Shown: piece after piece, positions 1-64,000 of the stretch
Layout: each line of letters begins with the position of its first letter
How positions within the stretch are numbered: the stretch's first letter is position 1
Source of the DNA: Halodesulfurarchaeum sp. HSR-GB
GTDB taxonomy: Archaea > Halobacteriota > Halobacteria > Halobacteriales > Halobacteriaceae
Direction: 5' to 3'
DNA length: 64,000 bases
NCBI RefSeq assembly: GCF_031432215.1
Contig: NZ_JAVKGN010000001.1
Coordinates: 1,665,421 to 1,729,420 of the forward strand
Position numbers and translations under genes: made by a program
The notes under the pieces: model-generated
Told to the model about the DNA's origin: nothing
Seen by the model: only the letters and a program-made list of their open reading frames with translations
The model's database searches: none

Positions 1-795
1 CGGGATCATGACGGACTTGCCGGAGCTGGACACTTCGGCTTCCAGGATATTCGGCGCCGTCATGCGACCGATCGCGACGTCCTCGATCACGAGCACAGTA
101 TCGCCGGCCTCGTATTCGCCGGGCTCTTTCGCCGTCTCGATGGTTTCGCCGCCGTCCGTCGCGACGGCTTGCTCCTCGGCCCCCGCATCCGGGTGGGTGT
201 TTTCGACGCCTCGCGGATCGGCCGCGGCTGCCTTTTCGGCCCATTCCTCGATCCGGTCCTCGCGGTCTTGCTCGCGTTTGTGACTGGACCAGTCCGTAAT
301 ATCCGACAGCGAAAGCCCCGAGTCGGGGATCTCCCGGCGATCGACGAGCTCGCCGCCGGATTCAAAGAGCGCCCCGAGCTCCGGTTCGGGGAGCGGTTCG
401 TTCATCGTTGGCCCCCAGTCTTCGGGTTCGTCGTTCTGGTTGTCTTGGAGCGCTTCGCCGATCAGAGTCCGGGCAGACCGGAGTTTCTCGGCACGGGCTG
501 AGCCGACCCCAGCGAGCGAGGTTGGCCGTGCGATCGAGTCGAAGACATCCGCAGCGGTCTCCCACTGATATTTCTCGATTAAGTCTCTCGCGAGCATATC
601 CGGGAGCCCGGCCGATCGGAGCAGTGAGGGGAGGTTATCGTGCTTCGCGTGGTGTTTGATCCGGCCGCGCTCCTCGCCGTCGAAGGGGCGGGAGTCCTCG
701 GGTTCGGGCTCCGGTTCGTCCGGTTCGGCGTCGGTTTCGCTGGTTTCCTCGGGCGATTCGGCGAATCGGTCGAAACTCGTTTGCTGGGAGCTCAT
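1..795 (-). CDS. Hypothetical acidic protein with helix-hairpin-helix-like segment, 3' end outside window
   Basis: An uninterrupted minus-strand frame runs from ATG at 795 off the left edge, at least 265 codons. The N-terminus is Glu/Pro-rich (EPDEPEPEPED). Residues about 97 to 111 read ARPTSLAGVGSARAEKL, close to a helix-hairpin-helix GxGxxxA core, so non-specific DNA binding is possible. The rest is charged and not recognised. Its ATG overlaps the TGA of the 42-aa gene upstream (ATGA), so it belongs to the minus-strand block of the integrated element. Reading frame is clear; function is inferred only from the short HhH-like stretch. Confidence 0.7.
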   Translation of the reverse strand, partial: MSSQQTSFDRFAESPEETSETDAEPDEPEPEPEDSRPFDGEERGRIKHHAKHDNLPSLLRSAGLPDMLARDLIEKYQWETAADVFDSIARPTSLAGVGSARAEKLRSARTLIGEALQDNQNDEPEDWGPTMNEPLPEPELGALFESGGELVDRREIPDSGLSLSDITDWSSHKREQDREDRIEEWAEKAAAADPRGVENTHPDAGAEEQAVATDGGETIETAKEPGEYEAGDTVLVIEDVAIGRMTAPNILEAEVSSSGKSVMIP

Positions 796-920
796 GCTGG
801 GCAGTTGAAGACGTGCACGTGAACCTGGTCGGCCGGGACGATCTCGCCGCAAGCTTTGTGGATAAACTCGTTCTCCTCCTCGACGTGCCAGCTGTAGCCT
901 TTGGGGGGTTCTTCAAACAT
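792..920 (-). CDS. 42-aa Cys/His mini-protein
   Basis: ATG at 920 to TGA at 792. Residues 22 to 40 contain HKACGEIV...HVHVFNC, giving two Cys and three His in a short span, which suggests one metal-binding knuckle. The start overlaps the stop of the upstream gene (TGATG) and its stop overlaps the next start (ATGA), so translational coupling supports it as real. No family recognised. Confidence 0.6.
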   Translation of the reverse strand: MFEEPPKGYSWHVEEENEFIHKACGEIVPADQVHVHVFNCPA

Positions 921-1162
921 CACGCGACCCCCTCCGCGATCCCGATTTGTTCGGCGAATTCCACCAGCGTATTGTAAACCTGGGTGGTCTGCATGCCGTC
1001 ACCGCGGGCGATTACAGTCCGGCTTTCGTTTTCGTCGACGACCTGAACGACATTCTCCCAGTCGTCGGGAGTGCCCCGGCCGCGAAGGTGGATTTCCTCG
1101 CCGGTCGTTAGTTCCTGGAACGCTTCGAGTCGGTCTTGCTGGCGTTCGCTGTTGATACTCAT
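920..1162 (-). CDS. Hypothetical 80-aa protein
   Basis: Begins MSINSERQQD. The ATG at 1162 overlaps the TGA of the upstream gene (ATGA), which makes it preferable to a GTG nine bases earlier. The predicted fold is mostly beta (EEIHLRGRGTPDDWENVVQV, then ESRTVIARG) with a C-terminal helix. No catalytic motif is visible. Part of the tightly packed minus-strand block; function unknown. Confidence 0.65.
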   Translation of the reverse strand: MSINSERQQDRLEAFQELTTGEEIHLRGRGTPDDWENVVQVVDENESRTVIARGDGMQTTQVYNTLVEFAEQIGIAEGVA

Positions 1163-1410
1163 TTGTCCCACCCCGGCGCTTCCCCGGCCGTTTCACCGGA
1201 TAGATCCATCTGGTTTCCATCGTCGACGGTTTCCACCGTGAGTGCCGCCTGTTCGCTGGTATCCGGGGACTCCTGGATTTCTTGCCGATCGTCGACGAGC
1301 TCGTCACTTCCGCCGCGATCGAGCTGGGTTTCCGGTTCCGGCCGATTTGCGACGTTTGGGTCTTTAATTAGCGATTCTTGCTTGGGTCGGTTGTCGACGA
1401 AGTCTTTCAT
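1159..1410 (-). CDS. Hypothetical acidic 83-aa protein
   Basis: Starts at ATG 1410, five bases after the stop of the preceding gene, and ends in an ATGA overlap with the next one. Low-complexity and rich in Asp, Glu, Ser and Thr, probably disordered. No recognised domain. Confidence 0.6.
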   Translation of the reverse strand: MKDFVDNRPKQESLIKDPNVANRPEPETQLDRGGSDELVDDRQEIQESPDTSEQAALTVETVDDGNQMDLSGETAGEAPGWDK

Positions 1411-1415
1411 GGGTT

Positions 1416-2177
1416 TCAGTAGGTGCTAAGCGTTTTCTGGGATTTTTCGCCAGTCTGTGCGTTTTTCGAGAATTTCCCGGAGTCTTCCATACCCGCCCTA
1501 AACGAGGCTTTGAGAAATTCGCCAAGAAGTCGAAAAGTTCCGAAAACGCCCGAGTAATCCGGTTTTGCCGGCGTTTCGGCTTCGGCCGTAGCTTCGATGG
1601 GTTCCGGTTCGGGTTCGGCCTGGATCGAGGGAGTTTCCGGTTCGGCCGGCGTTTCGACGGGTTCCGGTTCGGGTTCGGCCTGGATCGAGGGAGTTTCCGG
1701 TTCGGTCGGCGTTTCGACGGGTTCGGGCGCCCGGATATCTTCGGCCGGCGTTTCCAGCGCTTTCGCTTCGGCGATCGCGGCCGAAACGAAGGACTCGCCG
1801 AATTCGTCGGCGATATCCCCTCGCAACTTGTCGGCTTCGCCCGACTCGATCCAGTTTTTGCGGTCTTCTTTTATGGTGCTTTCAAGTTCCTTCCCGCCCT
1901 TCTGCAGGATTTTCCGAAGGTTTGCACCATAGGAAACGGTCGGATCAATGAGACTTTGCCAGTCGTCGATCCGGCCGTTTTCCCCGCTCGCCCGCCGGGC
2001 GAGCTGTTGAAGCATGGAGTCCTGGACCATCGGGGTTTGAGCACCGATCGGATCGCTCGCGCTACCCCAGCCGGAATCAATACCGGCCTTTTGCCGGATT
2101 TTTGCCATCCGCCGACGCCGTTTTTCAGCACTGTAGCCCTGGCTGGACCAATAGGACTCGTATGCTTCGAGTCCCAT
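1416..2177 (-). CDS. Hypothetical 253-aa protein with Pro/Glu repeat linker
   Basis: Start chosen at ATG 2177 (MGLEAYESYW). An in-frame extension to 2330 is Arg/Lys-rich and unlike the rest. Residues about 1 to 150 are helical and charged. Residues about 155 to 205 are a Pro/Glu linker made of a 20-aa unit repeated in tandem (EPETPSIQAEPEPEPVETPA). The C-terminal 50 residues are a helix-rich basic segment ending in a Lys/Ser tail. The linker suggests two small domains joined by an extended acidic spacer. First gene after a 386-bp gap, so it may have its own promoter. Confidence 0.65.
   Translation of the reverse strand: MGLEAYESYWSSQGYSAEKRRRRMAKIRQKAGIDSGWGSASDPIGAQTPMVQDSMLQQLARRASGENGRIDDWQSLIDPTVSYGANLRKILQKGGKELESTIKEDRKNWIESGEADKLRGDIADEFGESFVSAAIAEAKALETPAEDIRAPEPVETPTEPETPSIQAEPEPEPVETPAEPETPSIQAEPEPEPIEATAEAETPAKPDYSGVFGTFRLLGEFLKASFRAGMEDSGKFSKNAQTGEKSQKTLSTY
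1600..1732 (-). repeat. Tandem 60-bp coding repeat
   Basis: Two near-identical 60-bp units (1601-1660 and 1661-1720, one base different) plus a partial third unit. They encode the Pro/Glu linker of the surrounding gene. The periodicity in codons keeps the frame, so copy number can change without breaking the gene. Confidence 0.85.
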
Positions 2178-2563
2178 TATGACCACCCGGGCGCCGGGCG
2201 ATCGGCCGGCGAAGATTTTTCGGTCGTGGGTTCGTTGGGTATCATGCTTCTTGGGGTTCAAGAAGCGCCTGGTCGGCCGCTGCAACGGCCGGCCGGATTT
2301 TAACCGGCGAGCGCTTCTTATCTCACCCAATGCACCCCGTTTACTTAAGTCTTTGGTACCGATTTGAAGGATAGTCTAAATATGTACGGGCGCCCGGCAG
2401 CGCATTATGCGCCGCTGGGCGAGCGCGCATTCGGGCGTGTGAGCCCGGCAGCGGGCGCTCGTGTGTGCGCCCGGCCCCGGCCGGGGTCGTGCGCACCCGG
2501 CCCTGGGTGTGGGTGTGTGCGTGTAGATACGTATGTCCGAGCGTGCCCGAACCGCCCGGGCAG
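2178..2563. other. Intergenic region with GC-rich palindromes and candidate minus-strand promoters
   Basis: No supported gene. The right half (about 2378-2530) is very GC-rich and full of inverted repeats, including GCGCATTATGCGC, the perfect 12-mer CCCCGGCCGGGG and two GTGCGCAC-type palindromes. This would form stem-loops in the transcript downstream of the gene ending at 2564, consistent with a terminator or processing region. The left part contains AT-rich stretches read toward lower coordinates (around 2298-2303, 2342-2350 and 2385-2392) that could be TATA boxes for the 253-aa gene. Confidence 0.5.
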
Positions 2564-2857
2564 TCAGAACAGGCTCTGGATGAGTTGCTCGACCATCACC
2601 AGTCCCTCGTCGAGGCCCCACTTCACGACAGCGCCAACGTCACCCACGAATGTCGAGAGGTGAAGATCGGCGTATCCAAGCGCTGCCGCAGCGCCGAAGC
2701 TCACGAGGATCAGCACCGTGTAGGTCACTACCCGTCCGAGGACCGACGTGGCTCGTCGACCGGCTCGAGCGCCCCGGAAGAGATACCATGCGATCACGAA
2801 CAGCATGGCCCACGTTCCGAGCTCGACGCCGAACGATTCGAGGAAGTCGAAGAACAT
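2564..2857 (-). CDS. Small membrane protein, 97 aa
   Basis: Begins MFFDFLESFG and has two or three hydrophobic helices (about residues 14-28, 42-62 and possibly 70-95) with a basic loop (RGARAGRRA) between the first two. It lies two bases after the stop of the 1144-aa repeat protein and is almost certainly co-transcribed. Family not recognised. The location next to a large membrane-anchored surface protein suggests an envelope partner, by inference. Confidence 0.7.
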   Translation of the reverse strand: MFFDFLESFGVELGTWAMLFVIAWYLFRGARAGRRATSVLGRVVTYTVLILVSFGAAAALGYADLHLSTFVGDVGAVVKWGLDEGLVMVEQLIQSLF

Positions 2858-2859
2858 GG

Positions 2860-5800
2860 CTATTTGTCTTTCCCGCTGAGTTGAAGCGTCACGCGAGTAT
2901 CAGGCGAGCGGCGCGTCTGAATCCAGCCGTAGATGAGGTAGGCCCCGCCGCCGATCAAGACGATCCAGAACAGTGGCGAGACCGTCTCGAAGCCCTCCGA
3001 GATCGGACCCAGCAGCACACCCGGCTGTAGGGTTTCGAGCAGGTACGTGACCGTCACGACTGCCGCCACGCCCATCAGCCAGGTCGGAATCGATTCCGAA
3101 GTGCGCTGGTCGAGATACCAGATCCCCAGGAGTGCGCCCACGCCTGCGATGATCGTGAGCAGCTCTCCGAAGGGTGCCGCTCCGGAACTTACCGCGGAGG
3201 TCGCGACTTGGAGGAGAGGCTCTGGCGTCGCAAACTCCATCGCAACGAGCGCGATGATGACCAGCCCGCCGATCACGATCGTCCTCGAGGTCGAGTCTCC
3301 GGTTCGGGAGTTCGTCGACTGGAGGGTCGGCAGCGACGGGAGCGACAGTGAGCGGTCGATGAACGGGATCGAGAGGCTGGAAGACCGGCCACGGCTGATT
3401 CGCGAACCGCCGACACTTCTGACGACCAGGAGCAGCCCACCGAGTGCCGCCACGACCGCGAGCAGGATCATTACGGGATCAGTCCCGGACTGCTCAGTCT
3501 CGACCGGGCCGACTGGCTGCTGAACGCTCGTACTTTCGGCGATGCCGATGATGTAGGTGGCTGCTTGGTCGATCGTTTCGAGATAGACCGGACTCTCGGC
3601 CGTGTCCGTGTCGATTTGCCGATCGTAGTCGCCGTCGACTCGACGCAGCTCGTAGGTCTCGCCGGAGACTGTATCAGCGTATTCGAGAGTCACCATGTCG
3701 CCCTCAGATTCACCGGGGCCAATCTCGAAGCGGGGCTCGCTTCCGGAGTCAACCGAAATCGCGACGTCGTTTTCCGGTTCGGCCCAGAGCGGAGCCTGTC
3801 GGAGTGTGGCTGTCGATCCAACGCCTGCCTCCGGGAATCTCACCGTTTGTGAGCCAGAGGCATCGATCAGCGAGGAGTCGTTCGCCTCAGACCAGGACTT
3901 CTCTTCGGCGTAGATCACACGATCGTCGTCGGCGCCCGAGACCAACATCTCGAACTCGGGTCGGTGCTCGGTGATCTCGATCTTCGAGTTCAGATCATCC
4001 GCTACCGGCGTGGGCTCCAAGACCTCGATCGCCCCGTTATCGACGGCCACTTTCGTCGCGTTAACCCGAACGTCGACCGTGTCGTTGGCCTGCATGTCCG
4101 GCAGCGAGATCTCGCCAGTCGTGTTCTCGACGACCCAGTTATCCGCCGCCTGCCAGTCGCCGCCGTTTTTACTATACTCGGCGTCTCGGATCGAGATCGC
4201 CGTGTCGGCGAATGGGATCGTCAGTGTCGGGTTCTGGCGATCACTCGAGTAGGTTTTGCTGACGGAGTACCGCTCGCTGAACTTCTCCGCGGAGTAGTCG
4301 ACATCCTGGTCGTCTTGGGCGTCGTGGCTGTAGTCAACCTCGACCTGCATCGGTGGGGCGTCGGCCGAGAGCTCCGGCGTCGAGACGTTGATCGTGTTTG
4401 TGCCAGATTGAAGTGTCTCTTTACTGAGGGTGGTCTGGACGGTCTCGCCATCGGCCAACGTACCGGTGTGATTGGCCCACTCCGCGCCGTTAAGTTCAAC
4501 ACCGGGGTCTTGCGTCTGGGTGACTTCGGTAAAGGACAGCGCAGCATTCGTGATAGAGGCATTTGCCGCAATCCCGAGGGTGTCGGTTGACGTTGTGAGG
4601 CCTGAGAGCGTTGCCGAGTCAGTACCGCCGCCAGGTACGTCAAGCGTTGTATCAACCGTCCCGTCGTCGTCCACGTCAAACTCTACTTTTGCCGGGCCGC
4701 CAACATCGTAGTAATCGAGATTGTCACTTGTATCCTGGTAGACGATCTCGGCCATCCCGTCACCGTCAATATCGCCCGTGGATACGGCGTGGGCATCCTG
4801 TCCCGTGTCCGTATTCGTCCCGGTGTCGACATCGTAGTAATCGAGATTGCTACTTGTATCTCGGTAGACGATCTCGGCCGTCCCGTCACCGTCAATATCG
4901 CCCGTGGATGCGGAGTAGGCATCTCCCCCCGTGTCCGTATTCGTCCCGGTGTCGACATCGTAGTAATCGAGATTGTCACTTGTATCCGGGTAGACGATCT
5001 CGGCCGTCCCGTCACCGTCAATATCGCCCGTGGATACGGAGTAGGTATTTTGCCCTGTGTCTGTATTCGTCCCGGTGTCGACATCGTAGTAATCGAGATT
5101 GTCACTTGTATCCGGGTAGACGATCTCGGCCGTCCCGTCACCGTCAATATCGCCCGTGGATACGGAGGAGGCACCCTGCCCTGTGTCCGTATTCGTCCCG
5201 GTGTCGACATCGTAGTAATGGAGATTGCTACTTGTATCCTGGTAGACGATCTCGGCCGTCCCGTCACCGTCAATATCGCCCGTGGATACGGAGTAGGCAT
5301 CCTCCCCCGTGTCCGTATTCGTCCCGGTGTCGACATCGTAGTAATCGAGATTGTTACTTGTATCCTGGTAGACGATCTCGGCCGTCCCGTCACCGTCAAT
5401 ATCGCCCGTGGATACGGAGGAGGCACCCTGCCCTGTGTCCGTATTCGTCCCGGTGTCGACATCGTAGTAATCGAGATTGCTACTTGTATCCTGGTAGACG
5501 ATCTCGGCCGTCCCGTCACCGTCAATATCGCCCGTGGATACGGAGTAGGAGGTATCCTGCCCTGTGTCTGTATTCGATAATGCCGGCGCGGAGGCGTTTA
5601 CAACCGCGTTTTGAACATTCGTACCACCGACGGAGATGGATTTTGTCCCAGTTGACTGCCACGAATAAGATTCATTTTCGGTGTTCTCCTTGCCCGTCAA
5701 GTTGACCACTGGATCGGAGGCTGCATCGAGGTCTGAAATGTCGTAATTGACCGAGCTGCCATCGGTGAACGTATCACCTATTTCGACAGATCCCGCAAAG

Positions 5801-6294
5801 CTGACCGTATTTGTCGAGAAGTGCGGGATCTCGACGATCAGCCAGCCATCTTCCCGCTCGATCTCCGAGTTCCACGGCGACCCGTCCTCATGAGTGCCGC
5901 GGGCCATTTCCGGCTGGTATCCCAGCGCGTCCTCGATCTCTGCGGCAGGGAGGGCGACCGATCGGCCTTCGCTGTGCTCGTCGTCGGTGATGACGATCGA
6001 GATCGGGCCGGAGCCATGAATCTCCCCGCCGTCGATCTTGTTTTTGGCTCTCCCAGGCGAGGTCACGACAACCTCGAGGGAGTCAGGATGCGCCGAGGAC
6101 ATCACACCCGCGTCGGCGATGTCTTGGGCTGACTGGCCCATCGGAGTCTGTTCGGGGAGGTCCGAGTAAACCTGCGAGTCGTCGACGGTCACGAAACCAC
6201 TCGGGGCCGCCGCTGCGCCACCGGCGAGCGCGACCGAGCCCGCGACGACTGAGAGGACCAGCAGCGCCGAGAGGAAAATCGCTCGGGCTTTCAT
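2860..6294 (-). CDS. Large exported membrane-anchored protein with seven FG-GAP/VCBS-type repeats
   Basis: 1144 aa from ATG 6294, which overlaps the upstream TGA (ATGA). Sec-type signal peptide at residues 1 to about 30 (MKARAIFLSALLVLSVVAGS, then an Ala-rich cleavage region). Seven 42-aa repeats at about residues 240-530 each carry STGDIDGDGTAEIVY, a DxDxDG calcium-binding pattern seen in FG-GAP and VCBS beta-propeller blades. These are followed by Ser/Thr/Asp-rich beta domains and about five C-terminal transmembrane helices (about residues 940-1130). Looks like an adhesin or spike-like surface protein. It is co-directional with the ATPase and membrane genes of the element. The repeat family assignment is firm; the role in a particle or vesicle is inference. 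Confidence 0.85.
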   Translation of the reverse strand: MKARAIFLSALLVLSVVAGSVALAGGAAAAPSGFVTVDDSQVYSDLPEQTPMGQSAQDIADAGVMSSAHPDSLEVVVTSPGRAKNKIDGGEIHGSGPISIVITDDEHSEGRSVALPAAEIEDALGYQPEMARGTHEDGSPWNSEIEREDGWLIVEIPHFSTNTVSFAGSVEIGDTFTDGSSVNYDISDLDAASDPVVNLTGKENTENESYSWQSTGTKSISVGGTNVQNAVVNASAPALSNTDTGQDTSYSVSTGDIDGDGTAEIVYQDTSSNLDYYDVDTGTNTDTGQGASSVSTGDIDGDGTAEIVYQDTSNNLDYYDVDTGTNTDTGEDAYSVSTGDIDGDGTAEIVYQDTSSNLHYYDVDTGTNTDTGQGASSVSTGDIDGDGTAEIVYPDTSDNLDYYDVDTGTNTDTGQNTYSVSTGDIDGDGTAEIVYPDTSDNLDYYDVDTGTNTDTGGDAYSASTGDIDGDGTAEIVYRDTSSNLDYYDVDTGTNTDTGQDAHAVSTGDIDGDGMAEIVYQDTSDNLDYYDVGGPAKVEFDVDDDGTVDTTLDVPGGGTDSATLSGLTTSTDTLGIAANASITNAALSFTEVTQTQDPGVELNGAEWANHTGTLADGETVQTTLSKETLQSGTNTINVSTPELSADAPPMQVEVDYSHDAQDDQDVDYSAEKFSERYSVSKTYSSDRQNPTLTIPFADTAISIRDAEYSKNGGDWQAADNWVVENTTGEISLPDMQANDTVDVRVNATKVAVDNGAIEVLEPTPVADDLNSKIEITEHRPEFEMLVSGADDDRVIYAEEKSWSEANDSSLIDASGSQTVRFPEAGVGSTATLRQAPLWAEPENDVAISVDSGSEPRFEIGPGESEGDMVTLEYADTVSGETYELRRVDGDYDRQIDTDTAESPVYLETIDQAATYIIGIAESTSVQQPVGPVETEQSGTDPVMILLAVVAALGGLLLVVRSVGGSRISRGRSSSLSIPFIDRSLSLPSLPTLQSTNSRTGDSTSRTIVIGGLVIIALVAMEFATPEPLLQVATSAVSSGAAPFGELLTIIAGVGALLGIWYLDQRTSESIPTWLMGVAAVVTVTYLLETLQPGVLLGPISEGFETVSPLFWIVLIGGGAYLIYGWIQTRRSPDTRVTLQLSGKDK
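4690..5573 (-). repeat. Seven tandem 126-bp coding repeats
   Basis: The landmark gtattcgtcccggtgtcgac recurs at exactly 126-bp intervals (for example 4811 and 4937), each unit encoding 42 aa. Units are nearly identical at the DNA level, so they arose by recent duplication or are homogenised by recombination. Not CRISPR: there are no unique spacers and the frame is open throughout. Confidence 0.95.
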
Positions 6295-6545
6295 AGCCAC
6301 ACCTCCGGCAGATGGCCGATGACTTCAGGAACGATCGTTCCGGTCGCCTGGCCGGCCATCTCTCGGACGAAGTCGCCCGCGCCGTCCATGGCCTGGTTTG
6401 TGTTCTGGATCATCGCCTGTACCATCTCCTGAACCATATTTCGAGCTCGCTCGAGGCCCTGCTTCGCCGCCTCTGGCGCGTTCGCGAGTGCCGTTCCGAT
6501 GGCATCGCCAGGACCGCTCGGCTGATTGGCTGGCACATCAGACAT
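6291..6545 (-). CDS. Small helical protein, 84 aa
   Basis: ATG at 6545 (MSDVPANQPS). After a Pro/Gly-rich N-terminus, residues 20-75 form an amphipathic helix with repeated Met, Gln and Ala (NMVQEMVQAMIQNTNQAM). The stop overlaps the start of the large repeat protein, so translation of the two is probably coupled. No family recognised. It might pack against membrane or form a coiled coil. Confidence 0.6.
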   Translation of the reverse strand: MSDVPANQPSGPGDAIGTALANAPEAAKQGLERARNMVQEMVQAMIQNTNQAMDGAGDFVREMAGQATGTIVPEVIGHLPEVWL

Positions 6546-6756
6546 CGGAATCACCCCGTGCCCGCGAGCGCTCCCACGCACACGGGGGCACCCCCGCCTG
6601 TGTGAGTCGAGATACGCGCGCGTGTGAGGGTCGAGAGTTTCCGGAGCTCGACCGGCGGTTTTCCGGCTCTGAACCCCAGGGTCGATGCGGCCGATCGTGG
6701 TCGAAGTTTTTTCTTTTTTCTTTTGTTTTCATGATCGATTTGTTCGTGGAGTTCAT
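6538..6756 (-). CDS. Possible basic 72-aa protein
   Basis: The ATG at 6756 overlaps the ATPase stop (ATGA), and its stop overlaps the next start by eight bases, which is the coupling pattern of neighbouring genes. Against it: the product is Arg/Ser/Pro-rich and basic, unlike other proteins here, and the DNA includes an A-rich run (6705-6730) and GC hairpins. It could instead be a spacer carrying a promoter or mRNA structure. Confidence 0.35.
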   Translation of the reverse strand: MNSTNKSIMKTKEKRKNFDHDRPHRPWGSEPENRRSSSGNSRPSHARVSRLTQAGVPPCAWERSRARGDSDV

Positions 6757-8111
6757 TTCGACCCCCCGAGAGCCCGCTGCCAGTCGAGAAAGTCGATCGA
6801 AACCTCTGCATCCAGCTCGATTTTTCCCTTTAAATCCATCCAAGTCACCGTCGCGAAGTTTGGCGCCTTCCAGATCTCGGCGCCGTCCTCGATCTTCCGC
6901 CGGGAGGTGATGTCGGCCTCGAGCGGACAACGGCGATCACCCGGGAGTTTCCGGCCGAGTGGCGGGGAGTTCCCGGGCATCGTCACTCGCCAGCGAATTT
7001 TTTGCCGAGCGAATTTGTGAATCTCTGAGAGGGCGTGGGCCTGATAGGCGAAGGTCACGCCCTTCTTTCGGGCGTCGGCGTACTTGTCCCGGAACCAGCG
7101 AATCTTCTGGTAGTGCTGGTGAACGTCCTTCGAGGCGTCAGCGTCCAGGATGTTGCCCGCCTCGTCGAGATTGATGAATGTCGGGTGGGGGAACGTGTCG
7201 CCGCTGATCCGGTGGGCGATGAACGCGAACCACCACTGGTCGGCGTCAGTCGGCTCATCCGGGCCGTCCTCGCCTTTCGGAGTTACCTGGCGGTAGTTCC
7301 AGTAGTTGAAGTGCGAGACTTCCTCGGCACCGCGATGAAGCGGGTCGGGGAACACCACGTAGAACTGACCAGGTATCAGCTGGTCGGTGAGGTCCTGGAT
7401 GGACTCGTAGCGAATCACATCACGGGCGATCGTCTCGATATCCACCTCGAAGGGCTGAATCGAGACATCCTCCGGGACGATCCGGACACGAGTGTCCAGG
7501 CCTGCAGGGATTGCCAGCGTCGCAAATGGCGCGAAGGGCAGCCATTCAGTCCGCTCGTTCGTCCCGGACTCGTCGACTGTCTCCGCCCAGATCACCGTCT
7601 CGTTGTTGACCTCCATCCGCCAGGCTGCGAGCGAGAGCGCGAGCGAGCTCTTCCCGCCGCCCGGTTCGCCGTGCATCAGGAAGTCCGTCCCCTTCACTGC
7701 CCGAATCGCCTGGGCTCGTGAGGGGTCGTCAGCCAACCACTCGAACACCTTTGCCCGTTCGGGGTGGTAGCGTTCGAGCGCCTCGTGAGACGGGTGTGGG
7801 TCCCGGAAGTCGTAGTCGACTTCGCCGGCAAGTTGTCGGAGAAGCGTGCGGTCGCGATCCGTGGTGTAGAGCAGCGGGTCGACGAACGCCTGCGGGAATC
7901 GGGCCACGCTGGCGCCATGTCGGTCGGCCTTCGCGAGCCACTTGTGGAACGGCGGGTAGCTGTACCGTTTCCGGATGTGCTGCCCGTCGTTGTGGTTCTG
8001 GGCTTCCGGATCGCCGATCGCTTGGGCCGAAGTCTCGTGTGGCTCGGTGACTCGCTCGAGCTGCTGGCGGATCTCGTCTTGGCTATCCGCTTGCGTGCCG
8101 ATCACGCTCAT
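6753..8111 (-). CDS. P-loop ATPase of the HerA/FtsK or Zot type
   Basis: 452 aa, ATG at 8111 overlapping the upstream TGA. Walker A GEPGGGKS at residues 148-155 and a Walker B-like FINLDEAGN at about 312-320, followed by an Arg/Lys-rich segment (about 325-375) as in translocating ATPases. The N-terminal 130 residues are specific to this protein. Such ATPases pump DNA or power virion or pilus assembly. With the surrounding membrane genes it is a good candidate for the motor of a DNA transfer or virion/vesicle-forming apparatus. The ATPase fold is clear; the exact subfamily is not. Confidence 0.8.
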   Translation of the reverse strand: MSVIGTQADSQDEIRQQLERVTEPHETSAQAIGDPEAQNHNDGQHIRKRYSYPPFHKWLAKADRHGASVARFPQAFVDPLLYTTDRDRTLLRQLAGEVDYDFRDPHPSHEALERYHPERAKVFEWLADDPSRAQAIRAVKGTDFLMHGEPGGGKSSLALSLAAWRMEVNNETVIWAETVDESGTNERTEWLPFAPFATLAIPAGLDTRVRIVPEDVSIQPFEVDIETIARDVIRYESIQDLTDQLIPGQFYVVFPDPLHRGAEEVSHFNYWNYRQVTPKGEDGPDEPTDADQWWFAFIAHRISGDTFPHPTFINLDEAGNILDADASKDVHQHYQKIRWFRDKYADARKKGVTFAYQAHALSEIHKFARQKIRWRVTMPGNSPPLGRKLPGDRRCPLEADITSRRKIEDGAEIWKAPNFATVTWMDLKGKIELDAEVSIDFLDWQRALGGSK

Positions 8112-8923
8112 CGTCCCACCTCCCACGAGGGGGCATCGCCGATCTCATCGCCAGCTGTATCGGCTTCCTCGCCAGCCCGGCCAGCCAGGTCACGCACCCC
8201 ACGATTGAACGCGGGGAGGAGGAGTTTCGCAGCCAGCCACTCTCGAGCCCGCGTGTGAGTGTCGTCTGATCGAGTGAGCATCGCGGTGTTCGAGGTCTCC
8301 GGGAGCACGTCTGCCGCCACGCCCTCGGTGTAGAGCCGAGTCGCGAATCCACCAGGGAGATCCGGCTGGACGGGCTCGCCGTGGGTCGCCAACTGAAGGC
8401 GTTCGCCCCAGTTGAGAACGTCCGCCGGTTCGTCGAAGCCATCGAGGAACGCCTCGAGGACTCCTTCCTGGTCGCGATCGATCTCGTCGATCGCCGGGCG
8501 CATCGCGATATACCGCATCCGGCTCACGTCTTGGGCCTCTTTTGTCTCGCCGACGTAGCTGCCAGCATCCTTTCGGAGCTGTCTGAGTGCCCGGTGGAAC
8601 GCCGGGAGCACCGACCACGCCCAGAAGTACCGCCGCACTTCCTGGCTATCGTAGGCCGTGTCGGGCGCGGCATGATCGGCGAGCAGCGCCTCGAGGAACG
8701 GCCCTCGATCGTGGCCTGGCGTCGGTGGGAACTCCTCGGCGATCTGTTGATACCGACGCTGGGGGATCTCGCCACGGGTTCGGACTGTCAGGCGCTGGAA
8801 CCAGGCCAACGCCTCGCGAGGTGAGTCAAAGCCCGCTTCGAGCTCGGTGCGCATCTCCTGCACGTCGATCCGGAGTTTCCGGAGCGACGGGCGTCGGGAC
8901 TGTTGCACGTCGGTCTTACTCAT
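8108..8923 (-). CDS. Hypothetical soluble protein, 271 aa
   Basis: Begins MSKTDVQQSR. Helical and charged with no signal peptide or membrane segment. Overlaps the preceding gene by eight bases and the ATPase gene by four, so it is probably a cytoplasmic partner of the ATPase. A repeated pattern of Trp and Arg (WFQRL, YFWAWSVLPAFHRAL, LLLPAFNRGV) is visible. Two LPAF(H/N)R motifs about 140 residues apart hint at an internal duplication. No known family recognised. Confidence 0.7.
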   Translation of the reverse strand: MSKTDVQQSRRPSLRKLRIDVQEMRTELEAGFDSPREALAWFQRLTVRTRGEIPQRRYQQIAEEFPPTPGHDRGPFLEALLADHAAPDTAYDSQEVRRYFWAWSVLPAFHRALRQLRKDAGSYVGETKEAQDVSRMRYIAMRPAIDEIDRDQEGVLEAFLDGFDEPADVLNWGERLQLATHGEPVQPDLPGGFATRLYTEGVAADVLPETSNTAMLTRSDDTHTRAREWLAAKLLLPAFNRGVRDLAGRAGEEADTAGDEIGDAPSWEVGR

Positions 8924-10553
8924 CGGTATCGTCCTCCGTTTCGTCCGTTTCCCGTTCGGGGAGTGGGTCGATCAGGTCGCCGCTGCGGTCGACATCCTCG
9001 GAGAACATCTCCTCGATCAGGGTGGAGTCCTGCTCCTGGAGCGCCTCTTGGACATCTTTCTCCGAGCGGGCCTGGAGCGAGACGATCGTGTCGCGAGCGT
9101 CCTCGATCGTGTCTGCGTCTTCGGCCTCGACGCTGAGGTACAGCATCGACGCCCAGGCGGAGCGTAGGTGTGCGGGTGCGGGCTCGACCCGGGCGTGCCC
9201 ATCCTGCGGGCGGACAGTCGCGACTGTTACGGCACCGAGGAACGCCAGCATCCCGATTCCACCCCCGAAGGTGGCCGACGCCATCTGGGCGATAGCCAGG
9301 AGGACGGCGCCACCCACGAGTACCGTGAGCCAGTCGCCTCGAGTCTCCGGTTCGGGGAGTTCCAGGCCCCAGCCTTCCGGCTGATAGTCCAAGATCTCCT
9401 CGGCGTCCGGATGCACCCAGACCATCTCGTCGATCGGCGAGTCCGTCAGCTCCATCCGGGTCTTGAGTTCCTCGGAGCGTTCGAGGCGAGCAGCCCCGCC
9501 GAAGATTCGTGCCAGGAAGGGGATCAGCCCATCACGAACGACTGCTGTAGAGCCATCGGGCATCTTGACGGTCTTCTCCTCGCGTTCCTCGAGGTCGATG
9601 ATGTCGACGGCTTCCTCACCACTGGGTGAGGTGGCTTTGTCGAGGACTGGTCGGAAGAACGCCGTATGAGAGACGTTCGTCGTGTAGGTTTCGAGCATCA
9701 CGATTCCGACGATCGCGACGACCAGCGCCGCCAGGATGCGCGGGGCGTTCACCAGGATTTCCGTCACGCTGGAGAACTGCGTCGCCAGGATCAGTGCCGA
9801 GCCGATCGCCAGCGTGAAAGCCCATTTCACGTAGCCCCAGCCCGGTCCTTTTCCCGCCCGCCGTAGCGCTCCGGCCACCAGGCCGCCAACGAGGAACACA
9901 CCGACGATGATCGGGAGGACGAACTCGAAGCTCGCTCGGGTCAGGTAATCGCCCTCTGTTTGAATCCCGGCTGCCTGACTGGTCGCGACTGATTCATGCG
10001 TGAACGTCCATCGCAGGTCGTCTTCGTGGCCTTCCGCCCAGACCGTCACCTGGCGGGGTTTCTGGGACTTCCGGAGGGAGATCTCCTGCATCGCCCACCC
10101 TCGCTTGAAGCTGACTTCGTGCGTGTCGACGACGAGGTCCTTGACATAGGCCTCTGTCACCGTTTCGTTGCCCTGCTGAACCTTCCGCTCACCCTCTCGC
10201 CAGTAGGCGACTTTGACCGTCATTTCCTCGCTGGCTTCGTCCTGGAGGATGGTCCGGAGGTAGATCGCGTTCCGCTCGACGGTATCACCCGGCGACAGGA
10301 ACTTCCAGTCGTCGTCTTCCGGGTCACCCGGGTTTGCGAGCAGGGCGTCAGCCGGCCAGTGGACGGCCCAGTACTGTCGGCCATCTGCGGATCTCACCGA
10401 GTCCGGGCTGTTCGAGAGTTGCGTTCCTCCCTGCTTCAACTCCGTCAGCGTGTAGTCGTGTTCGTCGTCGCCCTGGGCGACGGCTGGGGCCGCCAGCATC
10501 GAGCCGAGCAGCAGGACCGCGAACAGCGCTGCGATGAACGTTCGTGCCTTCAT
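8916..10553 (-). CDS. Exported multi-pass membrane protein, 545 aa
   Basis: True start is ATG 10553, in an ATGA overlap with the upstream gene. An upstream in-frame extension is a shadow of that gene. Signal peptide MKARTFIAALFAVLLLGSML with cleavage after AAPAVA. A beta-rich extracellular domain covers residues 28-205, then three transmembrane helices at about 212-305, a soluble domain, two more hydrophobic helices at about 425-470 and an acidic cytoplasmic tail. A large outer domain plus a tail next to a cytosolic ATPase fits a channel or assembly platform. Family not recognised. Confidence 0.75.
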   Translation of the reverse strand: MKARTFIAALFAVLLLGSMLAAPAVAQGDDEHDYTLTELKQGGTQLSNSPDSVRSADGRQYWAVHWPADALLANPGDPEDDDWKFLSPGDTVERNAIYLRTILQDEASEEMTVKVAYWREGERKVQQGNETVTEAYVKDLVVDTHEVSFKRGWAMQEISLRKSQKPRQVTVWAEGHEDDLRWTFTHESVATSQAAGIQTEGDYLTRASFEFVLPIIVGVFLVGGLVAGALRRAGKGPGWGYVKWAFTLAIGSALILATQFSSVTEILVNAPRILAALVVAIVGIVMLETYTTNVSHTAFFRPVLDKATSPSGEEAVDIIDLEEREEKTVKMPDGSTAVVRDGLIPFLARIFGGAARLERSEELKTRMELTDSPIDEMVWVHPDAEEILDYQPEGWGLELPEPETRGDWLTVLVGGAVLLAIAQMASATFGGGIGMLAFLGAVTVATVRPQDGHARVEPAPAHLRSAWASMLYLSVEAEDADTIEDARDTIVSLQARSEKDVQEALQEQDSTLIEEMFSEDVDRSGDLIDPLPERETDETEDDTDE

Positions 10554-11212
10554 GATTGATAGCGAATGTAGTAGGCCATGGCCGCGATGAACAGGGTCAC
10601 CCCGACCCACTGCATCGGCTCCAGGCTGGGAATAATCGAGGCGACTGTGCCACCGGCATCTCCACCGAGCTGTACGTAGCCGATGAAGACCGTGAACAGG
10701 TAGCCCAACTCGCCCGCGTAGGGCGCGAGCGCGTCCATCATACCGGAGGCAACGGCGAAGCCACCTGTCAGGACGAGGACGCCAATCCCAACGATGAGTT
10801 CTGTCCAGCTGGAAATCGAGCGCTTGGCCGTTCGCTGGGTGCGGTTGATAGCCGTCGAAGCGGATGCGACTTGTCGGCGGTGCTGGAGATACCAGTAGGC
10901 AAACAGCCCGACGACGATCAGGACGGCGAGCCACCAGTTGGCCTTTGCGACTGTGATCGGGTCCTCGACGTACTCCCAGATCGCCCAGACCGCCAGGACC
11001 AACGCGAAGGCCTGGATGATGCTTGCGGTCGATCCGGCGTATCCCGTTGCGGAAACGGAATCACTGCGAGCTGCGGAGTCGCCGAGCAAGGCCAGGACCG
11101 AGAGGATCGCTGCTGCTGGGATTAGGACCATCAGGCCCAGGCCGAGGGTTTGCCAGCCGATTACGGTCACCGCCAGGAAGACGGCGGCCGAGAGCGTTAC
11201 GCGACGGTCCAT
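10550..11212 (-). CDS. Polytopic membrane protein, 220 aa
   Basis: Begins MDRRVTLSAA and carries about six hydrophobic helices, with a polar basic loop at residues 110-135 (HRRQVASAS...TQRTAKRS). Translationally coupled to the 545-aa membrane protein. The size and helix number loosely resemble multi-pass channel components of secretion systems, but no sequence signature confirms this. Confidence 0.75.
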   Translation of the reverse strand: MDRRVTLSAAVFLAVTVIGWQTLGLGLMVLIPAAAILSVLALLGDSAARSDSVSATGYAGSTASIIQAFALVLAVWAIWEYVEDPITVAKANWWLAVLIVVGLFAYWYLQHRRQVASASTAINRTQRTAKRSISSWTELIVGIGVLVLTGGFAVASGMMDALAPYAGELGYLFTVFIGYVQLGGDAGGTVASIIPSLEPMQWVGVTLFIAAMAYYIRYQS

Positions 11213-11272
11213 GACTCACCCCCGTCTGTGATTCCCGGCCTCGAGGACCGGGCTCGATACGGTCGTGTCGTG

Positions 11273-11551
11273 TTATGCTCTGTCATTTTTCAGTCGTTGT
11301 CGGAGTCGGTTGATGAGATGGACGAGGTACAGGATCGCGATCACGACCAGGAGATCAGTCACGAGAGCCTGGTCGAGCCATCCCACGTCCGGGGCGATTC
11401 GTGCCAGTACAGCCATCGCGGGGTATAGGAGATCGACCGAGCCCATCACCAGGTCGAAGCTTCCGAAGATCAGGTCGGCGCCGTTCAGCGTCACGTCTGC
11501 CAGCACGCCCAAGGCGCCCCCGCCGAGCAGCCCGTCTTTCCAGTCGTTCAT
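11273..11551 (-). CDS. Small membrane protein, 92 aa
   Basis: Begins MNDWKDGLLG. Two to three hydrophobic segments (about residues 8-32, 38-50 and 63-82) and a basic C-terminus (INRLRQRLKNDRA). Start overlaps the upstream stop (ATGA). A 60-bp gap follows before the 220-aa gene. One of five consecutive membrane genes of the element; function unknown. Confidence 0.7.
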   Translation of the reverse strand: MNDWKDGLLGGGALGVLADVTLNGADLIFGSFDLVMGSVDLLYPAMAVLARIAPDVGWLDQALVTDLLVVIAILYLVHLINRLRQRLKNDRA

Positions 11552-11985
11552 AGTTTCCTCACGAATGGGATGCTGTCGACCGGGAGGTACGTCTCGAGGA
11601 AGCCCCAGATCATGTACAGCAGCGTGATCGCGATTAGTGCCGGAATTAGCCAGACCCCCACCAACACGATCGGGGCGAAGACGCCGGCTGGTTCTGCTAC
11701 CTCAACGGCCATCTGCCCGATATCGCGCCACAGTTCTTGCAGTGCGTCTCCGGGCATCCCGAAGGCCGTCAGTACCGGCTCGATGATCGCCACCTGGGGG
11801 ATGTTCGCGAGCGTCGTCCAGAGCGACTCGATGTAGCCGAGCACCTGGCTCCAGAGGTCGAAGATCCAGCCGACGACGACCGTCGCGAGGAACGCTCGCG
11901 GGTCAGTGAGGATCTGGGGCGGGTCGCTGATCCATCCGGGAACCCCACTGATCGCGCCCCATGTGGTTTCAGTATCTTCGGCCAT
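11548..11985 (-). CDS. Small membrane protein, 145 aa
   Basis: Begins MAEDTETTWG. Has two hydrophobic regions, about residues 30-65 and 100-132, joined by an amphipathic stretch. Its ATG shares a base with the upstream stop (TGATG) and its own stop overlaps the next start. Part of the membrane-gene run; not recognised. Confidence 0.7.
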   Translation of the reverse strand: MAEDTETTWGAISGVPGWISDPPQILTDPRAFLATVVVGWIFDLWSQVLGYIESLWTTLANIPQVAIIEPVLTAFGMPGDALQELWRDIGQMAVEVAEPAGVFAPIVLVGVWLIPALIAITLLYMIWGFLETYLPVDSIPFVRKL

Positions 11986-12332
11986 CAGAGTCCCTCCCTT
12001 ACGCGATCGACCATCCAGTTCACCGCGATGAAGAACACCGCGAGCACGACGACACCGAGAATCCAGTCAAACGGCCCCGCTATCGGGAACTGGTCGGCGA
12101 CGACTGCCCAAGCTTGCTCGATGGTTCCAGCTGGAACAGTAAAGCCCAGGCCGAGGGTTTCCCCCAACCAGGTCAACGCACTCTCGAGGAGCGTCGCTGG
12201 AACCGTGAGGAGCTCGAACAGGAAGTTCGTCAGGCCATCGAGCGCTACCAGGACGTAACTCGAAACCAGCGTCCCGGCGAGAGCTGCCCACTTGATGGAA
12301 TCCCCGTCGACGTACTCGGCGCTATCCACCAC
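11985..12332 (-). CDS. Small membrane protein, 115 aa, GTG start
   Basis: The GTG at 12332 is preceded by AAGGAGGTGATC, an almost perfect match to the haloarchaeal anti-Shine-Dalgarno, which decides the start. Two long hydrophobic segments lie at about residues 12-50 and 85-107. Tightly coupled to the following 145-aa gene. No family recognised. Confidence 0.7.
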   Translation of the reverse strand: MVDSAEYVDGDSIKWAALAGTLVSSYVLVALDGLTNFLFELLTVPATLLESALTWLGETLGLGFTVPAGTIEQAWAVVADQFPIAGPFDWILGVVVLAVFFIAVNWMVDRVREGL

Positions 12333-12368
12333 GGGCGATCACCTCCTTGAGCGGGGCGATCATGGTGG

Positions 12369-12746
12369 CTACCTCCACGGGAGCAGGTTGTCGATGATCG
12401 GAATGTCGGGGTCCAGGACGGTCCACACATAGAATCCGAACACGATCGAGGCCACGCCCACGGCCCAGGTTCCTGGTCCGAAGAACGCCCAGTCTCCCTG
12501 TGTGAGCGAGAATGCCGTGAAATCTGCCGTCTCGTTAAGGATCGTGATCGGGCTCTGGAAGAAGGCCGCGACGAAGTCCCGGAAGTCGGCCATGACTCCC
12601 AGCACCCTGGCGAGGCCGTCCGAGAAGGCCTCCGAGATCGTGATTGCGATCCCGAAAATCGCCAGGATCAGGGCTGAAATACCCTGGCTCGTCGCTTCGG
12701 CAGGGTTGAGGCCCTGAGCCCGCTCGATCCAGTCTTCAGCGGCCAT
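12369..12746 (-). CDS. Small membrane protein, 125 aa
   Basis: Begins MAAEDWIERA. Hydrophobic helices at about residues 20-42, 52-70 and 92-112. The ribosome-binding sequence GAGGTGATC overlaps the TGA of the upstream Tat-protein gene, linking the two translationally. The downstream neighbours are the other small membrane proteins of the same block. Confidence 0.7.
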   Translation of the reverse strand: MAAEDWIERAQGLNPAEATSQGISALILAIFGIAITISEAFSDGLARVLGVMADFRDFVAAFFQSPITILNETADFTAFSLTQGDWAFFGPGTWAVGVASIVFGFYVWTVLDPDIPIIDNLLPWR

Positions 12747-12752
12747 CGACGA

Positions 12753-14501
12753 TCACCTCGACCCGCCGATGAATCCCAGGCTCGACAGGCCCAGGTAGCC
12801 CACGATCGCCGAGATCGCCATGCCGGGCAGGCTGAACAGGTAGTCCAGCGGGCCGCTCGACTCACCCTCGATCGGGCCTGCCGCCGCCTCGTCTTCCGCG
12901 CTGGAACGCTCATCCTCGGTGTATAGGATGTCCATGTAAATCGCATCGAAATCCCCCGGCTGGATGGCCGTGGAGAGTTCGATCTCCTCGTCGAGCGAAG
13001 CATCGCCGTAGGCCGAAGTCCGGTCCGTCAGGGAAACCTCGTCGTCGTCGATCTCGGCGAGTTCGACCATGTCACTCTGTCCGGTCGCGAGTCCGGCCTC
13101 GACAAACCGCGACGCGGGGAACAGCACTTCATCGTAGAGGCCTTCGAGCGTCCAGTCCAGGTCGTAGGCCGTTAGCTCCTCGAAGTTGTAGACCATCTGG
13201 AGCCGATACGGGTGGTCGTAGCGCTCCGCTTCTGACCACTCGTACTCGACATGATCGTCCGGGAGTTTGCTCGCGACCAGCTCGATGTCGTACTCGACGT
13301 CGGCGATGGCCGCGGATGCGAGGGGCTCGTTGATCGTGTCCAGGCCGGTGATCGAGAAGGAGCCAGTCGGCTCCGTGATCTCCTGGGTGTCGAGTTCGTC
13401 GTCTGCGTTGGTGAACTCCTCAGTTCCGAAAACCCACTCGCTCTCGCGCTCGAGGTTGAAGCCGTAGATCGACAGGTCTGCGTTGGCCTCGGCGACCTCG
13501 ATCTCGACTTCCGAGAGGTTGTTGTACGTCCCATCGCCGTTATTCGTCTGGGGAAGGTCGCCGAGCCGGATCTGGTAGACCCCGCTCTCGACCGTGGTCG
13601 TCGCGATCGTGCCGTCGTTGGCCGTGTCACCGGCCGGATCGATGATGGCCTCGCGAACGTCGCCGTCCTCGTCGATGAATCGGAACGTGACGACCACGCC
13701 CGACTCGACTATATTCGCGTCGAAGACCAGCTGGAACAGCTTGCGATCCTCGCCGCTCGTGATGTCGACGTAGGAGCTGTCGAAGGTCGCCACGGCGGTA
13801 TCGCCCGATCCCTGGCTCGATGTCGAGACGTGGAGTGCCGGGCCGTCTGCCGGGCTGGTGTCGTCTTCGACAGTCATCGAGCCGGCGGTGTTGGCCTCGT
13901 CGACGGTCCAGTGAGTTGCATCGAGGGCCGTGACGGCTTCTTCGTCGCCGTCTGCGTTCTCGAACGTCTCCTCGCGAGGGAACGCCTGGTAGTCCTCAGC
14001 GTCGAAAGCCGACGCCATGAGGGTGATCGGGTTGTGCGGCGTGTCTTCCTCGTCGCGGGGTGCGATCTCCGCGCCGTAGTTCGAGAGCGAGTCGCGCTCG
14101 CCGGAGTCGTCGGTGAAGTCCAGCGGAGCGAAGTCCGATTCGTGATTGGCGACTGTTACCGCCGCCTTGATGAACGGCGCCTGCACGTAGTCGCCGTCGA
14201 CGTCGAGGCCGGAAACGGCACCGACCGAGCCGGCTCCCGCGCCGATCGCGACCGCTGTCGCCGTGGCAGCTGCGCCGGCTTTCATGACGCCGCGCCGGGT
14301 CATCATCTGCTGGTCGATCTCTGTGCTGTTGCTGTCGGGGTTCGTAGACATATTCTGAGTCGTTGAGTTCTCAGTTTTCGCCTGAGAGACGGCGGTGTTA
14401 TCTGACGGTACCCAGGTCTGCCGGAGATCGCGAACGTATCGCCGAAATTCCTCAGTCGCGACGATGCCCTCGAGGTCTGGAAGGTCGTCGCGGTCGGTCA
14501 C
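12753..14501 (-). CDS. Tat-exported surface protein with C-terminal membrane anchor
   Basis: A twin-arginine motif (MTRRGVMKAGAAATATAVAI) is followed by about 430 residues of acidic beta-rich ectodomain and one C-terminal transmembrane helix (LPGMAISAIVGYLGLSSLGF). The topology matches haloarchaeal spike or surface glycoproteins. The GTG at 14501 has a GGAGG eight bases upstream and gives 582 aa with about 70 residues ahead of the Tat motif. The ATG at 14351 gives 532 aa with a normal-length signal. I list the longer frame because its ribosome-binding site is better, but the shorter start is equally plausible. First gene of the minus-strand membrane/ATPase block. Confidence 0.75.
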   Translation of the reverse strand: MTDRDDLPDLEGIVATEEFRRYVRDLRQTWVPSDNTAVSQAKTENSTTQNMSTNPDSNSTEIDQQMMTRRGVMKAGAAATATAVAIGAGAGSVGAVSGLDVDGDYVQAPFIKAAVTVANHESDFAPLDFTDDSGERDSLSNYGAEIAPRDEEDTPHNPITLMASAFDAEDYQAFPREETFENADGDEEAVTALDATHWTVDEANTAGSMTVEDDTSPADGPALHVSTSSQGSGDTAVATFDSSYVDITSGEDRKLFQLVFDANIVESGVVVTFRFIDEDGDVREAIIDPAGDTANDGTIATTTVESGVYQIRLGDLPQTNNGDGTYNNLSEVEIEVAEANADLSIYGFNLERESEWVFGTEEFTNADDELDTQEITEPTGSFSITGLDTINEPLASAAIADVEYDIELVASKLPDDHVEYEWSEAERYDHPYRLQMVYNFEELTAYDLDWTLEGLYDEVLFPASRFVEAGLATGQSDMVELAEIDDDEVSLTDRTSAYGDASLDEEIELSTAIQPGDFDAIYMDILYTEDERSSAEDEAAAGPIEGESSGPLDYLFSLPGMAISAIVGYLGLSSLGFIGGSR

Positions 14502-14682
14502 AAGCAATCCCTCCGACGGCCAGTGTCCCAGGGGTTTGTTTTCATGCGTGTTTGGGAGCGGCTGCGACTCCGCGGCCGGCAGTCCAAGATTTCAGCAGTG
14601 CCGCTCACGTACTCAAAAGCCACTTACAGGAGGTTTAAACGCGGAAAAACAGATTGTTTTCAGCTTGTTACCAGCTTGTTGC

Positions 14683-14715
14683 TATCAATATATAGGCAGT
14701 TCTAGAATGTTGATA
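14683..14715 (+). promoter_or_regulatory. Promoter and candidate operator of the AbrB-like gene
   Basis: The arms TATCAATAT (14683-14691) and ATGTTGATA (14707-14715) form an 8-of-9 inverted repeat. The left arm runs into an AT-rich ATATATA box about 25 bp upstream of the ATG at 14717, so the transcript would be nearly leaderless. Two tandem copies of CAGCTTGTT lie just upstream (14661-14680). The placement over TATA and start suggests autorepression. Confidence 0.55.
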
Positions 14716-14716
14716 T

Positions 14717-14938
14717 ATGCCACAAGCCCTCGAAAAATCGGGCCGGATGTTGGCTGCCGGGCATCGCTCGCTGCGAGACTTTAGCCGGGGCGATCCCGGG
14801 ATCTCCATGCCTCGCGAGGCCATGCGAGATCTGGGTCTCCTCGAGGACGGTGAGGTTGACACTACTCAGCAGGTCTTCGTGACCGTCTACGACGACGGCC
14901 GCGTCGTGATTGATCTGCAGGTGACTGGCGATGAGTGA
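14717..14938 (+). CDS. AbrB/SpoVT-type DNA-binding protein, 73 aa
   Basis: Residues 28-68 read SMPREAMRDLGLLEDGEV...VTVYDDGRVVIDL, the swapped-hairpin AbrB pattern: proline, helix, then GD/DG turn and a beta strand. Leaderless start at 14717. Diverges from the surface-protein operon and leads a plus-strand operon, overlapping the next gene by eight bases. Likely a local regulator; partner or antitoxin use is possible but the next gene is not a recognisable toxin. Confidence 0.65.
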   Translation: MPQALEKSGRMLAAGHRSLRDFSRGDPGISMPREAMRDLGLLEDGEVDTTQQVFVTVYDDGRVVIDLQVTGDE

Positions 14939-15359
14939 GGAAGTTGACGGAGGAGTTGAACAACTATTCGCCGCCTACGAAGCGGCCTTAAACCCTTACG
15001 CAGAGGTCGATTGCGCCCTTTCAAAGTGGGAATCTGATAAGGGGACGTTCACCATTGAGATGGGGAATTTTTCCGACGGATTGTGGTTGAACGTGGCTTC
15101 GTTCGGCAGCTCCATCTCCGCAACTGATTTCGCGGATAGTTGGCCGAAGGAGATCAAGGATCAGGGCCACGGTTACGTGGTTTTGAAACCCAAGTCGTCG
15201 GACCCTGACGGGTTAACTTCTGAAACGCTTCAGGTAGCTTCGTTCGTTGACGGCGATCTGATTGACATCGAAATGAAGAACATCGAAAATCTCCCTGATT
15301 GGTTCCCTGAGTCGCTCAAAAAATGGGTCTACAAGGGCCAGCGGGGTGAACAGGCGTGA
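14931..15359 (+). CDS. Hypothetical 142-aa protein
   Basis: Begins MSEEVDGGVE. Soluble alpha/beta protein without signal peptide or clear motif; GC content is lower than its surroundings. Overlaps the AbrB-like gene by eight bases (ATGAGTGA) and the next gene by four. It might be the functional partner of the AbrB-like protein, by position only. Confidence 0.6.
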   Translation: MSEEVDGGVEQLFAAYEAALNPYAEVDCALSKWESDKGTFTIEMGNFSDGLWLNVASFGSSISATDFADSWPKEIKDQGHGYVVLKPKSSDPDGLTSETLQVASFVDGDLIDIEMKNIENLPDWFPESLKKWVYKGQRGEQA

Positions 15360-15574
15360 CGCAAAACTCCCCTACCGTCTCTGACAGCGAGGTCGTGACT
15401 CGCCACCGAGCAAAGTGCGAGAGCTGTGGCCGTGAGGAGACCGCTGGCGGCTCGATGGAAGAGTACGATCGCCTCGAAAACGAGTTCGCAAACCACATCG
15501 ATGATGGAACCGCCTGCCACGGATTCTCGATCTGGGCGATCTACAAGGACGGAGGTGAGAAGCGTGTCGTCTGA
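15356..15574 (+). CDS. Small Cys-rich protein, 72 aa
   Basis: The GTG at 15356 overlaps the upstream TGA (GTGA). Residues 21-24 are CESC and a further His and Cys follow at about 47-55 (HIDDGTACH), consistent with a four-ligand zinc site. No family recognised; typical of small regulators in haloarchaeal mobile elements. Confidence 0.6.
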   Translation: MTQNSPTVSDSEVVTRHRAKCESCGREETAGGSMEEYDRLENEFANHIDDGTACHGFSIWAIYKDGGEKRVV

Positions 15575-16049
15575 CGAAGGAGACGATGCGGGAGTTGTTC
15601 ACGGCGGCGTTGAGGAAAAGGCAAGCCAAGCGTTCCGTGAAAAACTGCGGGAGAAAGAGCCGTCAGAGAAGGAGAAAGACGCGCTACTCGACGAACACGA
15701 TGGGCACTTGATTCGACACACGGACTCACAATTTAGCGAGAAGGAGGACCTTGGCGATGGCGGCGGTATCCAGATGGAACGCACCGCCCAGGTGTCCGAT
15801 ACGTACTGTTTCACCTGTGAGGAGTGGGTTGGATTGTCGGGTGTGGACCTACGGGGAACGCCCCGCTCGAAGGCTGACGCCTTCTATTACGGCGGAATGC
15901 CCGTCGAGATACTTCAAGCGAAGAACGGCGCGGCGAAGACGCTGAACGAACTCGCGGAGGCGCTCAAAGACCGTCTCGACAGGATCGAGAACCGTGAGGA
16001 GGCTTACGAGTTCATCAGCGACGAATTGGAGGGAATTCGGGATGATTGA
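15564..16049 (+). CDS. Hypothetical 161-aa protein with CxxC
   Basis: Start is GTG 15564 (VSSDEGDDAG), preceded by GGAGGTGAG at 15551-15559, although the frame is open further upstream. The N-terminal half is very acidic and helical; the middle contains CFTC, and the C-terminus is a Leu/Glu/Arg-rich coiled-coil-like helix. Overlaps neighbours on both sides. Function unknown. Confidence 0.55.
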   Translation: MSSDEGDDAGVVHGGVEEKASQAFREKLREKEPSEKEKDALLDEHDGHLIRHTDSQFSEKEDLGDGGGIQMERTAQVSDTYCFTCEEWVGLSGVDLRGTPRSKADAFYYGGMPVEILQAKNGAAKTLNELAEALKDRLDRIENREEAYEFISDELEGIRDD

Positions 16050-16269
16050 CGAACAACTTGCCCGCGGAACTGATCGCAGGATCTCCGTTGGCGAGTCGTG
16101 GGAAACGTTCGCTGGCTACCTCCAGGGGTTCGGAGTTGGAATGGGTCTGGCGGCGCTAGGATTCCTCGTCTGGCCGTCGCATGCGTCTCCATCGGCCGGA
16201 GTTATCGCGATCGTCGCGATCGTCTTCAGTTACGTGATAGAGAAGCGGCTTGCTGGGGGTGCCCAATGA
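16042..16269 (+). CDS. Small membrane protein, 75 aa
   Basis: Begins MIDEQLARGT. Two hydrophobic helices, at about residues 22-42 and 48-65, follow a polar N-terminus. Last gene of the operon starting at 14717; it overlaps the preceding stop by eight bases. No family recognised. Confidence 0.6.
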   Translation: MIDEQLARGTDRRISVGESWETFAGYLQGFGVGMGLAALGFLVWPSHASPSAGVIAIVAIVFSYVIEKRLAGGAQ

Positions 16270-16533
16270 CAGACGATCGGGCCCGCGCACTCTGTCACCG
16301 GAGAAGCCGATCTCGACGTGACCGGGCCCGGTTTTTCTCGACGAGAATCGAGATCGCCGATATGCACACGAGCACTCGATCGGCCGTGTGTACGAGCGGG
16401 CGGTCGCGGTCGCGATCGGGACCCACCCGGATGCGGGTGCGTTCTCGGGGGTATATGAACTTTATATACGGGAGTGGTGTTCAGTCAGTCGAGTTTTGCC
16501 ACTCTCAGGAGGTCGTGTGAACGATGCTGGGAA
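16270..16533. other. Non-coding region with a terminator and an orphan strong TATA element
   Basis: The perfect palindrome ACCGGGCCCGGT at 16321-16332 is followed directly by a T run, a good terminator for the 14717 operon. Further right, GTATATGAACTTTATATAC (about 16452-16470) is an inverted repeat that contains strong TATA-like sequences in both directions, yet no convincing gene follows it. An open frame at 16266-16520 exists but is Arg/Ser-rich and runs through the terminator, so I do not call it. CTGGGAATCATTCCCAG at 16525-16541 may end transcripts from both sides. Confidence 0.5.
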
Positions 16534-16761
16534 TCATTCCCAGAAATAGAGCGCTGATATTACAACGAGGAACCCGGTTGGAGCTGCTAGTTTCAGTGCC
16601 AAGGACCAAGAATCAATGAATGAGAATAGTGTTGAGTACATTGGATCGCCCGGTCCGATATTTGGACCAGCACTCAGAATTGCTGAAGCGGCGTATATTC
16701 CAACGAACAGCATGATTGCGGTTGCGCCCATTCCGACGAGCACCTTTGCAGGATCGCTCAT
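16534..16761 (-). CDS. Small membrane protein, 75 aa
   Basis: ATG at 16761 (MSDPAKVLVG); an upstream in-frame extension lacks coding character. Hydrophobic helices at about residues 6-28 and 48-72. It stands alone on the minus strand and has a TATA-like TTTAAA about 28 bp upstream of the start. It diverges from the short gene at 16819. Unknown function. Confidence 0.6.
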   Translation of the reverse strand: MSDPAKVLVGMGATAIMLFVGIYAASAILSAGPNIGPGDPMYSTLFSFIDSWSLALKLAAPTGFLVVISALYFWE

Positions 16762-16818
16762 ATTTGATTTGGTCGAAGCCTTATCGTTTAAAGAACTCGA
16801 TAAAACCAACAATAAACT

Positions 16819-17076
16819 ATGAGAATACGTACTGACGGCGATTACAGCCATCGCGAGGACGTGATCGACGCCGCTGCGGAGCGGCTCGACGTGAACAAGA
16901 CGAGAGCAGTGCTACTGAGTGCGGATGCAGTCGGGTCGCTCCTGGACGAGCTGGAGGACGCACTGGCCCACGAGGAGATTCCGCCGAAGGTCGCCCGGGA
17001 GATCGCCGAGCAGGTCGAGACGCGAAAGTGGTCGCTGGAGTACGATCCGCACGAGTTTCGGTTTGAGCAGAAGTAA
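16819..17076 (+). CDS. Small helical protein, 85 aa
   Basis: MRIRTDGDYSHREDVIDAAA then helices with the heptad-like pattern of short haloarchaeal DNA-binding proteins. It resembles a recurrent haloarchaeal small-protein family with an MRIRTDG start seen in plasmids and proviruses, but I cannot name the family with certainty. Single gene with its own AT-rich upstream region. Confidence 0.6.
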   Translation: MRIRTDGDYSHREDVIDAAAERLDVNKTRAVLLSADAVGSLLDELEDALAHEEIPPKVAREIAEQVETRKWSLEYDPHEFRFEQK

Positions 17077-17135
17077 CAACGAATTCTCGATTCTTTATCA
17101 ATAATTTATTGGATGGTTGAGTGTAACCATCTCTT

Positions 17136-18707
17136 ATGGATCGCCGATCGATAATAGTCATCTCCCTCACGGTGCTCGTAATGTTATCAGGATGTTCGAC
17201 ATTAGGGCTTGGGGGTCCTACTATTACGGAATCCGAGACAGGAGTCACATCTGATGGGATACCGTATTTAGAATTCGAGTATACTACTGACGATTACGCG
17301 ACTGCACTATTAGAAAATCCAGAAAACCAGATTGTGGACAAACGAGAGCTATCCCCTGAGGAAAACAGATCTGCCCTTGCAATAGGTGAACCTCAATCAG
17401 GATCGTACACCCTAGTCCTGCAACAAGGTGGGGAAACTCAGGTGGAGAAAAATCTCGATTATGATGGACCATCGCCGCAAATTGAAAGCGTAGACCCGAA
17501 ATGGACAGGGTCTACATTGAAGGAAATTTCAATCACTGTGTCCAACTCGGGAGATCTTCCTACTCGTGTTTCTGCAGCTTCATACTCATCGGTTGGTGAA
17601 ACAGTTGAAGATGACTCGATGTACGAATGGGTCGAAGCAAACAGCAGTAACACAATCACCCTAACAAGTGGGTACCAAGAGGCAGTCCGCGTTGAGGAGC
17701 CAGGCGACGCAACGGTTTCAGTTCAGTTGGAAACAACCAACAAAACGCTATCAACATCGTTTACGAAATCATTTGAAGGGCCAAATTTGGAAATTGAATC
17801 TGTCAACCCAAACTGGGAAGGTGGCGACCTTGACAGTGCAGAGGTATTAGTTGAAAATATTGGAGATATGTCGACAATAGCAAACGCCTCGATAGAGCAC
17901 AATGGCGAGACCTTAGCATACAGTGGAAACTCTTCAATTGGCGCAGGAGAGTCTGCTCTGATGGAGATAACAAGCCTAGGAAATATCTACTATGCCGAAA
18001 ACGCGGGGGACGTCAATCTTGATTTGATTGTGGACGGGGAATCTCAACACCTTAGCCGAACGATTTCACACAAAGTACAGGACGCTAACGTTTCCATTTC
18101 ATCATTTTTGACCAGTTGGGGTAATGGAGAACTGAATAGTGCCACAGCTGAAGTCACCAATAACGGTGAAGTTGATGGTGATGTCAGAGTTAGTATTCTT
18201 GTCGATGGCACTGAAGTTAGTGGGTATGATACCGTCGTAAAAGCGGGGGATTCGCGGTCTTTCGATTTCGATAGTTATGACACACTATATTCTGCCACAT
18301 CAGGGGGTACTTATGACGTTACTTTTGAAGTAAGCGGGGTAGATGGGGACGATTCAAAGACCCGATCGAAAACATTTGATGGCCTTGATACATCTATTTC
18401 CAGTATAGATTCTTCGTTTACTGGGAATTATGACTCTGAAACTTCAGACCTTCTATCTCTGAACTTTAACGTTCGGAATCGTGGCGATGTTGTCTTGGTG
18501 TACGATGCGATCGAAGTGGAAATTGGTTCAGATTCTACACAGGAGTCATTATCTTTTGCTTCAGAAGTAGCACCAGGAGGATCAAAGACCGAATACTTTC
18601 ATGGAGATCTAACTGTAGATAACGGAGAGTACACAATGACAGTAACACTGCTAAACGATGGCGAAGAAGTAGGATCTGCGCAAACCTCAGTTTCGGTATC
18701 CGGGTAG
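17136..18707 (+). CDS. Lipoprotein with repeated Ig-like (CARDB-type) domains
   Basis: 523 aa. Signal sequence with lipobox LSGC at residues 18-21 marks it for lipid anchoring at the outer face of the membrane. The rest consists of four or so repeats of a beta-sandwich with the pattern W-x-G..L.S..V.V.N.GD, like CARDB domains. The gene is clearly more AT-rich than its neighbours and uses A/T-ending codons. A TATA-like ATAATTTATT lies about 30 bp upstream. It is unlinked to other genes and probably cargo of the element. The substrate or partner is unknown. Confidence 0.75.
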   Translation: MDRRSIIVISLTVLVMLSGCSTLGLGGPTITESETGVTSDGIPYLEFEYTTDDYATALLENPENQIVDKRELSPEENRSALAIGEPQSGSYTLVLQQGGETQVEKNLDYDGPSPQIESVDPKWTGSTLKEISITVSNSGDLPTRVSAASYSSVGETVEDDSMYEWVEANSSNTITLTSGYQEAVRVEEPGDATVSVQLETTNKTLSTSFTKSFEGPNLEIESVNPNWEGGDLDSAEVLVENIGDMSTIANASIEHNGETLAYSGNSSIGAGESALMEITSLGNIYYAENAGDVNLDLIVDGESQHLSRTISHKVQDANVSISSFLTSWGNGELNSATAEVTNNGEVDGDVRVSILVDGTEVSGYDTVVKAGDSRSFDFDSYDTLYSATSGGTYDVTFEVSGVDGDDSKTRSKTFDGLDTSISSIDSSFTGNYDSETSDLLSLNFNVRNRGDVVLVYDAIEVEIGSDSTQESLSFASEVAPGGSKTEYFHGDLTVDNGEYTMTVTLLNDGEEVGSAQTSVSVSG

Positions 18708-18851
18708 CTCTCAAACAGATTTGAGGATTTGCTGGCCAGAGCTTTTGATTTCGACTCTTTGAAAAAAGGTGGGTGAAGGCATCCACGGGTCGGGTGGTCA
18801 GGCCCGACTCATCATTACCTGAGGGCGCCGGGTACTTATTGATAGTAACGT

Positions 18852-19121
18852 TCAGCCTCCGAAGTCTGATTCACTTAATTTCCCTTCCACCCACATTTTC
18901 CCTTTGTTTGTAATTTCATAGTATCCGTCGCCATCTCTTGTAACAAAATCGTGTTCAAGCAGTTCGTTTAGTCTGAGTTGGACGGTGGAATATCCAATTT
19001 CTTGCCCGTGTCGGTTGAGGTTTCTATACAGAGCTTTTGGCGGAAGCTCGAGGTCTTTCTCGTAGAGGAAATCTAGGATGACGGAATCACTCAATGTCAT
19101 CCACCTCGGCTTCGGTCGCAT
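18852..19121 (-). CDS. PhiH1-repressor-like winged-helix protein, 89 aa
   Basis: RPKPRWMTLSDSVILDFLYE, then ALYRNLNRHGQEIGYSTVQL and a wing ending GDGYYEITNKG. This arrangement (W-M-T..D..IL, helix-turn-helix, YYE.T.KG) is that of the haloarchaeal virus PhiH1 repressor family. ATG 19121 matches the family's usual start; ATG 19145 is possible. It diverges from the integrase operon across an inverted repeat, the layout of a lysogeny switch. Confidence 0.75.
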   Translation of the reverse strand: MRPKPRWMTLSDSVILDFLYEKDLELPPKALYRNLNRHGQEIGYSTVQLRLNELLEHDFVTRDGDGYYEITNKGKMWVEGKLSESDFGG

Positions 19122-19175
19122 TTCCTCGGATATCGAACTCTTCATTAATATTTCCGACTGGTGTGGTAGAATTGT

Positions 19176-19210
19176 AGGTCATCTAACCTCATAATTAGGT
19201 TGTATGGCCT
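19176..19210. promoter_or_regulatory. Inverted-repeat operator between repressor and integrase operon
   Basis: AGGTCATCTAACCT (19176-19189) and AGGTTGTATGGCCT (19197-19210) are inverted copies matching at 11 of 14 positions with a 7-bp spacer. A TATA-like CTATAAG follows at 19214-19220 for rightward transcription. The site lies between the divergent winged-helix gene and the integrase operon, as expected for the repressor's own binding site. Confidence 0.6.
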
Positions 19211-19358
19211 AAACTATAAGTCATTGGGCTCAAAATAGGCTGGTTAACGAAGGCACCCGCGGCTGGTCGTCGCGACGATGATCACTGTGAGAAGGTGCGG
19301 ACCCCGCTGGCTGTAACAGCGGGCCCGCGTGGGCCTTCGTGGAACCAGCACGAAAGCC

Positions 19359-19592
19359 ATGTGCGAATACGCGCGACGGGATGAAAAAATCCCGCATGCC
19401 GATGATGTATCGCTTCGGAAGCCGGACCGGAACCGGTCGAAACGAACGCTCGCCGGAAATGCCGAGCGACTGAGCCATATCGAGAGCGCGGTCCGGAAGT
19501 TCCGGAAGGGTCGATTGCCGACTTTTCCCCGTACCGTCACTCGATTCGAGGCACCGATGAATCACGTCGCCACCAAAGGTGATCTCGCATGA
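19359..19592 (+). CDS. Hypothetical basic protein, 77 aa
   Basis: Begins MCEYARRDEK; GTG 19329 is an alternative start. Rich in Arg and Lys, unlike most haloarchaeal proteins, so either DNA-binding or partly spurious. Support comes from the ATGA overlap with the next gene and its place at the head of the integrase operon. Confidence 0.4.
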   Translation: MCEYARRDEKIPHADDVSLRKPDRNRSKRTLAGNAERLSHIESAVRKFRKGRLPTFPRTVTRFEAPMNHVATKGDLA

Positions 19593-19837
19593 GCGTGTGG
19601 GAGTCACCCGACGAGGCCACTTGGTGCCCGCAGTGCCAGCGCGAGCGTATAAACTGCGCGCACATGCACGAGGAACAAGCCGTCGCGACGGACGGCGGCC
19701 AGGACCTCGGCCGTCACTGGGATTGCGAGGACCATCTCGAGGCCGCGCTTGAGAAGACCGAGAGCAGCGCGGTCCGGAAACACATCCGCGAGGCGCTGCA
19801 GATGCCCGCGATCCAGCGAGAAGAGGTGGAGCGATGA
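19589..19837 (+). CDS. Small zinc-finger-like protein, 82 aa
   Basis: Residues 13-26 read CPQCQRERINCAHMH, giving CxxC plus Cys and His ligands; DCEDHLEAAL follows at about 45. Coupled to neighbours by ATGA overlaps on both sides. Likely a small DNA-binding or protein-binding accessory of the integration operon. Confidence 0.6.
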   Translation: MSVWESPDEATWCPQCQRERINCAHMHEEQAVATDGGQDLGRHWDCEDHLEAALEKTESSAVRKHIREALQMPAIQREEVER

Positions 19838-20136
19838 GTATCTCTACTGACCCGCTCGCGATCACCTACGACGACACCGTCGAGGACCTCTGCCAACGCA
19901 TTACGGAGTATCTCGGACTGGAAATGTACGACTACACCCGTCTGGATGCGAGTGTCGTCAAACCCATGGCCGATCGACTCGGTGTCGATTCCTCCGGGTA
20001 CCGTCGGGAAGTGGTGATTCGGATTCGAAGCGAACACCCAGAACTCGACGAGTCCCGATCACTTCCCGAATTCTCTATTCCCGAGCTTCGCGAGCTGTAC
20101 GCCAGCCTCGAACGGGGTGAGACGTTCGATGAGTGA
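19834..20136 (+). CDS. Hypothetical 100-aa protein
   Basis: Begins MSISTDPLAI. Mostly helical and acidic (TVEDLCQRITEYLGLEMYDY, then PELRELYASLE). No metal site. Overlaps both neighbours; the following gene starts eight bases before its stop. Not recognised. Confidence 0.6.
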   Translation: MSISTDPLAITYDDTVEDLCQRITEYLGLEMYDYTRLDASVVKPMADRLGVDSSGYRREVVIRIRSEHPELDESRSLPEFSIPELRELYASLERGETFDE

Positions 20137-20233
20137 GGCCGAACTCACCCAGTCGGAGATCGAGCAGATCGAGGCCGATCCGTTCCTCACCGTCGAGGAT
20201 GTCCTGGAGTGGCGCAGCGAGGGCGAGGCATGA
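20129..20233 (+). CDS. 34-aa acidic mini-protein
   Basis: ATG 20129 to TGA 20233. The product is a single predicted amphipathic acidic helix pair (LTQSEIEQIEADPFLTVEDV). It overlaps the stop upstream by eight bases and the start downstream by four, so coupling supports it despite its size. Confidence 0.5.
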   Translation: MSEAELTQSEIEQIEADPFLTVEDVLEWRSEGEA

Positions 20234-20373
20234 GTCTGGGGAACGATCCCGACCGGGTCGGTCCGCAGACCGAACCCGAACCCTACGACTGCCGGTTCTG
20301 TGACCGGAAAACCTACGATGCCCGGCGGATCTGCCCGGACTGTCGTCACGAGGGGGTTCTGGAGTATGAATAG
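20230..20373 (+). CDS. 47-aa zinc-ribbon mini-protein
   Basis: ATG 20230 to TAG 20373. Contains CRFC at residues 21-24 and CPDC at 35-38, with His next to the second pair, a complete CxxC-x10-CxxC zinc ribbon. Overlaps the next gene by eight bases. Probably a transcription or recombination accessory. Confidence 0.65.
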   Translation: MSLGNDPDRVGPQTEPEPYDCRFCDRKTYDARRICPDCRHEGVLEYE

Positions 20374-20560
20374 CGGGCCGCCCACCTGCTGGCGGTGTGG
20401 GTTCCGGCCGCTTGTGAATCCAGGGGAGAACCTTCACCGGCTCGGCGTGACGATCGACGGCGAAGACTGGCCGGAGATCCACGTCTGCGAGGACTGCGCC
20501 AAAGAGCTCTCCGCAGAACTCGGAGCGCTGCACCTGTACGACAAGGTGACCGAGGCGTGA
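20366..20560 (+). CDS. 64-aa zinc-ribbon protein
   Basis: Begins MNSGPPTCWRCGFRPL. CWRC at residues 8-11 and CEDC at 41-44 form a second four-Cys zinc ribbon. Its stop overlaps the GTG start of the integrase (GTGA), so it is translated together with the recombinase and may act as its directionality or accessory factor, by position. Confidence 0.65.
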   Translation: MNSGPPTCWRCGFRPLVNPGENLHRLGVTIDGEDWPEIHVCEDCAKELSAELGALHLYDKVTEA

Positions 20561-21627
20561 GTCGCGAGCGACCCTCACCCAAGGAACTCTCTCCGAAGGA
20601 CGCGATCGAGCGGTACCTTCGTCGTCGACGGCCCGATTCGACCGACCGGAGTATCCAGGGCTGGAAGTACCGGCTCAAGCTGTTTCGTGAGTGGCTCGAC
20701 GAGGTCGGGATCGAGGAGGTTGGCGAGCTGCGTCGCTACGATCTCGACGAATACTACGAACATCGGAGTGCCGAGATCAAGCCCGTCACACTCGAGGGCG
20801 AGATGTGGACGCTACACGGCTTCGTTTCGTTCCTCGAGGACATCGGCGCCGTCGAAGACGGGCTGGCCGACTCGGTTCGGATTCCGGACCTCGACCCCGA
20901 GGATCGATCCAGCGACATCAAGCTACACGCGGACGCGGCGCTCGCGCTGTTGGATTACTACCGGAACAACGAGACGCTGTATGGAACCCGACGGCATGCG
21001 TTTTTCGAGCTCCTCTGGCATACCGGCGCCAGGCAGGGCGGCATCCGAGGGCTTGATCTCCAGGACGTCGAGCTGCAAGACGACCCGACGGTGAACTTTC
21101 GACACCGGCCGGGGAGTGGGACTCCATTGAAGAACAAACGGGCGGGCGAGCGGCCTGTCGGGATCTCCGAGACCGTCGCCGACGTGCTTCGAACCTACGT
21201 TCGGGTCCACCGGCACAAGAAGGTCGACGATCACCAGAGATCGCCATTTCTCACGACGACTCGAGGGAGGCCGTCGCCTCAGACGCTTCGGGCCTGGAGT
21301 TACCGGGTCACGATTCCCTGCGAGCATCACCCGTGTCCCCACAGTCGGTCGCGGGACACCTGCCCGTTTGTCGACTACCACAAGGCCTCGCAGTGTCCAT
21401 CGAGCCGGTCACCGCATCAGATCCGGACGGGCGCGATTACCTGGATGCTGAACCGTGGTTGGCCGCCCGAAGACGTCGCTGCACGGGTGAACGCCTCAGT
21501 TGAGACCATCGAACAGCACTACGACAAAGCCGACCTCGATCAGCGGCGGAAACGACAGCGCCAGCGGATGGAAAAGCGCCGTCGCCCCCTGCTCGATCAG
21601 CTCCAAAACAAGGAGGAAAACCAATGA
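20557..21627 (+). CDS. Tyrosine recombinase (integrase), 356 aa
   Basis: GTG start at 20557 overlapping the upstream TGA; the long frame before it is not coding. An N-terminal SAM-like core-binding domain covers residues 13-110 and a catalytic domain 125-330. Catalytic residues visible are R159 (GARQGG), H287 and R290 (HQIR) and the nucleophile Y322 (EQHYDK). An insertion at 254-281 carries four Cys and several His, a probable zinc finger inside the catalytic domain. It integrates and excises the element whose operon it terminates. The last 70 residues recur as a decayed copy at 26.4 kb. Confidence 0.93.
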   Translation: MSRERPSPKELSPKDAIERYLRRRRPDSTDRSIQGWKYRLKLFREWLDEVGIEEVGELRRYDLDEYYEHRSAEIKPVTLEGEMWTLHGFVSFLEDIGAVEDGLADSVRIPDLDPEDRSSDIKLHADAALALLDYYRNNETLYGTRRHAFFELLWHTGARQGGIRGLDLQDVELQDDPTVNFRHRPGSGTPLKNKRAGERPVGISETVADVLRTYVRVHRHKKVDDHQRSPFLTTTRGRPSPQTLRAWSYRVTIPCEHHPCPHSRSRDTCPFVDYHKASQCPSSRSPHQIRTGAITWMLNRGWPPEDVAARVNASVETIEQHYDKADLDQRRKRQRQRMEKRRRPLLDQLQNKEENQ

Positions 21628-21801
21628 CAACTGACGTTCAAATCGCCCGAAGGCTTCCGAATAATAGAATCGCGCCCGGCCCGCTTTTGTGACGAACTTC
21701 AGTGAGGAGCAAAGCGGCAAGGGATTTGAACGCAGAGAGGAGCTCCGCTCCGACCGTGTGTTCACGATCGAACCGACACGTCTGGATGGCTCCCGACGCT
21801 T

Positions 21802-24800
21802 TCAAAGTCCTTGGGAACGCCAGAGCGGCAGCCGGACCGTGATGATACTCCCCCGGGGCTCGTTTTCCTCGAACTCCAGCGACCCGTTCGATTGGGTGAC
21901 GATGTGTTTGACGAGCCATAATCCCAGGCCGCTCCCGTGCAGGAGCGAGGTTCTGTCAGCGTCGCCTTCGATTATCTGCCGTTCCATTTTGGGGATTCCG
22001 GGCCCCTGATCTTTGATGCGAATGATAAGATAATCCCCGTCCCGTTCAGTCGCTACGGTCACGATAGGTCGCCCGTCGTCGTGATGTTTCAGGCCATTCT
22101 CCAGCAATTCGGAAAGCGCCTGTTCGATTTCCGGGACTGCCTGGATTGCCGAGTCAAGTGTCCCCTCTACGACGACGGTGCCGTTCGGATATTGATCACT
22201 GAGTCGCCGCCGGATCCGAGTCACGACTCGCGAGAGGGCGACCTTCTCTGGCGTCTTCGACCCCGAGAGGATTTCGACGATCTGTCTCTCCTTCTTCGCT
22301 AACTCCACTAACCCGGTGCCAGTGTCAATGATCCGCTCTGCAAGCTGGGACACATCCGCTGCGGGGTCCGTTCGGATCTGCTCGGCGTTGCCGAGTATCA
22401 CGGTCATGTCGTTGTTCAGATTGTGTCTGAGAAGCCGGTCAATGACTCGGAGGTGTTCCTCTCGCGTTTTCAGATCCGTGACGTCCCGGCAGATTGCTAT
22501 CGTGCCGTCTAACTCCCCGTCGAGATCGTAGTGGGGATAGCGCGTCGTGCTAAAGACGCGCTCGCCCGTCTCCGGTAGCGATACCTCCATCTCGTACTCC
22601 GTGGCTGCTTCATGCTTCAGAACCCGGTCTTTCTGCCTCGATATCTCGGTTGCATCCGCCGGTTCCATAAATGCGAACTCGTCTCGGCCGAGGAGTTTTT
22701 CCTTCGGGAGATCGGCGTGGCGGGCGACGGCCGGATTGATTACTTCGAATTTCCCGTCGAGGTCCTGCAACATGATCGGATCATCGATCTGCTGGACGAT
22801 TTCCGCGAAGGTTTGCCGTTCCTCCTCGGTTTCCTTGGCGTGGAGATAGAGCCCGATATCGTCGGCCAGGTCGATCAGCAACTGGATCTCCTCGTCACTC
22901 GCGGGTTCGTCCGGGGGAAAGTGAACGGTTAAGACGCCATACGTGTGGTCGTCGTGGGCGATTTCGATACCATAGCCCTCGTGGGACGGCCCTGGCTCGA
23001 CATGCTGCTGAAACGGCCCCGTGGTAACGTCTTTAAGATGATATACCCCAGCGTCCGTCACCGCTTCGACGTACGCTTCGGTGTGGAACTGTCCGACGGC
23101 CGCTCGGTCCAGTTCGGAGCCGGATTCACACCGAAATTCCACCGCGCCCGCGTCAAGTTCGGCAAAAAACGTGCAGCCGAACCGGTCACTCGACGCGATG
23201 CTGTCAAGCACCTGGGGGAGAACGTCTTCCCGCGGCCCCATTCTCGCAATGAGTTGATTCACCGCCGAGGAAATTCGCCGCACCTCGGAAAGCTGCCGGA
23301 TTTCTTCGGCGTTCGCTTTTTGCTCGGTAATGTCCGTCTGGATCGCCACGTACCCCTCGATGTCTCCATCCCGATTCGTCACCGGAGCAATCGTCTGATG
23401 TGCAGGATACGTTTCACCACCCTTCGTTTCGTTAAGAACTTCCTCTTCCCAGATTCCGCCCTCGGTCACAGTATTCCAGAGTGCCTCGTAGTAGTCCGCG
23501 GACATCTCGCCGGATTTGAGGATGCGTGGATTCCGCCCGATCGCTTCCGTCGGTGAATAACCCGTGATGTCCTCGAAGGCCGCGTTCGCGTACGTAATGT
23601 AGCCGTCCGGATCAGTCATATACACGGCATGTCCGGCGGCGTCCACGGCTTGCTTGAACTTGCGGAGTTTCTGTTCTCGATTTTCCCGTTCCGAAATGTC
23701 ACGTATCGAGGCGAACACGCCGGTTATCTCCTCGGTCTGACCTTCACGAAGGGGGTAATAGTGGACGCTCAGTGTTCGAGGGTCGCCGTTCCGGTCGGGC
23801 TGCACGCGATCGTATTTTACGGACTCACCATCTAAGGCCTGCTGGAGGTAGGTTTTAGCCGTCTCGTAGATGTCGTCCCCCAAAAGCTCACGAAGGTGCG
23901 TGCCGGCGATGTCGTCGCTCACCCCGAGAAGGTTCCGATACTGTTCGTTCGCAAAGACTACCGCTCCCTCCCGATCCAGCGCGACGAGCATGTCACTCGA
24001 CCCCTCGACCGCGGCTTCGTACCGTTTCAGTTCGCGTTGCCGTTCCAGGCGCTCCGAGACGTCCCGAATAATCGCGATGTGGCCCTGCCCTGCGCCGAAC
24101 TCGTCTCGGAGACGTGAGATCCGAGTTTCGCCGGGGAACACCGCCCCGGATTTGGTTTCATACGAAACCGCCGGGACGACACCGGAATCGTCTACTTCCC
24201 CCTCGAATTCTGCGACCAGATCCTGGTACTCGCGGGCCTTTTCAAAAATTTGGTGGACGGGTTGGCCCTCGATCTCCGAGAACTGGTAGCCGAACAAGTC
24301 GGTAAACGCCTGGTTGCAATTGACTATCTCACGATCAGTATTGACGACGACGATCGCATCGCGGATGCTCTCGAAGAGTCGCCGAAACTTGGTCTGGACG
24401 GTCTGAAATTCACTTTGCAGAGCCAGCGACTGGTCGCGGCGTGTGAGAAGATTGTCCAGCCGGCGTTCGATGGTTGCCTTCCCGACTGGCGCCTGAATGG
24501 ATTCGTCCACGAGGGCCACGCCGTCGGCCCCGGATTCGAAGGTATCCACGTCGATGGACCTGGACGGACGCTGGATCAACAGTGTCGGGAGAAAGGCCGG
24601 ATCGGCACTGGATTTTCGTTCCCGAAGGGCCTCGGAATAAGTCGGCAACTCGGCGATGTCGACGACGTAGCAATCAGCCGACTGGAGTGTCTCATCGGCG
24701 ATGACTTCGTACCGGTCTCCCAGGAGGTGGGTCAACGCTTGCTCGTCGCCCCGCTCGTTGACCACCAGTTGAATTGTTGCCCGGCTTTCGTTACTGCCGC

Positions 24801-24813
24801 CGGCGTCACTCAT
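21802..24813 (-). CDS. Multi-PAS/GAF sensor histidine kinase, 1003 aa
   Basis: Start ATG 24813, overlapping the KaiC-like gene by eight bases (ATGAGTGA). Order: degenerate receiver-like domain without the phospho-Asp context (about 12-130), three PAS domains (about 150-520), GAF (about 525-680), a fourth PAS, HisKA with the H-box LLRHNLNNDM, and a HATPase domain with N-box ELLENGLKHH and G boxes DQGPGIPK and GSGLGLWLVKHI. The third PAS has GRNPRILKSG where LOV domains have a flavin-binding Cys, so it is not a LOV photoreceptor. No membrane helices: a cytosolic kinase sensing through ligands or partners, most likely the co-translated KaiC-like protein. Confidence 0.9.
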   Translation of the reverse strand: MSDAGGSNESRATIQLVVNERGDEQALTHLLGDRYEVIADETLQSADCYVVDIAELPTYSEALRERKSSADPAFLPTLLIQRPSRSIDVDTFESGADGVALVDESIQAPVGKATIERRLDNLLTRRDQSLALQSEFQTVQTKFRRLFESIRDAIVVVNTDREIVNCNQAFTDLFGYQFSEIEGQPVHQIFEKAREYQDLVAEFEGEVDDSGVVPAVSYETKSGAVFPGETRISRLRDEFGAGQGHIAIIRDVSERLERQRELKRYEAAVEGSSDMLVALDREGAVVFANEQYRNLLGVSDDIAGTHLRELLGDDIYETAKTYLQQALDGESVKYDRVQPDRNGDPRTLSVHYYPLREGQTEEITGVFASIRDISERENREQKLRKFKQAVDAAGHAVYMTDPDGYITYANAAFEDITGYSPTEAIGRNPRILKSGEMSADYYEALWNTVTEGGIWEEEVLNETKGGETYPAHQTIAPVTNRDGDIEGYVAIQTDITEQKANAEEIRQLSEVRRISSAVNQLIARMGPREDVLPQVLDSIASSDRFGCTFFAELDAGAVEFRCESGSELDRAAVGQFHTEAYVEAVTDAGVYHLKDVTTGPFQQHVEPGPSHEGYGIEIAHDDHTYGVLTVHFPPDEPASDEEIQLLIDLADDIGLYLHAKETEEERQTFAEIVQQIDDPIMLQDLDGKFEVINPAVARHADLPKEKLLGRDEFAFMEPADATEISRQKDRVLKHEAATEYEMEVSLPETGERVFSTTRYPHYDLDGELDGTIAICRDVTDLKTREEHLRVIDRLLRHNLNNDMTVILGNAEQIRTDPAADVSQLAERIIDTGTGLVELAKKERQIVEILSGSKTPEKVALSRVVTRIRRRLSDQYPNGTVVVEGTLDSAIQAVPEIEQALSELLENGLKHHDDGRPIVTVATERDGDYLIIRIKDQGPGIPKMERQIIEGDADRTSLLHGSGLGLWLVKHIVTQSNGSLEFEENEPRGSIITVRLPLWRSQGL

Positions 24814-26293
24814 TGTCCCCGACAGGGGTTGGTCGTCCCTGTAGGATTCCCTGCACGTCGTCGAACGGGGACTCGATGACGACACCCTCGTCCTCGACGA
24901 TCGAGAACCGGTGAAACCGCCTGTCGAAACTTCCCAATCGCTTCTTCAACACGCCGATCGTCCGGTGCAACTCGCCCTGCAACTCGATGTAGGACAGAAA
25001 GAGAATGTTGTCCGCCAGATAGCTGGTGTTTTCGCTCGTCGGGTTGTGATTGCCGGTCAGCTGTTGGTTCTCGTCCGTAATGACCACGGACACCCCCTTG
25101 TTCTTCAGTTCGCGAGTGAGTGCGTGGAGCCGACGGACGAGCCGCTGTTTGTCCCCTTGCAGAGAGATCTTGAACCCGGACAACCCGTCGATCAACACCA
25201 TGTTGGCGTCCATCTCCGTGACGTCCTGCAGCACGATTCTGGTGAATTCCTCGGCGGACAGAACGAGTGGTTCGATTTCCTTGAGGCGGAACTCGTCCTG
25301 TTCGAGGTACTCCGACACCGGAATGCCGAGATTGTCCGCCCGATACCTGAATTGGTCGACTGACTCCTCGAAGAGATAGCCCAGCGCGTTGCCCTCACTT
25401 CTGAGCGCGCCTTCGAGCAACTGGGCGCCGATCGTGGATTTACCGATGCCTGTCGGCCCGCTAACGAACGTGATGGATCCCTGTTCCAACCCCCCGTCGA
25501 GCAACCCGTCCAGGCCGTCGTGGCCGGTGGAGTTCAGTTGCGGGTCGAAGGTCCGCTCGCTATGGTCCGGAATCAGTTGGGGGAACACTTCGATGCCGTG
25601 ATCCCGGATTTCCAGGCCGTGGGTCCCGTCACGCTGGCCGATTCCCCGGTGTTTCTGGATCCCGATTCGTCGTTCGCCCTCGTCCAGGTGAAGCGAGATG
25701 ATCCCGTCACTCAGTGATGCGATATCAGTTTGGACCGCCCCTCCCCGGTTCCGATCAGAGCGGATCGTCCGCGTGACGAGGATGGTAATGTCCCGGTCTT
25801 TCAAAAATCGAATGAACGACTGGAGGCGTTTCCTGTACTGATACTCGTCACGCTCCACGTACTGCAACTGCGTGATCGGATCGAGCAACACCCGCGAGGG
25901 ATCCGTTTCCTTGATGGCGTCGTGGATATCCTCGGTGAACCGCTCGGATTCGATCTCGCTCGTCTCGACCAGATCGTAAGCGATGTCATCCGCGAAAAAG
26001 TCCGTCCCGGGGCCGATGTCGAGAAACTCCGCCTCCCCGATCTCCAGGCCGACCTGACGCGAATTGGCGAGGATATCGCGTTGAGACTCCTCGCCGTGAA
26101 TGTAGACGACGGTCTCGTCGTTTTCGAGGCCTGCTTCGAGGAAATGTTGTCCGATCAGCGTTTTTCCCGAGCCGGATACCCCCTGAACAAGATAGACACG
26201 GCCGCGTTGATACCCACCTCGCAACAACTCGTCGAGTTCCGGGATGCCCGAGTGGATCAACTCGGCGCTGCTTTGGGTGTTGCTACCATTCAT
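24806..26293 (-). CDS. KaiC-like double-domain RecA ATPase, 495 aa
   Basis: Two tandem RecA/KaiC domains: Walker A GVSGSGKT at about residue 39 and GPTGIGKS at about 281. Each is followed by a catalytic-Glu motif (HGEES in the first; FEES in the second) and a Walker B (RVLLDPITQL; MVLIDGLSGF). Shorter than cyanobacterial KaiC but with the same two-domain plan. Archaeal members often act as switch ATPases attached to signalling. The eight-base overlap with the histidine kinase implies stoichiometric production and direct interaction. No KaiA or KaiB in the window. Confidence 0.9.
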   Translation of the reverse strand: MNGSNTQSSAELIHSGIPELDELLRGGYQRGRVYLVQGVSGSGKTLIGQHFLEAGLENDETVVYIHGEESQRDILANSRQVGLEIGEAEFLDIGPGTDFFADDIAYDLVETSEIESERFTEDIHDAIKETDPSRVLLDPITQLQYVERDEYQYRKRLQSFIRFLKDRDITILVTRTIRSDRNRGGAVQTDIASLSDGIISLHLDEGERRIGIQKHRGIGQRDGTHGLEIRDHGIEVFPQLIPDHSERTFDPQLNSTGHDGLDGLLDGGLEQGSITFVSGPTGIGKSTIGAQLLEGALRSEGNALGYLFEESVDQFRYRADNLGIPVSEYLEQDEFRLKEIEPLVLSAEEFTRIVLQDVTEMDANMVLIDGLSGFKISLQGDKQRLVRRLHALTRELKNKGVSVVITDENQQLTGNHNPTSENTSYLADNILFLSYIELQGELHRTIGVLKKRLGSFDRRFHRFSIVEDEGVVIESPFDDVQGILQGRPTPVGDNE

Positions 26294-26404
26294 TAGTCTG
26301 ATTGTCTCGTTTTAGGTCATCGACACTTGGCGACCTATACCTCGTTGTTTCAACTAGTTAGTGGTATTCCACGGCTTTAGGTGTTGCCTGATCTACCAAG
26401 TAGT

Positions 26405-26611
26405 TCTGTTATACTGACGGGCGGAATTAATCACCTGGGGGTTGAACCTTGCTGGCCGCTGGAAAACGTCGCTACGCGCGTGAACGTCTCGGTTGAAACC
26501 AACGAACCGCACTCCGACAAAGTCGACCCCGACCAGCGACGGCAACGACTCCGCCATCGAATGGAAAAGCGGCGTCGGCCGTTGCTCGATCAGCTCAAAA
26601 ACAACGCGTAA
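26405..26611 (+). pseudogene. Remnant of an integrase C-terminus
   Basis: The frame ending at 26611 reads ...VATRVNVSVETNEPHSDKVD and then RMEKRRRPLLDQLKN. It aligns with residues about 287-352 of the integrase at 20557 with roughly two-thirds identity and no upstream part. The active-site Tyr is replaced (EQHYDK has become EPHSDK) and the HxxR motif is gone, so it is inactive. It marks the right end of an older related insertion. Confidence 0.8.
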
Positions 26612-26646
26612 TCTTAAGCCGTTCGACAGTAACCACCCAGTAGGGA

Positions 26647-27501
26647 ATGGCGATCGAACTCAGCGAGGCCTTCGTCCGACTCGTCGGCCCCTCACCAGTG
26701 ATTCAGGCGCTCGCTGGCGGCCTCGTCATCGCCTTCATGAACCTGGTCGGGGCGTCACTCGTTCTCGTCTGGCGGAACCCATCCGAGAGAGCCCTCGACG
26801 GCATGTTGGGATTCGCGGCCGGCGTGATGCTCGCCGCGGCGTTCACCAGCCTCATCATCCCGGGAATCGAGCAGTATTCCGGTGGCAACCCGATTCCCAC
26901 ACTCATTGGGGTGGGTCTCGGTGCACTCTTCCTCGATCGGGCGGACAGACTGGTCCCCCACGCCCACTACCTGCTGACCGGACGACCGCGAGGGGACGCG
27001 GCGAAACAGGGCCAGACCCATCCCATCTCCGAGGACCGACTGTCTGGGTTGGTGCTTTTCATTTTGGCGATTACGTTGCACAACATGCCCGAAGGACTGG
27101 CGGTGGGAGTGGGATTCGGGGCCGCTGGAGGAGCGGTCGACCAACTCGGTGGCGCGCTGTCCTTGATGTTCGCGATCGGGCTGCAGAACATCCCCGAAGG
27201 GCTAGCCGTGTCGGTCGCGGCGATCAACGCCGGCCTGGATCGCCGACTCTATGCGGCGATTGCGGGAGTTCGTGCCGGAGCGGTCGAGATCCCGCTCGCG
27301 GTGCTTGGGGCACTCGCCGTCTCGACTGTAGAGCCCCTGCTCCCCTACGCCATGGGCTTTGCCGCAGGTGCCATGCTGTTCGTGATCTCCGATGAGATCA
27401 TTCCCGAGACCCACCGGAGCGGGTACGAACGCGTGGCGACCCTCGGACTGCTGGCCGGCGTCATCATCATGATCTATCTGGACATCGCGCTGGCAGGGTG
27501 A
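26647..27501 (+). CDS. ZIP-family metal transporter
   Basis: 284 aa with eight predicted transmembrane helices. The ZIP metal-binding helices are clear: LHNMPEGLAVG (about residues 147-157) and LQNIPEGLAVS (about 181-191). A variable loop with His residues lies between helices 3 and 4. It moves Zn2+ or another divalent metal into the cytoplasm, as in the ZupT/GufA branch. Stand-alone gene on the chromosomal side of the integrase remnant. Confidence 0.93.
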   Translation: MAIELSEAFVRLVGPSPVIQALAGGLVIAFMNLVGASLVLVWRNPSERALDGMLGFAAGVMLAAAFTSLIIPGIEQYSGGNPIPTLIGVGLGALFLDRADRLVPHAHYLLTGRPRGDAAKQGQTHPISEDRLSGLVLFILAITLHNMPEGLAVGVGFGAAGGAVDQLGGALSLMFAIGLQNIPEGLAVSVAAINAGLDRRLYAAIAGVRAGAVEIPLAVLGALAVSTVEPLLPYAMGFAAGAMLFVISDEIIPETHRSGYERVATLGLLAGVIIMIYLDIALAG

Positions 27502-27713
27502 GTCTGCGGGGAGCGGACACGCTCAGACCAAGGTGTGGAACGCGCAGAAGCGGGAATACCCCCACGTTTCGATGAATTCGACTGAAATCCCGTCGAACGC
27601 CACGTACTGGGATAGAACGGCGAAAATCGAGTTCCAAATCGGGAACAATCCGCTCGAAATCAGGTTCAGGGCTTTCCCCCCTTTTGTGTCCCAGTCGAAT
27701 ACGCTCAGTCGCG

Positions 27714-27968
27714 ATGATCGAAGCAGACCCACTCACGATCGTAACGGTCGCGACCGACGCGGGACAGACACTGCTGCAGGCCGGCCCACCGAGTGACCTC
27801 CCCGCACAGGTACCCGACTTCGTTGGTGAATTGCTGGACACGGTTCGAAACTCGACGGGCGAGGGTGGACTGGGCGAGACCATCAGCGAACTGACCCCTG
27901 GCGGAAGTGACGGTGCTGGCGCGGCGGGCCAGGGTGCTGGCGCTGGTGCCGAGAACGCATCGAAGTAA
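27714..27968 (+). CDS. Hypothetical 84-aa protein
   Basis: ATG 27714 (MIEADPLTIV). A short N-terminal hydrophobic stretch is followed by an acidic helix and a Gly/Ala-rich tail (GAGAAGQGAGAG). The 212-bp region before it has no supported gene but contains the inverted repeat GTTCC-aaatcg-GGAAC (27631-27646 region). Family not recognised. Confidence 0.5.
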   Translation: MIEADPLTIVTVATDAGQTLLQAGPPSDLPAQVPDFVGELLDTVRNSTGEGGLGETISELTPGGSDGAGAAGQGAGAGAENASK

Positions 27969-28135
27969 GCTACAAAAGCGGATCAGGCCGAACGAGCGGC
28001 AACACGTTCACGATCCCGAGTTTCGGAACGCCCCACCGGTCACGTATTTTGGGAATCTTGAAGGCCAACAGGAAAGAACGGGTCAGTCAGCAGCATGCAC
28101 ACGAAAGCGTCCAACCGAGACCGGATCCACTCCAT

Positions 28136-28315
28136 ATGAAAGACGCAAACCTCCTGGCTGACGTTCTGGTTCCGATCCTGTTTTTCCTGGGTGCCCTCGT
28201 CTTCACCGGCGGATGGCTGGAAACAGGCCAGATCACATTCGCCATCGTCGCGCTCCTGCTCGTGCTCGTGACGATATATGGCGTCTACCGGCTCGGAAAG
28301 CTGTACCTCAACTGA
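28136..28315 (+). CDS. Small two-helix membrane protein, 59 aa
   Basis: Begins MKDANLLADV. Two transmembrane helices (about residues 10-28 and 33-52), short charged ends. Convergent with guaB, whose stop lies 13 bases away. No family recognised. Confidence 0.65.
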   Translation: MKDANLLADVLVPILFFLGALVFTGGWLETGQITFAIVALLLVLVTIYGVYRLGKLYLN

Positions 28316-28327
28316 GATTGACCGAAC

Positions 28328-29830
28328 TCAGTCCCGCTGGGGCTTGTAGTTTGGCGCTTCGTCGGTAATCATCACGTCGTGGGGGTGGCTCTCCTGCTGG
28401 CCGGCCTGCGAGACCCGGACGAATCGAGCTTTCTCCTTCAGGTCGGTCACGCTGTGGGCCCCTGCATAACCCATTCCGGACTGGATTCCGCCGACGAGCT
28501 GGTGGAGTTCGTTCGCAAGCGGGCCCTTGTACGGGGTCGCGGCTTCGACCCCTTCGGGCACGTAGTCGTCCTCGTCCTCTGTCTCCTCTTTGAGATACCG
28601 TTCGCCACCGCCGGACTGCATCGCACCCACACTGCCCATGCCACGGTACTGCTTGTACTTCTTGCCCTTGATCGTAATCACCCGCCCCGGTGCTTCGTCG
28701 GTTCCAGCGAAGTACGATCCCAGCATCACTGCATCGGCCCCTGCTGCGAGTGCCTTGGCGGCGTCCCCGGAGTACCGAATACCGCCGTCGGCGATCACCG
28801 GCACGTCCTCCTCGGCGGCGACGTCTGCTACCTCGGCGACGGCAGTGACCTGGGGCATCCCCGCCCCGCTGACGACCCGCGTGGTGCAGATGCTCCCCGG
28901 GCCGATCCCGACCTTCAGGCCATCAGCGAAGTCCACGATGTCACGGGCCGCCTCTTCGGTTCCGATGTTGCCCACGATGACATCAGCGTCGACCATGTCC
29001 TTGATCTCGCGCGCGCTGTCGACAACGTTGAGGTTGTGCGCGTGAGCGGTGTCGATGAAGATGGCGTCGGCTCCGGCCTCGTCCACGGCCACGGCTCGAT
29101 CCTGTTCGAACGGACCGACGGCCACACCGACCCGGAGCCGGCCGTCGTCGTCACGAACAGCCTGTTCGTGTTCGCGCCGGGCGAGGATGCCCTGCATCGT
29201 GACCAGGCCGACCAAGCGGTCGTCCTCGTCCACGATGGGGACCCGCTCGATCTTGTGCTCGTACATGAGCTCCAGCGCTTCCCGCGGAGTGACGTCAGCG
29301 CCGGCCGTAATGACCTCGTCGGTCATGGCCTCACGAACTGCGTCGTAGTCCCCGACTTCCAGATACGGACGGATGTCCGTCCCGGAGATGATTCCCAGAA
29401 CCGAATCGTCCTCGTCGACGACCGGAGCGCCGCTCACGCCTTCGGCACTCATCATCGCATCGACCTCGCTGACCGTCTGGTCGGGAGCTGCGGTGACGAC
29501 GTTCTCGCGGCGGATGATGGTCTCGTCCGCTCGTTTGACTTGTTCGACCTCCGCGACGGCCTGTTCCGTGCTCATGTTCTGGTGGAGCACGCCGAGACCT
29601 CCCTCTCGAGCCATCCCGATCGCCATTTCGGCCTCGGTGACGGTGTCCATCGCCGCCGAGAGGATGGGAATCTGGAGTTCGATGTTCTTCGAAACCCTGG
29701 TGCTCACGTCTGCCTCGTCGGGCTCGACGCGGCTCTCGGCCGGTCGGAGCAGTACGTCGTCGAACGTGAGTGCCTCCGGGACCTGCAGCTTCTCGGTGAA
29801 CGTCCCTGCCGGGGGAGAATCCTTCGCCAT
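28328..29830 (-). CDS. guaB: IMP dehydrogenase
   Basis: 500 aa, full length, start ATG 29830 ([10 protein letters not shown]). Converts IMP to XMP with NAD+, the first committed step of GMP synthesis. The TIM-barrel begins [10 protein letters not shown]; a CBS-domain pair lies at about residues 110-225; the catalytic loop GPGSICTTR carries the nucleophilic Cys; the IMP phosphate site ([10 protein letters not shown]), the flap with MGSVGAM and an RY motif are present. Nothing missing. Single gene with its own upstream region. Confidence 0.97.
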
Positions 29831-29948
29831 GTAGTACGCAGCAACTGCTGGGCCAAAAGGGTTGCGAGAACCGGAAACCGAATGCCGCACGTTCCATGTG
29901 GCCGCCTCTCACGCTATATTTATGAGGGAACCCGACCGACATACGTGT

Positions 29949-30134
29949 ATGGACCCCGTCAGTTCCATTGCCGAATGTATCGCCGGCGAACAGCCTCTCG
30001 CCACCGGCGACAACACATTTTTCGGCAAACAGAATGTGAACGCGGGGAATTCGGTCTGGCTCATGCGGGCCGACGGTCGCAGGCATCACCGCATACATCG
30101 CCAGCACCCACATGGTTATGGGCACCCAGCCTAG
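29949..30134 (+). CDS. Possible 61-aa protein with His/Arg-rich tail
   Basis: ATG 29949 (MDPVSSIAEC) lies about 30 bp downstream of a good TATA box (CTATATTTATG, about 29911-29921), so a leaderless transcript is likely. The C-terminus is Arg/His-rich (RADGRRHHRIHRQHPHGYGH), unusual for haloarchaea. The stop falls just before the next gene, suggesting this may be a leader gene or transcribed leader for it. Confidence 0.4.
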   Translation: MDPVSSIAECIAGEQPLATGDNTFFGKQNVNAGNSVWLMRADGRRHHRIHRQHPHGYGHPA

Positions 30135-30137
30135 TCG

Positions 30138-31013
30138 ATGAGTAGCTCACGCCACCCGATCGCGCTTCGCCTCGAGCAGCAGGTGGGCGGTGCCACCAAG
30201 CTCCTGGCGACGGTCATGCTCCTCCCGCTCATCGACGGGATATTTCCGGCGCTAGTCCTCGCAGACGCGCTCTCGAGTACGGTTGGCATCCTCCAGGTTG
30301 GACTGCTGGTCTTCGGTGGGAGTGCCACCGTGGCCGTCGTCCTCGTCGAGATGGAGGCCGACCCGGTCCAGCAGTCAAAGGAGGTCCTCATGGTCGGGAT
30401 CCCGTTGATCCTGATTGCGGGGCTGGAAGCCGCGATGGCCCCGACGATCGCGAGTGTCATCGACGTGGTCATCTTCGAGCGCTTTGCGGCCATCGTCATC
30501 GTGGCAATCGCCGCGAAGACCGCCAGTTCGACCATCGGGGAATATCTGCCGCGCGCGAGTGTGATCATCGGCCTGGGTGCCATCGCCAGCCTCAACCCCG
30601 GAGCCTTCTCCGTCGCGGTCACGACGGATCTCGAACTCGTGGCCCGGGCGATGGCCGCCGGTGGCACGGGCGTCGGCTTCGCCCTGCTCCTGGTCCTGCT
30701 TCGCCCGCGGATCGAGCACATGGTCGATATCGACCGCTTCCGCTTCGGCAGCGCGGTCGCACTGGGGACACTCGCGCTCTCGATCATCGGGCTCGTGCCC
30801 ACCGAAGCCCCGCTGCCGGTGTTCGCCATGGCCGCGCTCCTGGCGATCGACCCGACGGACGAGTCCGAGGAGTCCGCAACCGAGACGCTCACGCCCCGGA
30901 CCCCGACCTCGACCGACGGCGGATCGGACGGTGTCACGACCACCGACGAGGAGACCAAGGATCAGTACGGCTACCCGGGGGAGGGCGAGGAAGATCGGGC
31001 CCCCTGGGTTTGA
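30138..31013 (+). CDS. Polytopic membrane protein (DUF5794-like), 291 aa
   Basis: Begins MSSSRHPIAL. About seven hydrophobic helices in residues 20-240, then an acidic, Thr/Asp-rich cytosolic tail ending near GYPGEGEEDRAPWV. I recognise the pattern as a haloarchaea-specific family of unknown function (probably DUF5794). It immediately precedes tRNA-Trp. Confidence 0.75.
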   Translation: MSSSRHPIALRLEQQVGGATKLLATVMLLPLIDGIFPALVLADALSSTVGILQVGLLVFGGSATVAVVLVEMEADPVQQSKEVLMVGIPLILIAGLEAAMAPTIASVIDVVIFERFAAIVIVAIAAKTASSTIGEYLPRASVIIGLGAIASLNPGAFSVAVTTDLELVARAMAAGGTGVGFALLLVLLRPRIEHMVDIDRFRFGSAVALGTLALSIIGLVPTEAPLPVFAMAALLAIDPTDESEESATETLTPRTPTSTDGGSDGVTTTDEETKDQYGYPGEGEEDRAPWV

Positions 31014-31059
31014 CTCGAATCGTAACGCCCTTTAGCCGTACCCGACAATCAGGGGGTAC

Positions 31060-31232
31060 GGGGCTGTGGCCAAGCCAGGAATGGCGACTGACTCCAGAGG
31101 TTTGCCGACGACGACACTCCAGACTGGTATACCGAGCGTTCGACTGGCCCTCGTTCGCGATGACGACCCTCTGGAGTGCCGAGGCGTACCGGGGATATCA
31201 GTCGATCGGGGGTTCAAATCCCTCCGGCCCCA
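31060..31232 (+). tRNA. tRNA-Trp (CCA) with intron
   Basis: Acceptor GGGGCTG (31060-31066) pairs with CGGCCCC (31225-31231), discriminator A at 31232. D-stem GCCA/TGGC, anticodon stem ACTGA/TCAGT with anticodon CCA at 31094-31096, T-arm GGGGG-TTCAAAT-CCCTC. The intron interrupts the anticodon loop after position 37, about 31098-31196 (99 nt, ends uncertain by a few bases). The mature length is 74 nt without the terminal CCA. Haloarchaeal tRNA-Trp introns are known to act as C/D-box guide RNAs for methylation of the same tRNA; the GATGA element near 31159 fits a C-type box. Confidence 0.97.
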
Positions 31233-31459
31233 TAACCCTTCTTCGTACACACTAAATCGCCACATTGCGTAGTGGCGGCTTCATGGGTAGGACGAAAATG
31301 GGGGAGGGATTTTTTGAAGATTTCCCGAAGGATTTGATTCCTAAATGATTCCAAGTTGAGCATGAGTTTGACAATGGTCGGCTTGTAGTATCCGGGAAGG
31401 CTAAAAGAGGTGTGTGACCGTGCCAGGGATTTTTCAGGAACTGGCGACTAGCATTCAAT

Positions 31460-31831
31460 GTGACCCGCAGATACCAATACGTCGTCCTGAGTGTTTTTGT
31501 GGGGTTGCTTGTCGTCACTGCTGGCTGTTCGGGGCCCCTTAGTGACACTGACACGAGTCGGGAGCTGAAACTCGTCAACCAGGATAATACGGATCACGCG
31601 GTCGTCGTGGAGATCTCTGATGAGACTGGACTCGTCTACTCTGACGGACGAACTATTGAGGCAGAATCCGATCTCAATCTGGCACAGTTTAACCAAACTG
31701 GCGAATTTGATGTGAAAGTGACTGTCGACGGCAATTCCACCACCATAACCCACACCTTCCAGTCAACAGACGATGCGATCCACGTGACAAATATCGGGAT
31801 TTCTAATGCCGGAACGGTCCGGATAGAGTAA
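31460..31831 (+). CDS. Small lipoprotein, 123 aa
   Basis: GTG start at 31460 (MTRRYQYVVLSV) and a lipobox VTAGC at residues 19-23 give a membrane-anchored lipoprotein. The mature part is a single beta-sandwich with Thr/Asp-rich strands, resembling small archaeal surface lipoproteins. Not linked to an operon; substrate unknown. Confidence 0.7.
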   Translation: MTRRYQYVVLSVFVGLLVVTAGCSGPLSDTDTSRELKLVNQDNTDHAVVVEISDETGLVYSDGRTIEAESDLNLAQFNQTGEFDVKVTVDGNSTTITHTFQSTDDAIHVTNIGISNAGTVRIE

Positions 31832-32024
31832 CTTGTCAGAGACAAACACATGAGAGGCCTTCACGAATGGCGATGCGTATTCGCGACGAGTCACCCGGAC
31901 GTTCCCCTTCACTCCGGGCGTCGTGATGCGTCTACAGCACGGCTCGGGACACATTAATTCCGGTGACACAGTCCGCCCCGACCTGCCACCTCTGACGACG
32001 CCAGGTCCAAAGATCCGGGCAGAC

Positions 32025-32234
32025 TCAAACGAGGAATACGGGAACCAGCACGGCCATGAAGGCAATATTGAACTGTGCGAGCAGTATCACCAAGATTGCG
32101 CCGGGGATTCCCAAAACCGCACACACCAGAAGTGTAACCAGGGATATTTGGACGCCCAGGCCGATGGCGTTCGCGAGTAACAGGAGGATGAGGCCGACGA
32201 CCGCGTTGACGGCGAGGGGGCGGAGGAATCCCAT
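32025..32234 (-). CDS. BofA-like membrane protein, 69 aa
   Basis: ATG 32234 (MGFLRPLAVN). Residues 9-60 carry the pattern VNAVVGLILLLLAN and LVTLLVCAVLGIPGAILVIL, characteristic of archaeal proteins related to the pro-sigmaK processing inhibitor BofA. Two to three membrane helices. The TATA-like TTAGTTAAG about 26 bp upstream suggests a leaderless transcript. Archaeal function unknown. Confidence 0.75.
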   Translation of the reverse strand: MGFLRPLAVNAVVGLILLLLANAIGLGVQISLVTLLVCAVLGIPGAILVILLAQFNIAFMAVLVPVFLV

Positions 32235-32385
32235 GACCGACCGTTCAATCGCCGGCCCCTTAGTTAAGGCTGGTATTACCTGCCGCGCTAGTCTCCAGTC
32301 GAGCGACATCACAGGTGAGCCCTACGCTCACGAAGCCATCCGATTCTATCGAACGAATCGATCCCACCTGGCAGAACAGGCGTCA

Positions 32386-33222
32386 CTATGTCTCCCCCAC
32401 GTCAGGAACGTCAACCACGACCGTCGGCTGGCTCCACGAACCCGCACAATCTGCCCCCCGCTCGATCGCGTATGTCCTCTCGGTCGAGTTGCCCGGCACC
32501 GGCGCTCGCACGACGATCTGGTAAGTCTGTGATTCACCCCCAGCGATCCGATCCGGGCGCTCGTAACTTCGTGGGCGATAATCCACGTGAACGTCTCCAT
32601 CCCCAACGTCGACGCCAGCCAGACAGGCACTCGGCTGTGGCAGGGTCAGCGGCCTGGTGAAGGGGCCCGGGTTTGTCACGGTGATCGTCCCCATCACAGC
32701 CTCCCCGGGCGCAGTCGCTCGGTCAGCGGTCCGCTCGGCCGGTGCGGTCACCGTCACCGACTCCTCGAATTCGACGTCACTCGTCAGGTTTACAGTCCCG
32801 ACATCGGCCCCAACCAGCAAAATCCCGACACCGACAAGTGCGATCATCAGAACGACGCCCGTCCGCCCGGGGACATCTGGTCGATGTTGCCGAAGACCAT
32901 AGCCGAGAGCGACGAACAACACGGCCGATACCGCGAGGACGAAGAAGGTGTGTGTCGGACCCAACGCGTATCGCGTGACCACGTACCCGAGAAAGACCAC
33001 GTAAGCAGCCCCGGAAAGGACCATCGAGAGCCAGTCGAGGTCCGCGCGATTCACGGTGAGCCCGCCGAGGAGGGCCACAAGAAAGGCCAGGAGCAAAAGC
33101 GCGGCCTTCACCGTGATCGAGAGGGAGAAAACCACGTCCCGGACGAAGTAAGCCAGCGCAGCGAACGCAAAACCGACCCCGAGCACGTAGAGCAACACGC
33201 CGCCGTCGATCTCGAGGTCCAT
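32386..33222 (-). CDS. Membrane protein with extracellular beta domain, 278 aa
   Basis: ATG 33222 (MDLEIDGGVL). Five hydrophobic helices in residues 8-150 are followed by a C-terminal extracellular beta-sandwich (about 160-275) with two Cys (SACLAG and GADCAGSW) that may form a disulfide. No catalytic motif. Common haloarchaeal architecture of unknown role. Confidence 0.75.
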   Translation of the reverse strand: MDLEIDGGVLLYVLGVGFAFAALAYFVRDVVFSLSITVKAALLLLAFLVALLGGLTVNRADLDWLSMVLSGAAYVVFLGYVVTRYALGPTHTFFVLAVSAVLFVALGYGLRQHRPDVPGRTGVVLMIALVGVGILLVGADVGTVNLTSDVEFEESVTVTAPAERTADRATAPGEAVMGTITVTNPGPFTRPLTLPQPSACLAGVDVGDGDVHVDYRPRSYERPDRIAGGESQTYQIVVRAPVPGNSTERTYAIERGADCAGSWSQPTVVVDVPDVGET

Positions 33223-33666
33223 ACGTCGGCTTGGGACCACCGGACAATCAGTTTTCTGTCCAGGAATTGGAAGTGAGTACAGGAAATCCCGACGCCCCTC
33301 GACTGGTCAGGTGCAACGGGACCAGCAAGGTGATTCGGGTGGGTGGTGGCGGTAGTGTGGGCGGCGGGCCGGATTCCCCCCCTCTCCCCCTCTACCCTGA
33401 AGGCTCCCCCTTGGTGGGCGGCCTGACCCACCCCCGGGCGGCCTCCAGGGGCACACGTTACTGAACGCGGCGTGCATATGAATGGTGCCGACAGTCAATT
33501 CGAATTAAATTCGAGTAATTGCGGATTAACTCGGATTAATCGAGTGCTTCGAGCAGACACGCGGATTATGCGGCACTTTACCACACAATTCGAAGCATTG
33601 GCTCCCCCTCGTGGTACCGTGACCCTCGGAAGGGTTATCCGAGTGTCGGGCCTGTGTTAATTTGCA
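33223..33666. other. Intergenic region upstream of cspA
   Basis: No gene supported. Contains a pyrimidine tract (about 33374-33398) with C-rich runs and an AT-rich block at 33501-33545 in which AATTAAATTCGAG, ATTAACTCGG and ATTAATCGAG recur in tandem at about 17-bp spacing, candidate regulator sites for the cold-shock gene. The ATG of cspA is preceded by TTAATTTGCA. Confidence 0.45.
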
Positions 33667-33861
33667 ATGGCAAACGGCACGGTTGATTTCTTCAACGACA
33701 CGGGCGGTTACGGATTCATCGAGACTGAGGACGCGGACGAAGACGTTTTCTTCCACATGGAGGACGTCGGTGGCCCGGACCTCGAGGAAGGACAGGACGT
33801 CGACTTCGACATCGAGCAGGCTCCCAAGGGCCCGCGCGCCACGAACGTCGTTCGGAACTAA
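33667..33861 (+). CDS. cspA: Cold-shock domain protein
   Basis: 64 aa, a complete OB-fold cold-shock domain with the RNA-binding motifs GGYGFIE (RNP1, residues 13-19) and VFFHMEDV (RNP2, 27-34). It binds single-stranded RNA/DNA and acts as an RNA chaperone. Very acidic, as in halophiles. Single gene, leaderless or short leader. Confidence 0.95.
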   Translation: MANGTVDFFNDTGGYGFIETEDADEDVFFHMEDVGGPDLEEGQDVDFDIEQAPKGPRATNVVRN

Positions 33862-33901
33862 GCGATTCGTCCGATTTGGACGAACTACGTTTTCACACCA
33901 C

Positions 33902-35311
33902 TCAGCGACTGCGTTCGTTCGTGAACAGGTAGAAGGCCTCCCGGGCTTTCTCCGCACGTTCGTGCTGTCGTCGAGCCGCAGCTACGAGGCCATCGGCGAC
34001 GGCGTCGTACTCCGAACGAGCACTTCTGCCGAGTTCCTCCCGGCGATCGACGTGTCGGTCGAACGTATCGCCGAGATCGTGGTACGTTAGTACGCCTTTA
34101 AGGTCGTCCAGTCTCGGCTGCGCGCCGTTGACGAGTTGCTTGGTGACGACGACAAAGGCATCGGAGGCCCGTTTCAGCGACAGTTCGGCCATTTCGGCGT
34201 TGCCCCGATCGATCGCAGTCCCGAAGGCAGTGATGGCGGCGGCGATCTGCCGGACGGCCGCCTCGGATCGCTGCAACTCCTCGATAGCCTGATACAGTTC
34301 GGCAAACGCATAGACGAGGACCAGTTTCTCGTAGGGCTCCGATTCGTCCGCCGTGACCCGAGAGGCGATACCAAAGTTCCCGTCCCGGAGCGCCACCGAA
34401 AACCGCTCCGGGTACGACTCCAGCATGGATTCGAGACGCGCTCGCTGCCGTTTTACTGTGGCCGAGGAAGCGGTGATGGTCGGCCCGTCGATCTCCAGGG
34501 TCACCGACTGGATGTCGGCCAGCAGTTCACTCAGTTGTTCGGTAGTCCCTGGGTTAGCGTCCGAGTTTGCGTCGGTCGCCGTCGCGTCAGGGAAGTGACG
34601 CCCCTTGGCTGCCGCCCGACGCTGTGTCTCGGAAACGGCCGTCTCGACGTTCACCGTGGCAGCCAGCGTCTCCGCGTCGGGGCCGAGCAACGCATCGACG
34701 GTCTGCCAGTCCAGGGACCCCTCATCCCAGGGGATTCGGCCCTGATCGACGGCACTGTTGAACGATCCCAGCATCGCCAGCGAACCCGCATGTGAGACAC
34801 GGTTCGAACGCTCGCTGTCAGTGCTGGCTTTTCGATTCGCGACGATCTCGGTCAGGAGGAGCGCTGCGACACTCTCCTCGTGGCCGTACTTGCCGTGGGT
34901 TGCGATCGCTTCGAGAGAGCTAACCGTCGATTCCGAGGTTGTTCCCACAGGAGTCCGTTCTCGGACATCGACGGCGTAGTGAAACGGGTCCAGGTTCGTG
35001 AGTCCGGACTCTTCGGTCCGAGCGAAAGTCGTCTCGATAGTCCAGTCCGGTGACTCCCCCGCAGCGCTGCCACCACGCCGCTGCATCCGCTGGGTGAGTT
35101 GGAGTTCGAACTGCGAGTTCTCCCCGACCTGGGCGCGAAGTTCGATAATACCGCCGACGGCCGACTCAGGGAGGACACAGTTCCGAATGGCGCCGGTGCC
35201 AGTAAACTGGACCGAGTCGACGTCGCCGATAGTTTTCGGGACTAGCTCGTCGACGTGGGCGCCGACCCGCCGACTCAACACGTCTCCAGAGCCCCAGCCC
35301 CGACTAGGCAT
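33902..35311 (-). CDS. Hypothetical 469-aa protein
   Basis: ATG 35311 (MPSRGWGSGD). The N-terminal 110 residues are beta-rich; the remaining 350 are helical with coiled-coil character and Arg/Glu pairs. No signal peptide, membrane helix or catalytic motif. Haloarchaeal in composition. Not recognised. Confidence 0.7.
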   Translation of the reverse strand: MPSRGWGSGDVLSRRVGAHVDELVPKTIGDVDSVQFTGTGAIRNCVLPESAVGGIIELRAQVGENSQFELQLTQRMQRRGGSAAGESPDWTIETTFARTEESGLTNLDPFHYAVDVRERTPVGTTSESTVSSLEAIATHGKYGHEESVAALLLTEIVANRKASTDSERSNRVSHAGSLAMLGSFNSAVDQGRIPWDEGSLDWQTVDALLGPDAETLAATVNVETAVSETQRRAAAKGRHFPDATATDANSDANPGTTEQLSELLADIQSVTLEIDGPTITASSATVKRQRARLESMLESYPERFSVALRDGNFGIASRVTADESEPYEKLVLVYAFAELYQAIEELQRSEAAVRQIAAAITAFGTAIDRGNAEMAELSLKRASDAFVVVTKQLVNGAQPRLDDLKGVLTYHDLGDTFDRHVDRREELGRSARSEYDAVADGLVAAARRQHERAEKAREAFYLFTNERSR

Positions 35312-35425
35312 GCAACCACCTGCGGGCCGACGACGGCACCCAGCGAGCACAGGCCATGTCGTTGGTTGGGCCCGCTACTCCCGCCCCGGCCTTAACTCTT
35401 CCAGCCGGTTCGGTGAAAATCCCCG

Positions 35426-35713
35426 TTATTCGATCTCGAGCTCGCCACCCGATTCGGCCCCGTCACCGCCGTCCTCGGGCCATTCCAGCTCGAACTCCAC
35501 GCTAAGCTCGCCGGGGCCGTCAACCGGCCCTTCTCGCTCCGCTTTCACTTCGAAGGTGAGCTGGGCCGGCGGATCGGCAGTGTACGAATCGTTGCCCGTC
35601 CGGAGGGTCATCGGTTCACCGGCTCGCAACTTCTCCGCGACCGCCGAGAGGGCGTTTGCGATCTGTTCGCGGGTCTGGTGCTGTTCGGATTCGAAGAGAA
35701 CTTCCTCGGGCAT
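35426..35713 (-). CDS. Amphi-Trp domain protein, 95 aa
   Basis: ATG 35713: MPEEVLFESEQHQTREQIAN then YTADPPAQLTFEVKAER and an acidic C-terminal strand ending ELEIE. This is the pattern of the amphi-Trp domain family, small proteins of unknown function found in archaea and bacteria. Diverges from trkA with a short shared promoter region. Confidence 0.85.
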   Translation of the reverse strand: MPEEVLFESEQHQTREQIANALSAVAEKLRAGEPMTLRTGNDSYTADPPAQLTFEVKAEREGPVDGPGELSVEFELEWPEDGGDGAESGGELEIE

Positions 35714-35804
35714 ACTACTGTGAAGGCACGCCAGATAGATAAAGCCGCACCCAAGCCGGAATCCGTAATGAACGTTTATGAGGGTCCGTCCGGTATGAAA
35801 GCTC

Positions 35805-36461
35805 ATGACGAAAACTGACCATGTGCTCGTCGCCGGTGGCGGTCGAGTCGGACGACGTGTCGCGAAACGATTCGCTGACCGGGGACGGCCTGTCACCGTT
35901 ATCGAACGGGATCCGGACGAGGCTCACGAGACCGATCGCGATTTCGAACTCGTCGCGGGGGACGCGACCAGGCCCTCGGTTATCGAATCCGCGCTCCGAC
36001 CCGAAACCGAAACGATTGCCGCGCTGACCGACCGGGAAGACACCAACCTCGCGGTCTGCCTGGTCGCCAGGCAGATCGATCCCGACCTCCGCACGGTGGC
36101 CCGGATCGAGGACGAGTGTGGCGACGAATACGCCGACTTCGTCGACCAGGTCTACTTCCCCGAACGTGCGAGCATCAGGGCGGCCGTCAACGCGATCAGT
36201 GGAAGCAACGTCCGCACGCTGGAGGACGTGACCGGCGACCTGGAGATCCTGGATATTCAGGTCGGATACGACGCCCCGATCAAGGGCAAGCGTATCTCCG
36301 AGATCGAGTTCCCCGAAGGCGTCCAGATCATCTCACAGACCAACGGCCACGTCGCCGCCCAGCCCGATGAGAAAATCGTCGCCGGTCGCCGATATCTGGT
36401 GGCTGCCGACAACCCGGTCGTAAACGACGTACTCGACCTGTTCCAGGGAGCCGAGGAGTAG
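35805..36461 (+). CDS. trkA: TrkA-type potassium channel/transport regulatory protein
   Basis: 218 aa: an RCK_N Rossmann domain with GGGRVGRRVA (residues 11-20) binding NAD(H) or nucleotide, then an RCK_C domain (about 135-215). Gates a K+ transporter or channel in response to nucleotides. No transporter gene adjacent, so it probably serves a Trk/Ktr system elsewhere. Confidence 0.92.
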   Translation: MTKTDHVLVAGGGRVGRRVAKRFADRGRPVTVIERDPDEAHETDRDFELVAGDATRPSVIESALRPETETIAALTDREDTNLAVCLVARQIDPDLRTVARIEDECGDEYADFVDQVYFPERASIRAAVNAISGSNVRTLEDVTGDLEILDIQVGYDAPIKGKRISEIEFPEGVQIISQTNGHVAAQPDEKIVAGRRYLVAADNPVVNDVLDLFQGAEE

Positions 36462-36466
36462 ACCCG

Positions 36467-38362
36467 TTAGGCAGAATAGCCCGGTGTCCCGTCGATAATT
36501 CCCGGCAGGTCAGTCTCCAAAACCGACTGGAGCTCCCTGACGCCGGGTTTCTCGACGCGGTCCGGTGCGGCGACGATCGTGAGTGTTTGGGTGCCGAGCG
36601 GAACGAAGTCCACGTCGAGTTCACTCGCCGCGAACCGGAGCCCCAGGCCGACCGTCGCCGTTCCCTGGGCGACCCGTCTGGCGGGACTCCGGATCCCGTT
36701 CACGGTGCGGTCGTAGCCGGGAATCCGGTCGGCGAGTTCGGCTTCCGAGACGTCCCGTTCTGCGGCCAGATCGGCCAGTGCCTCATCGAGTGCCGAACGC
36801 AGGCCAGAGACTGTCGGAAGGTTGTAGAAAGAGTCGGCCGCTAGCAGGTCAGCGAGTTCAGAAACGTTCGCCGGATTGCCCGACGGCACGACCAGTCCCC
36901 ACTCACGATCGAACGTTCCAAGCACCTCACCGTCGACCGCTTCGGCGTCGGCAGGGGCCAGGAGGGCGAAATCCGGAATTCCGTCCCGGAACCGTCGCCG
37001 TCCCTCCCGGCTGCCATGCGGAAGATAGCGTGGGCCATCGATTCGGTCGAGCAACCGGGAGAGGAGCGGGTCGGACTCCCCGATTCCAAGCACCGAAGGG
37101 GGCCGAGTATCTCCGGAAAACAGATCCACGGTGACCGACTGGCCGCGTTCGAGGAGTTCGGTCTCCGGGCGCATTTCGACGACTCCGTCGGCCTCGGTGA
37201 GACTGGTGATCGCGCCACTGCCCTTGTCGACCGGGTAGACCAGCACGGATCCGGACTCGTCTTCGATGACCGCCACCGGAAGCAGGTAGGTCCGGCCCTC
37301 GGTGTAGCGCTTGGGTGCGATCATCTCCCCGTCCAGTGTCGGGGCCGATTCGGGTGGCCGGCCCGCCGCCTCGCGGATCGCCGGCGCGACGAACGTCCGG
37401 AAGATGCTCAGGGCCGAGACCGGGTTGCCGGGCAGGCCGATGTAAGCCGTGTCGGCGATCTCGCCGACGATCGTCGGGCGACCTGGCTTGACCGCGACGC
37501 CATGGAGATCGAGACTTCCGTGGTCTTCGACCACCCGATAGAGCACGTCGGCGTCGCTCGCACTGGTCGACCCGGAGGAGAGGACCAGATCACACCGCTC
37601 GCCAACGGATTCGAGCGTTTCGTGCATTCGATCGTAGTCGTCAGCGATGTGGGGGACGACCTCCGGTTCGCCACCAGCCGCACGGACCGCCGCGGCCAGC
37701 GCGTAGGTGTTGAGGTCATAGATCTGGCCACGCTCGTCGTCCAGGGGATCGCCGGGGCGAACGAGTTCGTTCCCGGTCGAGACGATTCCCACTGTCGGCC
37801 GTTCCACGACCGGCACTTCCTCGACGCCGATCGCCGCCAGCAGGCCAACGTCCCGGGTCGTGAGTACCGTTCCCGGGCCGATCGCTCGATCGCCTGCGGC
37901 CACGTCGTCGCCGCTGTGCATAATGTTATCACCTGGGGCCACGGCAGTCCGGATCTCGATTCGGGACTCGGCCCCTGACTCCAGCCGCGTCGTTCGTTCG
38001 ACCGGAACAATCGCATCAGCCCCGGGTGGGACCGGTGCCCCGGTCGCAACGCTCGCGACGCCGCCAGACTCGACGTCCGTCTCCGGTTTGTCCCCGGCTT
38101 CGACCACTCCCAGAAGGTCGGCCACGAACGGATCCCCCTCCGAGGCGTCGAAGGTGTCCGCGGCCTGGACCGCATAGCCGTCCTTCGTCGAACGGTCGAA
38201 TCCCGGGACGTCGATCCCGGCGTCGATGCGCTCCGCAGCGACCCGACCGTCGGCCTCGATCAACGGTACTGATTCCGTGCCCGGTTCGATACCGAGGGCG
38301 TCGATCGCCGCGTGCAGTGCAGCCGGCTCGGCCAGGTCGCGGAACTGTTTGCGCTCGCTCAT
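36467..38362 (-). CDS. moeA: MoeA fused to a periplasmic-binding-protein-like domain
   Basis: 631 aa. Residues 1 to about 405 are molybdopterin molybdotransferase: PGFDRSTKDGYAV, the MoCF_biosynth site VLSSGSTSASDAD and GLPGNPVSAL. Residues about 415-631 are a substrate-binding-like domain (LASELD...VPLGTQTLTI) that may bind molybdate or a ligand. It inserts Mo into adenylylated molybdopterin. Overlaps the second moeA by four bases. Both MoeA-PBP and plain MoeA occur side by side in many archaea. Confidence 0.92.
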   Translation of the reverse strand: MSERKQFRDLAEPAALHAAIDALGIEPGTESVPLIEADGRVAAERIDAGIDVPGFDRSTKDGYAVQAADTFDASEGDPFVADLLGVVEAGDKPETDVESGGVASVATGAPVPPGADAIVPVERTTRLESGAESRIEIRTAVAPGDNIMHSGDDVAAGDRAIGPGTVLTTRDVGLLAAIGVEEVPVVERPTVGIVSTGNELVRPGDPLDDERGQIYDLNTYALAAAVRAAGGEPEVVPHIADDYDRMHETLESVGERCDLVLSSGSTSASDADVLYRVVEDHGSLDLHGVAVKPGRPTIVGEIADTAYIGLPGNPVSALSIFRTFVAPAIREAAGRPPESAPTLDGEMIAPKRYTEGRTYLLPVAVIEDESGSVLVYPVDKGSGAITSLTEADGVVEMRPETELLERGQSVTVDLFSGDTRPPSVLGIGESDPLLSRLLDRIDGPRYLPHGSREGRRRFRDGIPDFALLAPADAEAVDGEVLGTFDREWGLVVPSGNPANVSELADLLAADSFYNLPTVSGLRSALDEALADLAAERDVSEAELADRIPGYDRTVNGIRSPARRVAQGTATVGLGLRFAASELDVDFVPLGTQTLTIVAAPDRVEKPGVRELQSVLETDLPGIIDGTPGYSA

Positions 38363-39582
38363 GGCAGGGCCTCCCAGAACTCCACCGTCACGGTGTCACC
38401 CGCGTCGTATCCCTCGATCGACTCGGGAACCTGGACCCAGCCGTCCGCCAGCGAGACACTCGACAGAATGCTCGCGCCACTCTCGTGGACCGGTTCGGCG
38501 ACCGGCCCCTCCTCGTCGTATTCGACGGTGACCCGGACACAGCTCCGGATTCCAGGTTCGCTGCGAATCTTCCGATTCAGCGTTGCATCGACCCGGGCCG
38601 GTTCGTCCGGTTCCGTGTCAGCAGTCCAGTTGAGAATCGGCCGGACGAACTGCCAGGCGTTGACGATGCAGGCGACGGGATACCCCGGTAACATCAACAC
38701 CGGCGTCCCCTCGACCTGACCCAGTGCAACGGGATGGCCGGGCTTGAGAGCGACACCGTGGACGAGCAACTCGCCCAGCTCTTCGACGACCGCCGGAAGC
38801 AGGTCCCGTTTCCCGATCGAAGAGCCCCCAGTCGTCACGATCAGATCCGCGTCCAGGTCGGCCTCGATAGCCTGGGCGAGCGCCTCACGGTCGTCGGTTA
38901 CGACCTCGCGATGGGTGGCATCGCCGCCCCAGCGCTCGACCAGCGAGGAGACCATGATCCCGTTGGTTTCGATTGCCTCGCCCGGATCCGGGTCACTCTC
39001 GACGAGTTCCTCCCCGGTCGGAATGACGGCCACGTCGGGTCGCTCCCTGACGGTGACAGTCTCGACCTCGACCGAGCGAAGCAGCGCCAAATCGGAGGGT
39101 CGAAGGCGGTGCCCGGGATCGAAGAGGTGCTGGCCGGCCTCCAGGTCCTCGCCCACGTCGCTTACGTTCTGGCCGACCGCCGCGGCCCTGCTGATCTCGA
39201 CCTCCGCGCCGACCTCGCGCGCGTACTCGGTCTTGACGACGGCGTCGGCCGGCTCGGCAACTGGGCTTCCAGTGTGGACCCAGGTGGCCCGCTCGGGCCC
39301 GGCTGTGTCCTCATCAACTTGCAGCGTCGCGGGTGAGCGGTCGGCTGCACCGAACGTGTCCTCGGCCCGGACCGCGTAGCCGTCCATGGCCGCGCGCGGA
39401 AAGTCCGGGACGTTTCGTGGTGACTCGACGGTTTCGGCGAGGACGCGTCCGTCCGCCGCCTCGAGCGGTACCGTCTCGGTGCCAGTCGAGACTGTCGTCG
39501 CCTCACGGAGCGTCGAAAGCGCCTCGCGGACCCGCGTTCGCTCGACAAAGCCCGACCCTCGTACAGACTCGGCGTCTCCCAT
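38359..39582 (-). CDS. moeA: Molybdopterin molybdotransferase MoeA
   Basis: 407 aa, full-length MoeA: PDFPRAAMDGYAVRAEDTFG at residues about 59-78, VTTGGSSIGKRD with the MPT-binding Ser/Gly motif, MLPGYPVAC and a C-terminal domain IV. First gene of a two-gene moeA operon (ATGA overlap). Likely uses AMP-molybdopterin and molybdate; the pair may differ in Mo versus W preference, which the sequence does not settle. Confidence 0.94.
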   Translation of the reverse strand: MGDAESVRGSGFVERTRVREALSTLREATTVSTGTETVPLEAADGRVLAETVESPRNVPDFPRAAMDGYAVRAEDTFGAADRSPATLQVDEDTAGPERATWVHTGSPVAEPADAVVKTEYAREVGAEVEISRAAAVGQNVSDVGEDLEAGQHLFDPGHRLRPSDLALLRSVEVETVTVRERPDVAVIPTGEELVESDPDPGEAIETNGIMVSSLVERWGGDATHREVVTDDREALAQAIEADLDADLIVTTGGSSIGKRDLLPAVVEELGELLVHGVALKPGHPVALGQVEGTPVLMLPGYPVACIVNAWQFVRPILNWTADTEPDEPARVDATLNRKIRSEPGIRSCVRVTVEYDEEGPVAEPVHESGASILSSVSLADGWVQVPESIEGYDAGDTVTVEFWEALP

Positions 39583-39627
39583 GTGTGAGAGGAATGCGAG
39601 CCGGGAGTAAAAACCCGCGTCTCCCGG

Positions 39628-40665
39628 TCAGTCGAGGAACCGATCGTCGGCGGTCCGGCGGCGTTCGTTCTCGATCGAGTCCTCCAGCCAGCCGATCCGG
39701 GCCGACTCGACCCCGTTGAAATCCGGCACGTAGGGCTTGATGTCGAGCAGCGGCGTGCCGTCGAGCACGTCGATGCCGGAGACGAAGAGGGTTCCATCCG
39801 AGACGTTCTCCAGTTCGACGACGCTCATGCCGATCGGATTCGGGCGGCGCGGGGCCCGTGTCGCAAAGACGCCGTGAGTGGTGTCCTCCATGAACGGCTG
39901 GGGCTGGAGGTCATAGGACTCGGCCGCGTGGAACTGATAGAGCAGGACGAGATGGGAGAACCCCTCGATGTCGAGCAGGCCGTCGACGTACGCCTCGTCG
40001 AGGTCGACGACGCCCATGGCGTCGGAGAAGGCCCCCTGGATCGGCATGCCCGACTCCTCGGAATACGGGGAGTGAATGGTCCCGATTGGCTGGAACGTCG
40101 AGCCGGTGGACCGGGTGGGCTCCGGTGACGAAGCGACGGCCCCACCATCGGTCGCAGTTTCGACCACGTCGAGGACGGCTGCGAGCCACTCGGCCACGTC
40201 GGAGTAATCCCGGGCCGTAATCAGGTTGCCGTCGACCACACCCGCGTCGTTCACGAAGGTGCCACCGGCGGCCTCGATGTCGTCCTTGATCGACGGGTGA
40301 CAGGCCAGTCGCCGACCATCGACGACGCCGGCGCTGACGAGCAGTTGCGCGCCGTGACAGACCGACGCGATGGGTTTGCCACGCTCGTCGAACGCCCGGA
40401 CGATGTCGATGGCCTCGGGGGCCTGCATCCTGATCGCCTCCGAGGAGTACCCGCCAGGGAGGACGAGCAGGTCGTAATCCGCCCCCTCAACCGCCGAAAT
40501 CGGGGAGTCGGCCTCGAAATCGACGCCGTGGAGGCCCGTCACCGGCCCACCGTCGGGGCTGGCGATGTCGACGGAATGCCCCGCCTCCTGGAGCCGGTAG
40601 TAGGGGTAGCTGAGCGAGCGATCGCCGAATCGGTCTGCCGCGAGTGCGAGTACCTGAAGGGTCAT
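39628..40665 (-). CDS. DJ-1/PfpI domain fused to TrmO (TsaA) methyltransferase
   Basis: 345 aa. Residues 1-175 are a DJ-1/PfpI-type glutaminase-like domain with the nucleophile elbow SVCHGAQLL. Residues about 190-330 are a TrmO/TsaA domain (PIGTIHSPY, FSHLVLLYQF, RAPRRPNPIGMSVVEL). TrmO methylates N6-threonylcarbamoyladenosine in tRNA using S-adenosylmethionine; PfpI-type domains handle glyoxal-type or peptide substrates. The fusion joins them without a stop or frameshift. It overlaps the ABC ATPase stop (ATGA). Confidence 0.9.
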   Translation of the reverse strand: MTLQVLALAADRFGDRSLSYPYYRLQEAGHSVDIASPDGGPVTGLHGVDFEADSPISAVEGADYDLLVLPGGYSSEAIRMQAPEAIDIVRAFDERGKPIASVCHGAQLLVSAGVVDGRRLACHPSIKDDIEAAGGTFVNDAGVVDGNLITARDYSDVAEWLAAVLDVVETATDGGAVASSPEPTRSTGSTFQPIGTIHSPYSEESGMPIQGAFSDAMGVVDLDEAYVDGLLDIEGFSHLVLLYQFHAAESYDLQPQPFMEDTTHGVFATRAPRRPNPIGMSVVELENVSDGTLFVSGIDVLDGTPLLDIKPYVPDFNGVESARIGWLEDSIENERRRTADDRFLD

Positions 40666-41462
40666 GGGTGATCTGTCTGAACCGGTTGGGTGGTTGGCTG
40701 AGCGGTTCGAGCGTCCGCACGAATACTGCGTCGAATGGCGTTGACGTAGGGTTTGAAACTGTCCGTCTGGGGGTCTCTCGGCCGGTCGATGTCGACATCG
40801 AGGTCCGTGCCGACCTGCCCCGGTTGGCCCTGGATCACGAGGACCCGATCCGAGAGACGAACCGCTTCGCCGACGGTGTGAGTCACCAGGACGACTGTCT
40901 TCCCGAGATCACGCCAGAGCGAGAGCAGGTCCGCCTGCAGGGACTCACGGGTCGCCACGTCGAGGTCCGAGAACGGCTCGTCGAGCAGGAGGATCTCGGG
41001 ATCGGGGGCCAGTGCCCGGGCGATTCCCACTCGCTTTGCCATCCCGCCACTGAGTTCGTCCGGATAGGCCTCCGCCCGGTCCGTCAACCCGACCATCTGG
41101 AGCAGGGTTTCGACCCGCCGGTCGGCCGCCGCCGAACTCGTGTCATCGACTTCCAGCGCAAAGCGGACGTTCTCCGCGACGGTCCGCCAGGGATAGAGCG
41201 TCGCCGCCTGGAAGACGAGCCCTCGATCCGGACCCGGGCCAGTGACCGGCTCGCCATTCACGAGAATTCGGCCCGTCGTGGGCGATTCGAGGCCGGCGAT
41301 TAGCCTGAGCAGGGTGGTCTTCCCACAGCCAGAGGGGCCCACGATGCTCACGAACTCGCCGTCCTCGACAGAGAGATCGACCCCCGAGAGGGCGTGCTGG
41401 ACGCCGGAATCGGTCTCGTAGCGTTTCGAGACGTTCTCGACGGTAATCGATGGGCGGCTCAC
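40662..41462 (-). CDS. ABC transporter ATP-binding protein, NitT/TauT type
   Basis: 266 aa from GTG 41462, which overlaps the permease TGA (GTGA); the longer frame upstream is a shadow. Walker A GPSGCGKT, signature LSGGMAKR, Walker B ILLLDEPF and switch His (VTHTVGEA) are present. The order of ATPase, permease and binding protein is that of nitrate/sulfonate/taurine importers. The substrate is not fixed by sequence. Confidence 0.95.
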   Translation of the reverse strand: MSRPSITVENVSKRYETDSGVQHALSGVDLSVEDGEFVSIVGPSGCGKTTLLRLIAGLESPTTGRILVNGEPVTGPGPDRGLVFQAATLYPWRTVAENVRFALEVDDTSSAAADRRVETLLQMVGLTDRAEAYPDELSGGMAKRVGIARALAPDPEILLLDEPFSDLDVATRESLQADLLSLWRDLGKTVVLVTHTVGEAVRLSDRVLVIQGQPGQVGTDLDVDIDRPRDPQTDSFKPYVNAIRRSIRADARTAQPTTQPVQTDHP

Positions 41463-42295
41463 GGTTCGATCACCCCTCTGAGGTGCCGAAAGCCAAAATC
41501 CGAGGCCAGGTACACGAGCCCCAGCGCCAGCATGTAGGCCATGCTCACGTCCATCGAGAGACTCTGGGCCGTGTGGATGATCCGGTAGCCGATTCCGGGC
41601 GCGCCGAAGAGTTCCGCCGCGACGACGATCATCCAACTCCGCCCGATGCTCGTGCGGATGCCCGTGAAAATCGACGGGGCGATCCCCGGCACGACGACCT
41701 TCCGGAGCATCGTCAAGTCACGTTCCACGCCCAGACTCTCGCCGACTTCGACCCACTCCGTGGGCAACTCGGCGACGCCGTCGTAGGTGCTCAAAAGTGT
41801 GATCCAGAACGAGCCGATGGCGACGATGAACGCCGCCCCCGCGTGACCGATGCCGATCCAGACAATCACGAAGCCCATCCACGCGAGCGGCGGGATCGGT
41901 CGGAGGAGACTCACGACGGGTGTGACATACTCGTCGAGTCGAGTGGAATATCCCAGCAGAAGCCCCAGCGGGGCCCCCAGTCCAACGCCCATGAGCAGGC
42001 CAGGGACGTAGTGCATCAGGCTCTGGATGAGGACCAGGAACAGTTCCGTCACCGGCACCTCGACACCCAGTGCCGTGAGCGTCGCGGGCGTGGTCAACTC
42101 GGTGAAGAAGGCTTGCACGACGGCAACGGGGGTCGGAAGCAGATAGCTCGGCATCGTCCCCGCGAGCAGCCACCAGCCGAGGAAAAACACGGCTGCGCCG
42201 AGGAGGCCACGTCGTACCCGCCGGGGAACCGAAAGTGAGCCCAGATCCACATCGAAGGCGACCGTCGGAACACTTTGCAGGTCCCGACTAGCCAT
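41459..42295 (-). CDS. ABC transporter permease, NitT/TauT type
   Basis: 278 aa with six transmembrane helices and the coupling-helix EAA loop (EVGESLGVERD...KVVVPGIAPSIFTGIR). The partner ATPase follows by overlap and a DUF2061 membrane protein precedes it. Confidence 0.94.
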   Translation of the reverse strand: MASRDLQSVPTVAFDVDLGSLSVPRRVRRGLLGAAVFFLGWWLLAGTMPSYLLPTPVAVVQAFFTELTTPATLTALGVEVPVTELFLVLIQSLMHYVPGLLMGVGLGAPLGLLLGYSTRLDEYVTPVVSLLRPIPPLAWMGFVIVWIGIGHAGAAFIVAIGSFWITLLSTYDGVAELPTEWVEVGESLGVERDLTMLRKVVVPGIAPSIFTGIRTSIGRSWMIVVAAELFGAPGIGYRIIHTAQSLSMDVSMAYMLALGLVYLASDFGFRHLRGVIEP

Positions 42296-42551
42296 CGATC
42301 AGCCCCCCGAAGCGGAAGCGGTCCCAGAGCCGTTCGTAGGCGTAGTACGTACCGGTCTTGATGACGTTCGTGACGACACCGATCTGCAGGGACGCGGTTG
42401 TGTCAGTCGTAACGGCATACGCGACCAGGATCGTGAGCACGATCATGAAAAACCGATAGACCAGTGCCTTTGCGAGGGACTCCCACCAGCGGTGCTGCGG
42501 CCCGTTGTATTCGACGTCCGGAAGCCACGATCCCTCGCCCATCCTGATCAC
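42288..42551 (-). CDS. DUF2061-like membrane protein, 87 aa
   Basis: WWESLAKALVYRFFMIVLTI and then IKTGTYYAYERLWDR match the DUF2061 pattern. Two membrane helices. Nested between the binding-protein and permease genes by ATGA-type overlaps on both sides, so it is part of the transport operon; its role is unknown. Confidence 0.85.
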   Translation of the reverse strand: MIRMGEGSWLPDVEYNGPQHRWWESLAKALVYRFFMIVLTILVAYAVTTDTTASLQIGVVTNVIKTGTYYAYERLWDRFRFGGLIDG

Positions 42552-43576
42552 TCCACCGCCTGTTCGTAGTAGGACGTATCGAAGAGCTCCGGCACTTCGA
42601 GCGTCGAGTCGGTCTTGCCGAGACGCGATGCGTACTCGGCCAGGACTTCGGTCCCATCCATGATCTCCCGGGGGTCGGTGAGGTACTGTGTGGCCGGTGA
42701 ATCGAGAGCTTTCCGAGCCGTCGAAGTATCCAGGGCACTGTCGCCGCCGTACACCGAACTCATGTACGACGCGGCCTGCTCCCGCTCGTCCCGGATGAAC
42801 GCCGTCGCTTCGGCGTGTCTGCCGACGAACTCCTCGACGGCCTCGGGGTGGTTTGCAGCGTACTCGTCGCGCACGACGGTCACGCCGGCGGGTTCACCAG
42901 GGATGAACGAGCCGACCTGGGTGACACGACGATAGGGGGCGTCGGTCCGCTCCTCGATCAACGTCGGGGTCGGTTCAGGGATCACCGAGCCATCGACCTC
43001 GCCCGCGAGGAGTGCCTGGCGGTTCGCGCCGGGGCCATCCAGGTGGACCAGTTCGACGTCCTCGAGAGACGCCCCTCTCACCTCGCTGATCCAGTACCGG
43101 GCCGTGATGTCCGAGACGCTGCCTTTGGCGTACGTGCCGAGTTTGAATTTTCGGCCCGTCTCCTGGGCGAACTCGGCGAATCCACCCGAATCGGTCTCGA
43201 ACAGATCGGCCACGTCCTCCTCGATCAATACCACAAAGGCGTTTTTGGAACTCGCGGAGACGATCGAGATCGGAGTCTCCGAGTCCGCAGCGACCAGGGC
43301 CGGGACGATCCCGATCATTCCCACGTCGGCCTTCCCGGAAACGAGTAACTGAACAATGCTCTTACAGCCAGCCGTCTCGGCGTCCACGTCGGCAGTCATC
43401 GCGTCGAACCAGCCCTCCTGATCCATCACCACGGCCTGGAAGTGTGGTGGGGCCGCATCGTAGGCCAGTTCCAGGGTGGTGTCCGCTCCGGTGGTCCCGC
43501 CCGATGTCGTGCAGCCAGCGACGGCCGCACTTCCCACCGCGCCGAGGCCAGCGAGAAATCCACGCCGTTTCATCAT
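42548..43576 (-). CDS. ABC substrate-binding lipoprotein (NMT1/TauA-like)
   Basis: 342 aa from MMKRRGFLAG; an upstream start at 43603 is less likely. A Tat motif (KRRGFLAGLG) followed by lipobox AVAGC gives a lipid-anchored extracellular binding protein. The mature part shows the two-lobed NMT1/THI5-like pattern (LQLA..PPHFQAVVMDQEGWF..., GKADVGMIGI). Binds a small sulfonate-, nitrate- or pyrimidine-type ligand. First gene of a four-gene operon. Confidence 0.9.
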   Translation of the reverse strand: MMKRRGFLAGLGAVGSAAVAGCTTSGGTTGADTTLELAYDAAPPHFQAVVMDQEGWFDAMTADVDAETAGCKSIVQLLVSGKADVGMIGIVPALVAADSETPISIVSASSKNAFVVLIEEDVADLFETDSGGFAEFAQETGRKFKLGTYAKGSVSDITARYWISEVRGASLEDVELVHLDGPGANRQALLAGEVDGSVIPEPTPTLIEERTDAPYRRVTQVGSFIPGEPAGVTVVRDEYAANHPEAVEEFVGRHAEATAFIRDEREQAASYMSSVYGGDSALDTSTARKALDSPATQYLTDPREIMDGTEVLAEYASRLGKTDSTLEVPELFDTSYYEQAVE

Positions 43577-43775
43577 ACCCCAAGTTTCGGCCGTTCTCGC
43601 CATAAACGTAACGAATATGGGTTCACTCGGGCATGTATGTAACTACTTTTAGTAACTTCAGACCGGGGGCGTGGGCCGGTGTAAACGATTCAGGGTCCGG
43701 TCGGTGGCGAAAAGACTGCTGGACGCCGATCGATATCGTACAAGTTAACCCCAATCACGAGTACATGCACGTATT

Positions 43776-44543
43776 GTGACGAACACGCAGGTCACCCTGA
43801 TTCAGATCGACAATTACGGCCCGTGGACAGTCACCCCTGCACCCCGGCGGGAGACCGACCTCCAGACCCTTCAGTCACGGCTGTTCGCCGACCTCTCCCA
43901 GCAGATCGGGGCCCACGGCGGGTACGCCTTTTTCACCCGATTTGACAACATCATCGCGGTGACCAACGGGATGGACGTCCCGGATCACGCACGCATCCAG
44001 GAGTCGATCGGCAATCGCTATCCGGTCACGATCAGTATGGGGATCGGACTGGGCGAAACGCCGGCCGAAGCGCTCGTCGAGGCGACCACTCGCCTTCAGG
44101 AGCAGGGAAGCGCCCAGGATCAGGACCGGCGTGAAGTCCTGCTGGGAAGCACCCTCAATCCGACCGAGCGTACCGACGAGGACATACAGATCGCGCATTT
44201 CGACGTGATCGACGCGACGGGCAAGTACACCGACCAGCTCGATGCCTTCTCGACGTTCATTCATATCGAGCAGGGCTATGCCACCCTCATGCGCCATCTC
44301 CACGACGAGTACGGCGGCCTGGCCTTCTTCGTCGGCGGCGACAACGTCATCGCGGTCTGTCCGGAACTCGAAACCGCGGCGTACGAGGCCATCATCGAAC
44401 ACGTCGAATCGACGGCCAACGTGACACTCCAGGTCGGGGTCGGCGCCGGATCGACCGCCCACGACGCCGGCATGGCGGCAAAACACGGCCTCGAAGTCTG
44501 TCGCGAACAGGGAACCCGCGTCGAGGGCACACTGGCCGATTGA
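43776..44543 (+). CDS. GTP cyclohydrolase III
   Basis: 255 aa from GTG 43776 (MTNTQVTLIQ). Two related ferredoxin-like halves, YAFFTRFDNIIAV (about 50-62) and LAFFVGGDNVIAV (about 183-195), are the signature of archaeal GTP cyclohydrolase IIa/III (ArfA type). It converts GTP to a formylated pyrimidine for riboflavin and F420 precursors. Single gene. Confidence 0.92.
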   Translation: MTNTQVTLIQIDNYGPWTVTPAPRRETDLQTLQSRLFADLSQQIGAHGGYAFFTRFDNIIAVTNGMDVPDHARIQESIGNRYPVTISMGIGLGETPAEALVEATTRLQEQGSAQDQDRREVLLGSTLNPTERTDEDIQIAHFDVIDATGKYTDQLDAFSTFIHIEQGYATLMRHLHDEYGGLAFFVGGDNVIAVCPELETAAYEAIIEHVESTANVTLQVGVGAGSTAHDAGMAAKHGLEVCREQGTRVEGTLAD

Positions 44544-44590
44544 GTCGGTCGAAACGGCAAGTTAAGGGGCCGTAGCTCCGAGTGGCTCGT

Positions 44591-45814
44591 ATGCCAGCGG
44601 GGCGGCTTCCAGGAACCGAACACGAGGAGCGATCCATTATCCTCCACGTTGATATGGACGCCTTCTACGCCGCCTGCGAGCGACTGCAGAATCCCGAACT
44701 GGAAGGCAAGCCCGTCGTGGTCGGGATGGGTTACGAGCCGGGAGAGACGATTGGCGCCGTTGCAACCGCGAGTTACGAGGCCCGTGAGCACGGCATCGAG
44801 AGCGCCCAGCCGATCTCGAAAGCGCTTGACTTCCTCCCCCGAGCCGCCATGAACCCCGACACGGAGCCGGTCGGATACTACCGCCCGGTCGATCTAGAGT
44901 TCTACGAAGACGTCTCAACGGACGTGAAGGCGATCCTCCACGATCTGGCCGACGCCGTTCGGGAGGTCAGCATCGACGAGGCCTATCTGGACGTGACCGA
45001 TCGAACCGCCTGGGAGGTCGCCGAGGGATTCGGTCGCCACGTCAAACAGCGGATCGCCCGGGAAGTCGGCGTGCCCGCGAGCGTGGGCGTCGCCCCGAAT
45101 ATGAGCGCCGCCAAGATCGCCTCCGATCACGACAAGCCGGACGGGCTCACCGTGGTTCCGCCAGCGGAGTTGCGTGAATTCCTCGATCCGCTCCCGATCG
45201 AGGATCTCCACGGTGTGGGGCCGAAGAGTGCCAGCACGTTTCACGAAATGGGGATCGACACCATCGGCGATCTGGCCGCGGCGGATCTGGAGACGATCAC
45301 CGATCAGTTCGGCGAACGGGGGCGCGAACTTCACCTCCGGGCCCGGGGAATCGACGAACGGGAGGTCGAGGCTCGTGGCCGGCCAAAGAGCCTCTCCCGG
45401 GAGTCCTCGTTCAGCCAGCCAACGGCGGACATCGAGCGGGCACGAACGCGTATCGACGAACTCGCCGGGGCGGTCGCCACCCGTGCCACCGAAAAAGGCG
45501 CGCTTTACCGCACGATCGGGATCAAAGTCATCGAGCCGCCCTACGAGTTGCACACCCGGGAGCGCTCGCTCAGTGGCCCAGTCGACGAACCCCCACTGGT
45601 CTCGGAGACCGCCCAGGCGCTGTTCGACGAGTTCGAGGGAAATACCGTCCGCAAACTCGGCGTTCGCGTGTCGAATTTGAGCTTCGCGGACAACGACCAG
45701 GCCGACCTGGAATCGTGGACGGATCGGACGGACCACGAGTCGGGGGATTCCTCGACCGAAATCCGCGGGCAGGCACGGATCGAATCCTTCGATCGATCTG
45801 AGCCTACTGGATGA
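44591..45814 (+). CDS. dinB: DNA polymerase IV (Y family)
   Basis: 407 aa. Palm motifs [12 protein letters not shown] (with the metal Asp) and [10 protein letters not shown] are complete. The helix-hairpin-helix [20 protein letters not shown] and a little-finger domain (about 270-370) follow. The acidic tail ends past residue 400 without a clear PCNA box. Error-prone translesion synthesis. Start ATG 44591; the frame is open nine bases earlier. Its 3' end overlaps tpiA by 11 bp, convergent. Confidence 0.95.
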
Positions 45815-46442
45815 GTTCCTGGAGGGCCGTCGCCGGATCGTCGGCTTTCGCGACGCCACTCGCCAGCAAGACGCCGTCAGCACCCAGGTCTGCGGCCGCC
45901 TCGACGTCCGCTGCCGTGCTGATCCCGGCCCCACAGTACACGTCGATGTCGGGATCGACCGATTCGGCGGCTTCGACGGCGTCGCGGACGATCGCCGGGT
46001 CGGCCTGACTGACCGGCGTCCCGGTCCCGATGAGTTCCGGGGGCTCGATGGCGACCGCGTCCGGGCCGAGCGCGGCCACCGCCGCGATCTGATGGGGGTT
46101 GTTCGCACAGACGACCGTCTCAAGCCCGGCGCGCTCGGCAGCCGCGATCGCACCGTCGATGTCCGCCAGGGAGAGCCGGCGCTCCGAATGGTTGATGAGC
46201 GTCCCGACCGCGCCGTTTCGCGCCAGCCCCTCCGCGAGTGGCTGGCCAGTGTGACTGCCCGATTCGACGGGGCTGGTGTGCTGGGCCCAGGTCTCGGCGC
46301 CGGTGTCGGCGACGGCCGCGAGATCTGCTGTCTGGGGCGCAATGGCGACGTCGGTGTCGCTTTCGGCGTCGACGTCGGCTGCTGCGCTGGCTACCTCGAC
46401 CGGGTCGGCGTCGTAGGCCTTCAGGTTGACGAGGACGAACAT
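45804..46442 (-). CDS. tpiA: Triosephosphate isomerase
   Basis: 212 aa, the short archaeal form, ATG 46442. NLKAY carries the catalytic Lys, LINHSERR the catalytic His, and [11 protein letters not shown] the catalytic Glu with the phosphate loop; a second phosphate loop [10 protein letters not shown] is intact. Interconverts dihydroxyacetone phosphate and glyceraldehyde 3-phosphate. Confidence 0.97.
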
Positions 46443-46485
46443 ACCGGCGGAACTGGTTCGACCGCGAAAAAGATTGCTGGTTGGA

Positions 46486-47007
46486 TCAGTCCTTCCGTTC
46501 GACCATGTCACCGAGAGTCAATCCGGAGTCCGCCCCGCCGGAGTCCCAGTCCTCGTCGCTTGCCTCCGCGGCGGCCGTCAGCACAATCCCCAGGTAGCCC
46601 TCGAGTTTCGACTGGACGTCGTCGCTGGGGAGGATGTCACCGTGCTCGATCTTCCGGATCAGGCTCACTTTCTCGTTGATCTCATTGGCGAGTTCCTCCT
46701 GGGTGAGATCCGCGCCCTCGCGGGCCTTCCGGATGCGGGTGTCGTAATCCTCGGCGAGTTCCTCCATCTCGTCGTAGAGGTCCCGACGGCGACCGCCAGA
46801 GCGGCCGGAACTCGTTGATCCGCCCGAACTCGACCCGCTCTTACCCGTCGAGCTGGTCGAGTACTTCGTCGAGGTGCTGCCGGCGTCCTGGGTCGTGACC
46901 TCCGTGCCGAACTCGGCACAGTCAGCACAGACCTGCAACTCGGCGCCCTCGATTTTGACCGTCTTCGGACTCGCGGTCTCGGCGCCGCACATCTCGCACT
47001 GAACCAT
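46486..47007 (-). CDS. mbf1: Multiprotein bridging factor 1 homologue
   Basis: 173 aa. N-terminal zinc ribbon CEMC and CADC (residues 4-33), a Ser/Gly-rich linker (about 45-68) and a cro/C1-type HTH ([24 protein letters not shown]). Archaeal MBF1 links regulators to TBP and acts on ribosomes or stress response. Stand-alone gene upstream of tpiA. Confidence 0.95.
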
Positions 47008-47049
47008 ACCGTGGCTTACTCGCCACCGGCCTTAAAGGATGCGACCCCG

Positions 47050-47649
47050 TCACCGGAGCGCGCGCCACGCGCCGTAGAACCGCTGGATGGCGGTCAAATG
47101 CCCCACCACGGCAAAGAGCCCGAGCAACAGCGCGACGACCGAGTAACCCCCAACAGTTGGCTGGATGGCCGCCAGAACTCCCACGATTCCAACCAGGGCG
47201 AGTCTGTCGGCCCGCCCGAGGAGACCGCCGTATTCGCGTTCGAGCCCCACGGCTTCGATCTGGGTGCCCAGATAGGAGGTGAGCAACACCCCGGTCACCG
47301 CCGCAAATCCCAGCGCGTACTGGCCGATGCCGCCAGCCAGGCCCGCGACGATCACCACGTCGGCGTACCGGTCCAGGACGTGATCGAGGAGGTCACCAGC
47401 CGGGGAGTCTGTCGATAGTTCCCGTGCGAGCGCGCCATCGAGGAGATCAAGCCAGCCGTTGAGCGCGACGAACAGTGCCCCGACGACGTACCAGGCCGGC
47501 CTGGCGAGGAGAAAAGCGAGGCCCGCCGCCACCGCCACGGCGAAGGCGATGGCGCTGATACCGTCGGGGGTGAGCCCCACAGCCTTCGACGTGCGAACGA
47601 ATGGCTCCAGCAGCCGATCCGCGACCGGTCTGAATCGGTCGAGTGTCAT
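47050..47649 (-). CDS. CDP-alcohol phosphatidyltransferase
   Basis: 199 aa with six membrane helices. The active site D-x2-D-G-x2-A-R-x8-G-x3-D-x3-D is complete as DLLDGALARELSTDSPAGDL then LDHVLD. Transfers a CDP-activated lipid to an alcohol in membrane lipid synthesis; likely an archaeal phosphatidylinositol-type or related enzyme. Coupled to the kinase gene (ATGA). Confidence 0.93.
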   Translation of the reverse strand: MTLDRFRPVADRLLEPFVRTSKAVGLTPDGISAIAFAVAVAAGLAFLLARPAWYVVGALFVALNGWLDLLDGALARELSTDSPAGDLLDHVLDRYADVVIVAGLAGGIGQYALGFAAVTGVLLTSYLGTQIEAVGLEREYGGLLGRADRLALVGIVGVLAAIQPTVGGYSVVALLLGLFAVVGHLTAIQRFYGAWRALR

Positions 47650-48152
47650 AGATAGTCCGTGTAATCGACCGTTCCGGCACTCGGTTCGCGGTCGCCCGCG
47701 ATCACTGCCTCGATAGCCCGAGCCGTCTCTTCGGGTGTCTGCTCGGTCGTCTCGATCTCGTAGACGGCGTCCTCGCCGTGGGCGGTGACCGCCTCCGAGA
47801 GAATGACATCAAGCGCTTCGCTTTCCGCGTTCTCCCGGGCCGAGGCCTGGGACTCGCCCCGCTCGCGCAGTCTCTCTTCGACCGTCTTCGGATCACACCG
47901 AAGGACGACGACCCGGTCCGCGTCGAAGTGATGGGCCAGGTGGGACTCGACCAGGAAGTCCGATTTCCCCGCGAGATACTCGTCGATCGCGTCGAAATCA
48001 GCCAGCAGGCTGCCACGGTCGTCGTCCGTGCCTTCGTGAAGGCCTTCGTTCCGAATGACCTCGTTGAGGTGCACGATTTCGAGGTCGGTCTCGACGCGCT
48101 TCGTCGCGGTCGTCTTGCCCGTGCCGGGCGTTCCAGTCACGGCCACCTTCAT
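47646..48152 (-). CDS. AK6/Fap7-type adenylate kinase
   Basis: 168 aa. P-loop GTPGTGKTT (residues 7-15), NMP-binding region, LID-like Arg motif RLRERGES. This is the short archaeal AK6/Fap7 family, a broad-specificity adenylate kinase also involved in small ribosomal subunit maturation. Sits between hisC and the CDP-alcohol transferase with overlaps on both sides. Confidence 0.9.
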   Translation of the reverse strand: MKVAVTGTPGTGKTTATKRVETDLEIVHLNEVIRNEGLHEGTDDDRGSLLADFDAIDEYLAGKSDFLVESHLAHHFDADRVVVLRCDPKTVEERLRERGESQASARENAESEALDVILSEAVTAHGEDAVYEIETTEQTPEETARAIEAVIAGDREPSAGTVDYTDYL

Positions 48153-49219
48153 GTTGTTAGGACCTCGTTAAGCGCCGAGACAGCTTGTTTGGTCTCCGAT
48201 TCGGTTCCGGCGGTGATCCGAACGTACTCGGGCAGGCCGAAACTCGTCAGATCGCGGATGATGATCCCACGCTCGCGAAGTTCGTCCGCGACGGCCGTCC
48301 CGTCCCCGACTTCAACCATAACGAAGTTCCCGTGGCTCTCGTGGACTGGTGCGTCGATCTCCGCGCGCATGTACGCCCGCGCCCACTCGACGGTCTCGAC
48401 CGTTCGGTCGACGTGGCGGTCGTCTTCCAGGGCCGCCAACCCCGCGTGACAGGCGATCGAACTCGCTGCGAAGGGCGTGTTTACCCTGGCGTAGGCCGAG
48501 GCCCACGCCTCCGGAACGATAGCATAGCCGAGTCTGAGTCCTGCGAGCCCGTAGGCCTTCGAGAAGGTTCGCAACACGGCGATGTCCTCACGGTCGGTCA
48601 AAAGGGTGCGTGCGCTCGTTCCGGTCGCGAACTCGCCGTACGCCTCGTCGACCACCAGGAGTGTGTCCTCGTCAGTTCGGTCCGCGATCTCCCGAATGGC
48701 CGCCACCGAGAACCGACTCCCAGTTGGATTGTGTGGGCTCGTCAGGTAGACGATCCGTTCGCCGTCGTAGCCATTCAGTACTGTCTCGGGCGTGAGCGAG
48801 AAGTCCTCGCCGTCGATCTCGTACCGGTTAACTGTCCCGTGGTGAAAGCGGGCGGACATCTCGTAGTAAGCAAAGCCCGGATCGGGAACGAGAACGGCAT
48901 CGCCGGGTTCGAGCATCGCCCGCGCGAGGTAATCGAGGGCCCCGTCACCACCCGGCGACAGCCAGATCTGCGGAGGCTCGACGTCCCACTTCTCGGCCAG
49001 TGCCGCGGTGAGATCGGTGTGGGCTGATTTGGGGTAGTGGTGGACCGCCGGCGCGAGGTCCCGGATCGCCTCGACGGCGGCCGGGCTCGGTCCGTGAGGG
49101 TTCTCGTTCGACGCGAGTTTGACGAGTTCGTCGGGCTCTCTCCCCAGTTCGCGGGCGACTTCCTCGATGCCCTGTCCCGCGACGTACTCGGTGTGATCGG
49201 AGAGATCCCTGGGTTCCAT
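48149..49219 (-). CDS. hisC: Histidinol-phosphate aminotransferase
   Basis: 356 aa from ATG 49219 (MEPRDLSDHT). Fold type I PLP enzyme with ASNENPHGPSP, the DEAY motif (VVDEAYGEF) and the lysine motif RTFSKAYGLAGLRLGY. Transfers the amino group from Glu to imidazole-acetol phosphate in histidine synthesis. Three-gene operon with the kinase and transferase. Confidence 0.95.
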   Translation of the reverse strand: MEPRDLSDHTEYVAGQGIEEVARELGREPDELVKLASNENPHGPSPAAVEAIRDLAPAVHHYPKSAHTDLTAALAEKWDVEPPQIWLSPGGDGALDYLARAMLEPGDAVLVPDPGFAYYEMSARFHHGTVNRYEIDGEDFSLTPETVLNGYDGERIVYLTSPHNPTGSRFSVAAIREIADRTDEDTLLVVDEAYGEFATGTSARTLLTDREDIAVLRTFSKAYGLAGLRLGYAIVPEAWASAYARVNTPFAASSIACHAGLAALEDDRHVDRTVETVEWARAYMRAEIDAPVHESHGNFVMVEVGDGTAVADELRERGIIIRDLTSFGLPEYVRITAGTESETKQAVSALNEVLTT

Positions 49220-49646
49220 GGGCGTTCGAAGTCGGTCCCGACCCTTAAGAGTGCCCACATCGTGGCCACCCGGATTCGGTCACTTCCAGTCGCGGACCGG
49301 GCCCGTAGGCCCGGAACGGAATTCCGGGGCCGACCTCGACATACTATTAGTATGAATTGACGGAAAGCCAGAGTTTAGGCCCTCTATTCCCCGTAAACGC
49401 CGAAATAACTGATCGAAGAAAGATTTATTGTACATCCAATAGTTTGTGTAATCGGGGGTTAACCATGAGGGGAGAGAGCAAGCCACTGGTCACGCGCAAG
49501 GGGAGGTACTGCACTGGGTACGTGCGACGTCCGTCAGACGGTCCGGGGGAATATCCGGCCGCCGCTGGTACGGACTCATCAGGGTTCCATTTATGTCACC
49601 TGGCCGGAACAGAACGAGCGGACTTGGCGGGCCAGGTGATCGGGGC
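49220..49646. other. Intergenic region with promoter of the array-flanking membrane HTH gene
   Basis: Contains a TATA-like GATTTATTG (about 49429-49437) and a 61-codon open frame (49465-49650) whose TGA overlaps the next ATG. Its product is basic and not haloarchaeal-like, so I treat it as a leader rather than a gene. The left part is divergent upstream sequence of hisC, including the palindrome-like TACTATTAGTA (49342-49352). Confidence 0.4.
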
Positions 49647-50246
49647 ATGACCGCGTCCGAAGCGATCGGTAGCGAGCCTGCGGAAGCAAGCCAGTTGAAC
49701 GAGCTCGCGGCGGACCAACCGCCACGGTTGGACGAGATTTTCGGCGTGTTGCAGAACCAGCGCCGGCGGTTGATACTCCGCTTCCTGGACGAGGAGGGAC
49801 CCACGGCCGACATCGGGACGCTGGCCGAACACGTTGCAGCCATCGAGAACGACATCACGCGGGCCGAACTGCGGTCGAAACAGCGCAAGCGGGTGTACAT
49901 TTCGCTGTACCAGAGTCACCTGCCGAAACTCGACTCCGCGGGTGCGGTGGCCTACGATCAGGGGCGGGGGACCGTCGAGACGGGGCCGGAGATCGAGGAG
50001 TTCCTCACGGTTCTCAAGCGCCAGGACTCGGTCGAGCCCGATTCGAAGTACTTCAGAGCGGGGTCCTCGCTCGGGGGATCGATCCTGCTCGCTACCATGC
50101 TCACTGTCGGGTCAGCGCCGTCCATCGTCGACCCACTCACGTTCCGGATTCTGGCAGCCGTCTCGATTCTCGTCGTTTTCGTTCTCATGGGCATCGCCGT
50201 CTTCGGCGTGCCGTCCAACTCGGGGCTGTTCGGGTTGGTGCCCTAG
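49647..50246 (+). CDS. Winged-helix membrane protein (DUF7344-like), 199 aa
   Basis: ATG 49647 (MTASEAIGSE). Residues about 25-110 form the haloarchaeal winged-helix module of the DUF7344 type (PRLDEIFGVLQNQRRRLILR; HLPKLDSAGAVAYDQGRGTV). Two membrane helices follow (about 145-195). It is the only HTH gene beside the SipW-signal array and the only plus-strand coding gene at that end, so it is the best candidate regulator of the array, by position. Confidence 0.8.
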   Translation: MTASEAIGSEPAEASQLNELAADQPPRLDEIFGVLQNQRRRLILRFLDEEGPTADIGTLAEHVAAIENDITRAELRSKQRKRVYISLYQSHLPKLDSAGAVAYDQGRGTVETGPEIEEFLTVLKRQDSVEPDSKYFRAGSSLGGSILLATMLTVGSAPSIVDPLTFRILAAVSILVVFVLMGIAVFGVPSNSGLFGLVP

Positions 50247-50292
50247 TCGCGAGTTGGCGTTGTTTCTGGCAGGGCGAAAATAGTGGACCGAC

Positions 50293-50442
50293 TCACCGAT
50301 CTCTGGTGTCCGTTTCCCAGAGGACTTCGAGTTGCTGTAGGCTTTCCCGTATCTGATACCGTGTCTCTGGCGCCTCGGCTTCTTCGAGTGCCTGCTCGAG
50401 CGAGGACTCGATTTCGTCGAGGGAGCGTGTGGTGCTTGGCAT
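50293..50442 (-). CDS. 49-aa coiled-coil mini-protein
   Basis: ATG 50442 to TGA 50293. The product is one long acidic amphipathic helix (SLDEIESSLEQALEEAEAPE, then IRESLQQLEVLWE) of coiled-coil type. It lies in tandem just downstream of the first array gene. Too short for family assignment. Confidence 0.55.
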   Translation of the reverse strand: MPSTTRSLDEIESSLEQALEEAEAPETRYQIRESLQQLEVLWETDTRDR

Positions 50443-50500
50443 TGGTTTGGGTGGAGGTTTGGATCACCGGGAAACGGTCGGGTCGAAGACCACGACCGGT

Positions 50501-50512
50501 GAACCCGGGTTC
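50501..50512. terminator. Palindrome after array gene A
   Basis: The perfect palindrome GAACCCGGGTTC lies 13 bp past the stop of the gene ending at 50525. It can form only a tight hairpin or act as a protein site; the terminator call is tentative. Confidence 0.35.
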
Positions 50513-50524
50513 GGGCTGGTTCGA

Positions 50525-51889
50525 TTAGTTATTCTGGTCCGAGCTCTCATCCTCACAGCCACACGCCACGCCGCCACAGACCAGCAGCCCGACGGGGTTG
50601 TCCCAGCCGGAGCCACCTGCTTGCGCGTTCTCAACCTCGGCGACGAGCGTGTGTTCGCCGGCAGTAATTTCCTTTTCGAAGGTTTCCAGGGCCTTGAAGC
50701 CCTTGTCCGGGTCGGAACTCGGGCCAGTGATCTCGCCAAGTTCCTCTTCATCGAGGTAGAATGTCGCGGTGTTGTCGGTCGCGGCATCGAACTTGAGCTT
50801 GCAGGGCCCATCGCCGGCTGGGGTCTCCTGCAGATCGACTTCGAAGTCCGTCTCGAAGATGTAGGTCCCCTGCGGATCCTGATCCCCGTTCGCGTCAGTG
50901 TTTCCGTCGTCCGGCGGCGCGATCCAGGCACACTCATCGGACGGCTCGATCCACTCTGCATGAGGCGTCTGGACCATAGCCGTACCAGGCTGTGGGCCAT
51001 CAGTGATCTCCCAGCCACCGTCGCCCGTGTTCAGACCGATGTCACGCGGCGCACAGCCCTGGTTGTGTCGGCACTGCTCGGTGTAAAAGCCCAGGTCGAA
51101 CTCGAGGGTGTCCCCCTGGATGACGTTCCCGACCGTTTCGGGAATCCACCAGCGAACGCCGATACAGTGCTGTTCATCACCCTCGAAGCAGGTGCGGGAG
51201 GCGGCACCGGCCGGAATGTTCCAGCCGTTGAGCCCGTCCCCGCTTAGCACGATCATGCCATCCTCGTACGCGAGTTCCTCCTTCGCCTGCGCGAGCGTGA
51301 CTGGTTCCTCATGGACGCCATCCCCTTCGCCGAGGATCACAGGTTCTCCATCATTGAACTCGTTGTTGCAGTCCGATTCCTTCCAGATTTCGAGGTAGAG
51401 GTTCTCGGCAAGTTCGCCTTCGTCCGGTTCCGGCTCTGGTTCCGGTGTCTCGCCGGGTCCCTGTGCAATGTTCTCCAGAGTCATCCAGAGGTATCCTGGG
51501 TTATCACACAGGTGCAGGCTGAACGTGATCTCACCCTCGTCGCCAGGTTTGACGTCGTCGAGTTCGACAAGGTGCTCTTGGTCGCCAAACACACCCTCGG
51601 GAAGGTCGTTACCGCTCTCAAGGTCGCTACACTCGAAGTTCATCCCTTCACCGTTCCCCTCGGGGTAGGCGTTGACCAGCTCCGTTCCGTTCGGGCCAGT
51701 GTAGGTCTGCCGCCAGTCGACTTTGAGGTCGAGTTCGCCGGCCGTGATCGTGTTACCCTCGAACGTTTCCGTATCACTGAACCAAGCGCTCGTTCCCAGT
51801 CCCGCCCCGGCGGAGGCGGCACCGATGGTACCTAACGCGGCGAGTGTCTTTCGCCGCGAAATCTCGAACGTGTTGTTTTCCTCTGACAT
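50525..51889 (-). CDS. SipW-signal surface protein A with C-terminal jelly-roll-like domain
   Basis: 454 aa from ATG 51889. The signal EISRRKTLAALGTIGAASAG, then LGTSAWFSDTETF, is the SipW-dependent type. Scaffold parts follow: NTITAGELDLKVDW, LDDVKPGDEGEITFSLHLCD, and near the usual C-terminus FDLGFYTEQCRHN. Unlike its paralogues it continues for about 155 residues with a beta-rich domain of carbohydrate-binding or PA14/jelly-roll appearance (GTYIFETDFEVDL, ATFYLDEEELGEI, ending CGGVACGCEDESS). TasA-like surface or matrix subunits are known from this signal type; role here inferred. Confidence 0.85.
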   Translation of the reverse strand: MSEENNTFEISRRKTLAALGTIGAASAGAGLGTSAWFSDTETFEGNTITAGELDLKVDWRQTYTGPNGTELVNAYPEGNGEGMNFECSDLESGNDLPEGVFGDQEHLVELDDVKPGDEGEITFSLHLCDNPGYLWMTLENIAQGPGETPEPEPEPDEGELAENLYLEIWKESDCNNEFNDGEPVILGEGDGVHEEPVTLAQAKEELAYEDGMIVLSGDGLNGWNIPAGAASRTCFEGDEQHCIGVRWWIPETVGNVIQGDTLEFDLGFYTEQCRHNQGCAPRDIGLNTGDGGWEITDGPQPGTAMVQTPHAEWIEPSDECAWIAPPDDGNTDANGDQDPQGTYIFETDFEVDLQETPAGDGPCKLKFDAATDNTATFYLDEEELGEITGPSSDPDKGFKALETFEKEITAGEHTLVAEVENAQAGGSGWDNPVGLLVCGGVACGCEDESSDQNN

Positions 51890-51920
51890 GGTTTGCATCA
51901 CCCGGGCGGTGTTCCACCCC

Positions 51921-51938
51921 AGGTGTCCACTCACACCT
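51921..51938 (-). promoter_or_regulatory. Leader hairpin of array gene A
   Basis: AGGTGT-GAGTGG-ACACCT (minus strand) has a perfect 6-bp stem located 32 bp ahead of the ATG. Related stems occur before genes C and D, suggesting a shared 5' UTR structure. Confidence 0.45.
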
Positions 51939-51952
51939 ACAGCGTGGGAGTC

Positions 51953-51962
51953 CTTTGCAAAG
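51953..51962. promoter_or_regulatory. Array box A (CTTTGCAAAG)
   Basis: Perfect 10-bp palindrome 64 bp upstream of the ATG of gene A, followed on the distal side by GTTATTC-type repeats (minus-strand CGTTATTCTCCGTTATTCGG). Copies at the same spacing precede four other array genes. A shared operator or unusual TATA/BRE element. Confidence 0.7.
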
Positions 51963-52151
51963 TGCCGAATAACGGAGAATAACGTGCCAGTAGCCAGGTT
52001 TTGAGGAGCGATAACGGTTTTTGAGGGGTGGATAATGAGGAAAATTAGAAAACAACGGCGAGATTTGACGTGACCGGTTTGGGTAGGGGATGGGTGGGTT
52101 CGATCACGTCCGTACCGTTGTAGTCAACCGCCCGGAAGGGAACGGGTTCGA

Positions 52152-52177
52152 AAACCACGCTGGGGACAGCGTGGTTT
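52152..52177 (-). terminator. Stem-loop after array gene B
   Basis: AAACCACGCT-GTCCCC-AGCGTGGTTT on the transcript strand, a perfect 10-bp stem beginning nine bases past the stop. A transcript-end or mRNA-stabilising hairpin; a similar CCACGC/GCGTGG stem follows gene C, and a decayed one follows gene D. Confidence 0.65.
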
Positions 52178-52185
52178 CGGGTCGA

Positions 52186-54000
52186 TCAGGCCTCGTTCTC
52201 GTTCTCCATGCCCGCACCGTCGTTGTGGCGGGCCTGTTCGGTGTAGAAGCCCAGATCGAATTCGACGGCGTCGGTCTGGATCTCGTTGCCGACTTCGGGT
52301 GGCACGTACCACGCGAATCCGATGTAGTGGTTCACACCCGGGACGAACGTGTCGCGATCGTCGCTTGCCGGCTCGCCACCGATCTCATCGAACGGCGTGG
52401 CACGATTCCCGTCCAGCGGAATGCCGTTGCCGGAACTGAGCGCTGCGAGATCGCCGCCGAGGGTTCCACGGTGGAAGACTTCGCCACAGAACTTGCCCGA
52501 AGTCATGTCACCGTAGTCGTAATCGTAGGCCTCGTCCCCCACCTGCATGGGGTAGCTCTCGATGATACTCCCATCAGTCCGGTCGATGGTGACGATCGCG
52601 TCGTTCTCACGATCGGAACCGACCAGTTGACCCGTTCCACTCCCTCGGATCGCGAGCCCAGTGATGGTCTCGGTGAAGTCACCAATGTTGGCCTCGTCCA
52701 CTGGCTCAGCGGTCGTGTCACTTGCCGGGTCATCGACCTTGTAGAGGCCGGCTTCGTCAGTCGCAGCCGTCCAGATGTACATCGTGCCGTCCGCGGCGAA
52801 CACGAGGTCCGCACCCTGGATATCGATCCCGGTGTCGCCCATCGCAGTCATCGACGGGCCAGACGGATCGATCGTGTACAGGTTGTCGTCGTCCTGAGAC
52901 GCTGCCCAGAGTGTTCCGGATGGGGAATGTCCAGCGAGGACGATTCCATCAGTTGCCCCGTCGACCTCACCCAGATCATCGAAGGCATCAGAACCGATGT
53001 CATACCGCCCGAGGTGGTGTGAGCTCTTGTCGAAGAAGAGGATGGCATCACCATTGAGCGTCGCCGCGATTGCGTCAGTCTGGTTGAAGTTGCCCGTATC
53101 GTCCTCGTAGAGCTCAACTAGCTCGGCGTTGCCCTCCGTCAGGGTGACTTCAAAGAGCCTCGTCGAGGTATCCGAACCACTGACACTGTCGGTGAGGTAG
53201 AGCGTTTCTTCGCCGCAGTCCTGAATGACGTTGTCCCCGCGCGCGTCGTACCACCAAACAGTCTTGATGGCGTCGGCCAATTCGATGTCCGCTCCGTCCG
53301 TGTTGTTTTGCATTGACCCACCAGTCTCACCGTCCGCCTCAGCCTCGGGCTCAGTCGTGTCGTTTTCCCACCATGTGACGTTCCCCGCCTGCATCCACAG
53401 GTATCCGGGGTTGTCACACAGATGAAGGCTGAAGGTGAGTTCGCCGAAGTCACCCGGCTTGACGTCGTCCAGGGCGATGAGAGGCTTGTACTCTCCTGCC
53501 TCCTCGTCGTACGTATCCCCATTGTCAGTCCGAAGAGCGTTCGCAATCTTGGGGTCGAGGTCTTCCGGCGTATCCGCACCCATTGAACAGGGATCGTAGG
53601 TCCACGAACCGTCCATCTGGTCGTACTCCATTTCCTGAATCCCGTCACCATCTGGGTCGGGGAACGCCTCCAGGGCTGTCGCGTCCATGAACTCACCCAA
53701 CGAATCACGAGGGACCCACACCTGGGGATCCTCCGGATCGGGCAGCGCAACGTTGTCTCCCTCCGAAGGCTCGCTGTAGGAAACGAACTCACCACCACTA
53801 CTGCCGTCGTAGTAGTGCTCCTCCCAGTCGACCTTGAGGTCGAGTTCGCCGGCCGTGATCGTGTTACCCTCGAATGTTTCCGTATCACTAAACCAAGCGC
53901 TTGTTCCCAGTCCCGCCCCTGCGGAGGCGGCACCGATGGTACCTAATGCGGCGAGTGTCTTTCGCCGCGAAATCTCGAACGTGTTGTTTTCATCTGACAT
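52186..54000 (-). CDS. SipW-signal surface protein B with beta-propeller-like insert
   Basis: 604 aa from ATG 54000 (MSDENNTFEI). Same signal and scaffold as its neighbours (KPGDFGELTFSLHLCDNPGY; FDLGFYTEQARHNDGAG). Between the second scaffold block and the C-terminal one lies a 280-residue insert with repeated strands of propeller type (DAILFFDKSSHHLGRYDIGS, DNLYTIDPSGPSM, GTMYIWTAATDEAGLYKVDD, ...TGLAIRGSGTGQLVG). Surface-exposed; ligand unknown. Confidence 0.85.
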   Translation of the reverse strand: MSDENNTFEISRRKTLAALGTIGAASAGAGLGTSAWFSDTETFEGNTITAGELDLKVDWEEHYYDGSSGGEFVSYSEPSEGDNVALPDPEDPQVWVPRDSLGEFMDATALEAFPDPDGDGIQEMEYDQMDGSWTYDPCSMGADTPEDLDPKIANALRTDNGDTYDEEAGEYKPLIALDDVKPGDFGELTFSLHLCDNPGYLWMQAGNVTWWENDTTEPEAEADGETGGSMQNNTDGADIELADAIKTVWWYDARGDNVIQDCGEETLYLTDSVSGSDTSTRLFEVTLTEGNAELVELYEDDTGNFNQTDAIAATLNGDAILFFDKSSHHLGRYDIGSDAFDDLGEVDGATDGIVLAGHSPSGTLWAASQDDDNLYTIDPSGPSMTAMGDTGIDIQGADLVFAADGTMYIWTAATDEAGLYKVDDPASDTTAEPVDEANIGDFTETITGLAIRGSGTGQLVGSDRENDAIVTIDRTDGSIIESYPMQVGDEAYDYDYGDMTSGKFCGEVFHRGTLGGDLAALSSGNGIPLDGNRATPFDEIGGEPASDDRDTFVPGVNHYIGFAWYVPPEVGNEIQTDAVEFDLGFYTEQARHNDGAGMENENEA

Positions 54001-54065
54001 GGTTTGCATCACCCGGGGCCCAAATCGGCCACCGAGTGAACAGGTACACCATGGGAAGCCTCCAC

Positions 54066-54075
54066 CTTTGCAAAG
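54066..54075. promoter_or_regulatory. Array box B (CTTTGCAAAG)
   Basis: Same 10-bp palindrome 66 bp from the ATG of gene B, followed by GGCCGAATAACGGCGAATAACG, which matches the distal repeats of box A almost exactly. Confidence 0.7.
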
Positions 54076-54262
54076 GGCCGAATAACGGCGAATAACGTGC
54101 TGGTAGACGCGTTTCGTGGGAGCTAACGACTCGTTAGTCGAGGTTCAGGACGAGTCCAAATAAGCTAAAATCTGGACGTGACCGGCCTGGGTAGGGATGG
54201 GTGGGGTTCGCCACGTCCGTGCCGTTAAGTAAATCGGCAAGAACAGGAACAGAATTGAGGAA

Positions 54263-54282
54263 CCACGCTAGCTATGGCGTGG
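54263..54282 (-). terminator. Stem-loop after array gene C
   Basis: CCACGC (54263-54268) and GCGTGG (54277-54282) form a 6-bp stem 12 bases past the stop of gene C, the counterpart of the stronger stem after gene B. Confidence 0.5.
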
Positions 54283-54293
54283 ACTCCACTCGA

Positions 54294-55862
54294 TCAGTTG
54301 GTCTCGTTCACCTCAGTCTCGTTATTCTCAGTAGTCGTGTTGTTGCCCTCGGGAGCGATGCCCGCGCCGTCGTTGTGGCGGGCCTGCTCGGTGTAGAAGC
54401 CCAGATCGAAGACGGCACTATCGGTCTGGATTTCGTTCCCGACCTCTTCACCCGGCAGCTCCCACTCGAAGCCAATGCACTGGGTGGTGGAGTTCTCGAA
54501 GGGGTCGCGGTTCTCGCTATCCGCGGCGTCCTCGAGTTCGTCGAACGCCGTACTGCGGTCGCCGTCGAGCGGAATGCCAAGGCCTCCATTCTGAGAGAGG
54601 GCATCGAGGGCATCCCTGAGAGAGATCCCTTCGGCGATGATCTCTTCCTCTCCCCCGAGTTCGTTGTCACAGTCCGTGTCGTACCAGAGCGTGACTTCGA
54701 CTTTGTCGAGGAGTTCGACGACGTCTTCCTCTTCGCCCTCCGCCGCAGCCTCGGGTTCGGTCACGCCGTTTTCGGAGGCACTGACGAGCTGGCCGTTCAT
54801 CCAGATGTACCCAGGGTTGTCACACAGGTGCAGGCTAAAGGTGACTTCGCCCTTGTCGCCAGGCTTGAGGTCGGCGAACTCGATGAGGTGCTCCTGGTCG
54901 GGGTAGAGGTCGCTAGTGAAGACATCTTCTGGGAGTTCTTCACCGCTGTCAATACCACAATCCGTACAGACCCAAAGGGGTTCTTCGAGGTCGAGATCGA
55001 TTTCAGTCTCGGTCTCCCCGTCGAAGACGGTCCAGGATGTGATCTCTCCCGAATCCTCCTCCCAGTACGCTGCATCCTCGTTGAAGCCCGGCGTTACCTC
55101 AAGGCAGAATTGGTCTTCAAAACCCTGTAGGATGCCGCCGTCGGTCATCGGCTGGTCCCAAATCCAATCCGCGGTAAGCGTGGAATCGGTTTTCTGGTAG
55201 TCATCCCGGCCTTCGATCGGATCGTCTTGCTCCCACCAGTCGAGATCGTCCATCTCTTGTCCAACAACGGAGACTTCCATTGAAGCGACGCCGCCTGTCT
55301 CTCCCTCAACACTGTCATGGATGAGAACGAGACTCAGCGGACCGTCGGTCTCCTGATAGAAGAACAAGTGGCTCGTACCGGGGTCCTGAATGTCCAGGTT
55401 TTGCGAGTGATAGTCGGCGTAATCGTAGAAATCCTCCACGGACTCTTCGCCTTCAATCGCCGAAACGCAGTACGTCTCCCCACCTTGCCTGATAGCGAAC
55501 TCATCGTCACCACAGTCACAACACGAGTCGATAATCGTGCGGGCGTCAAATCCTGTATCGCCTCCAGCATATTGGATGCCATTCTGTGACATCCATCCGT
55601 CATCGTCGTCATCCGGATACGCGTTGACAGGGTGCCAACCGACCTCACCCGTTTGTGGGTGCGGTCCGTTGTAGGTCTGCTGCCAATCCACTTTCAGATC
55701 CAGCGAGCCAGCTGTAATCGTATTGCCCTCGAACGTTTCCGTATCACTGAACCAAGCGCTTGTTCCCAGTCCCGCCCCCGCTGAGGCGGCACCGATGGTA
55801 CCAAGTGCGGCGAGTGTCTTCCGCCGCGAGATCTCGAACGTATTGTTGTCGTCCTCTGACAT
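54294..55862 (-). CDS. SipW-signal surface protein C with Cys-rich insert
   Basis: 522 aa from ATG 55862 (MSEDDNNTFE). SipW-type signal and scaffold conserved. The first insert (about residues 70-300) contains DSCCDCGDDEFAIRQGG with a Cys cluster, a second cluster (VCTDCGIDSG) and a beta-rich region; metal or disulfide sites likely. The tail after FDLGFYTEQARHNDGAG is Asn/Thr/Glu-rich (NNTTTENNETEVNETN), a possible glycosylation region. Confidence 0.83.
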   Translation of the reverse strand: MSEDDNNTFEISRRKTLAALGTIGAASAGAGLGTSAWFSDTETFEGNTITAGSLDLKVDWQQTYNGPHPQTGEVGWHPVNAYPDDDDDGWMSQNGIQYAGGDTGFDARTIIDSCCDCGDDEFAIRQGGETYCVSAIEGEESVEDFYDYADYHSQNLDIQDPGTSHLFFYQETDGPLSLVLIHDSVEGETGGVASMEVSVVGQEMDDLDWWEQDDPIEGRDDYQKTDSTLTADWIWDQPMTDGGILQGFEDQFCLEVTPGFNEDAAYWEEDSGEITSWTVFDGETETEIDLDLEEPLWVCTDCGIDSGEELPEDVFTSDLYPDQEHLIEFADLKPGDKGEVTFSLHLCDNPGYIWMNGQLVSASENGVTEPEAAAEGEEEDVVELLDKVEVTLWYDTDCDNELGGEEEIIAEGISLRDALDALSQNGGLGIPLDGDRSTAFDELEDAADSENRDPFENSTTQCIGFEWELPGEEVGNEIQTDSAVFDLGFYTEQARHNDGAGIAPEGNNTTTENNETEVNETN

Positions 55863-55924
55863 TGTTCTCACACCCGGGCGGCTTGCCACCTCGGGTGTCC
55901 ACTCACACCTACAGTATGGGGGTC

Positions 55925-55934
55925 CTTTGCAAAG
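55925..55934. promoter_or_regulatory. Array box C (CTTTGCAAAG)
   Basis: Palindrome 63 bp upstream of gene C's ATG, with GGTGTCCACTCACACC (leader hairpin) between it and the gene. The distal part CGCCGAATTACACGGATAACG is a diverged copy of the array repeats. Confidence 0.7.
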
Positions 55935-56131
55935 CGCCGAATTACACGGATAACGAGGCGATAGGCAGGGTTTGATAGAGTCTAACGACTCGTTCTTCGG
56001 AAGCTACTGACAAATCTGAAACCAAAGTACAACGAGGCCGCTAGGGGACCAGCCCAGGATCGGAGATGGGTGGCCTTGGTCACGTCCTAGCCGTCGTGAT
56101 CAATCGATCGGAAAAACCAATTACAAAACCA

Positions 56132-56145
56132 CGCTGGGTACAGCG
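56132..56145 (-). terminator. Decayed stem-loop that would follow array gene D
   Basis: CGCTG-GGTA-CAGCG within CAAAACCACGCTGGGTACAG matches the left arm and loop region of the stem after gene B, but lies 124 bp from gene D's stop. The hairpin cassette at 56162-56265 separates the two, so the terminator was probably displaced by an insertion. Confidence 0.45.
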
Positions 56146-56161
56146 CGAATCTAAGTTGGGT

Positions 56162-56265
56162 GAACCACCTCGGGATCAAGTGGTTCGAGAGACCGAAGGT
56201 CTCTCGTCATCCCGAAAGACTCCGTCTTCCGGCGACCCCGAGACACTCGGCCTGCTCAGCCTGTA
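56162..56265 (+). repeat. Hairpin cassette resembling an IS200/IS605 right end (relic)
   Basis: Consecutive stems: GAACCAC/GTGGTTC (56162-56186), the perfect 9-bp CGAGAGACC-GAA-GGTCTCTCG (56186-56206), GAAAGAC/GTCTTCC, CCGAG/CTCGG and GGCCT/AGGCC. The string GTGGTTCGAGAGA...TCTCTCGTCATC reappears, inverted, in the TnpB element at about 58419-58450. No TnpB accompanies it. Confidence 0.6.
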
Positions 56266-56268
56266 GGC

Positions 56269-58152
56269 CTAGCTGTTGTTCCCTTCAACCGTCGTAGTCC
56301 CATTCGGTGCGCTGGTGTTCTCGGGGGGCAGCCCCGCGCCGTCGTTGTGGCGGGCCTGTTCGGTGTAGAAGCCCAGGTTGAATCCGACGGAGTCACCCTG
56401 CACTTCGTTGCCGTGGTTGATGGGCAGCCACCACTCCATGGCGATGCAGTCCGTCTCGCCAGCCGCGAAGGGCTCGCGGTCCGGGTCGTCGCCCGGGTCG
56501 AAGATTTCGTCGAATGCGGTGTCGAGATTCCCGTCGAGCGGAATGCCGTTCCCCTGTTCGAGGCGTTCGAGCGCCTGTCCGAGCGTGCCGATGAAGAAGA
56601 CCTCTTCGCTGACGACGATAGACTCGACCAGGTCCGTCGACAGGTCCTCCAGATCCTGGAACGCGGCGGTGAAGGAGAAGCCCGGCGAGGCGACCTCGGC
56701 TCCGAGGAATTCCGGAAGCGTTCCGTACATGCTGATGGCGTCTTCAGTCATCGCATCCTGTTCGTCGCCGCCGACGAATATGGTCGCGATACGAGTTCCG
56801 GCGTCGCGGACGGTGTCGGCGACGAGACCGGTCTCCTCCATCTCCGGCACGGAGACGGTCGCTTCCTCGGTATCGGCGTTGTCGTAGGTGTTGTTACCGC
56901 TTTCAGCGGAGAATGCAGCCGTCTCATCGCGCGGCGCGTCATAGTCACCAGCACTGTACTGCTCGTTTTGGTAGTTCGGACCGCCATCGGTGAAGACCAC
57001 GACAGCCTTTTCGGCCCCCTCACGGGCGTTGGCGTCGTTACGCACGGCCTGATCTGCGATGTCGATGGCCGCGGGCATCGGGGTGTTTCCAGCGAAATCG
57101 GCTCCAGTGAGGTCCACAGTCAGGGATTCCGGGTCGGTCAGGCCCTGCAATCCCGTAATCTCGTTGTTGCCGAAGTTGACCGATCCGACCTGCACGTCGT
57201 TCCCTGGGAGCTGGTTGACGAACTCGTTAATCCCTTCCATCATCGCGGTCTGTTCATCAGACTCAATCGAGCCCGAGACGTCGACCGCGATCATCAGGTC
57301 CAGTTCGCCCTCCAACTCGTCGAGCTGGTTGTCACAGTCGCCGTCGTACCACATCCGGGTGAGGATCTTATCGAGGAGTTCGCCTTCCATCTCCTCGTCG
57401 CCCATCGCGTCATCCTCTTCCGGATCCGCAGCTTCTGGCTCTGTGAGTCCGTTCTCGAGGTTCTCGGTAAGTTCACCGGTCAGCCAGACGTAGCCGGGGT
57501 TGTCACACAGGTGGAAGCTCAGCGTGACTTCGCCGAAGTCACCTGGCTTGACGTCACTGATGCTGACGAGTGAATCGCCGGGCTTCGTGGTTTGGGGGTT
57601 GGGCCCCTCTCCGATGGTCACGCCATCGTCGAACGCCCCGCCAGTCCGGAACGGATGGCTCAGGACGCCGTCGAGGTCGGCGGGGTACTCACAGATGTCG
57701 CCCTCGATCTCGTCCTGCTGCCCGTCGTAATCCCCGGCATCGGGCTCCTCACTTTCCACGTCCGGGAAGGCCTCGATCGCCGTTTCCTCCCAGAACGTAT
57801 CCAGATCGGAGCCTTCCGTGAAGTTCAGTGCGATCGGCCGAACTCGGGTTCGGGAGGCCAGATTGGCCGTTGCAGACATCTGTCGCGGCTCGACCGCCGG
57901 GAGGAAGAAGTCCGCTTCCTCCGGGTTGCTGGCGATTTCTACACTCTCCGCACCGCCGTCGTAGTAGTGTTCCTCCCAGTCGACCTTGAGGTCGAGTTCG
58001 CCAGCCGTGATCGTATTGTCTTCGAAGCTTTCCGTATCGCTAAACCAGGCTGATGTTCCCAGTCCCGCCCCGGCCGAGGCGGCACCGATTGTACCAAGTG
58101 CGGCGAGTGTCTTTCGCCGCGATATCTCGAACGTGTTGTTGTCCTCTGACAT
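56269..58152 (-). CDS. SipW-signal surface protein D with vWA domain
   Basis: 627 aa from ATG 58152; the long upstream frame is spurious. SipW signal, scaffold (KPGDFGEVTLSFHLCDNPGY; ENGLTEPEA) and then a von Willebrand A domain at about residues 320-530 starting LMIAVDVSGSIES, with the complete metal-ion-dependent adhesion site (DVSGS, then TPMP and FTDGG). The scaffold resumes (GNGIPLDGN; FNLGFYTEQARHNDGAG). vWA domains mediate protein binding, so this subunit probably docks a partner or cell surface. Confidence 0.88.
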   Translation of the reverse strand: MSEDNNTFEISRRKTLAALGTIGAASAGAGLGTSAWFSDTESFEDNTITAGELDLKVDWEEHYYDGGAESVEIASNPEEADFFLPAVEPRQMSATANLASRTRVRPIALNFTEGSDLDTFWEETAIEAFPDVESEEPDAGDYDGQQDEIEGDICEYPADLDGVLSHPFRTGGAFDDGVTIGEGPNPQTTKPGDSLVSISDVKPGDFGEVTLSFHLCDNPGYVWLTGELTENLENGLTEPEAADPEEDDAMGDEEMEGELLDKILTRMWYDGDCDNQLDELEGELDLMIAVDVSGSIESDEQTAMMEGINEFVNQLPGNDVQVGSVNFGNNEITGLQGLTDPESLTVDLTGADFAGNTPMPAAIDIADQAVRNDANAREGAEKAVVVFTDGGPNYQNEQYSAGDYDAPRDETAAFSAESGNNTYDNADTEEATVSVPEMEETGLVADTVRDAGTRIATIFVGGDEQDAMTEDAISMYGTLPEFLGAEVASPGFSFTAAFQDLEDLSTDLVESIVVSEEVFFIGTLGQALERLEQGNGIPLDGNLDTAFDEIFDPGDDPDREPFAAGETDCIAMEWWLPINHGNEVQGDSVGFNLGFYTEQARHNDGAGLPPENTSAPNGTTTVEGNNS

Positions 58153-58215
58153 TGTACGTACACCCAGGCAGTTTTCCCACCCCGGGTGTCCACTCTCACC
58201 TACACCGTGGGAGAC

Positions 58216-58225
58216 CTTTGCAAAG
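58216..58225. promoter_or_regulatory. Array box D (CTTTGCAAAG)
   Basis: Palindrome 64 bp upstream of the ATG of gene D, with GGTGTCCACTCTCACC (leader hairpin) between. Distal part GGCCGGATTACGGGGATAACG matches the other copies. Confidence 0.7.
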
Positions 58226-58330
58226 GGCCGGATTACGGGGATAACGAGTGGATATGTGTAGGTTTGAGGAGGATTTACATCGATCCGCCCCCCTAAAAAC
58301 TGGCCAAAGACGGCTCGATACGAGTCGCTC

Positions 58331-58498
58331 GTGACATCCTCCTCGCCGTAAACGGAGAGGGAGCAAAGCTCCCTCAGGCAGTCGGGCGTAGTCGTTCGAA
58401 AGGCGCGAACGCCTTTCGTGATGACGAGAGAGCTTCGCTCTCTCGAACCACCCGACGACGGCGGGGCTTCCCGTCCCGCAGTTGGGATATTTGCCGGT
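58331..58498 (-). ncRNA. Candidate omega-like RNA and right end of the TnpB element
   Basis: Directly 3' of tnpB on its strand. Outer stem CCTCGCCGT (58340-58348)/ACGGCGGGG (58458-58466); inside it, stem 58356-58374 (8 bp), then GTCGGG/CCCGAC (58381-58386/58451-58456) enclosing two perfect 9-bp hairpins (58397-58418 and 58425-58445). TnpB uses a guide RNA from this position in known systems. The boundary near 58331 (GTGACATCC) is a guess. Confidence 0.55.
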
Positions 58499-59749
58499 CT
58501 ACGACACGGCCTGTTCTCTCGTGGTGAACGTCCCGCTCTCGCGGTCGAACAAGTATGTCGATGGCTGTGCCACACAGCCGTTACTCCTATCCTCACCGTG
58601 AGGACTCGGAGTTATCTTCTGGCGCATATTCTCCGCCCCATTGCAATCTGCGTTTCCGACTAACCCGCATGACGAGCAAACGTACAGGTAACGTTCGACA
58701 CGGTTCGACTTCGTGTCGTCACCACACCGTGAACACGTCTTTGAGGTGTTCCACTCGTTCTCTTTCAGCACCTCGACACCACGTATCTCGCCTTTGTACG
58801 CTAGGTACTGGAAGATGCGGTCGAACGCCCACGAGTGTAGCTTCTTGTTGCCTGTCTTGCCCCAGTCGGACTGGCGCACGTCTTTGGGCCAACTCACCGC
58901 GAGCGCACCGACACCGGGCTCGACACACTCGGTAATGATGGTATCCGTCAGCGTGTGGTAGAAGTGTGTCTCGCGCTCTGCAAGCTTCCTGCGTGCCCAC
59001 ATCGATTTCTCTGACGGGCCGTTCTCACCTTCGGTGTCGTACTTTGTGCGGGTGAAGTAGTGCTGGTCTTCTTTGAGCGAGTTGCCGGGGTAGAGGACGT
59101 ATTCGTCGGGGAACGCGACCGTGGCGATGTTCGTGATGCCGAGGTCGATTCCAGCAACGCCGTCGCCTGACGCGTCGGTGGTTTCGAGTTCGACTTTACA
59201 GACGAAGTGTAGTTCCCACTCGTCACCGTTCCAGACAGCTCGAACGTTCTGAACTCGGTTGACTTCGGTCAGGTCAACGTCCGGGCGAGTCTGGTACTCA
59301 CAGAGGATGAAGTCCGACCAGTTTTCTTTGAGGTTCGAGCCTTTCGAGAGTCGGACGCGGTTGTTTTCGGGGTCATGTTTGAAGCCGTCTGCTTCGAACG
59401 TGACCGTACTCTTTGGCCGTATATCGCCGTGTTTGCGGTAGCCGGGCGGATTTGCCTCTGGGTCCTTCTGTCGCAGGTCGAACCACGACTGAAAAGCGTC
59501 AGAAAGTTCTTCGATGACTTTCTGACTGGATTGTGCGTTCAAGTCTTTCCAGCACGGTTGGTTCTTCATATACACCTTGAGCGTCCCTTCATCTGGGATT
59601 TCGCCGGTTTGGTTCCAGATGCGGTCGGTTGTCCAGCGTGCGACGTTCCAGATTTTCGAGGCAGAGTCTCCGAGCGAGTTGAGGCCATCGCAGACCTGTC
59701 GCTGGTTCTGGATCGAACCAACGTAGGTGCGCGTGACCTCAATCGCCAT
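58499..59749 (-). CDS. tnpB: TnpB-family RNA-guided nuclease (IS1341-type element)
   Basis: 416 aa. RuvC-like parts: GIDLGITNIATVAF (catalytic Asp, about residue 201), a Glu region at VEPGVGALAV and the final Asp in GNADCNGAENM. The zinc ribbon CSRCGDDTKSN...CSSCG is intact. No TnpA in the vicinity, so it is a stand-alone TnpB copy of the IS200/IS605 type that needs TnpA in trans. The complete frame suggests recent activity. It is inserted in the array between gene D's promoter and gene E. Confidence 0.93.
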   Translation of the reverse strand: MAIEVTRTYVGSIQNQRQVCDGLNSLGDSASKIWNVARWTTDRIWNQTGEIPDEGTLKVYMKNQPCWKDLNAQSSQKVIEELSDAFQSWFDLRQKDPEANPPGYRKHGDIRPKSTVTFEADGFKHDPENNRVRLSKGSNLKENWSDFILCEYQTRPDVDLTEVNRVQNVRAVWNGDEWELHFVCKVELETTDASGDGVAGIDLGITNIATVAFPDEYVLYPGNSLKEDQHYFTRTKYDTEGENGPSEKSMWARRKLAERETHFYHTLTDTIITECVEPGVGALAVSWPKDVRQSDWGKTGNKKLHSWAFDRIFQYLAYKGEIRGVEVLKENEWNTSKTCSRCGDDTKSNRVERYLYVCSSCGLVGNADCNGAENMRQKITPSPHGEDRSNGCVAQPSTYLFDRESGTFTTREQAVS

Positions 59750-59829
59750 ACATAGTCTATATAAGAAATCCTACTTGATAGTGTGAATCAGCGTTGAATA
59801 TCCAGTCTGCCATCGAGCGGTGGATTGTG

Positions 59830-59930
59830 TTGGCGAGTGACGCGATTCACGCCCGCCGTGAACAGCGTGGCGTCGAAGACGCCACGAGCAGACGGCGCGA
59901 AGCGCCGTCGATGGCGGGATTCTCTCGCTG
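59830..59930 (-). repeat. Second branched hairpin cassette (IS right-end-like)
   Basis: Outer stem CCCGCC (59852-59857)/GGCGGG (59913-59918) encloses two perfect hairpins, CGTGGCGTC-GAA-GACGCCACG (59866-59886) and GACGGCGC-GAA-GCGCCGTC (59891-59909). It starts about 20 bp past the stop of array gene E. Its architecture parallels the structured end of the TnpB element but its sequence differs. Confidence 0.55.
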
Positions 59931-59952
59931 CTTGTAGATGGTCAGGTAGTTA

Positions 59953-61503
59953 CTACTCTTCACTCGTCACCATTCCCGACCCGTCGTTGTGGCGGCACTG
60001 CTCGGTGTAGAAGCCCAGGTCGAAGACGGCCCGGTCCGACTGGATTTCGTTGCCGTGATCGACGGGGACCCACCACTCGAAGCCGATGCACTGGGTCGTG
60101 GAATTCTCGAAGCACTCGCCGTTCTCCTCCTCCCCATTGTCACCGTTCCCGTTGGAGCCGGTGTACTCGGGATCGACACAGAAGCTAATGTGACTGATGT
60201 CCTGGCCGGTCGGCGTTTCAAGCCACTCGTCGGTCTCCCCGCTGCTCAATTCAGCGTCGGCATCGTCGTCGAAGTTGTCGTTTCCGTTGTCGTTGTCGTA
60301 GCTGTAGACGTTGCCGCCCTCCGAACCGCCTTTGACGCCGACCTTGCTCATACAGAAGCCATCCTCCGCTTCGTTGAACTCGCCGTCCGGTGAGGAGTCG
60401 GTCCGCCACTGGATCGTCTGACCCTCCTGCGTGATCTGGATGTCCCCGTAGGGTGTGGTGTAGACGTCTGTGTTGCCGTCTCCCGGCAGGTCCTCGGACT
60501 CGACCTTGATGGCCGATTCGAGCCCGAGTTCCCCACATTTGGGGTTCCCGGAGATCTCGACTTCCTCGCCGTCCACGGTGACCACATCTCCCGTTGTGTG
60601 CAGGGTGTCGTATGTGGATTCCGTGCTGCAGGTTCCCGGTCCCACGAGGGGGTTATCGACCTCGCTATCTGATTCCGAATCGACGAACTGGGGCTTCAGC
60701 GGGAGGCCAGGCTCGGCGCCGGCGAGCAAGTCCAGCGCGGAGCGCAACGAGAGGTTCTCGAAAATGACCGTCTCCTCGGCGTCCGCCTGGTTGTCACAGT
60801 CCTCGTCGTACCAGAGGGACGTTTTGACCACATCGAGGAGTTCGACGACGTCCGCGACCTCGTCCGGGTCCGCCGCTTCAGGTTCAGTTACCCCATTTTC
60901 GTCGGCCTCCAGAAGTTCACCGGTCATCCAGACGTAACCCGGGTTGTCACACAGGTGGAGGCTGAAGGTGACCTCGCCGAAGTCACCTGGCTTGAGGTCC
61001 TCGATTTCGATCATCGGGCGCTCGAGCGCGTCCGGGTCCGGGTAGTCCTCACACGCGATGACCTCCCATGGATCGCCCGTGTCGTCGTTCACTTCATCAT
61101 AGACCCCGCCATCGACGAGGTTGTCCCCATCACTGTCGGGATTGGCCTCGACGGCAGTCGCCTTCATGAACGACGGAACCTCCCCATCGGGAACTGTCGC
61201 TCGTCGAATGTCCCCAGTCGCGGTCATGGGGAAGGCCTGTGACCCGTCGGACACGGATTCCTCCGCCCCGATCCAGGTGACGAGGTCCTCACCAGCGGAT
61301 GCGTCGTAGTAGTGTTCCTCCCAGTCGACCTTGAGATCCAGTGAGCCGGCGGTCAGAGTATTGCCCTGGAACGTTTCTGTATCACTAAACCACGCGCTTG
61401 TTCCCAGTCCCGCCCCCGCGGAGGCGGCACCGATGGTCCCCAGTGCGGCGAGTGCCTTGCGCCGCGAGATCTCGAACGTGTTGGTGTCCTCGTTTTCAGT
61501 CAT
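59953..61503 (-). CDS. SipW-signal surface protein E
   Basis: 516 aa from ATG 61503 (MTENEDTNTF). Signal RRKALAALGTIGAAS; scaffold KPGDFGEVTFSLHLCDNPGY and FDLGFYTEQCRHNDGSG. Insert at about residues 265-420 is beta-rich with a paired Thr/Val segment (TGDVVTVDGEEVEIS), Cys (GTCST, KCGE, GFCMS) and an Asn/Asp-rich loop (YDNDNGNDNFDDDADAE) that may bind Ca2+. Role within the array unknown. Confidence 0.85.
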   Translation of the reverse strand: MTENEDTNTFEISRRKALAALGTIGAASAGAGLGTSAWFSDTETFQGNTLTAGSLDLKVDWEEHYYDASAGEDLVTWIGAEESVSDGSQAFPMTATGDIRRATVPDGEVPSFMKATAVEANPDSDGDNLVDGGVYDEVNDDTGDPWEVIACEDYPDPDALERPMIEIEDLKPGDFGEVTFSLHLCDNPGYVWMTGELLEADENGVTEPEAADPDEVADVVELLDVVKTSLWYDEDCDNQADAEETVIFENLSLRSALDLLAGAEPGLPLKPQFVDSESDSEVDNPLVGPGTCSTESTYDTLHTTGDVVTVDGEEVEISGNPKCGELGLESAIKVESEDLPGDGNTDVYTTPYGDIQITQEGQTIQWRTDSSPDGEFNEAEDGFCMSKVGVKGGSEGGNVYSYDNDNGNDNFDDDADAELSSGETDEWLETPTGQDISHISFCVDPEYTGSNGNGDNGEEENGECFENSTTQCIGFEWWVPVDHGNEIQSDRAVFDLGFYTEQCRHNDGSGMVTSEE

Positions 61504-61566
61504 GATTTACCCCCCACTCGAGCGCATGCCGAGCGAGCAAGCAGGTAGAGTATCGGCTTGGGAGTC

Positions 61567-61576
61567 CTTTGCAAAG
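61567..61576. promoter_or_regulatory. Array box E (CTTTGCAAAG)
   Basis: Palindrome 64 bp upstream of gene E's ATG; distal sequence AACAGGATTACCGGACTAACG is the most diverged copy of the array repeats, but the palindrome and spacing are unchanged. Confidence 0.7.
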
Positions 61577-61655
61577 AACAGGATTACCGGACTAACGAGG
61601 GCATATACTGGTTTGAGGGTGTCTAACCCGTCACAAAAATGGAACCGGTGCCGGA

Positions 61656-64000
61656 CTACTCCGCAGTTCCGTTCCCGTCAGCTGCGCCCAATCCGGCCCC
61701 GTCGTTATGGCGGGCCTGTTCGGCGTAAAAGCCCAGGTCGAATTTGACGGAGTCGGTCTGGACCTCGTTTGCGTGATCGAGGGGCAGCCACCACTGGAAC
61801 CCGAGGTAGTGCACCGCGGGTGCACCGGGGAAGGGATCCCGGTCTTCGGAAGCCGGATCACCGCTCTCGTCGAAGTCTGTCTCCGTGGATCCGTCCCCGT
61901 CAAGCGGGATGCCGTGCCCACTGTTCATCTTCTCGAGAACCGTTGCGAGACTGCCCTTGCAGAATACCTGCTCCCCCTCGTCCCGGATGTTGTCACCATC
62001 GTCGTACCACAGCCGAACCTGAAGGGCCTCCGCCAGCTCACCGTCGCCGGTGATAATCGTCTCCTCGGGTTCGACAGTGACGGTGGTCGTGTCCGTGTCC
62101 GTCTCACCTCGATCGTCGTCGACGGTCAACGCGAAGGTCAGCGTCGCTGGTTCGTCCAGCGGCGGAGCGGTGAACGTCGGCGTCTCGCTGTTCGAACCAG
62201 AGAGGGACACCGTCGGGCCGCCAGTCTGTGACCAGGCATAGAGCAGCGCGTCACCGTCCGGATCACTCGACCCGGACCCATCCAGCTGGACAGTCGTTCC
62301 TTCTTCGACGGTCTGGCTTGCTCCGGCATCGGCCACGGGCGGGTTGTTTTCAGCCGCCGCGGGTTGCACCGCGATCGAGACCGTGTCGGTGTCGCTCCCG
62401 CCGCGCCCGTCCTCGACGGTCAACTCGAAGGTGAGTGTCGTCGATTCCGTCACGTCGGGTGCAGTGAAGGAGGGAGTCGAACTTGACGTGTCCGAAAGTG
62501 TCACCGTCGGGCCGCCAGTCTGACTCCAGCTGTAGGTAATGTCGTCGCCATCAGCGTCACTCGATCCAGTGCCGTCGAGATCAACGGACGCACCCTCGTC
62601 AACAGTCTGGTTCGGTCCCGCATCCGCGACTGGCGGGTTGTTCGGCCCGGCCTCCTGGAGGCGGCTCTCGAACTCTTCGAGGGATTCGGCCGCCACAAAG
62701 GCCGTTTCCAGCGTGGTCGATTCGCCAGGTCCCAGAGCACCGAGGTCGTAGCGAAGGGCCAACCCAACGTCCGCACCCCCCGTGTCGGGGAACTGGGCAT
62801 CGTCGTTCAACGTGGCGCCGGTGTAGACCTTGTTGTACGTGGAGCTGTAGTAATCCAGGTCGTGAGCTGTCGAAAGCTGGTCGGCGGTGAATCCCAGATA
62901 GAGATCGTTGTCGCCGATCACGTTCTGTTCGTTCTGTGTGATGTACTCCAGCCCGCGATCATCGTCACGGACGTAGTTGCCGACTTCGCCGGACGGCGAG
63001 CCAATATCGTAATCGACGTACTGGGTCCACTGGAGGTCAGTGATGGTCTCGCTGCCCGATCGGTTCTCGAACTCGTAGTCGACGTCGACAACCGGTTCGT
63101 CCGCGCGCAAGGAGACAGTCCGGTGGACTCGAACCGTTGTTCCGCCGAGGTCCATCTCCACGATCCCGGTGTACTCCGTTCCGGGAGAGCCGCTGGCAGG
63201 CAAGGAGGTGATGACTGGGCCACCATCAGCCGATGGCGCGACGTTGCCGTCCCCGTCCTGCAACGCGTAGTATTCCAGGTACAGCGTATCGATGCTGTCG
63301 TCTGCGCCCGGATCAACGTTCCCGCCAGGAGTTCCCGAGAACGAGTAGAACCAGTCATTGTCCGAGGCCCCACCGTTTGCTTCCGCGCCGCCAGCAGAAC
63401 CGGAATCGAACTCCCCGACAGTCACCTCGTAGATGCCGTTATCGAGGAGAACGTCCGTCGGAGTGTCGTCCTCGTCCGGGTCGGAACGTTCGGGCTCGGT
63501 CAGCCCGTTCTCGGCGTTCTCTAGCAATTCGCCGGTCAGCCAGAGATACGCCGGATTCGAACAGGATGCGAGGTCGAAGGTCACCTCCCCAAAGTCACCC
63601 GGCTTTACGTCTTCGAGGGCGATAACCGGGGCCTCGAGGTCCTCGGGGACGTTAGCAAGCAGCCCACAAGGGTTCTGTCCGTCCCCGAGACCGCCCTCGG
63701 GGAACTGTTCTATCAGGGTCGCGTCCATGAACTGCTCCTGATCGTCGAAGACGAATTCGATCGGATAGCCGTTTTCCGGTCCTGGCAATGCCAGGTCAGG
63801 CTCCTCCGCTGGCCCAGGGCGGTGGACGTACTGGGCCGCAGCAGGCGACCCATCGTAGTAGTGTTCCTTCCAGCTGACCTTCAGATCGAGGTCCCCCGCG
63901 ACGAGTTGGTTGCCACTGAACTCCTCCTGGTCGCTAAACCAGGCCGATGTTCCCAGTCCCGCCCCCGCTGAGGCGGCACCGATGGTTCCGAGTGCGGCGA
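61656..64000 (-). CDS. SipW-signal surface protein F with two PKD domains, 5' end outside window
   Basis: At least 780 residues; the frame runs off the right edge inside the signal peptide (AALGTIGAASAG then GLGTSAWFSD visible at 63935-64000). Scaffold is present (KPGDFGEVTFDLASCSNPAY; FDLGFYAEQARHNDGAG). The insert contains a 220-residue beta domain and then two PKD domains, each starting NNPPVADAG and running to TFTAP or SFTAP (about 62080-62640). PKD domains stiffen or link surface proteins. Confidence 0.88.
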   Translation of the reverse strand, partial: AALGTIGAASAGAGLGTSAWFSDQEEFSGNQLVAGDLDLKVSWKEHYYDGSPAAAQYVHRPGPAEEPDLALPGPENGYPIEFVFDDQEQFMDATLIEQFPEGGLGDGQNPCGLLANVPEDLEAPVIALEDVKPGDFGEVTFDLASCSNPAYLWLTGELLENAENGLTEPERSDPDEDDTPTDVLLDNGIYEVTVGEFDSGSAGGAEANGGASDNDWFYSFSGTPGGNVDPGADDSIDTLYLEYYALQDGDGNVAPSADGGPVITSLPASGSPGTEYTGIVEMDLGGTTVRVHRTVSLRADEPVVDVDYEFENRSGSETITDLQWTQYVDYDIGSPSGEVGNYVRDDDRGLEYITQNEQNVIGDNDLYLGFTADQLSTAHDLDYYSSTYNKVYTGATLNDDAQFPDTGGADVGLALRYDLGALGPGESTTLETAFVAAESLEEFESRLQEAGPNNPPVADAGPNQTVDEGASVDLDGTGSSDADGDDITYSWSQTGGPTVTLSDTSSSTPSFTAPDVTESTTLTFELTVEDGRGGSDTDTVSIAVQPAAAENNPPVADAGASQTVEEGTTVQLDGSGSSDPDGDALLYAWSQTGGPTVSLSGSNSETPTFTAPPLDEPATLTFALTVDDDRGETDTDTTTVTVEPEETIITGDGELAEALQVRLWYDDGDNIRDEGEQVFCKGSLATVLEKMNSGHGIPLDGDGSTETDFDESGDPASEDRDPFPGAPAVHYLGFQWWLPLDHANEVQTDSVKFDLGFYAEQARHNDGAGLGAADGNGTAE

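Follow-up and report, generated by a model that had tools for sequence, protein, structure and literature searches.

Repressor, operator and promoter form a known kind of switch in the haloarchaeal viruses PhiH1 and PhiCh1, and the locus analyzed here carries this part of the switch in a new element. The PhiH1 record annotates two opposing transcript starts as mapped: T6, from repR, falls on the start codon of that gene (34430), and T4, the early lytic one, lies 126 bp away at 34556. The record also has T5, a second early start at 34722, with 8 bp between it and the first annotated gene. At its 5' end T4 reads GACGAAGG..., and these bases open a three-way-junction fold that is closed by a 16-bp helix and is more stable than shuffled sequences (z = -4.96). 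For SNJ2 the corresponding stretch of the record annotates CDS features only and no leader. Riboswitch-like leaders with mutually exclusive helices are a known kind of regulatory RNA. Few natural cis-regulatory RNAs are known from Archaea, and in the open-licence literature that was searched none has been described for lysogeny in archaeal viruses.

The window, i.e. the whole 64-kb stretch of DNA under study, comes from a host genome of 2.25 Mb, and the features of its switch region are listed in Table 1. A sequence-only reading had proposed a winged-helix repressor of the PhiH1 type at this place, and this is borne out by matches to phrog_2440 (1.1e-18), to the winged-helix family PF08461 (above the Pfam cut-off), to the “PhiH1-like repressor” of HRPV-9 (35% identity, 4e-8) and to PDB entry 3b73, “PhiH1 repressor-like protein” (8.8e-6 over residues 1-82); PhiCh1 RepR is matched at 27% identity (4e-3). 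Judged by its sequence, the protein is thus a small winged-helix protein with kinship to PhiH1-type repressors. NCBIfam gave no name above its cut-off for either the repressor or the first ORF on the opposite side, and a scan of named genomes with the repressor returned two short matches only, both in bacterial MAGs. As listed, the repressor ORF covers 18852-19145 on the minus strand. The start at 19145 assumed earlier is probably 8 codons too long, and ATG 19121 is probably the true start, since the MRPRP start of close relatives aligns with it and the PDB match runs from residue 1 of the 89-aa form. This ATG is probably also the point at which the repressor transcript begins, without a leader, with a TATA candidate that aligns by eye with TTAA in the relatives. 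The repressor had also been described as diverging from an integrase operon; the divergent layout is supported, but several short and partly overlapping co-directional ORFs (19359-20560) come first on that side, ahead of the integrase.

Table 1 Features of the predicted switch region (positions in the window).
Feature	Position	Strand or frame	Basis
PhiH1-type winged-helix repressor, 89 aa from probable start ATG 19121	18852-19121	-	Profile, PDB, relatives
Probable TATA box of leaderless repressor transcript	19144-19152	-	Sequence; 23-31 bp before ATG 19121
Distal operator box (predicted) AGGTCATCTAACCT	19176-19189	16-bp frame 19175-19190	Read from sequence
Proximal operator box (predicted) AGGTTGTATGGCCT	19197-19210	16-bp frame TAGGTTGTATGGCCTA 19196-19211	Adjoins TATA
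TATA box of integrase-side promoter, TATAA	19215-19219	+	Sequence; AT peak across loci
Conserved structured leader RNA, model R1, 115.5 bits	19246-19399	+	Window is founding member
P1 5' strand ACGAAGGC	19247-19254	+	Window fold; aligned pairs
P2 hairpin, window fold	19258-19289 (19258-19272 / 19276-19289)	+	Aligned P2 pairs
P3 hairpin	19297-19328 (19297-19309 / 19317-19328)	+	Fold and alignment
P1 3' strand, common to alternative helix P4	19333-19340	+	Alignment
P4 alternative hairpin	19332-19358 (19332-19341 with 19349-19358)	+	Inverted repeat I7; compensatory changes
P5 hairpin CGGGAT/ATCCCG in first codons	19377-19394	+	Alignment
First ORF after leader, 77 aa, no family match	19359-19592	+	ORF list, profile scans
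Short co-directional ORFs between leader and integrase	19589-20560	+	ORF list
Tyrosine integrase (ORF open from 20395)	20539-21627	+	PF00589 5e-10; phrog_1 4.4e-29

The pair of 14-bp operator boxes proposed earlier was found at the positions given in Table 1, between the divergent winged-helix gene and the integrase-side genes, 21 bp apart with a 7-bp spacer, and the TATA-like sequence said to lie immediately downstream is indeed there. In the window the motif AGGTN6RCCT occurs at just two places, which are the two boxes, and this count is at chance level (3 matches on both strands against 2.77 expected), whereas the 2.25-Mb genome as a whole contains the spaced pair at a single place and the backwards-read control nowhere. 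Since single boxes are found at chance frequency, we rely on the unique spaced pair and on the register of such symmetry across loci. The best palindrome of the window is centred between the boxes and barely stands out from dinucleotide shuffles (p = 0.045); counted from the RNA start, the symmetry is 7/8 at -52.5 and 5/8 at both -42 (proximal box) and -63 (distal box).

For comparison 71 distinct upstream regions, 62 of them non-redundant and the loci not fully independent, were aligned on the start of the leader RNA described below. Among the 62, symmetry of at least 6/8 was found in 18 loci at -42 to -39 and in 14 at -54 to -51, with 0-6 loci in the other 4-bp bins; at -66 to -63, the expected place of a second operator, it was found in 6 loci, equally many as at -46 to -43. 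Shuffling gave a palindrome with p <= 0.05 in 15 of the 71 upstream regions, while a more distal control region gave 5 of 71; the test says little about most individual loci (median p 0.27, n = 71). The AT fraction of the 71 loci peaks at 0.83-0.99 between -30 and -26, which is the TATA box. In most of the close repressor relatives (L002-L017) a palindrome of the TAGCGTAAATACGCTA type precedes, by eye, a box resembling CTATAAGT, and TAGGTTGTATGGCCTA of the window occupies the same register as their TAGCGTAAATACGCTA. This comparison across loci is stronger operator support than the palindrome of the window itself, and the symmetry register of the 62 loci speaks for both the two-part operator and its placement against the TATA box. 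At the window the predicted palindromic operators abut the early promoter, and it is likely from these sequence comparisons that the repressor controls the integrase-side promoter through them.

The distance between the two opposing starts is close to constant. From the repressor start codon to the RNA start the median is 125 bp, the middle half being 124-126, in 40 loci (37 genome loci plus the window, HRPV-9 and Halfgib1). The window has 125 bp when counted to its predicted start site, SNJ2 has 126 bp, and PhiCh1 has 124 bp to the P1 start; in Harhisp1, BJ1, Humcor1 and HHPV4 the distance varies with the choice of start and comes to 116-168 bp. The window thus has the divergent layout with a fixed distance between starts of a PhiH1-type switch, with its own RNA start being a prediction.

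What the sequence-only reading had missed is a conserved structured leader RNA, which begins at about 19246, the predicted transcription start. The region 19225-19365 folds better than its shuffles (z = -4.04, 1/200 as good), and a DNA search found similar leader DNA in 40 of 293 genomes of the order. Thirty of these loci, the window included, were aligned with HRPV-9 to give the covariance model R1, so that the window's own match is by construction. R1 has matches in 130 of the 293 sampled genomes (E <= 1e-4), with at least 10 in the richest genome and a single one in the host genome of the window, and it also matches HRPV-9 (152 bits, a member of the model), Halfgib1 and SNJ2 (97 bits). Across the phylum 33 of 294 genomes were matched (E <= 1e-3), all but one in the order of the window; the lone match outside it is weak (9e-4). 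HHPV4, Harhisp1, PhiCh1, BJ1 and Humcor1 contain no sequence that R1 matches convincingly, and the record of LSV-48N begins close to the repressor. Rfam contains no family that reached its gathering threshold, neither in 18700-20600 (best 18.9 bits against 65) nor in four other sources, and an exact DNA pattern of the leader was found zero times in viral_contigs, which says little as the pattern is strict. The leader is a conserved RNA of unrelated haloarchaeal elements for which no description was found in the open-licence literature that was searched; one may exist in the early PhiH papers (Stolt and Zillig; Ken and Hackett; Iro). A hammerhead-type ribozyme was considered and dropped, the core motif being absent from the junction by eye.

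The context of the leader was examined in 43 loci, consisting of the window, HRPV-9, Halfgib1 and 40 genome loci, of which 20 had the best RNA scores and 20 were successive entries from the middle of the score list, with one per genome in each set; many of the best-scoring loci are also founding members of R1. A divergent upstream match to the repressor HMM (E <= 1e-3) is present in 37 of the 40 genome loci and in 40 of 43 with the references, or in 39 of 43 if L122, which lies outside the position window of the tally, is left out. The weakest of the 37 is L131 (7.9e-4), and at L130, L111 and L112 the divergent ORF is a different small one whose winged-helix matches stay under the Pfam cut-offs. 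In the reverse direction R1 was found (E <= 1e-3) within the 1.5-kb flanks of 20 of the 30 top repressor loci. A co-directional integrase lies downstream in 34 of the 43 loci; two of the remaining nine, L098 and L102, are short stretches that stop at the end of a contig. The proteins encoded directly after the leader vary from 24 to 211 aa in 30 loci.

Outside the switch region a remnant of an integrase 3' end (26416-26604, 80% identical to 21426-21611 of the intact gene) may mark an older integration or the boundary of the element. A link to pleolipoviruses through a putative NTPase (6753-8126) failed, as this ORF has neither a phage match by tblastn nor a Pfam match; the other pleolipovirus structural candidates in the window were scanned by Pfam and, in part, by PHROGs. 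Repeated sequence was seen at three further places: tandem near-identical repeats at 4703-5576, inside the gene (2860-6300) of a 1146-aa FG-GAP repeat protein; many similar stretches of about 68-92% identity along one strand of 51056-64000, probably a group of duplicated genes; and a 31-bp inverted match (96.8% identity) between the distant positions 148-178 and 19669-19699.

In the predicted fold of the leader, helices P1, P2 and P3 form a three-way junction. The ten bases that precede AUG 19359 are likewise complementary to the 3' strand of P1, and pairing between them would give the alternative helix P4. In the alignment of 43 sequences 94.4% of the P1-P3 cells are paired, compensatory double changes are present in 17 of 28 pairs, and on none of five measures did any of 500 shuffles score as high. 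This alignment was fitted to the R1 structure, so that the P1-P3 count leans to the model; in an unfitted alignment of 31 sequences 92.7% of cells are paired and 13 of 28 pairs have double changes, with 137 of 500 shuffles reaching the measure for further pair types. P4 lies outside the structure of the R1 model. It is paired in 87.3% of cells with 26 double-change cells in the 43 sequences, and 0/500 shuffles scored as high on four of the five measures, the count of further pair types being reached by 42 of 500 shuffles here and by 172 of 500 with the 31 sequences. In the unfitted alignment nine of ten P4 pairs have double changes, five of these in one sequence each. The covariation score of P4 on alignment A3 is 0.153, and one of the slid controls is higher (0.166 at -2). 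Both P1 and P4 thus carry compensatory changes as mutually exclusive helices, while some of the controls are weak. Two observations concern the junction itself: the leader at L105 (1318-1443) aligns without P2 and keeps P1, P3, P4 and P5, and GCGGACCC is frequently found in both the P2 and the P3 5' strand (alignment A2), which means that these strands could swap partners and form a rod, the best predicted fold for the leader of L113.

The balance between the two helices was estimated by forcing four pairs of each. The median over the 43 leaders is 1.9 kcal/mol in favour of P1 (range -4.2 to +9.5), with P1 favoured in 31, P4 in 11 and one tie, these being energies from ViennaRNA defaults at 37 C and not those of a haloarchaeal cytoplasm. 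The window is one of the 11, its P4 fold being predicted 4.1 kcal/mol more stable than P1, so that its resting state may be OFF. In a test of helix pairs against shuffles the P1/P4 arrangement was significant in PhiH1 (p 0.003), PhiCh1 (0.023) and Harhisp1 (0.003) and not significant in the window (0.28), BJ1 (0.29) and HHPV4 (0.07); the scores of HRPV-9 (0.95), Halfgib1 (0.29), SNJ2 (0.023) and Humcor1 (0.003) came from other pairings. More divergent leaders of similar layout are present in Harhisp1 (L136), BJ1 (L138), Humcor1 (L139), PhiCh1 (L137) and PhiH1 (L140); the layouts of Harhisp1, BJ1, Humcor1 and HHPV4 were judged by eye, by folding and by this partly significant test.

These data can be read in more than one way. 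Stems that stabilize a 5' end begin at the transcript start, and P1 lies at the predicted start site of the window and at the annotated T4 start of PhiH1. The leader could then be a static structure, there to shield the mRNA or to fix initiation, with the repressor as sole switch and P4 as a by-product of an ACGAA(A)GC repeat. The favoured energy of P1 in most leaders fits this, and so does the make-up of P4, which has 42 A-C mismatches, nearly all mid-helix, and not one G-U pair in the 43 sequences; this is not the pattern that a plain RNA helix would be expected to collect. Against such a static role, P4 has compensatory changes also at a pair outside P1 (columns 117-125; GC 18, AU 22), and it stands directly before the AUG throughout the R1 family. 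We regard the static structure as rather unlikely, although the A-C mismatches of P4 together with the second PhiH1 start T5 weigh in its favour and against a leader gating translation.

Translation as the target is suggested by the AUG after P4, which is invariant in all 43 R1 sequences and opens a frame of at least 57 codons in 26 of 30 loci. Substitution rates at codon positions 1, 2 and 3 behind it are 0.42, 0.38 and 0.37; the absence of a third-position excess speaks against a protein-coding constraint, and with such equal rates the constraint on the first codons looks like one on RNA. The same AUG argues against an effect on transcription, in which the leader would be an attenuator or, like the put RNA of phage HK022, an element by which nascent RNA promotes readthrough of a long operon. 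Its location at the very start of the early operon, the differing sequences of the first genes after it, the extension of the P5 hairpin past the AUG and the lack of an ATG at P4 in PhiH1 and PhiCh1 would all suit a transcriptional role, which we nevertheless consider unlikely. That conservation runs through the AUG into the first codons likewise disfavours a trans-acting small RNA released from the mRNA by cleavage. The compact conserved fold, the annotated PhiH1 cleavage product T4' and the antisense and processing events of PhiH reported in passages of PMC6210493 are what such an RNA would lead one to expect, and we give it a low probability. Finally, the leader might work as DNA, i.e. as a replication origin, an attachment site or a recombination hairpin, since it belongs to mobile elements and has integrases close by. 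SNJ2 does have a hairpin origin, which PMC13107129 places downstream of orf19, away from the leader. The attP of Halfgib1 lies at the end of its record, more than 1.3 kb from the RNA, and the register with the start site argues for RNA. A weak point in the same direction is that P1-P3 have more G-U pairs than A-C mismatches (47 against 35, with 20 of the 47 from one column pair), the reverse of P4. A role as DNA is very improbable.

On balance we lean, with little more than even confidence, towards a lysogeny-type switch with two layers, an element-specific repressor and a shared RNA leader that gates translation. In the first layer, which we infer from the comparison with other loci, the winged-helix protein would bind the two boxes directly upstream of the TATA box and keep the integrase-side operon off, giving each element its own immunity. 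In the second layer, the structure and conservation of which are seen in the alignments, departure of the repressor would allow transcription from about 19246 and so produce an mRNA with the three-way junction at its 5' end. If the 3' strand of P1 paired with its 5' partner the start region would be open, and if it paired as P4 the start region would be masked. The leader would most likely gate translation of the first gene and perhaps that of the operon. As the RNA is common to unrelated elements and their operators differ, the signal that it answers to is probably a state or factor of the host.

A wider reading, which we put forward tentatively and hold to be possible rather than probable, is that the leaders form a large and hitherto undescribed class of bistable regulatory RNAs of archaea, common to pleolipoviruses, integrated haloarchaeal elements and, in a more divergent form, tailed viruses, which read a host signal and decide on translation of the integration or lytic operon once repression is lifted, lysogeny then being set jointly by the element-specific repressor and the common RNA sensor. 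If the leader gates translation, one conserved RNA would precede the genes for integration or the lytic genes in many haloarchaeal elements that are unrelated to one another, among them SNJ2 and, in divergent form, the classic model PhiH1. The leader may also bear on the rigid spacing between the opposing starts, and it makes the host state that triggers induction directly testable; passages of PMC13107129 report a working genetic system for SNJ2.

Compared with riboswitch-like leaders, R1 has in common the strand used by both helices, the start codon beside the alternative helix and the similar predicted energies, and it differs in being without a known ligand or an Rfam match. PhiH1 resembles the window in its divergent winged-helix repressor, its start spacing and the three-way-junction fold at T4, whereas its operon leads to repH instead of an integrase and no ATG follows P4 directly; because of this and of the second start T5, start-codon masking as drawn would not apply to PhiH1. 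PhiCh1 shares the divergent winged-helix repressor and, with 124 bp, the spacing, but has neither an R1 match nor an ATG directly after P4. HRPV-9 differs in its intergenic sequence, which by eye has no AGGTN6RCCT pair, and agrees with the window in the gp05/gp04 region, where the repressor, the R1 RNA and a downstream integrase are all present and gp04 is annotated from the AUG of the leader. In SNJ2 (Betapleolipovirus) the recombination accessory proteins gp02 and gp03 precede the integrase, unlike in the window, and the order is otherwise the same: the gp04 repressor, 126 bp between the starts, the R1 RNA, and then gp03, gp02 and the integrase.
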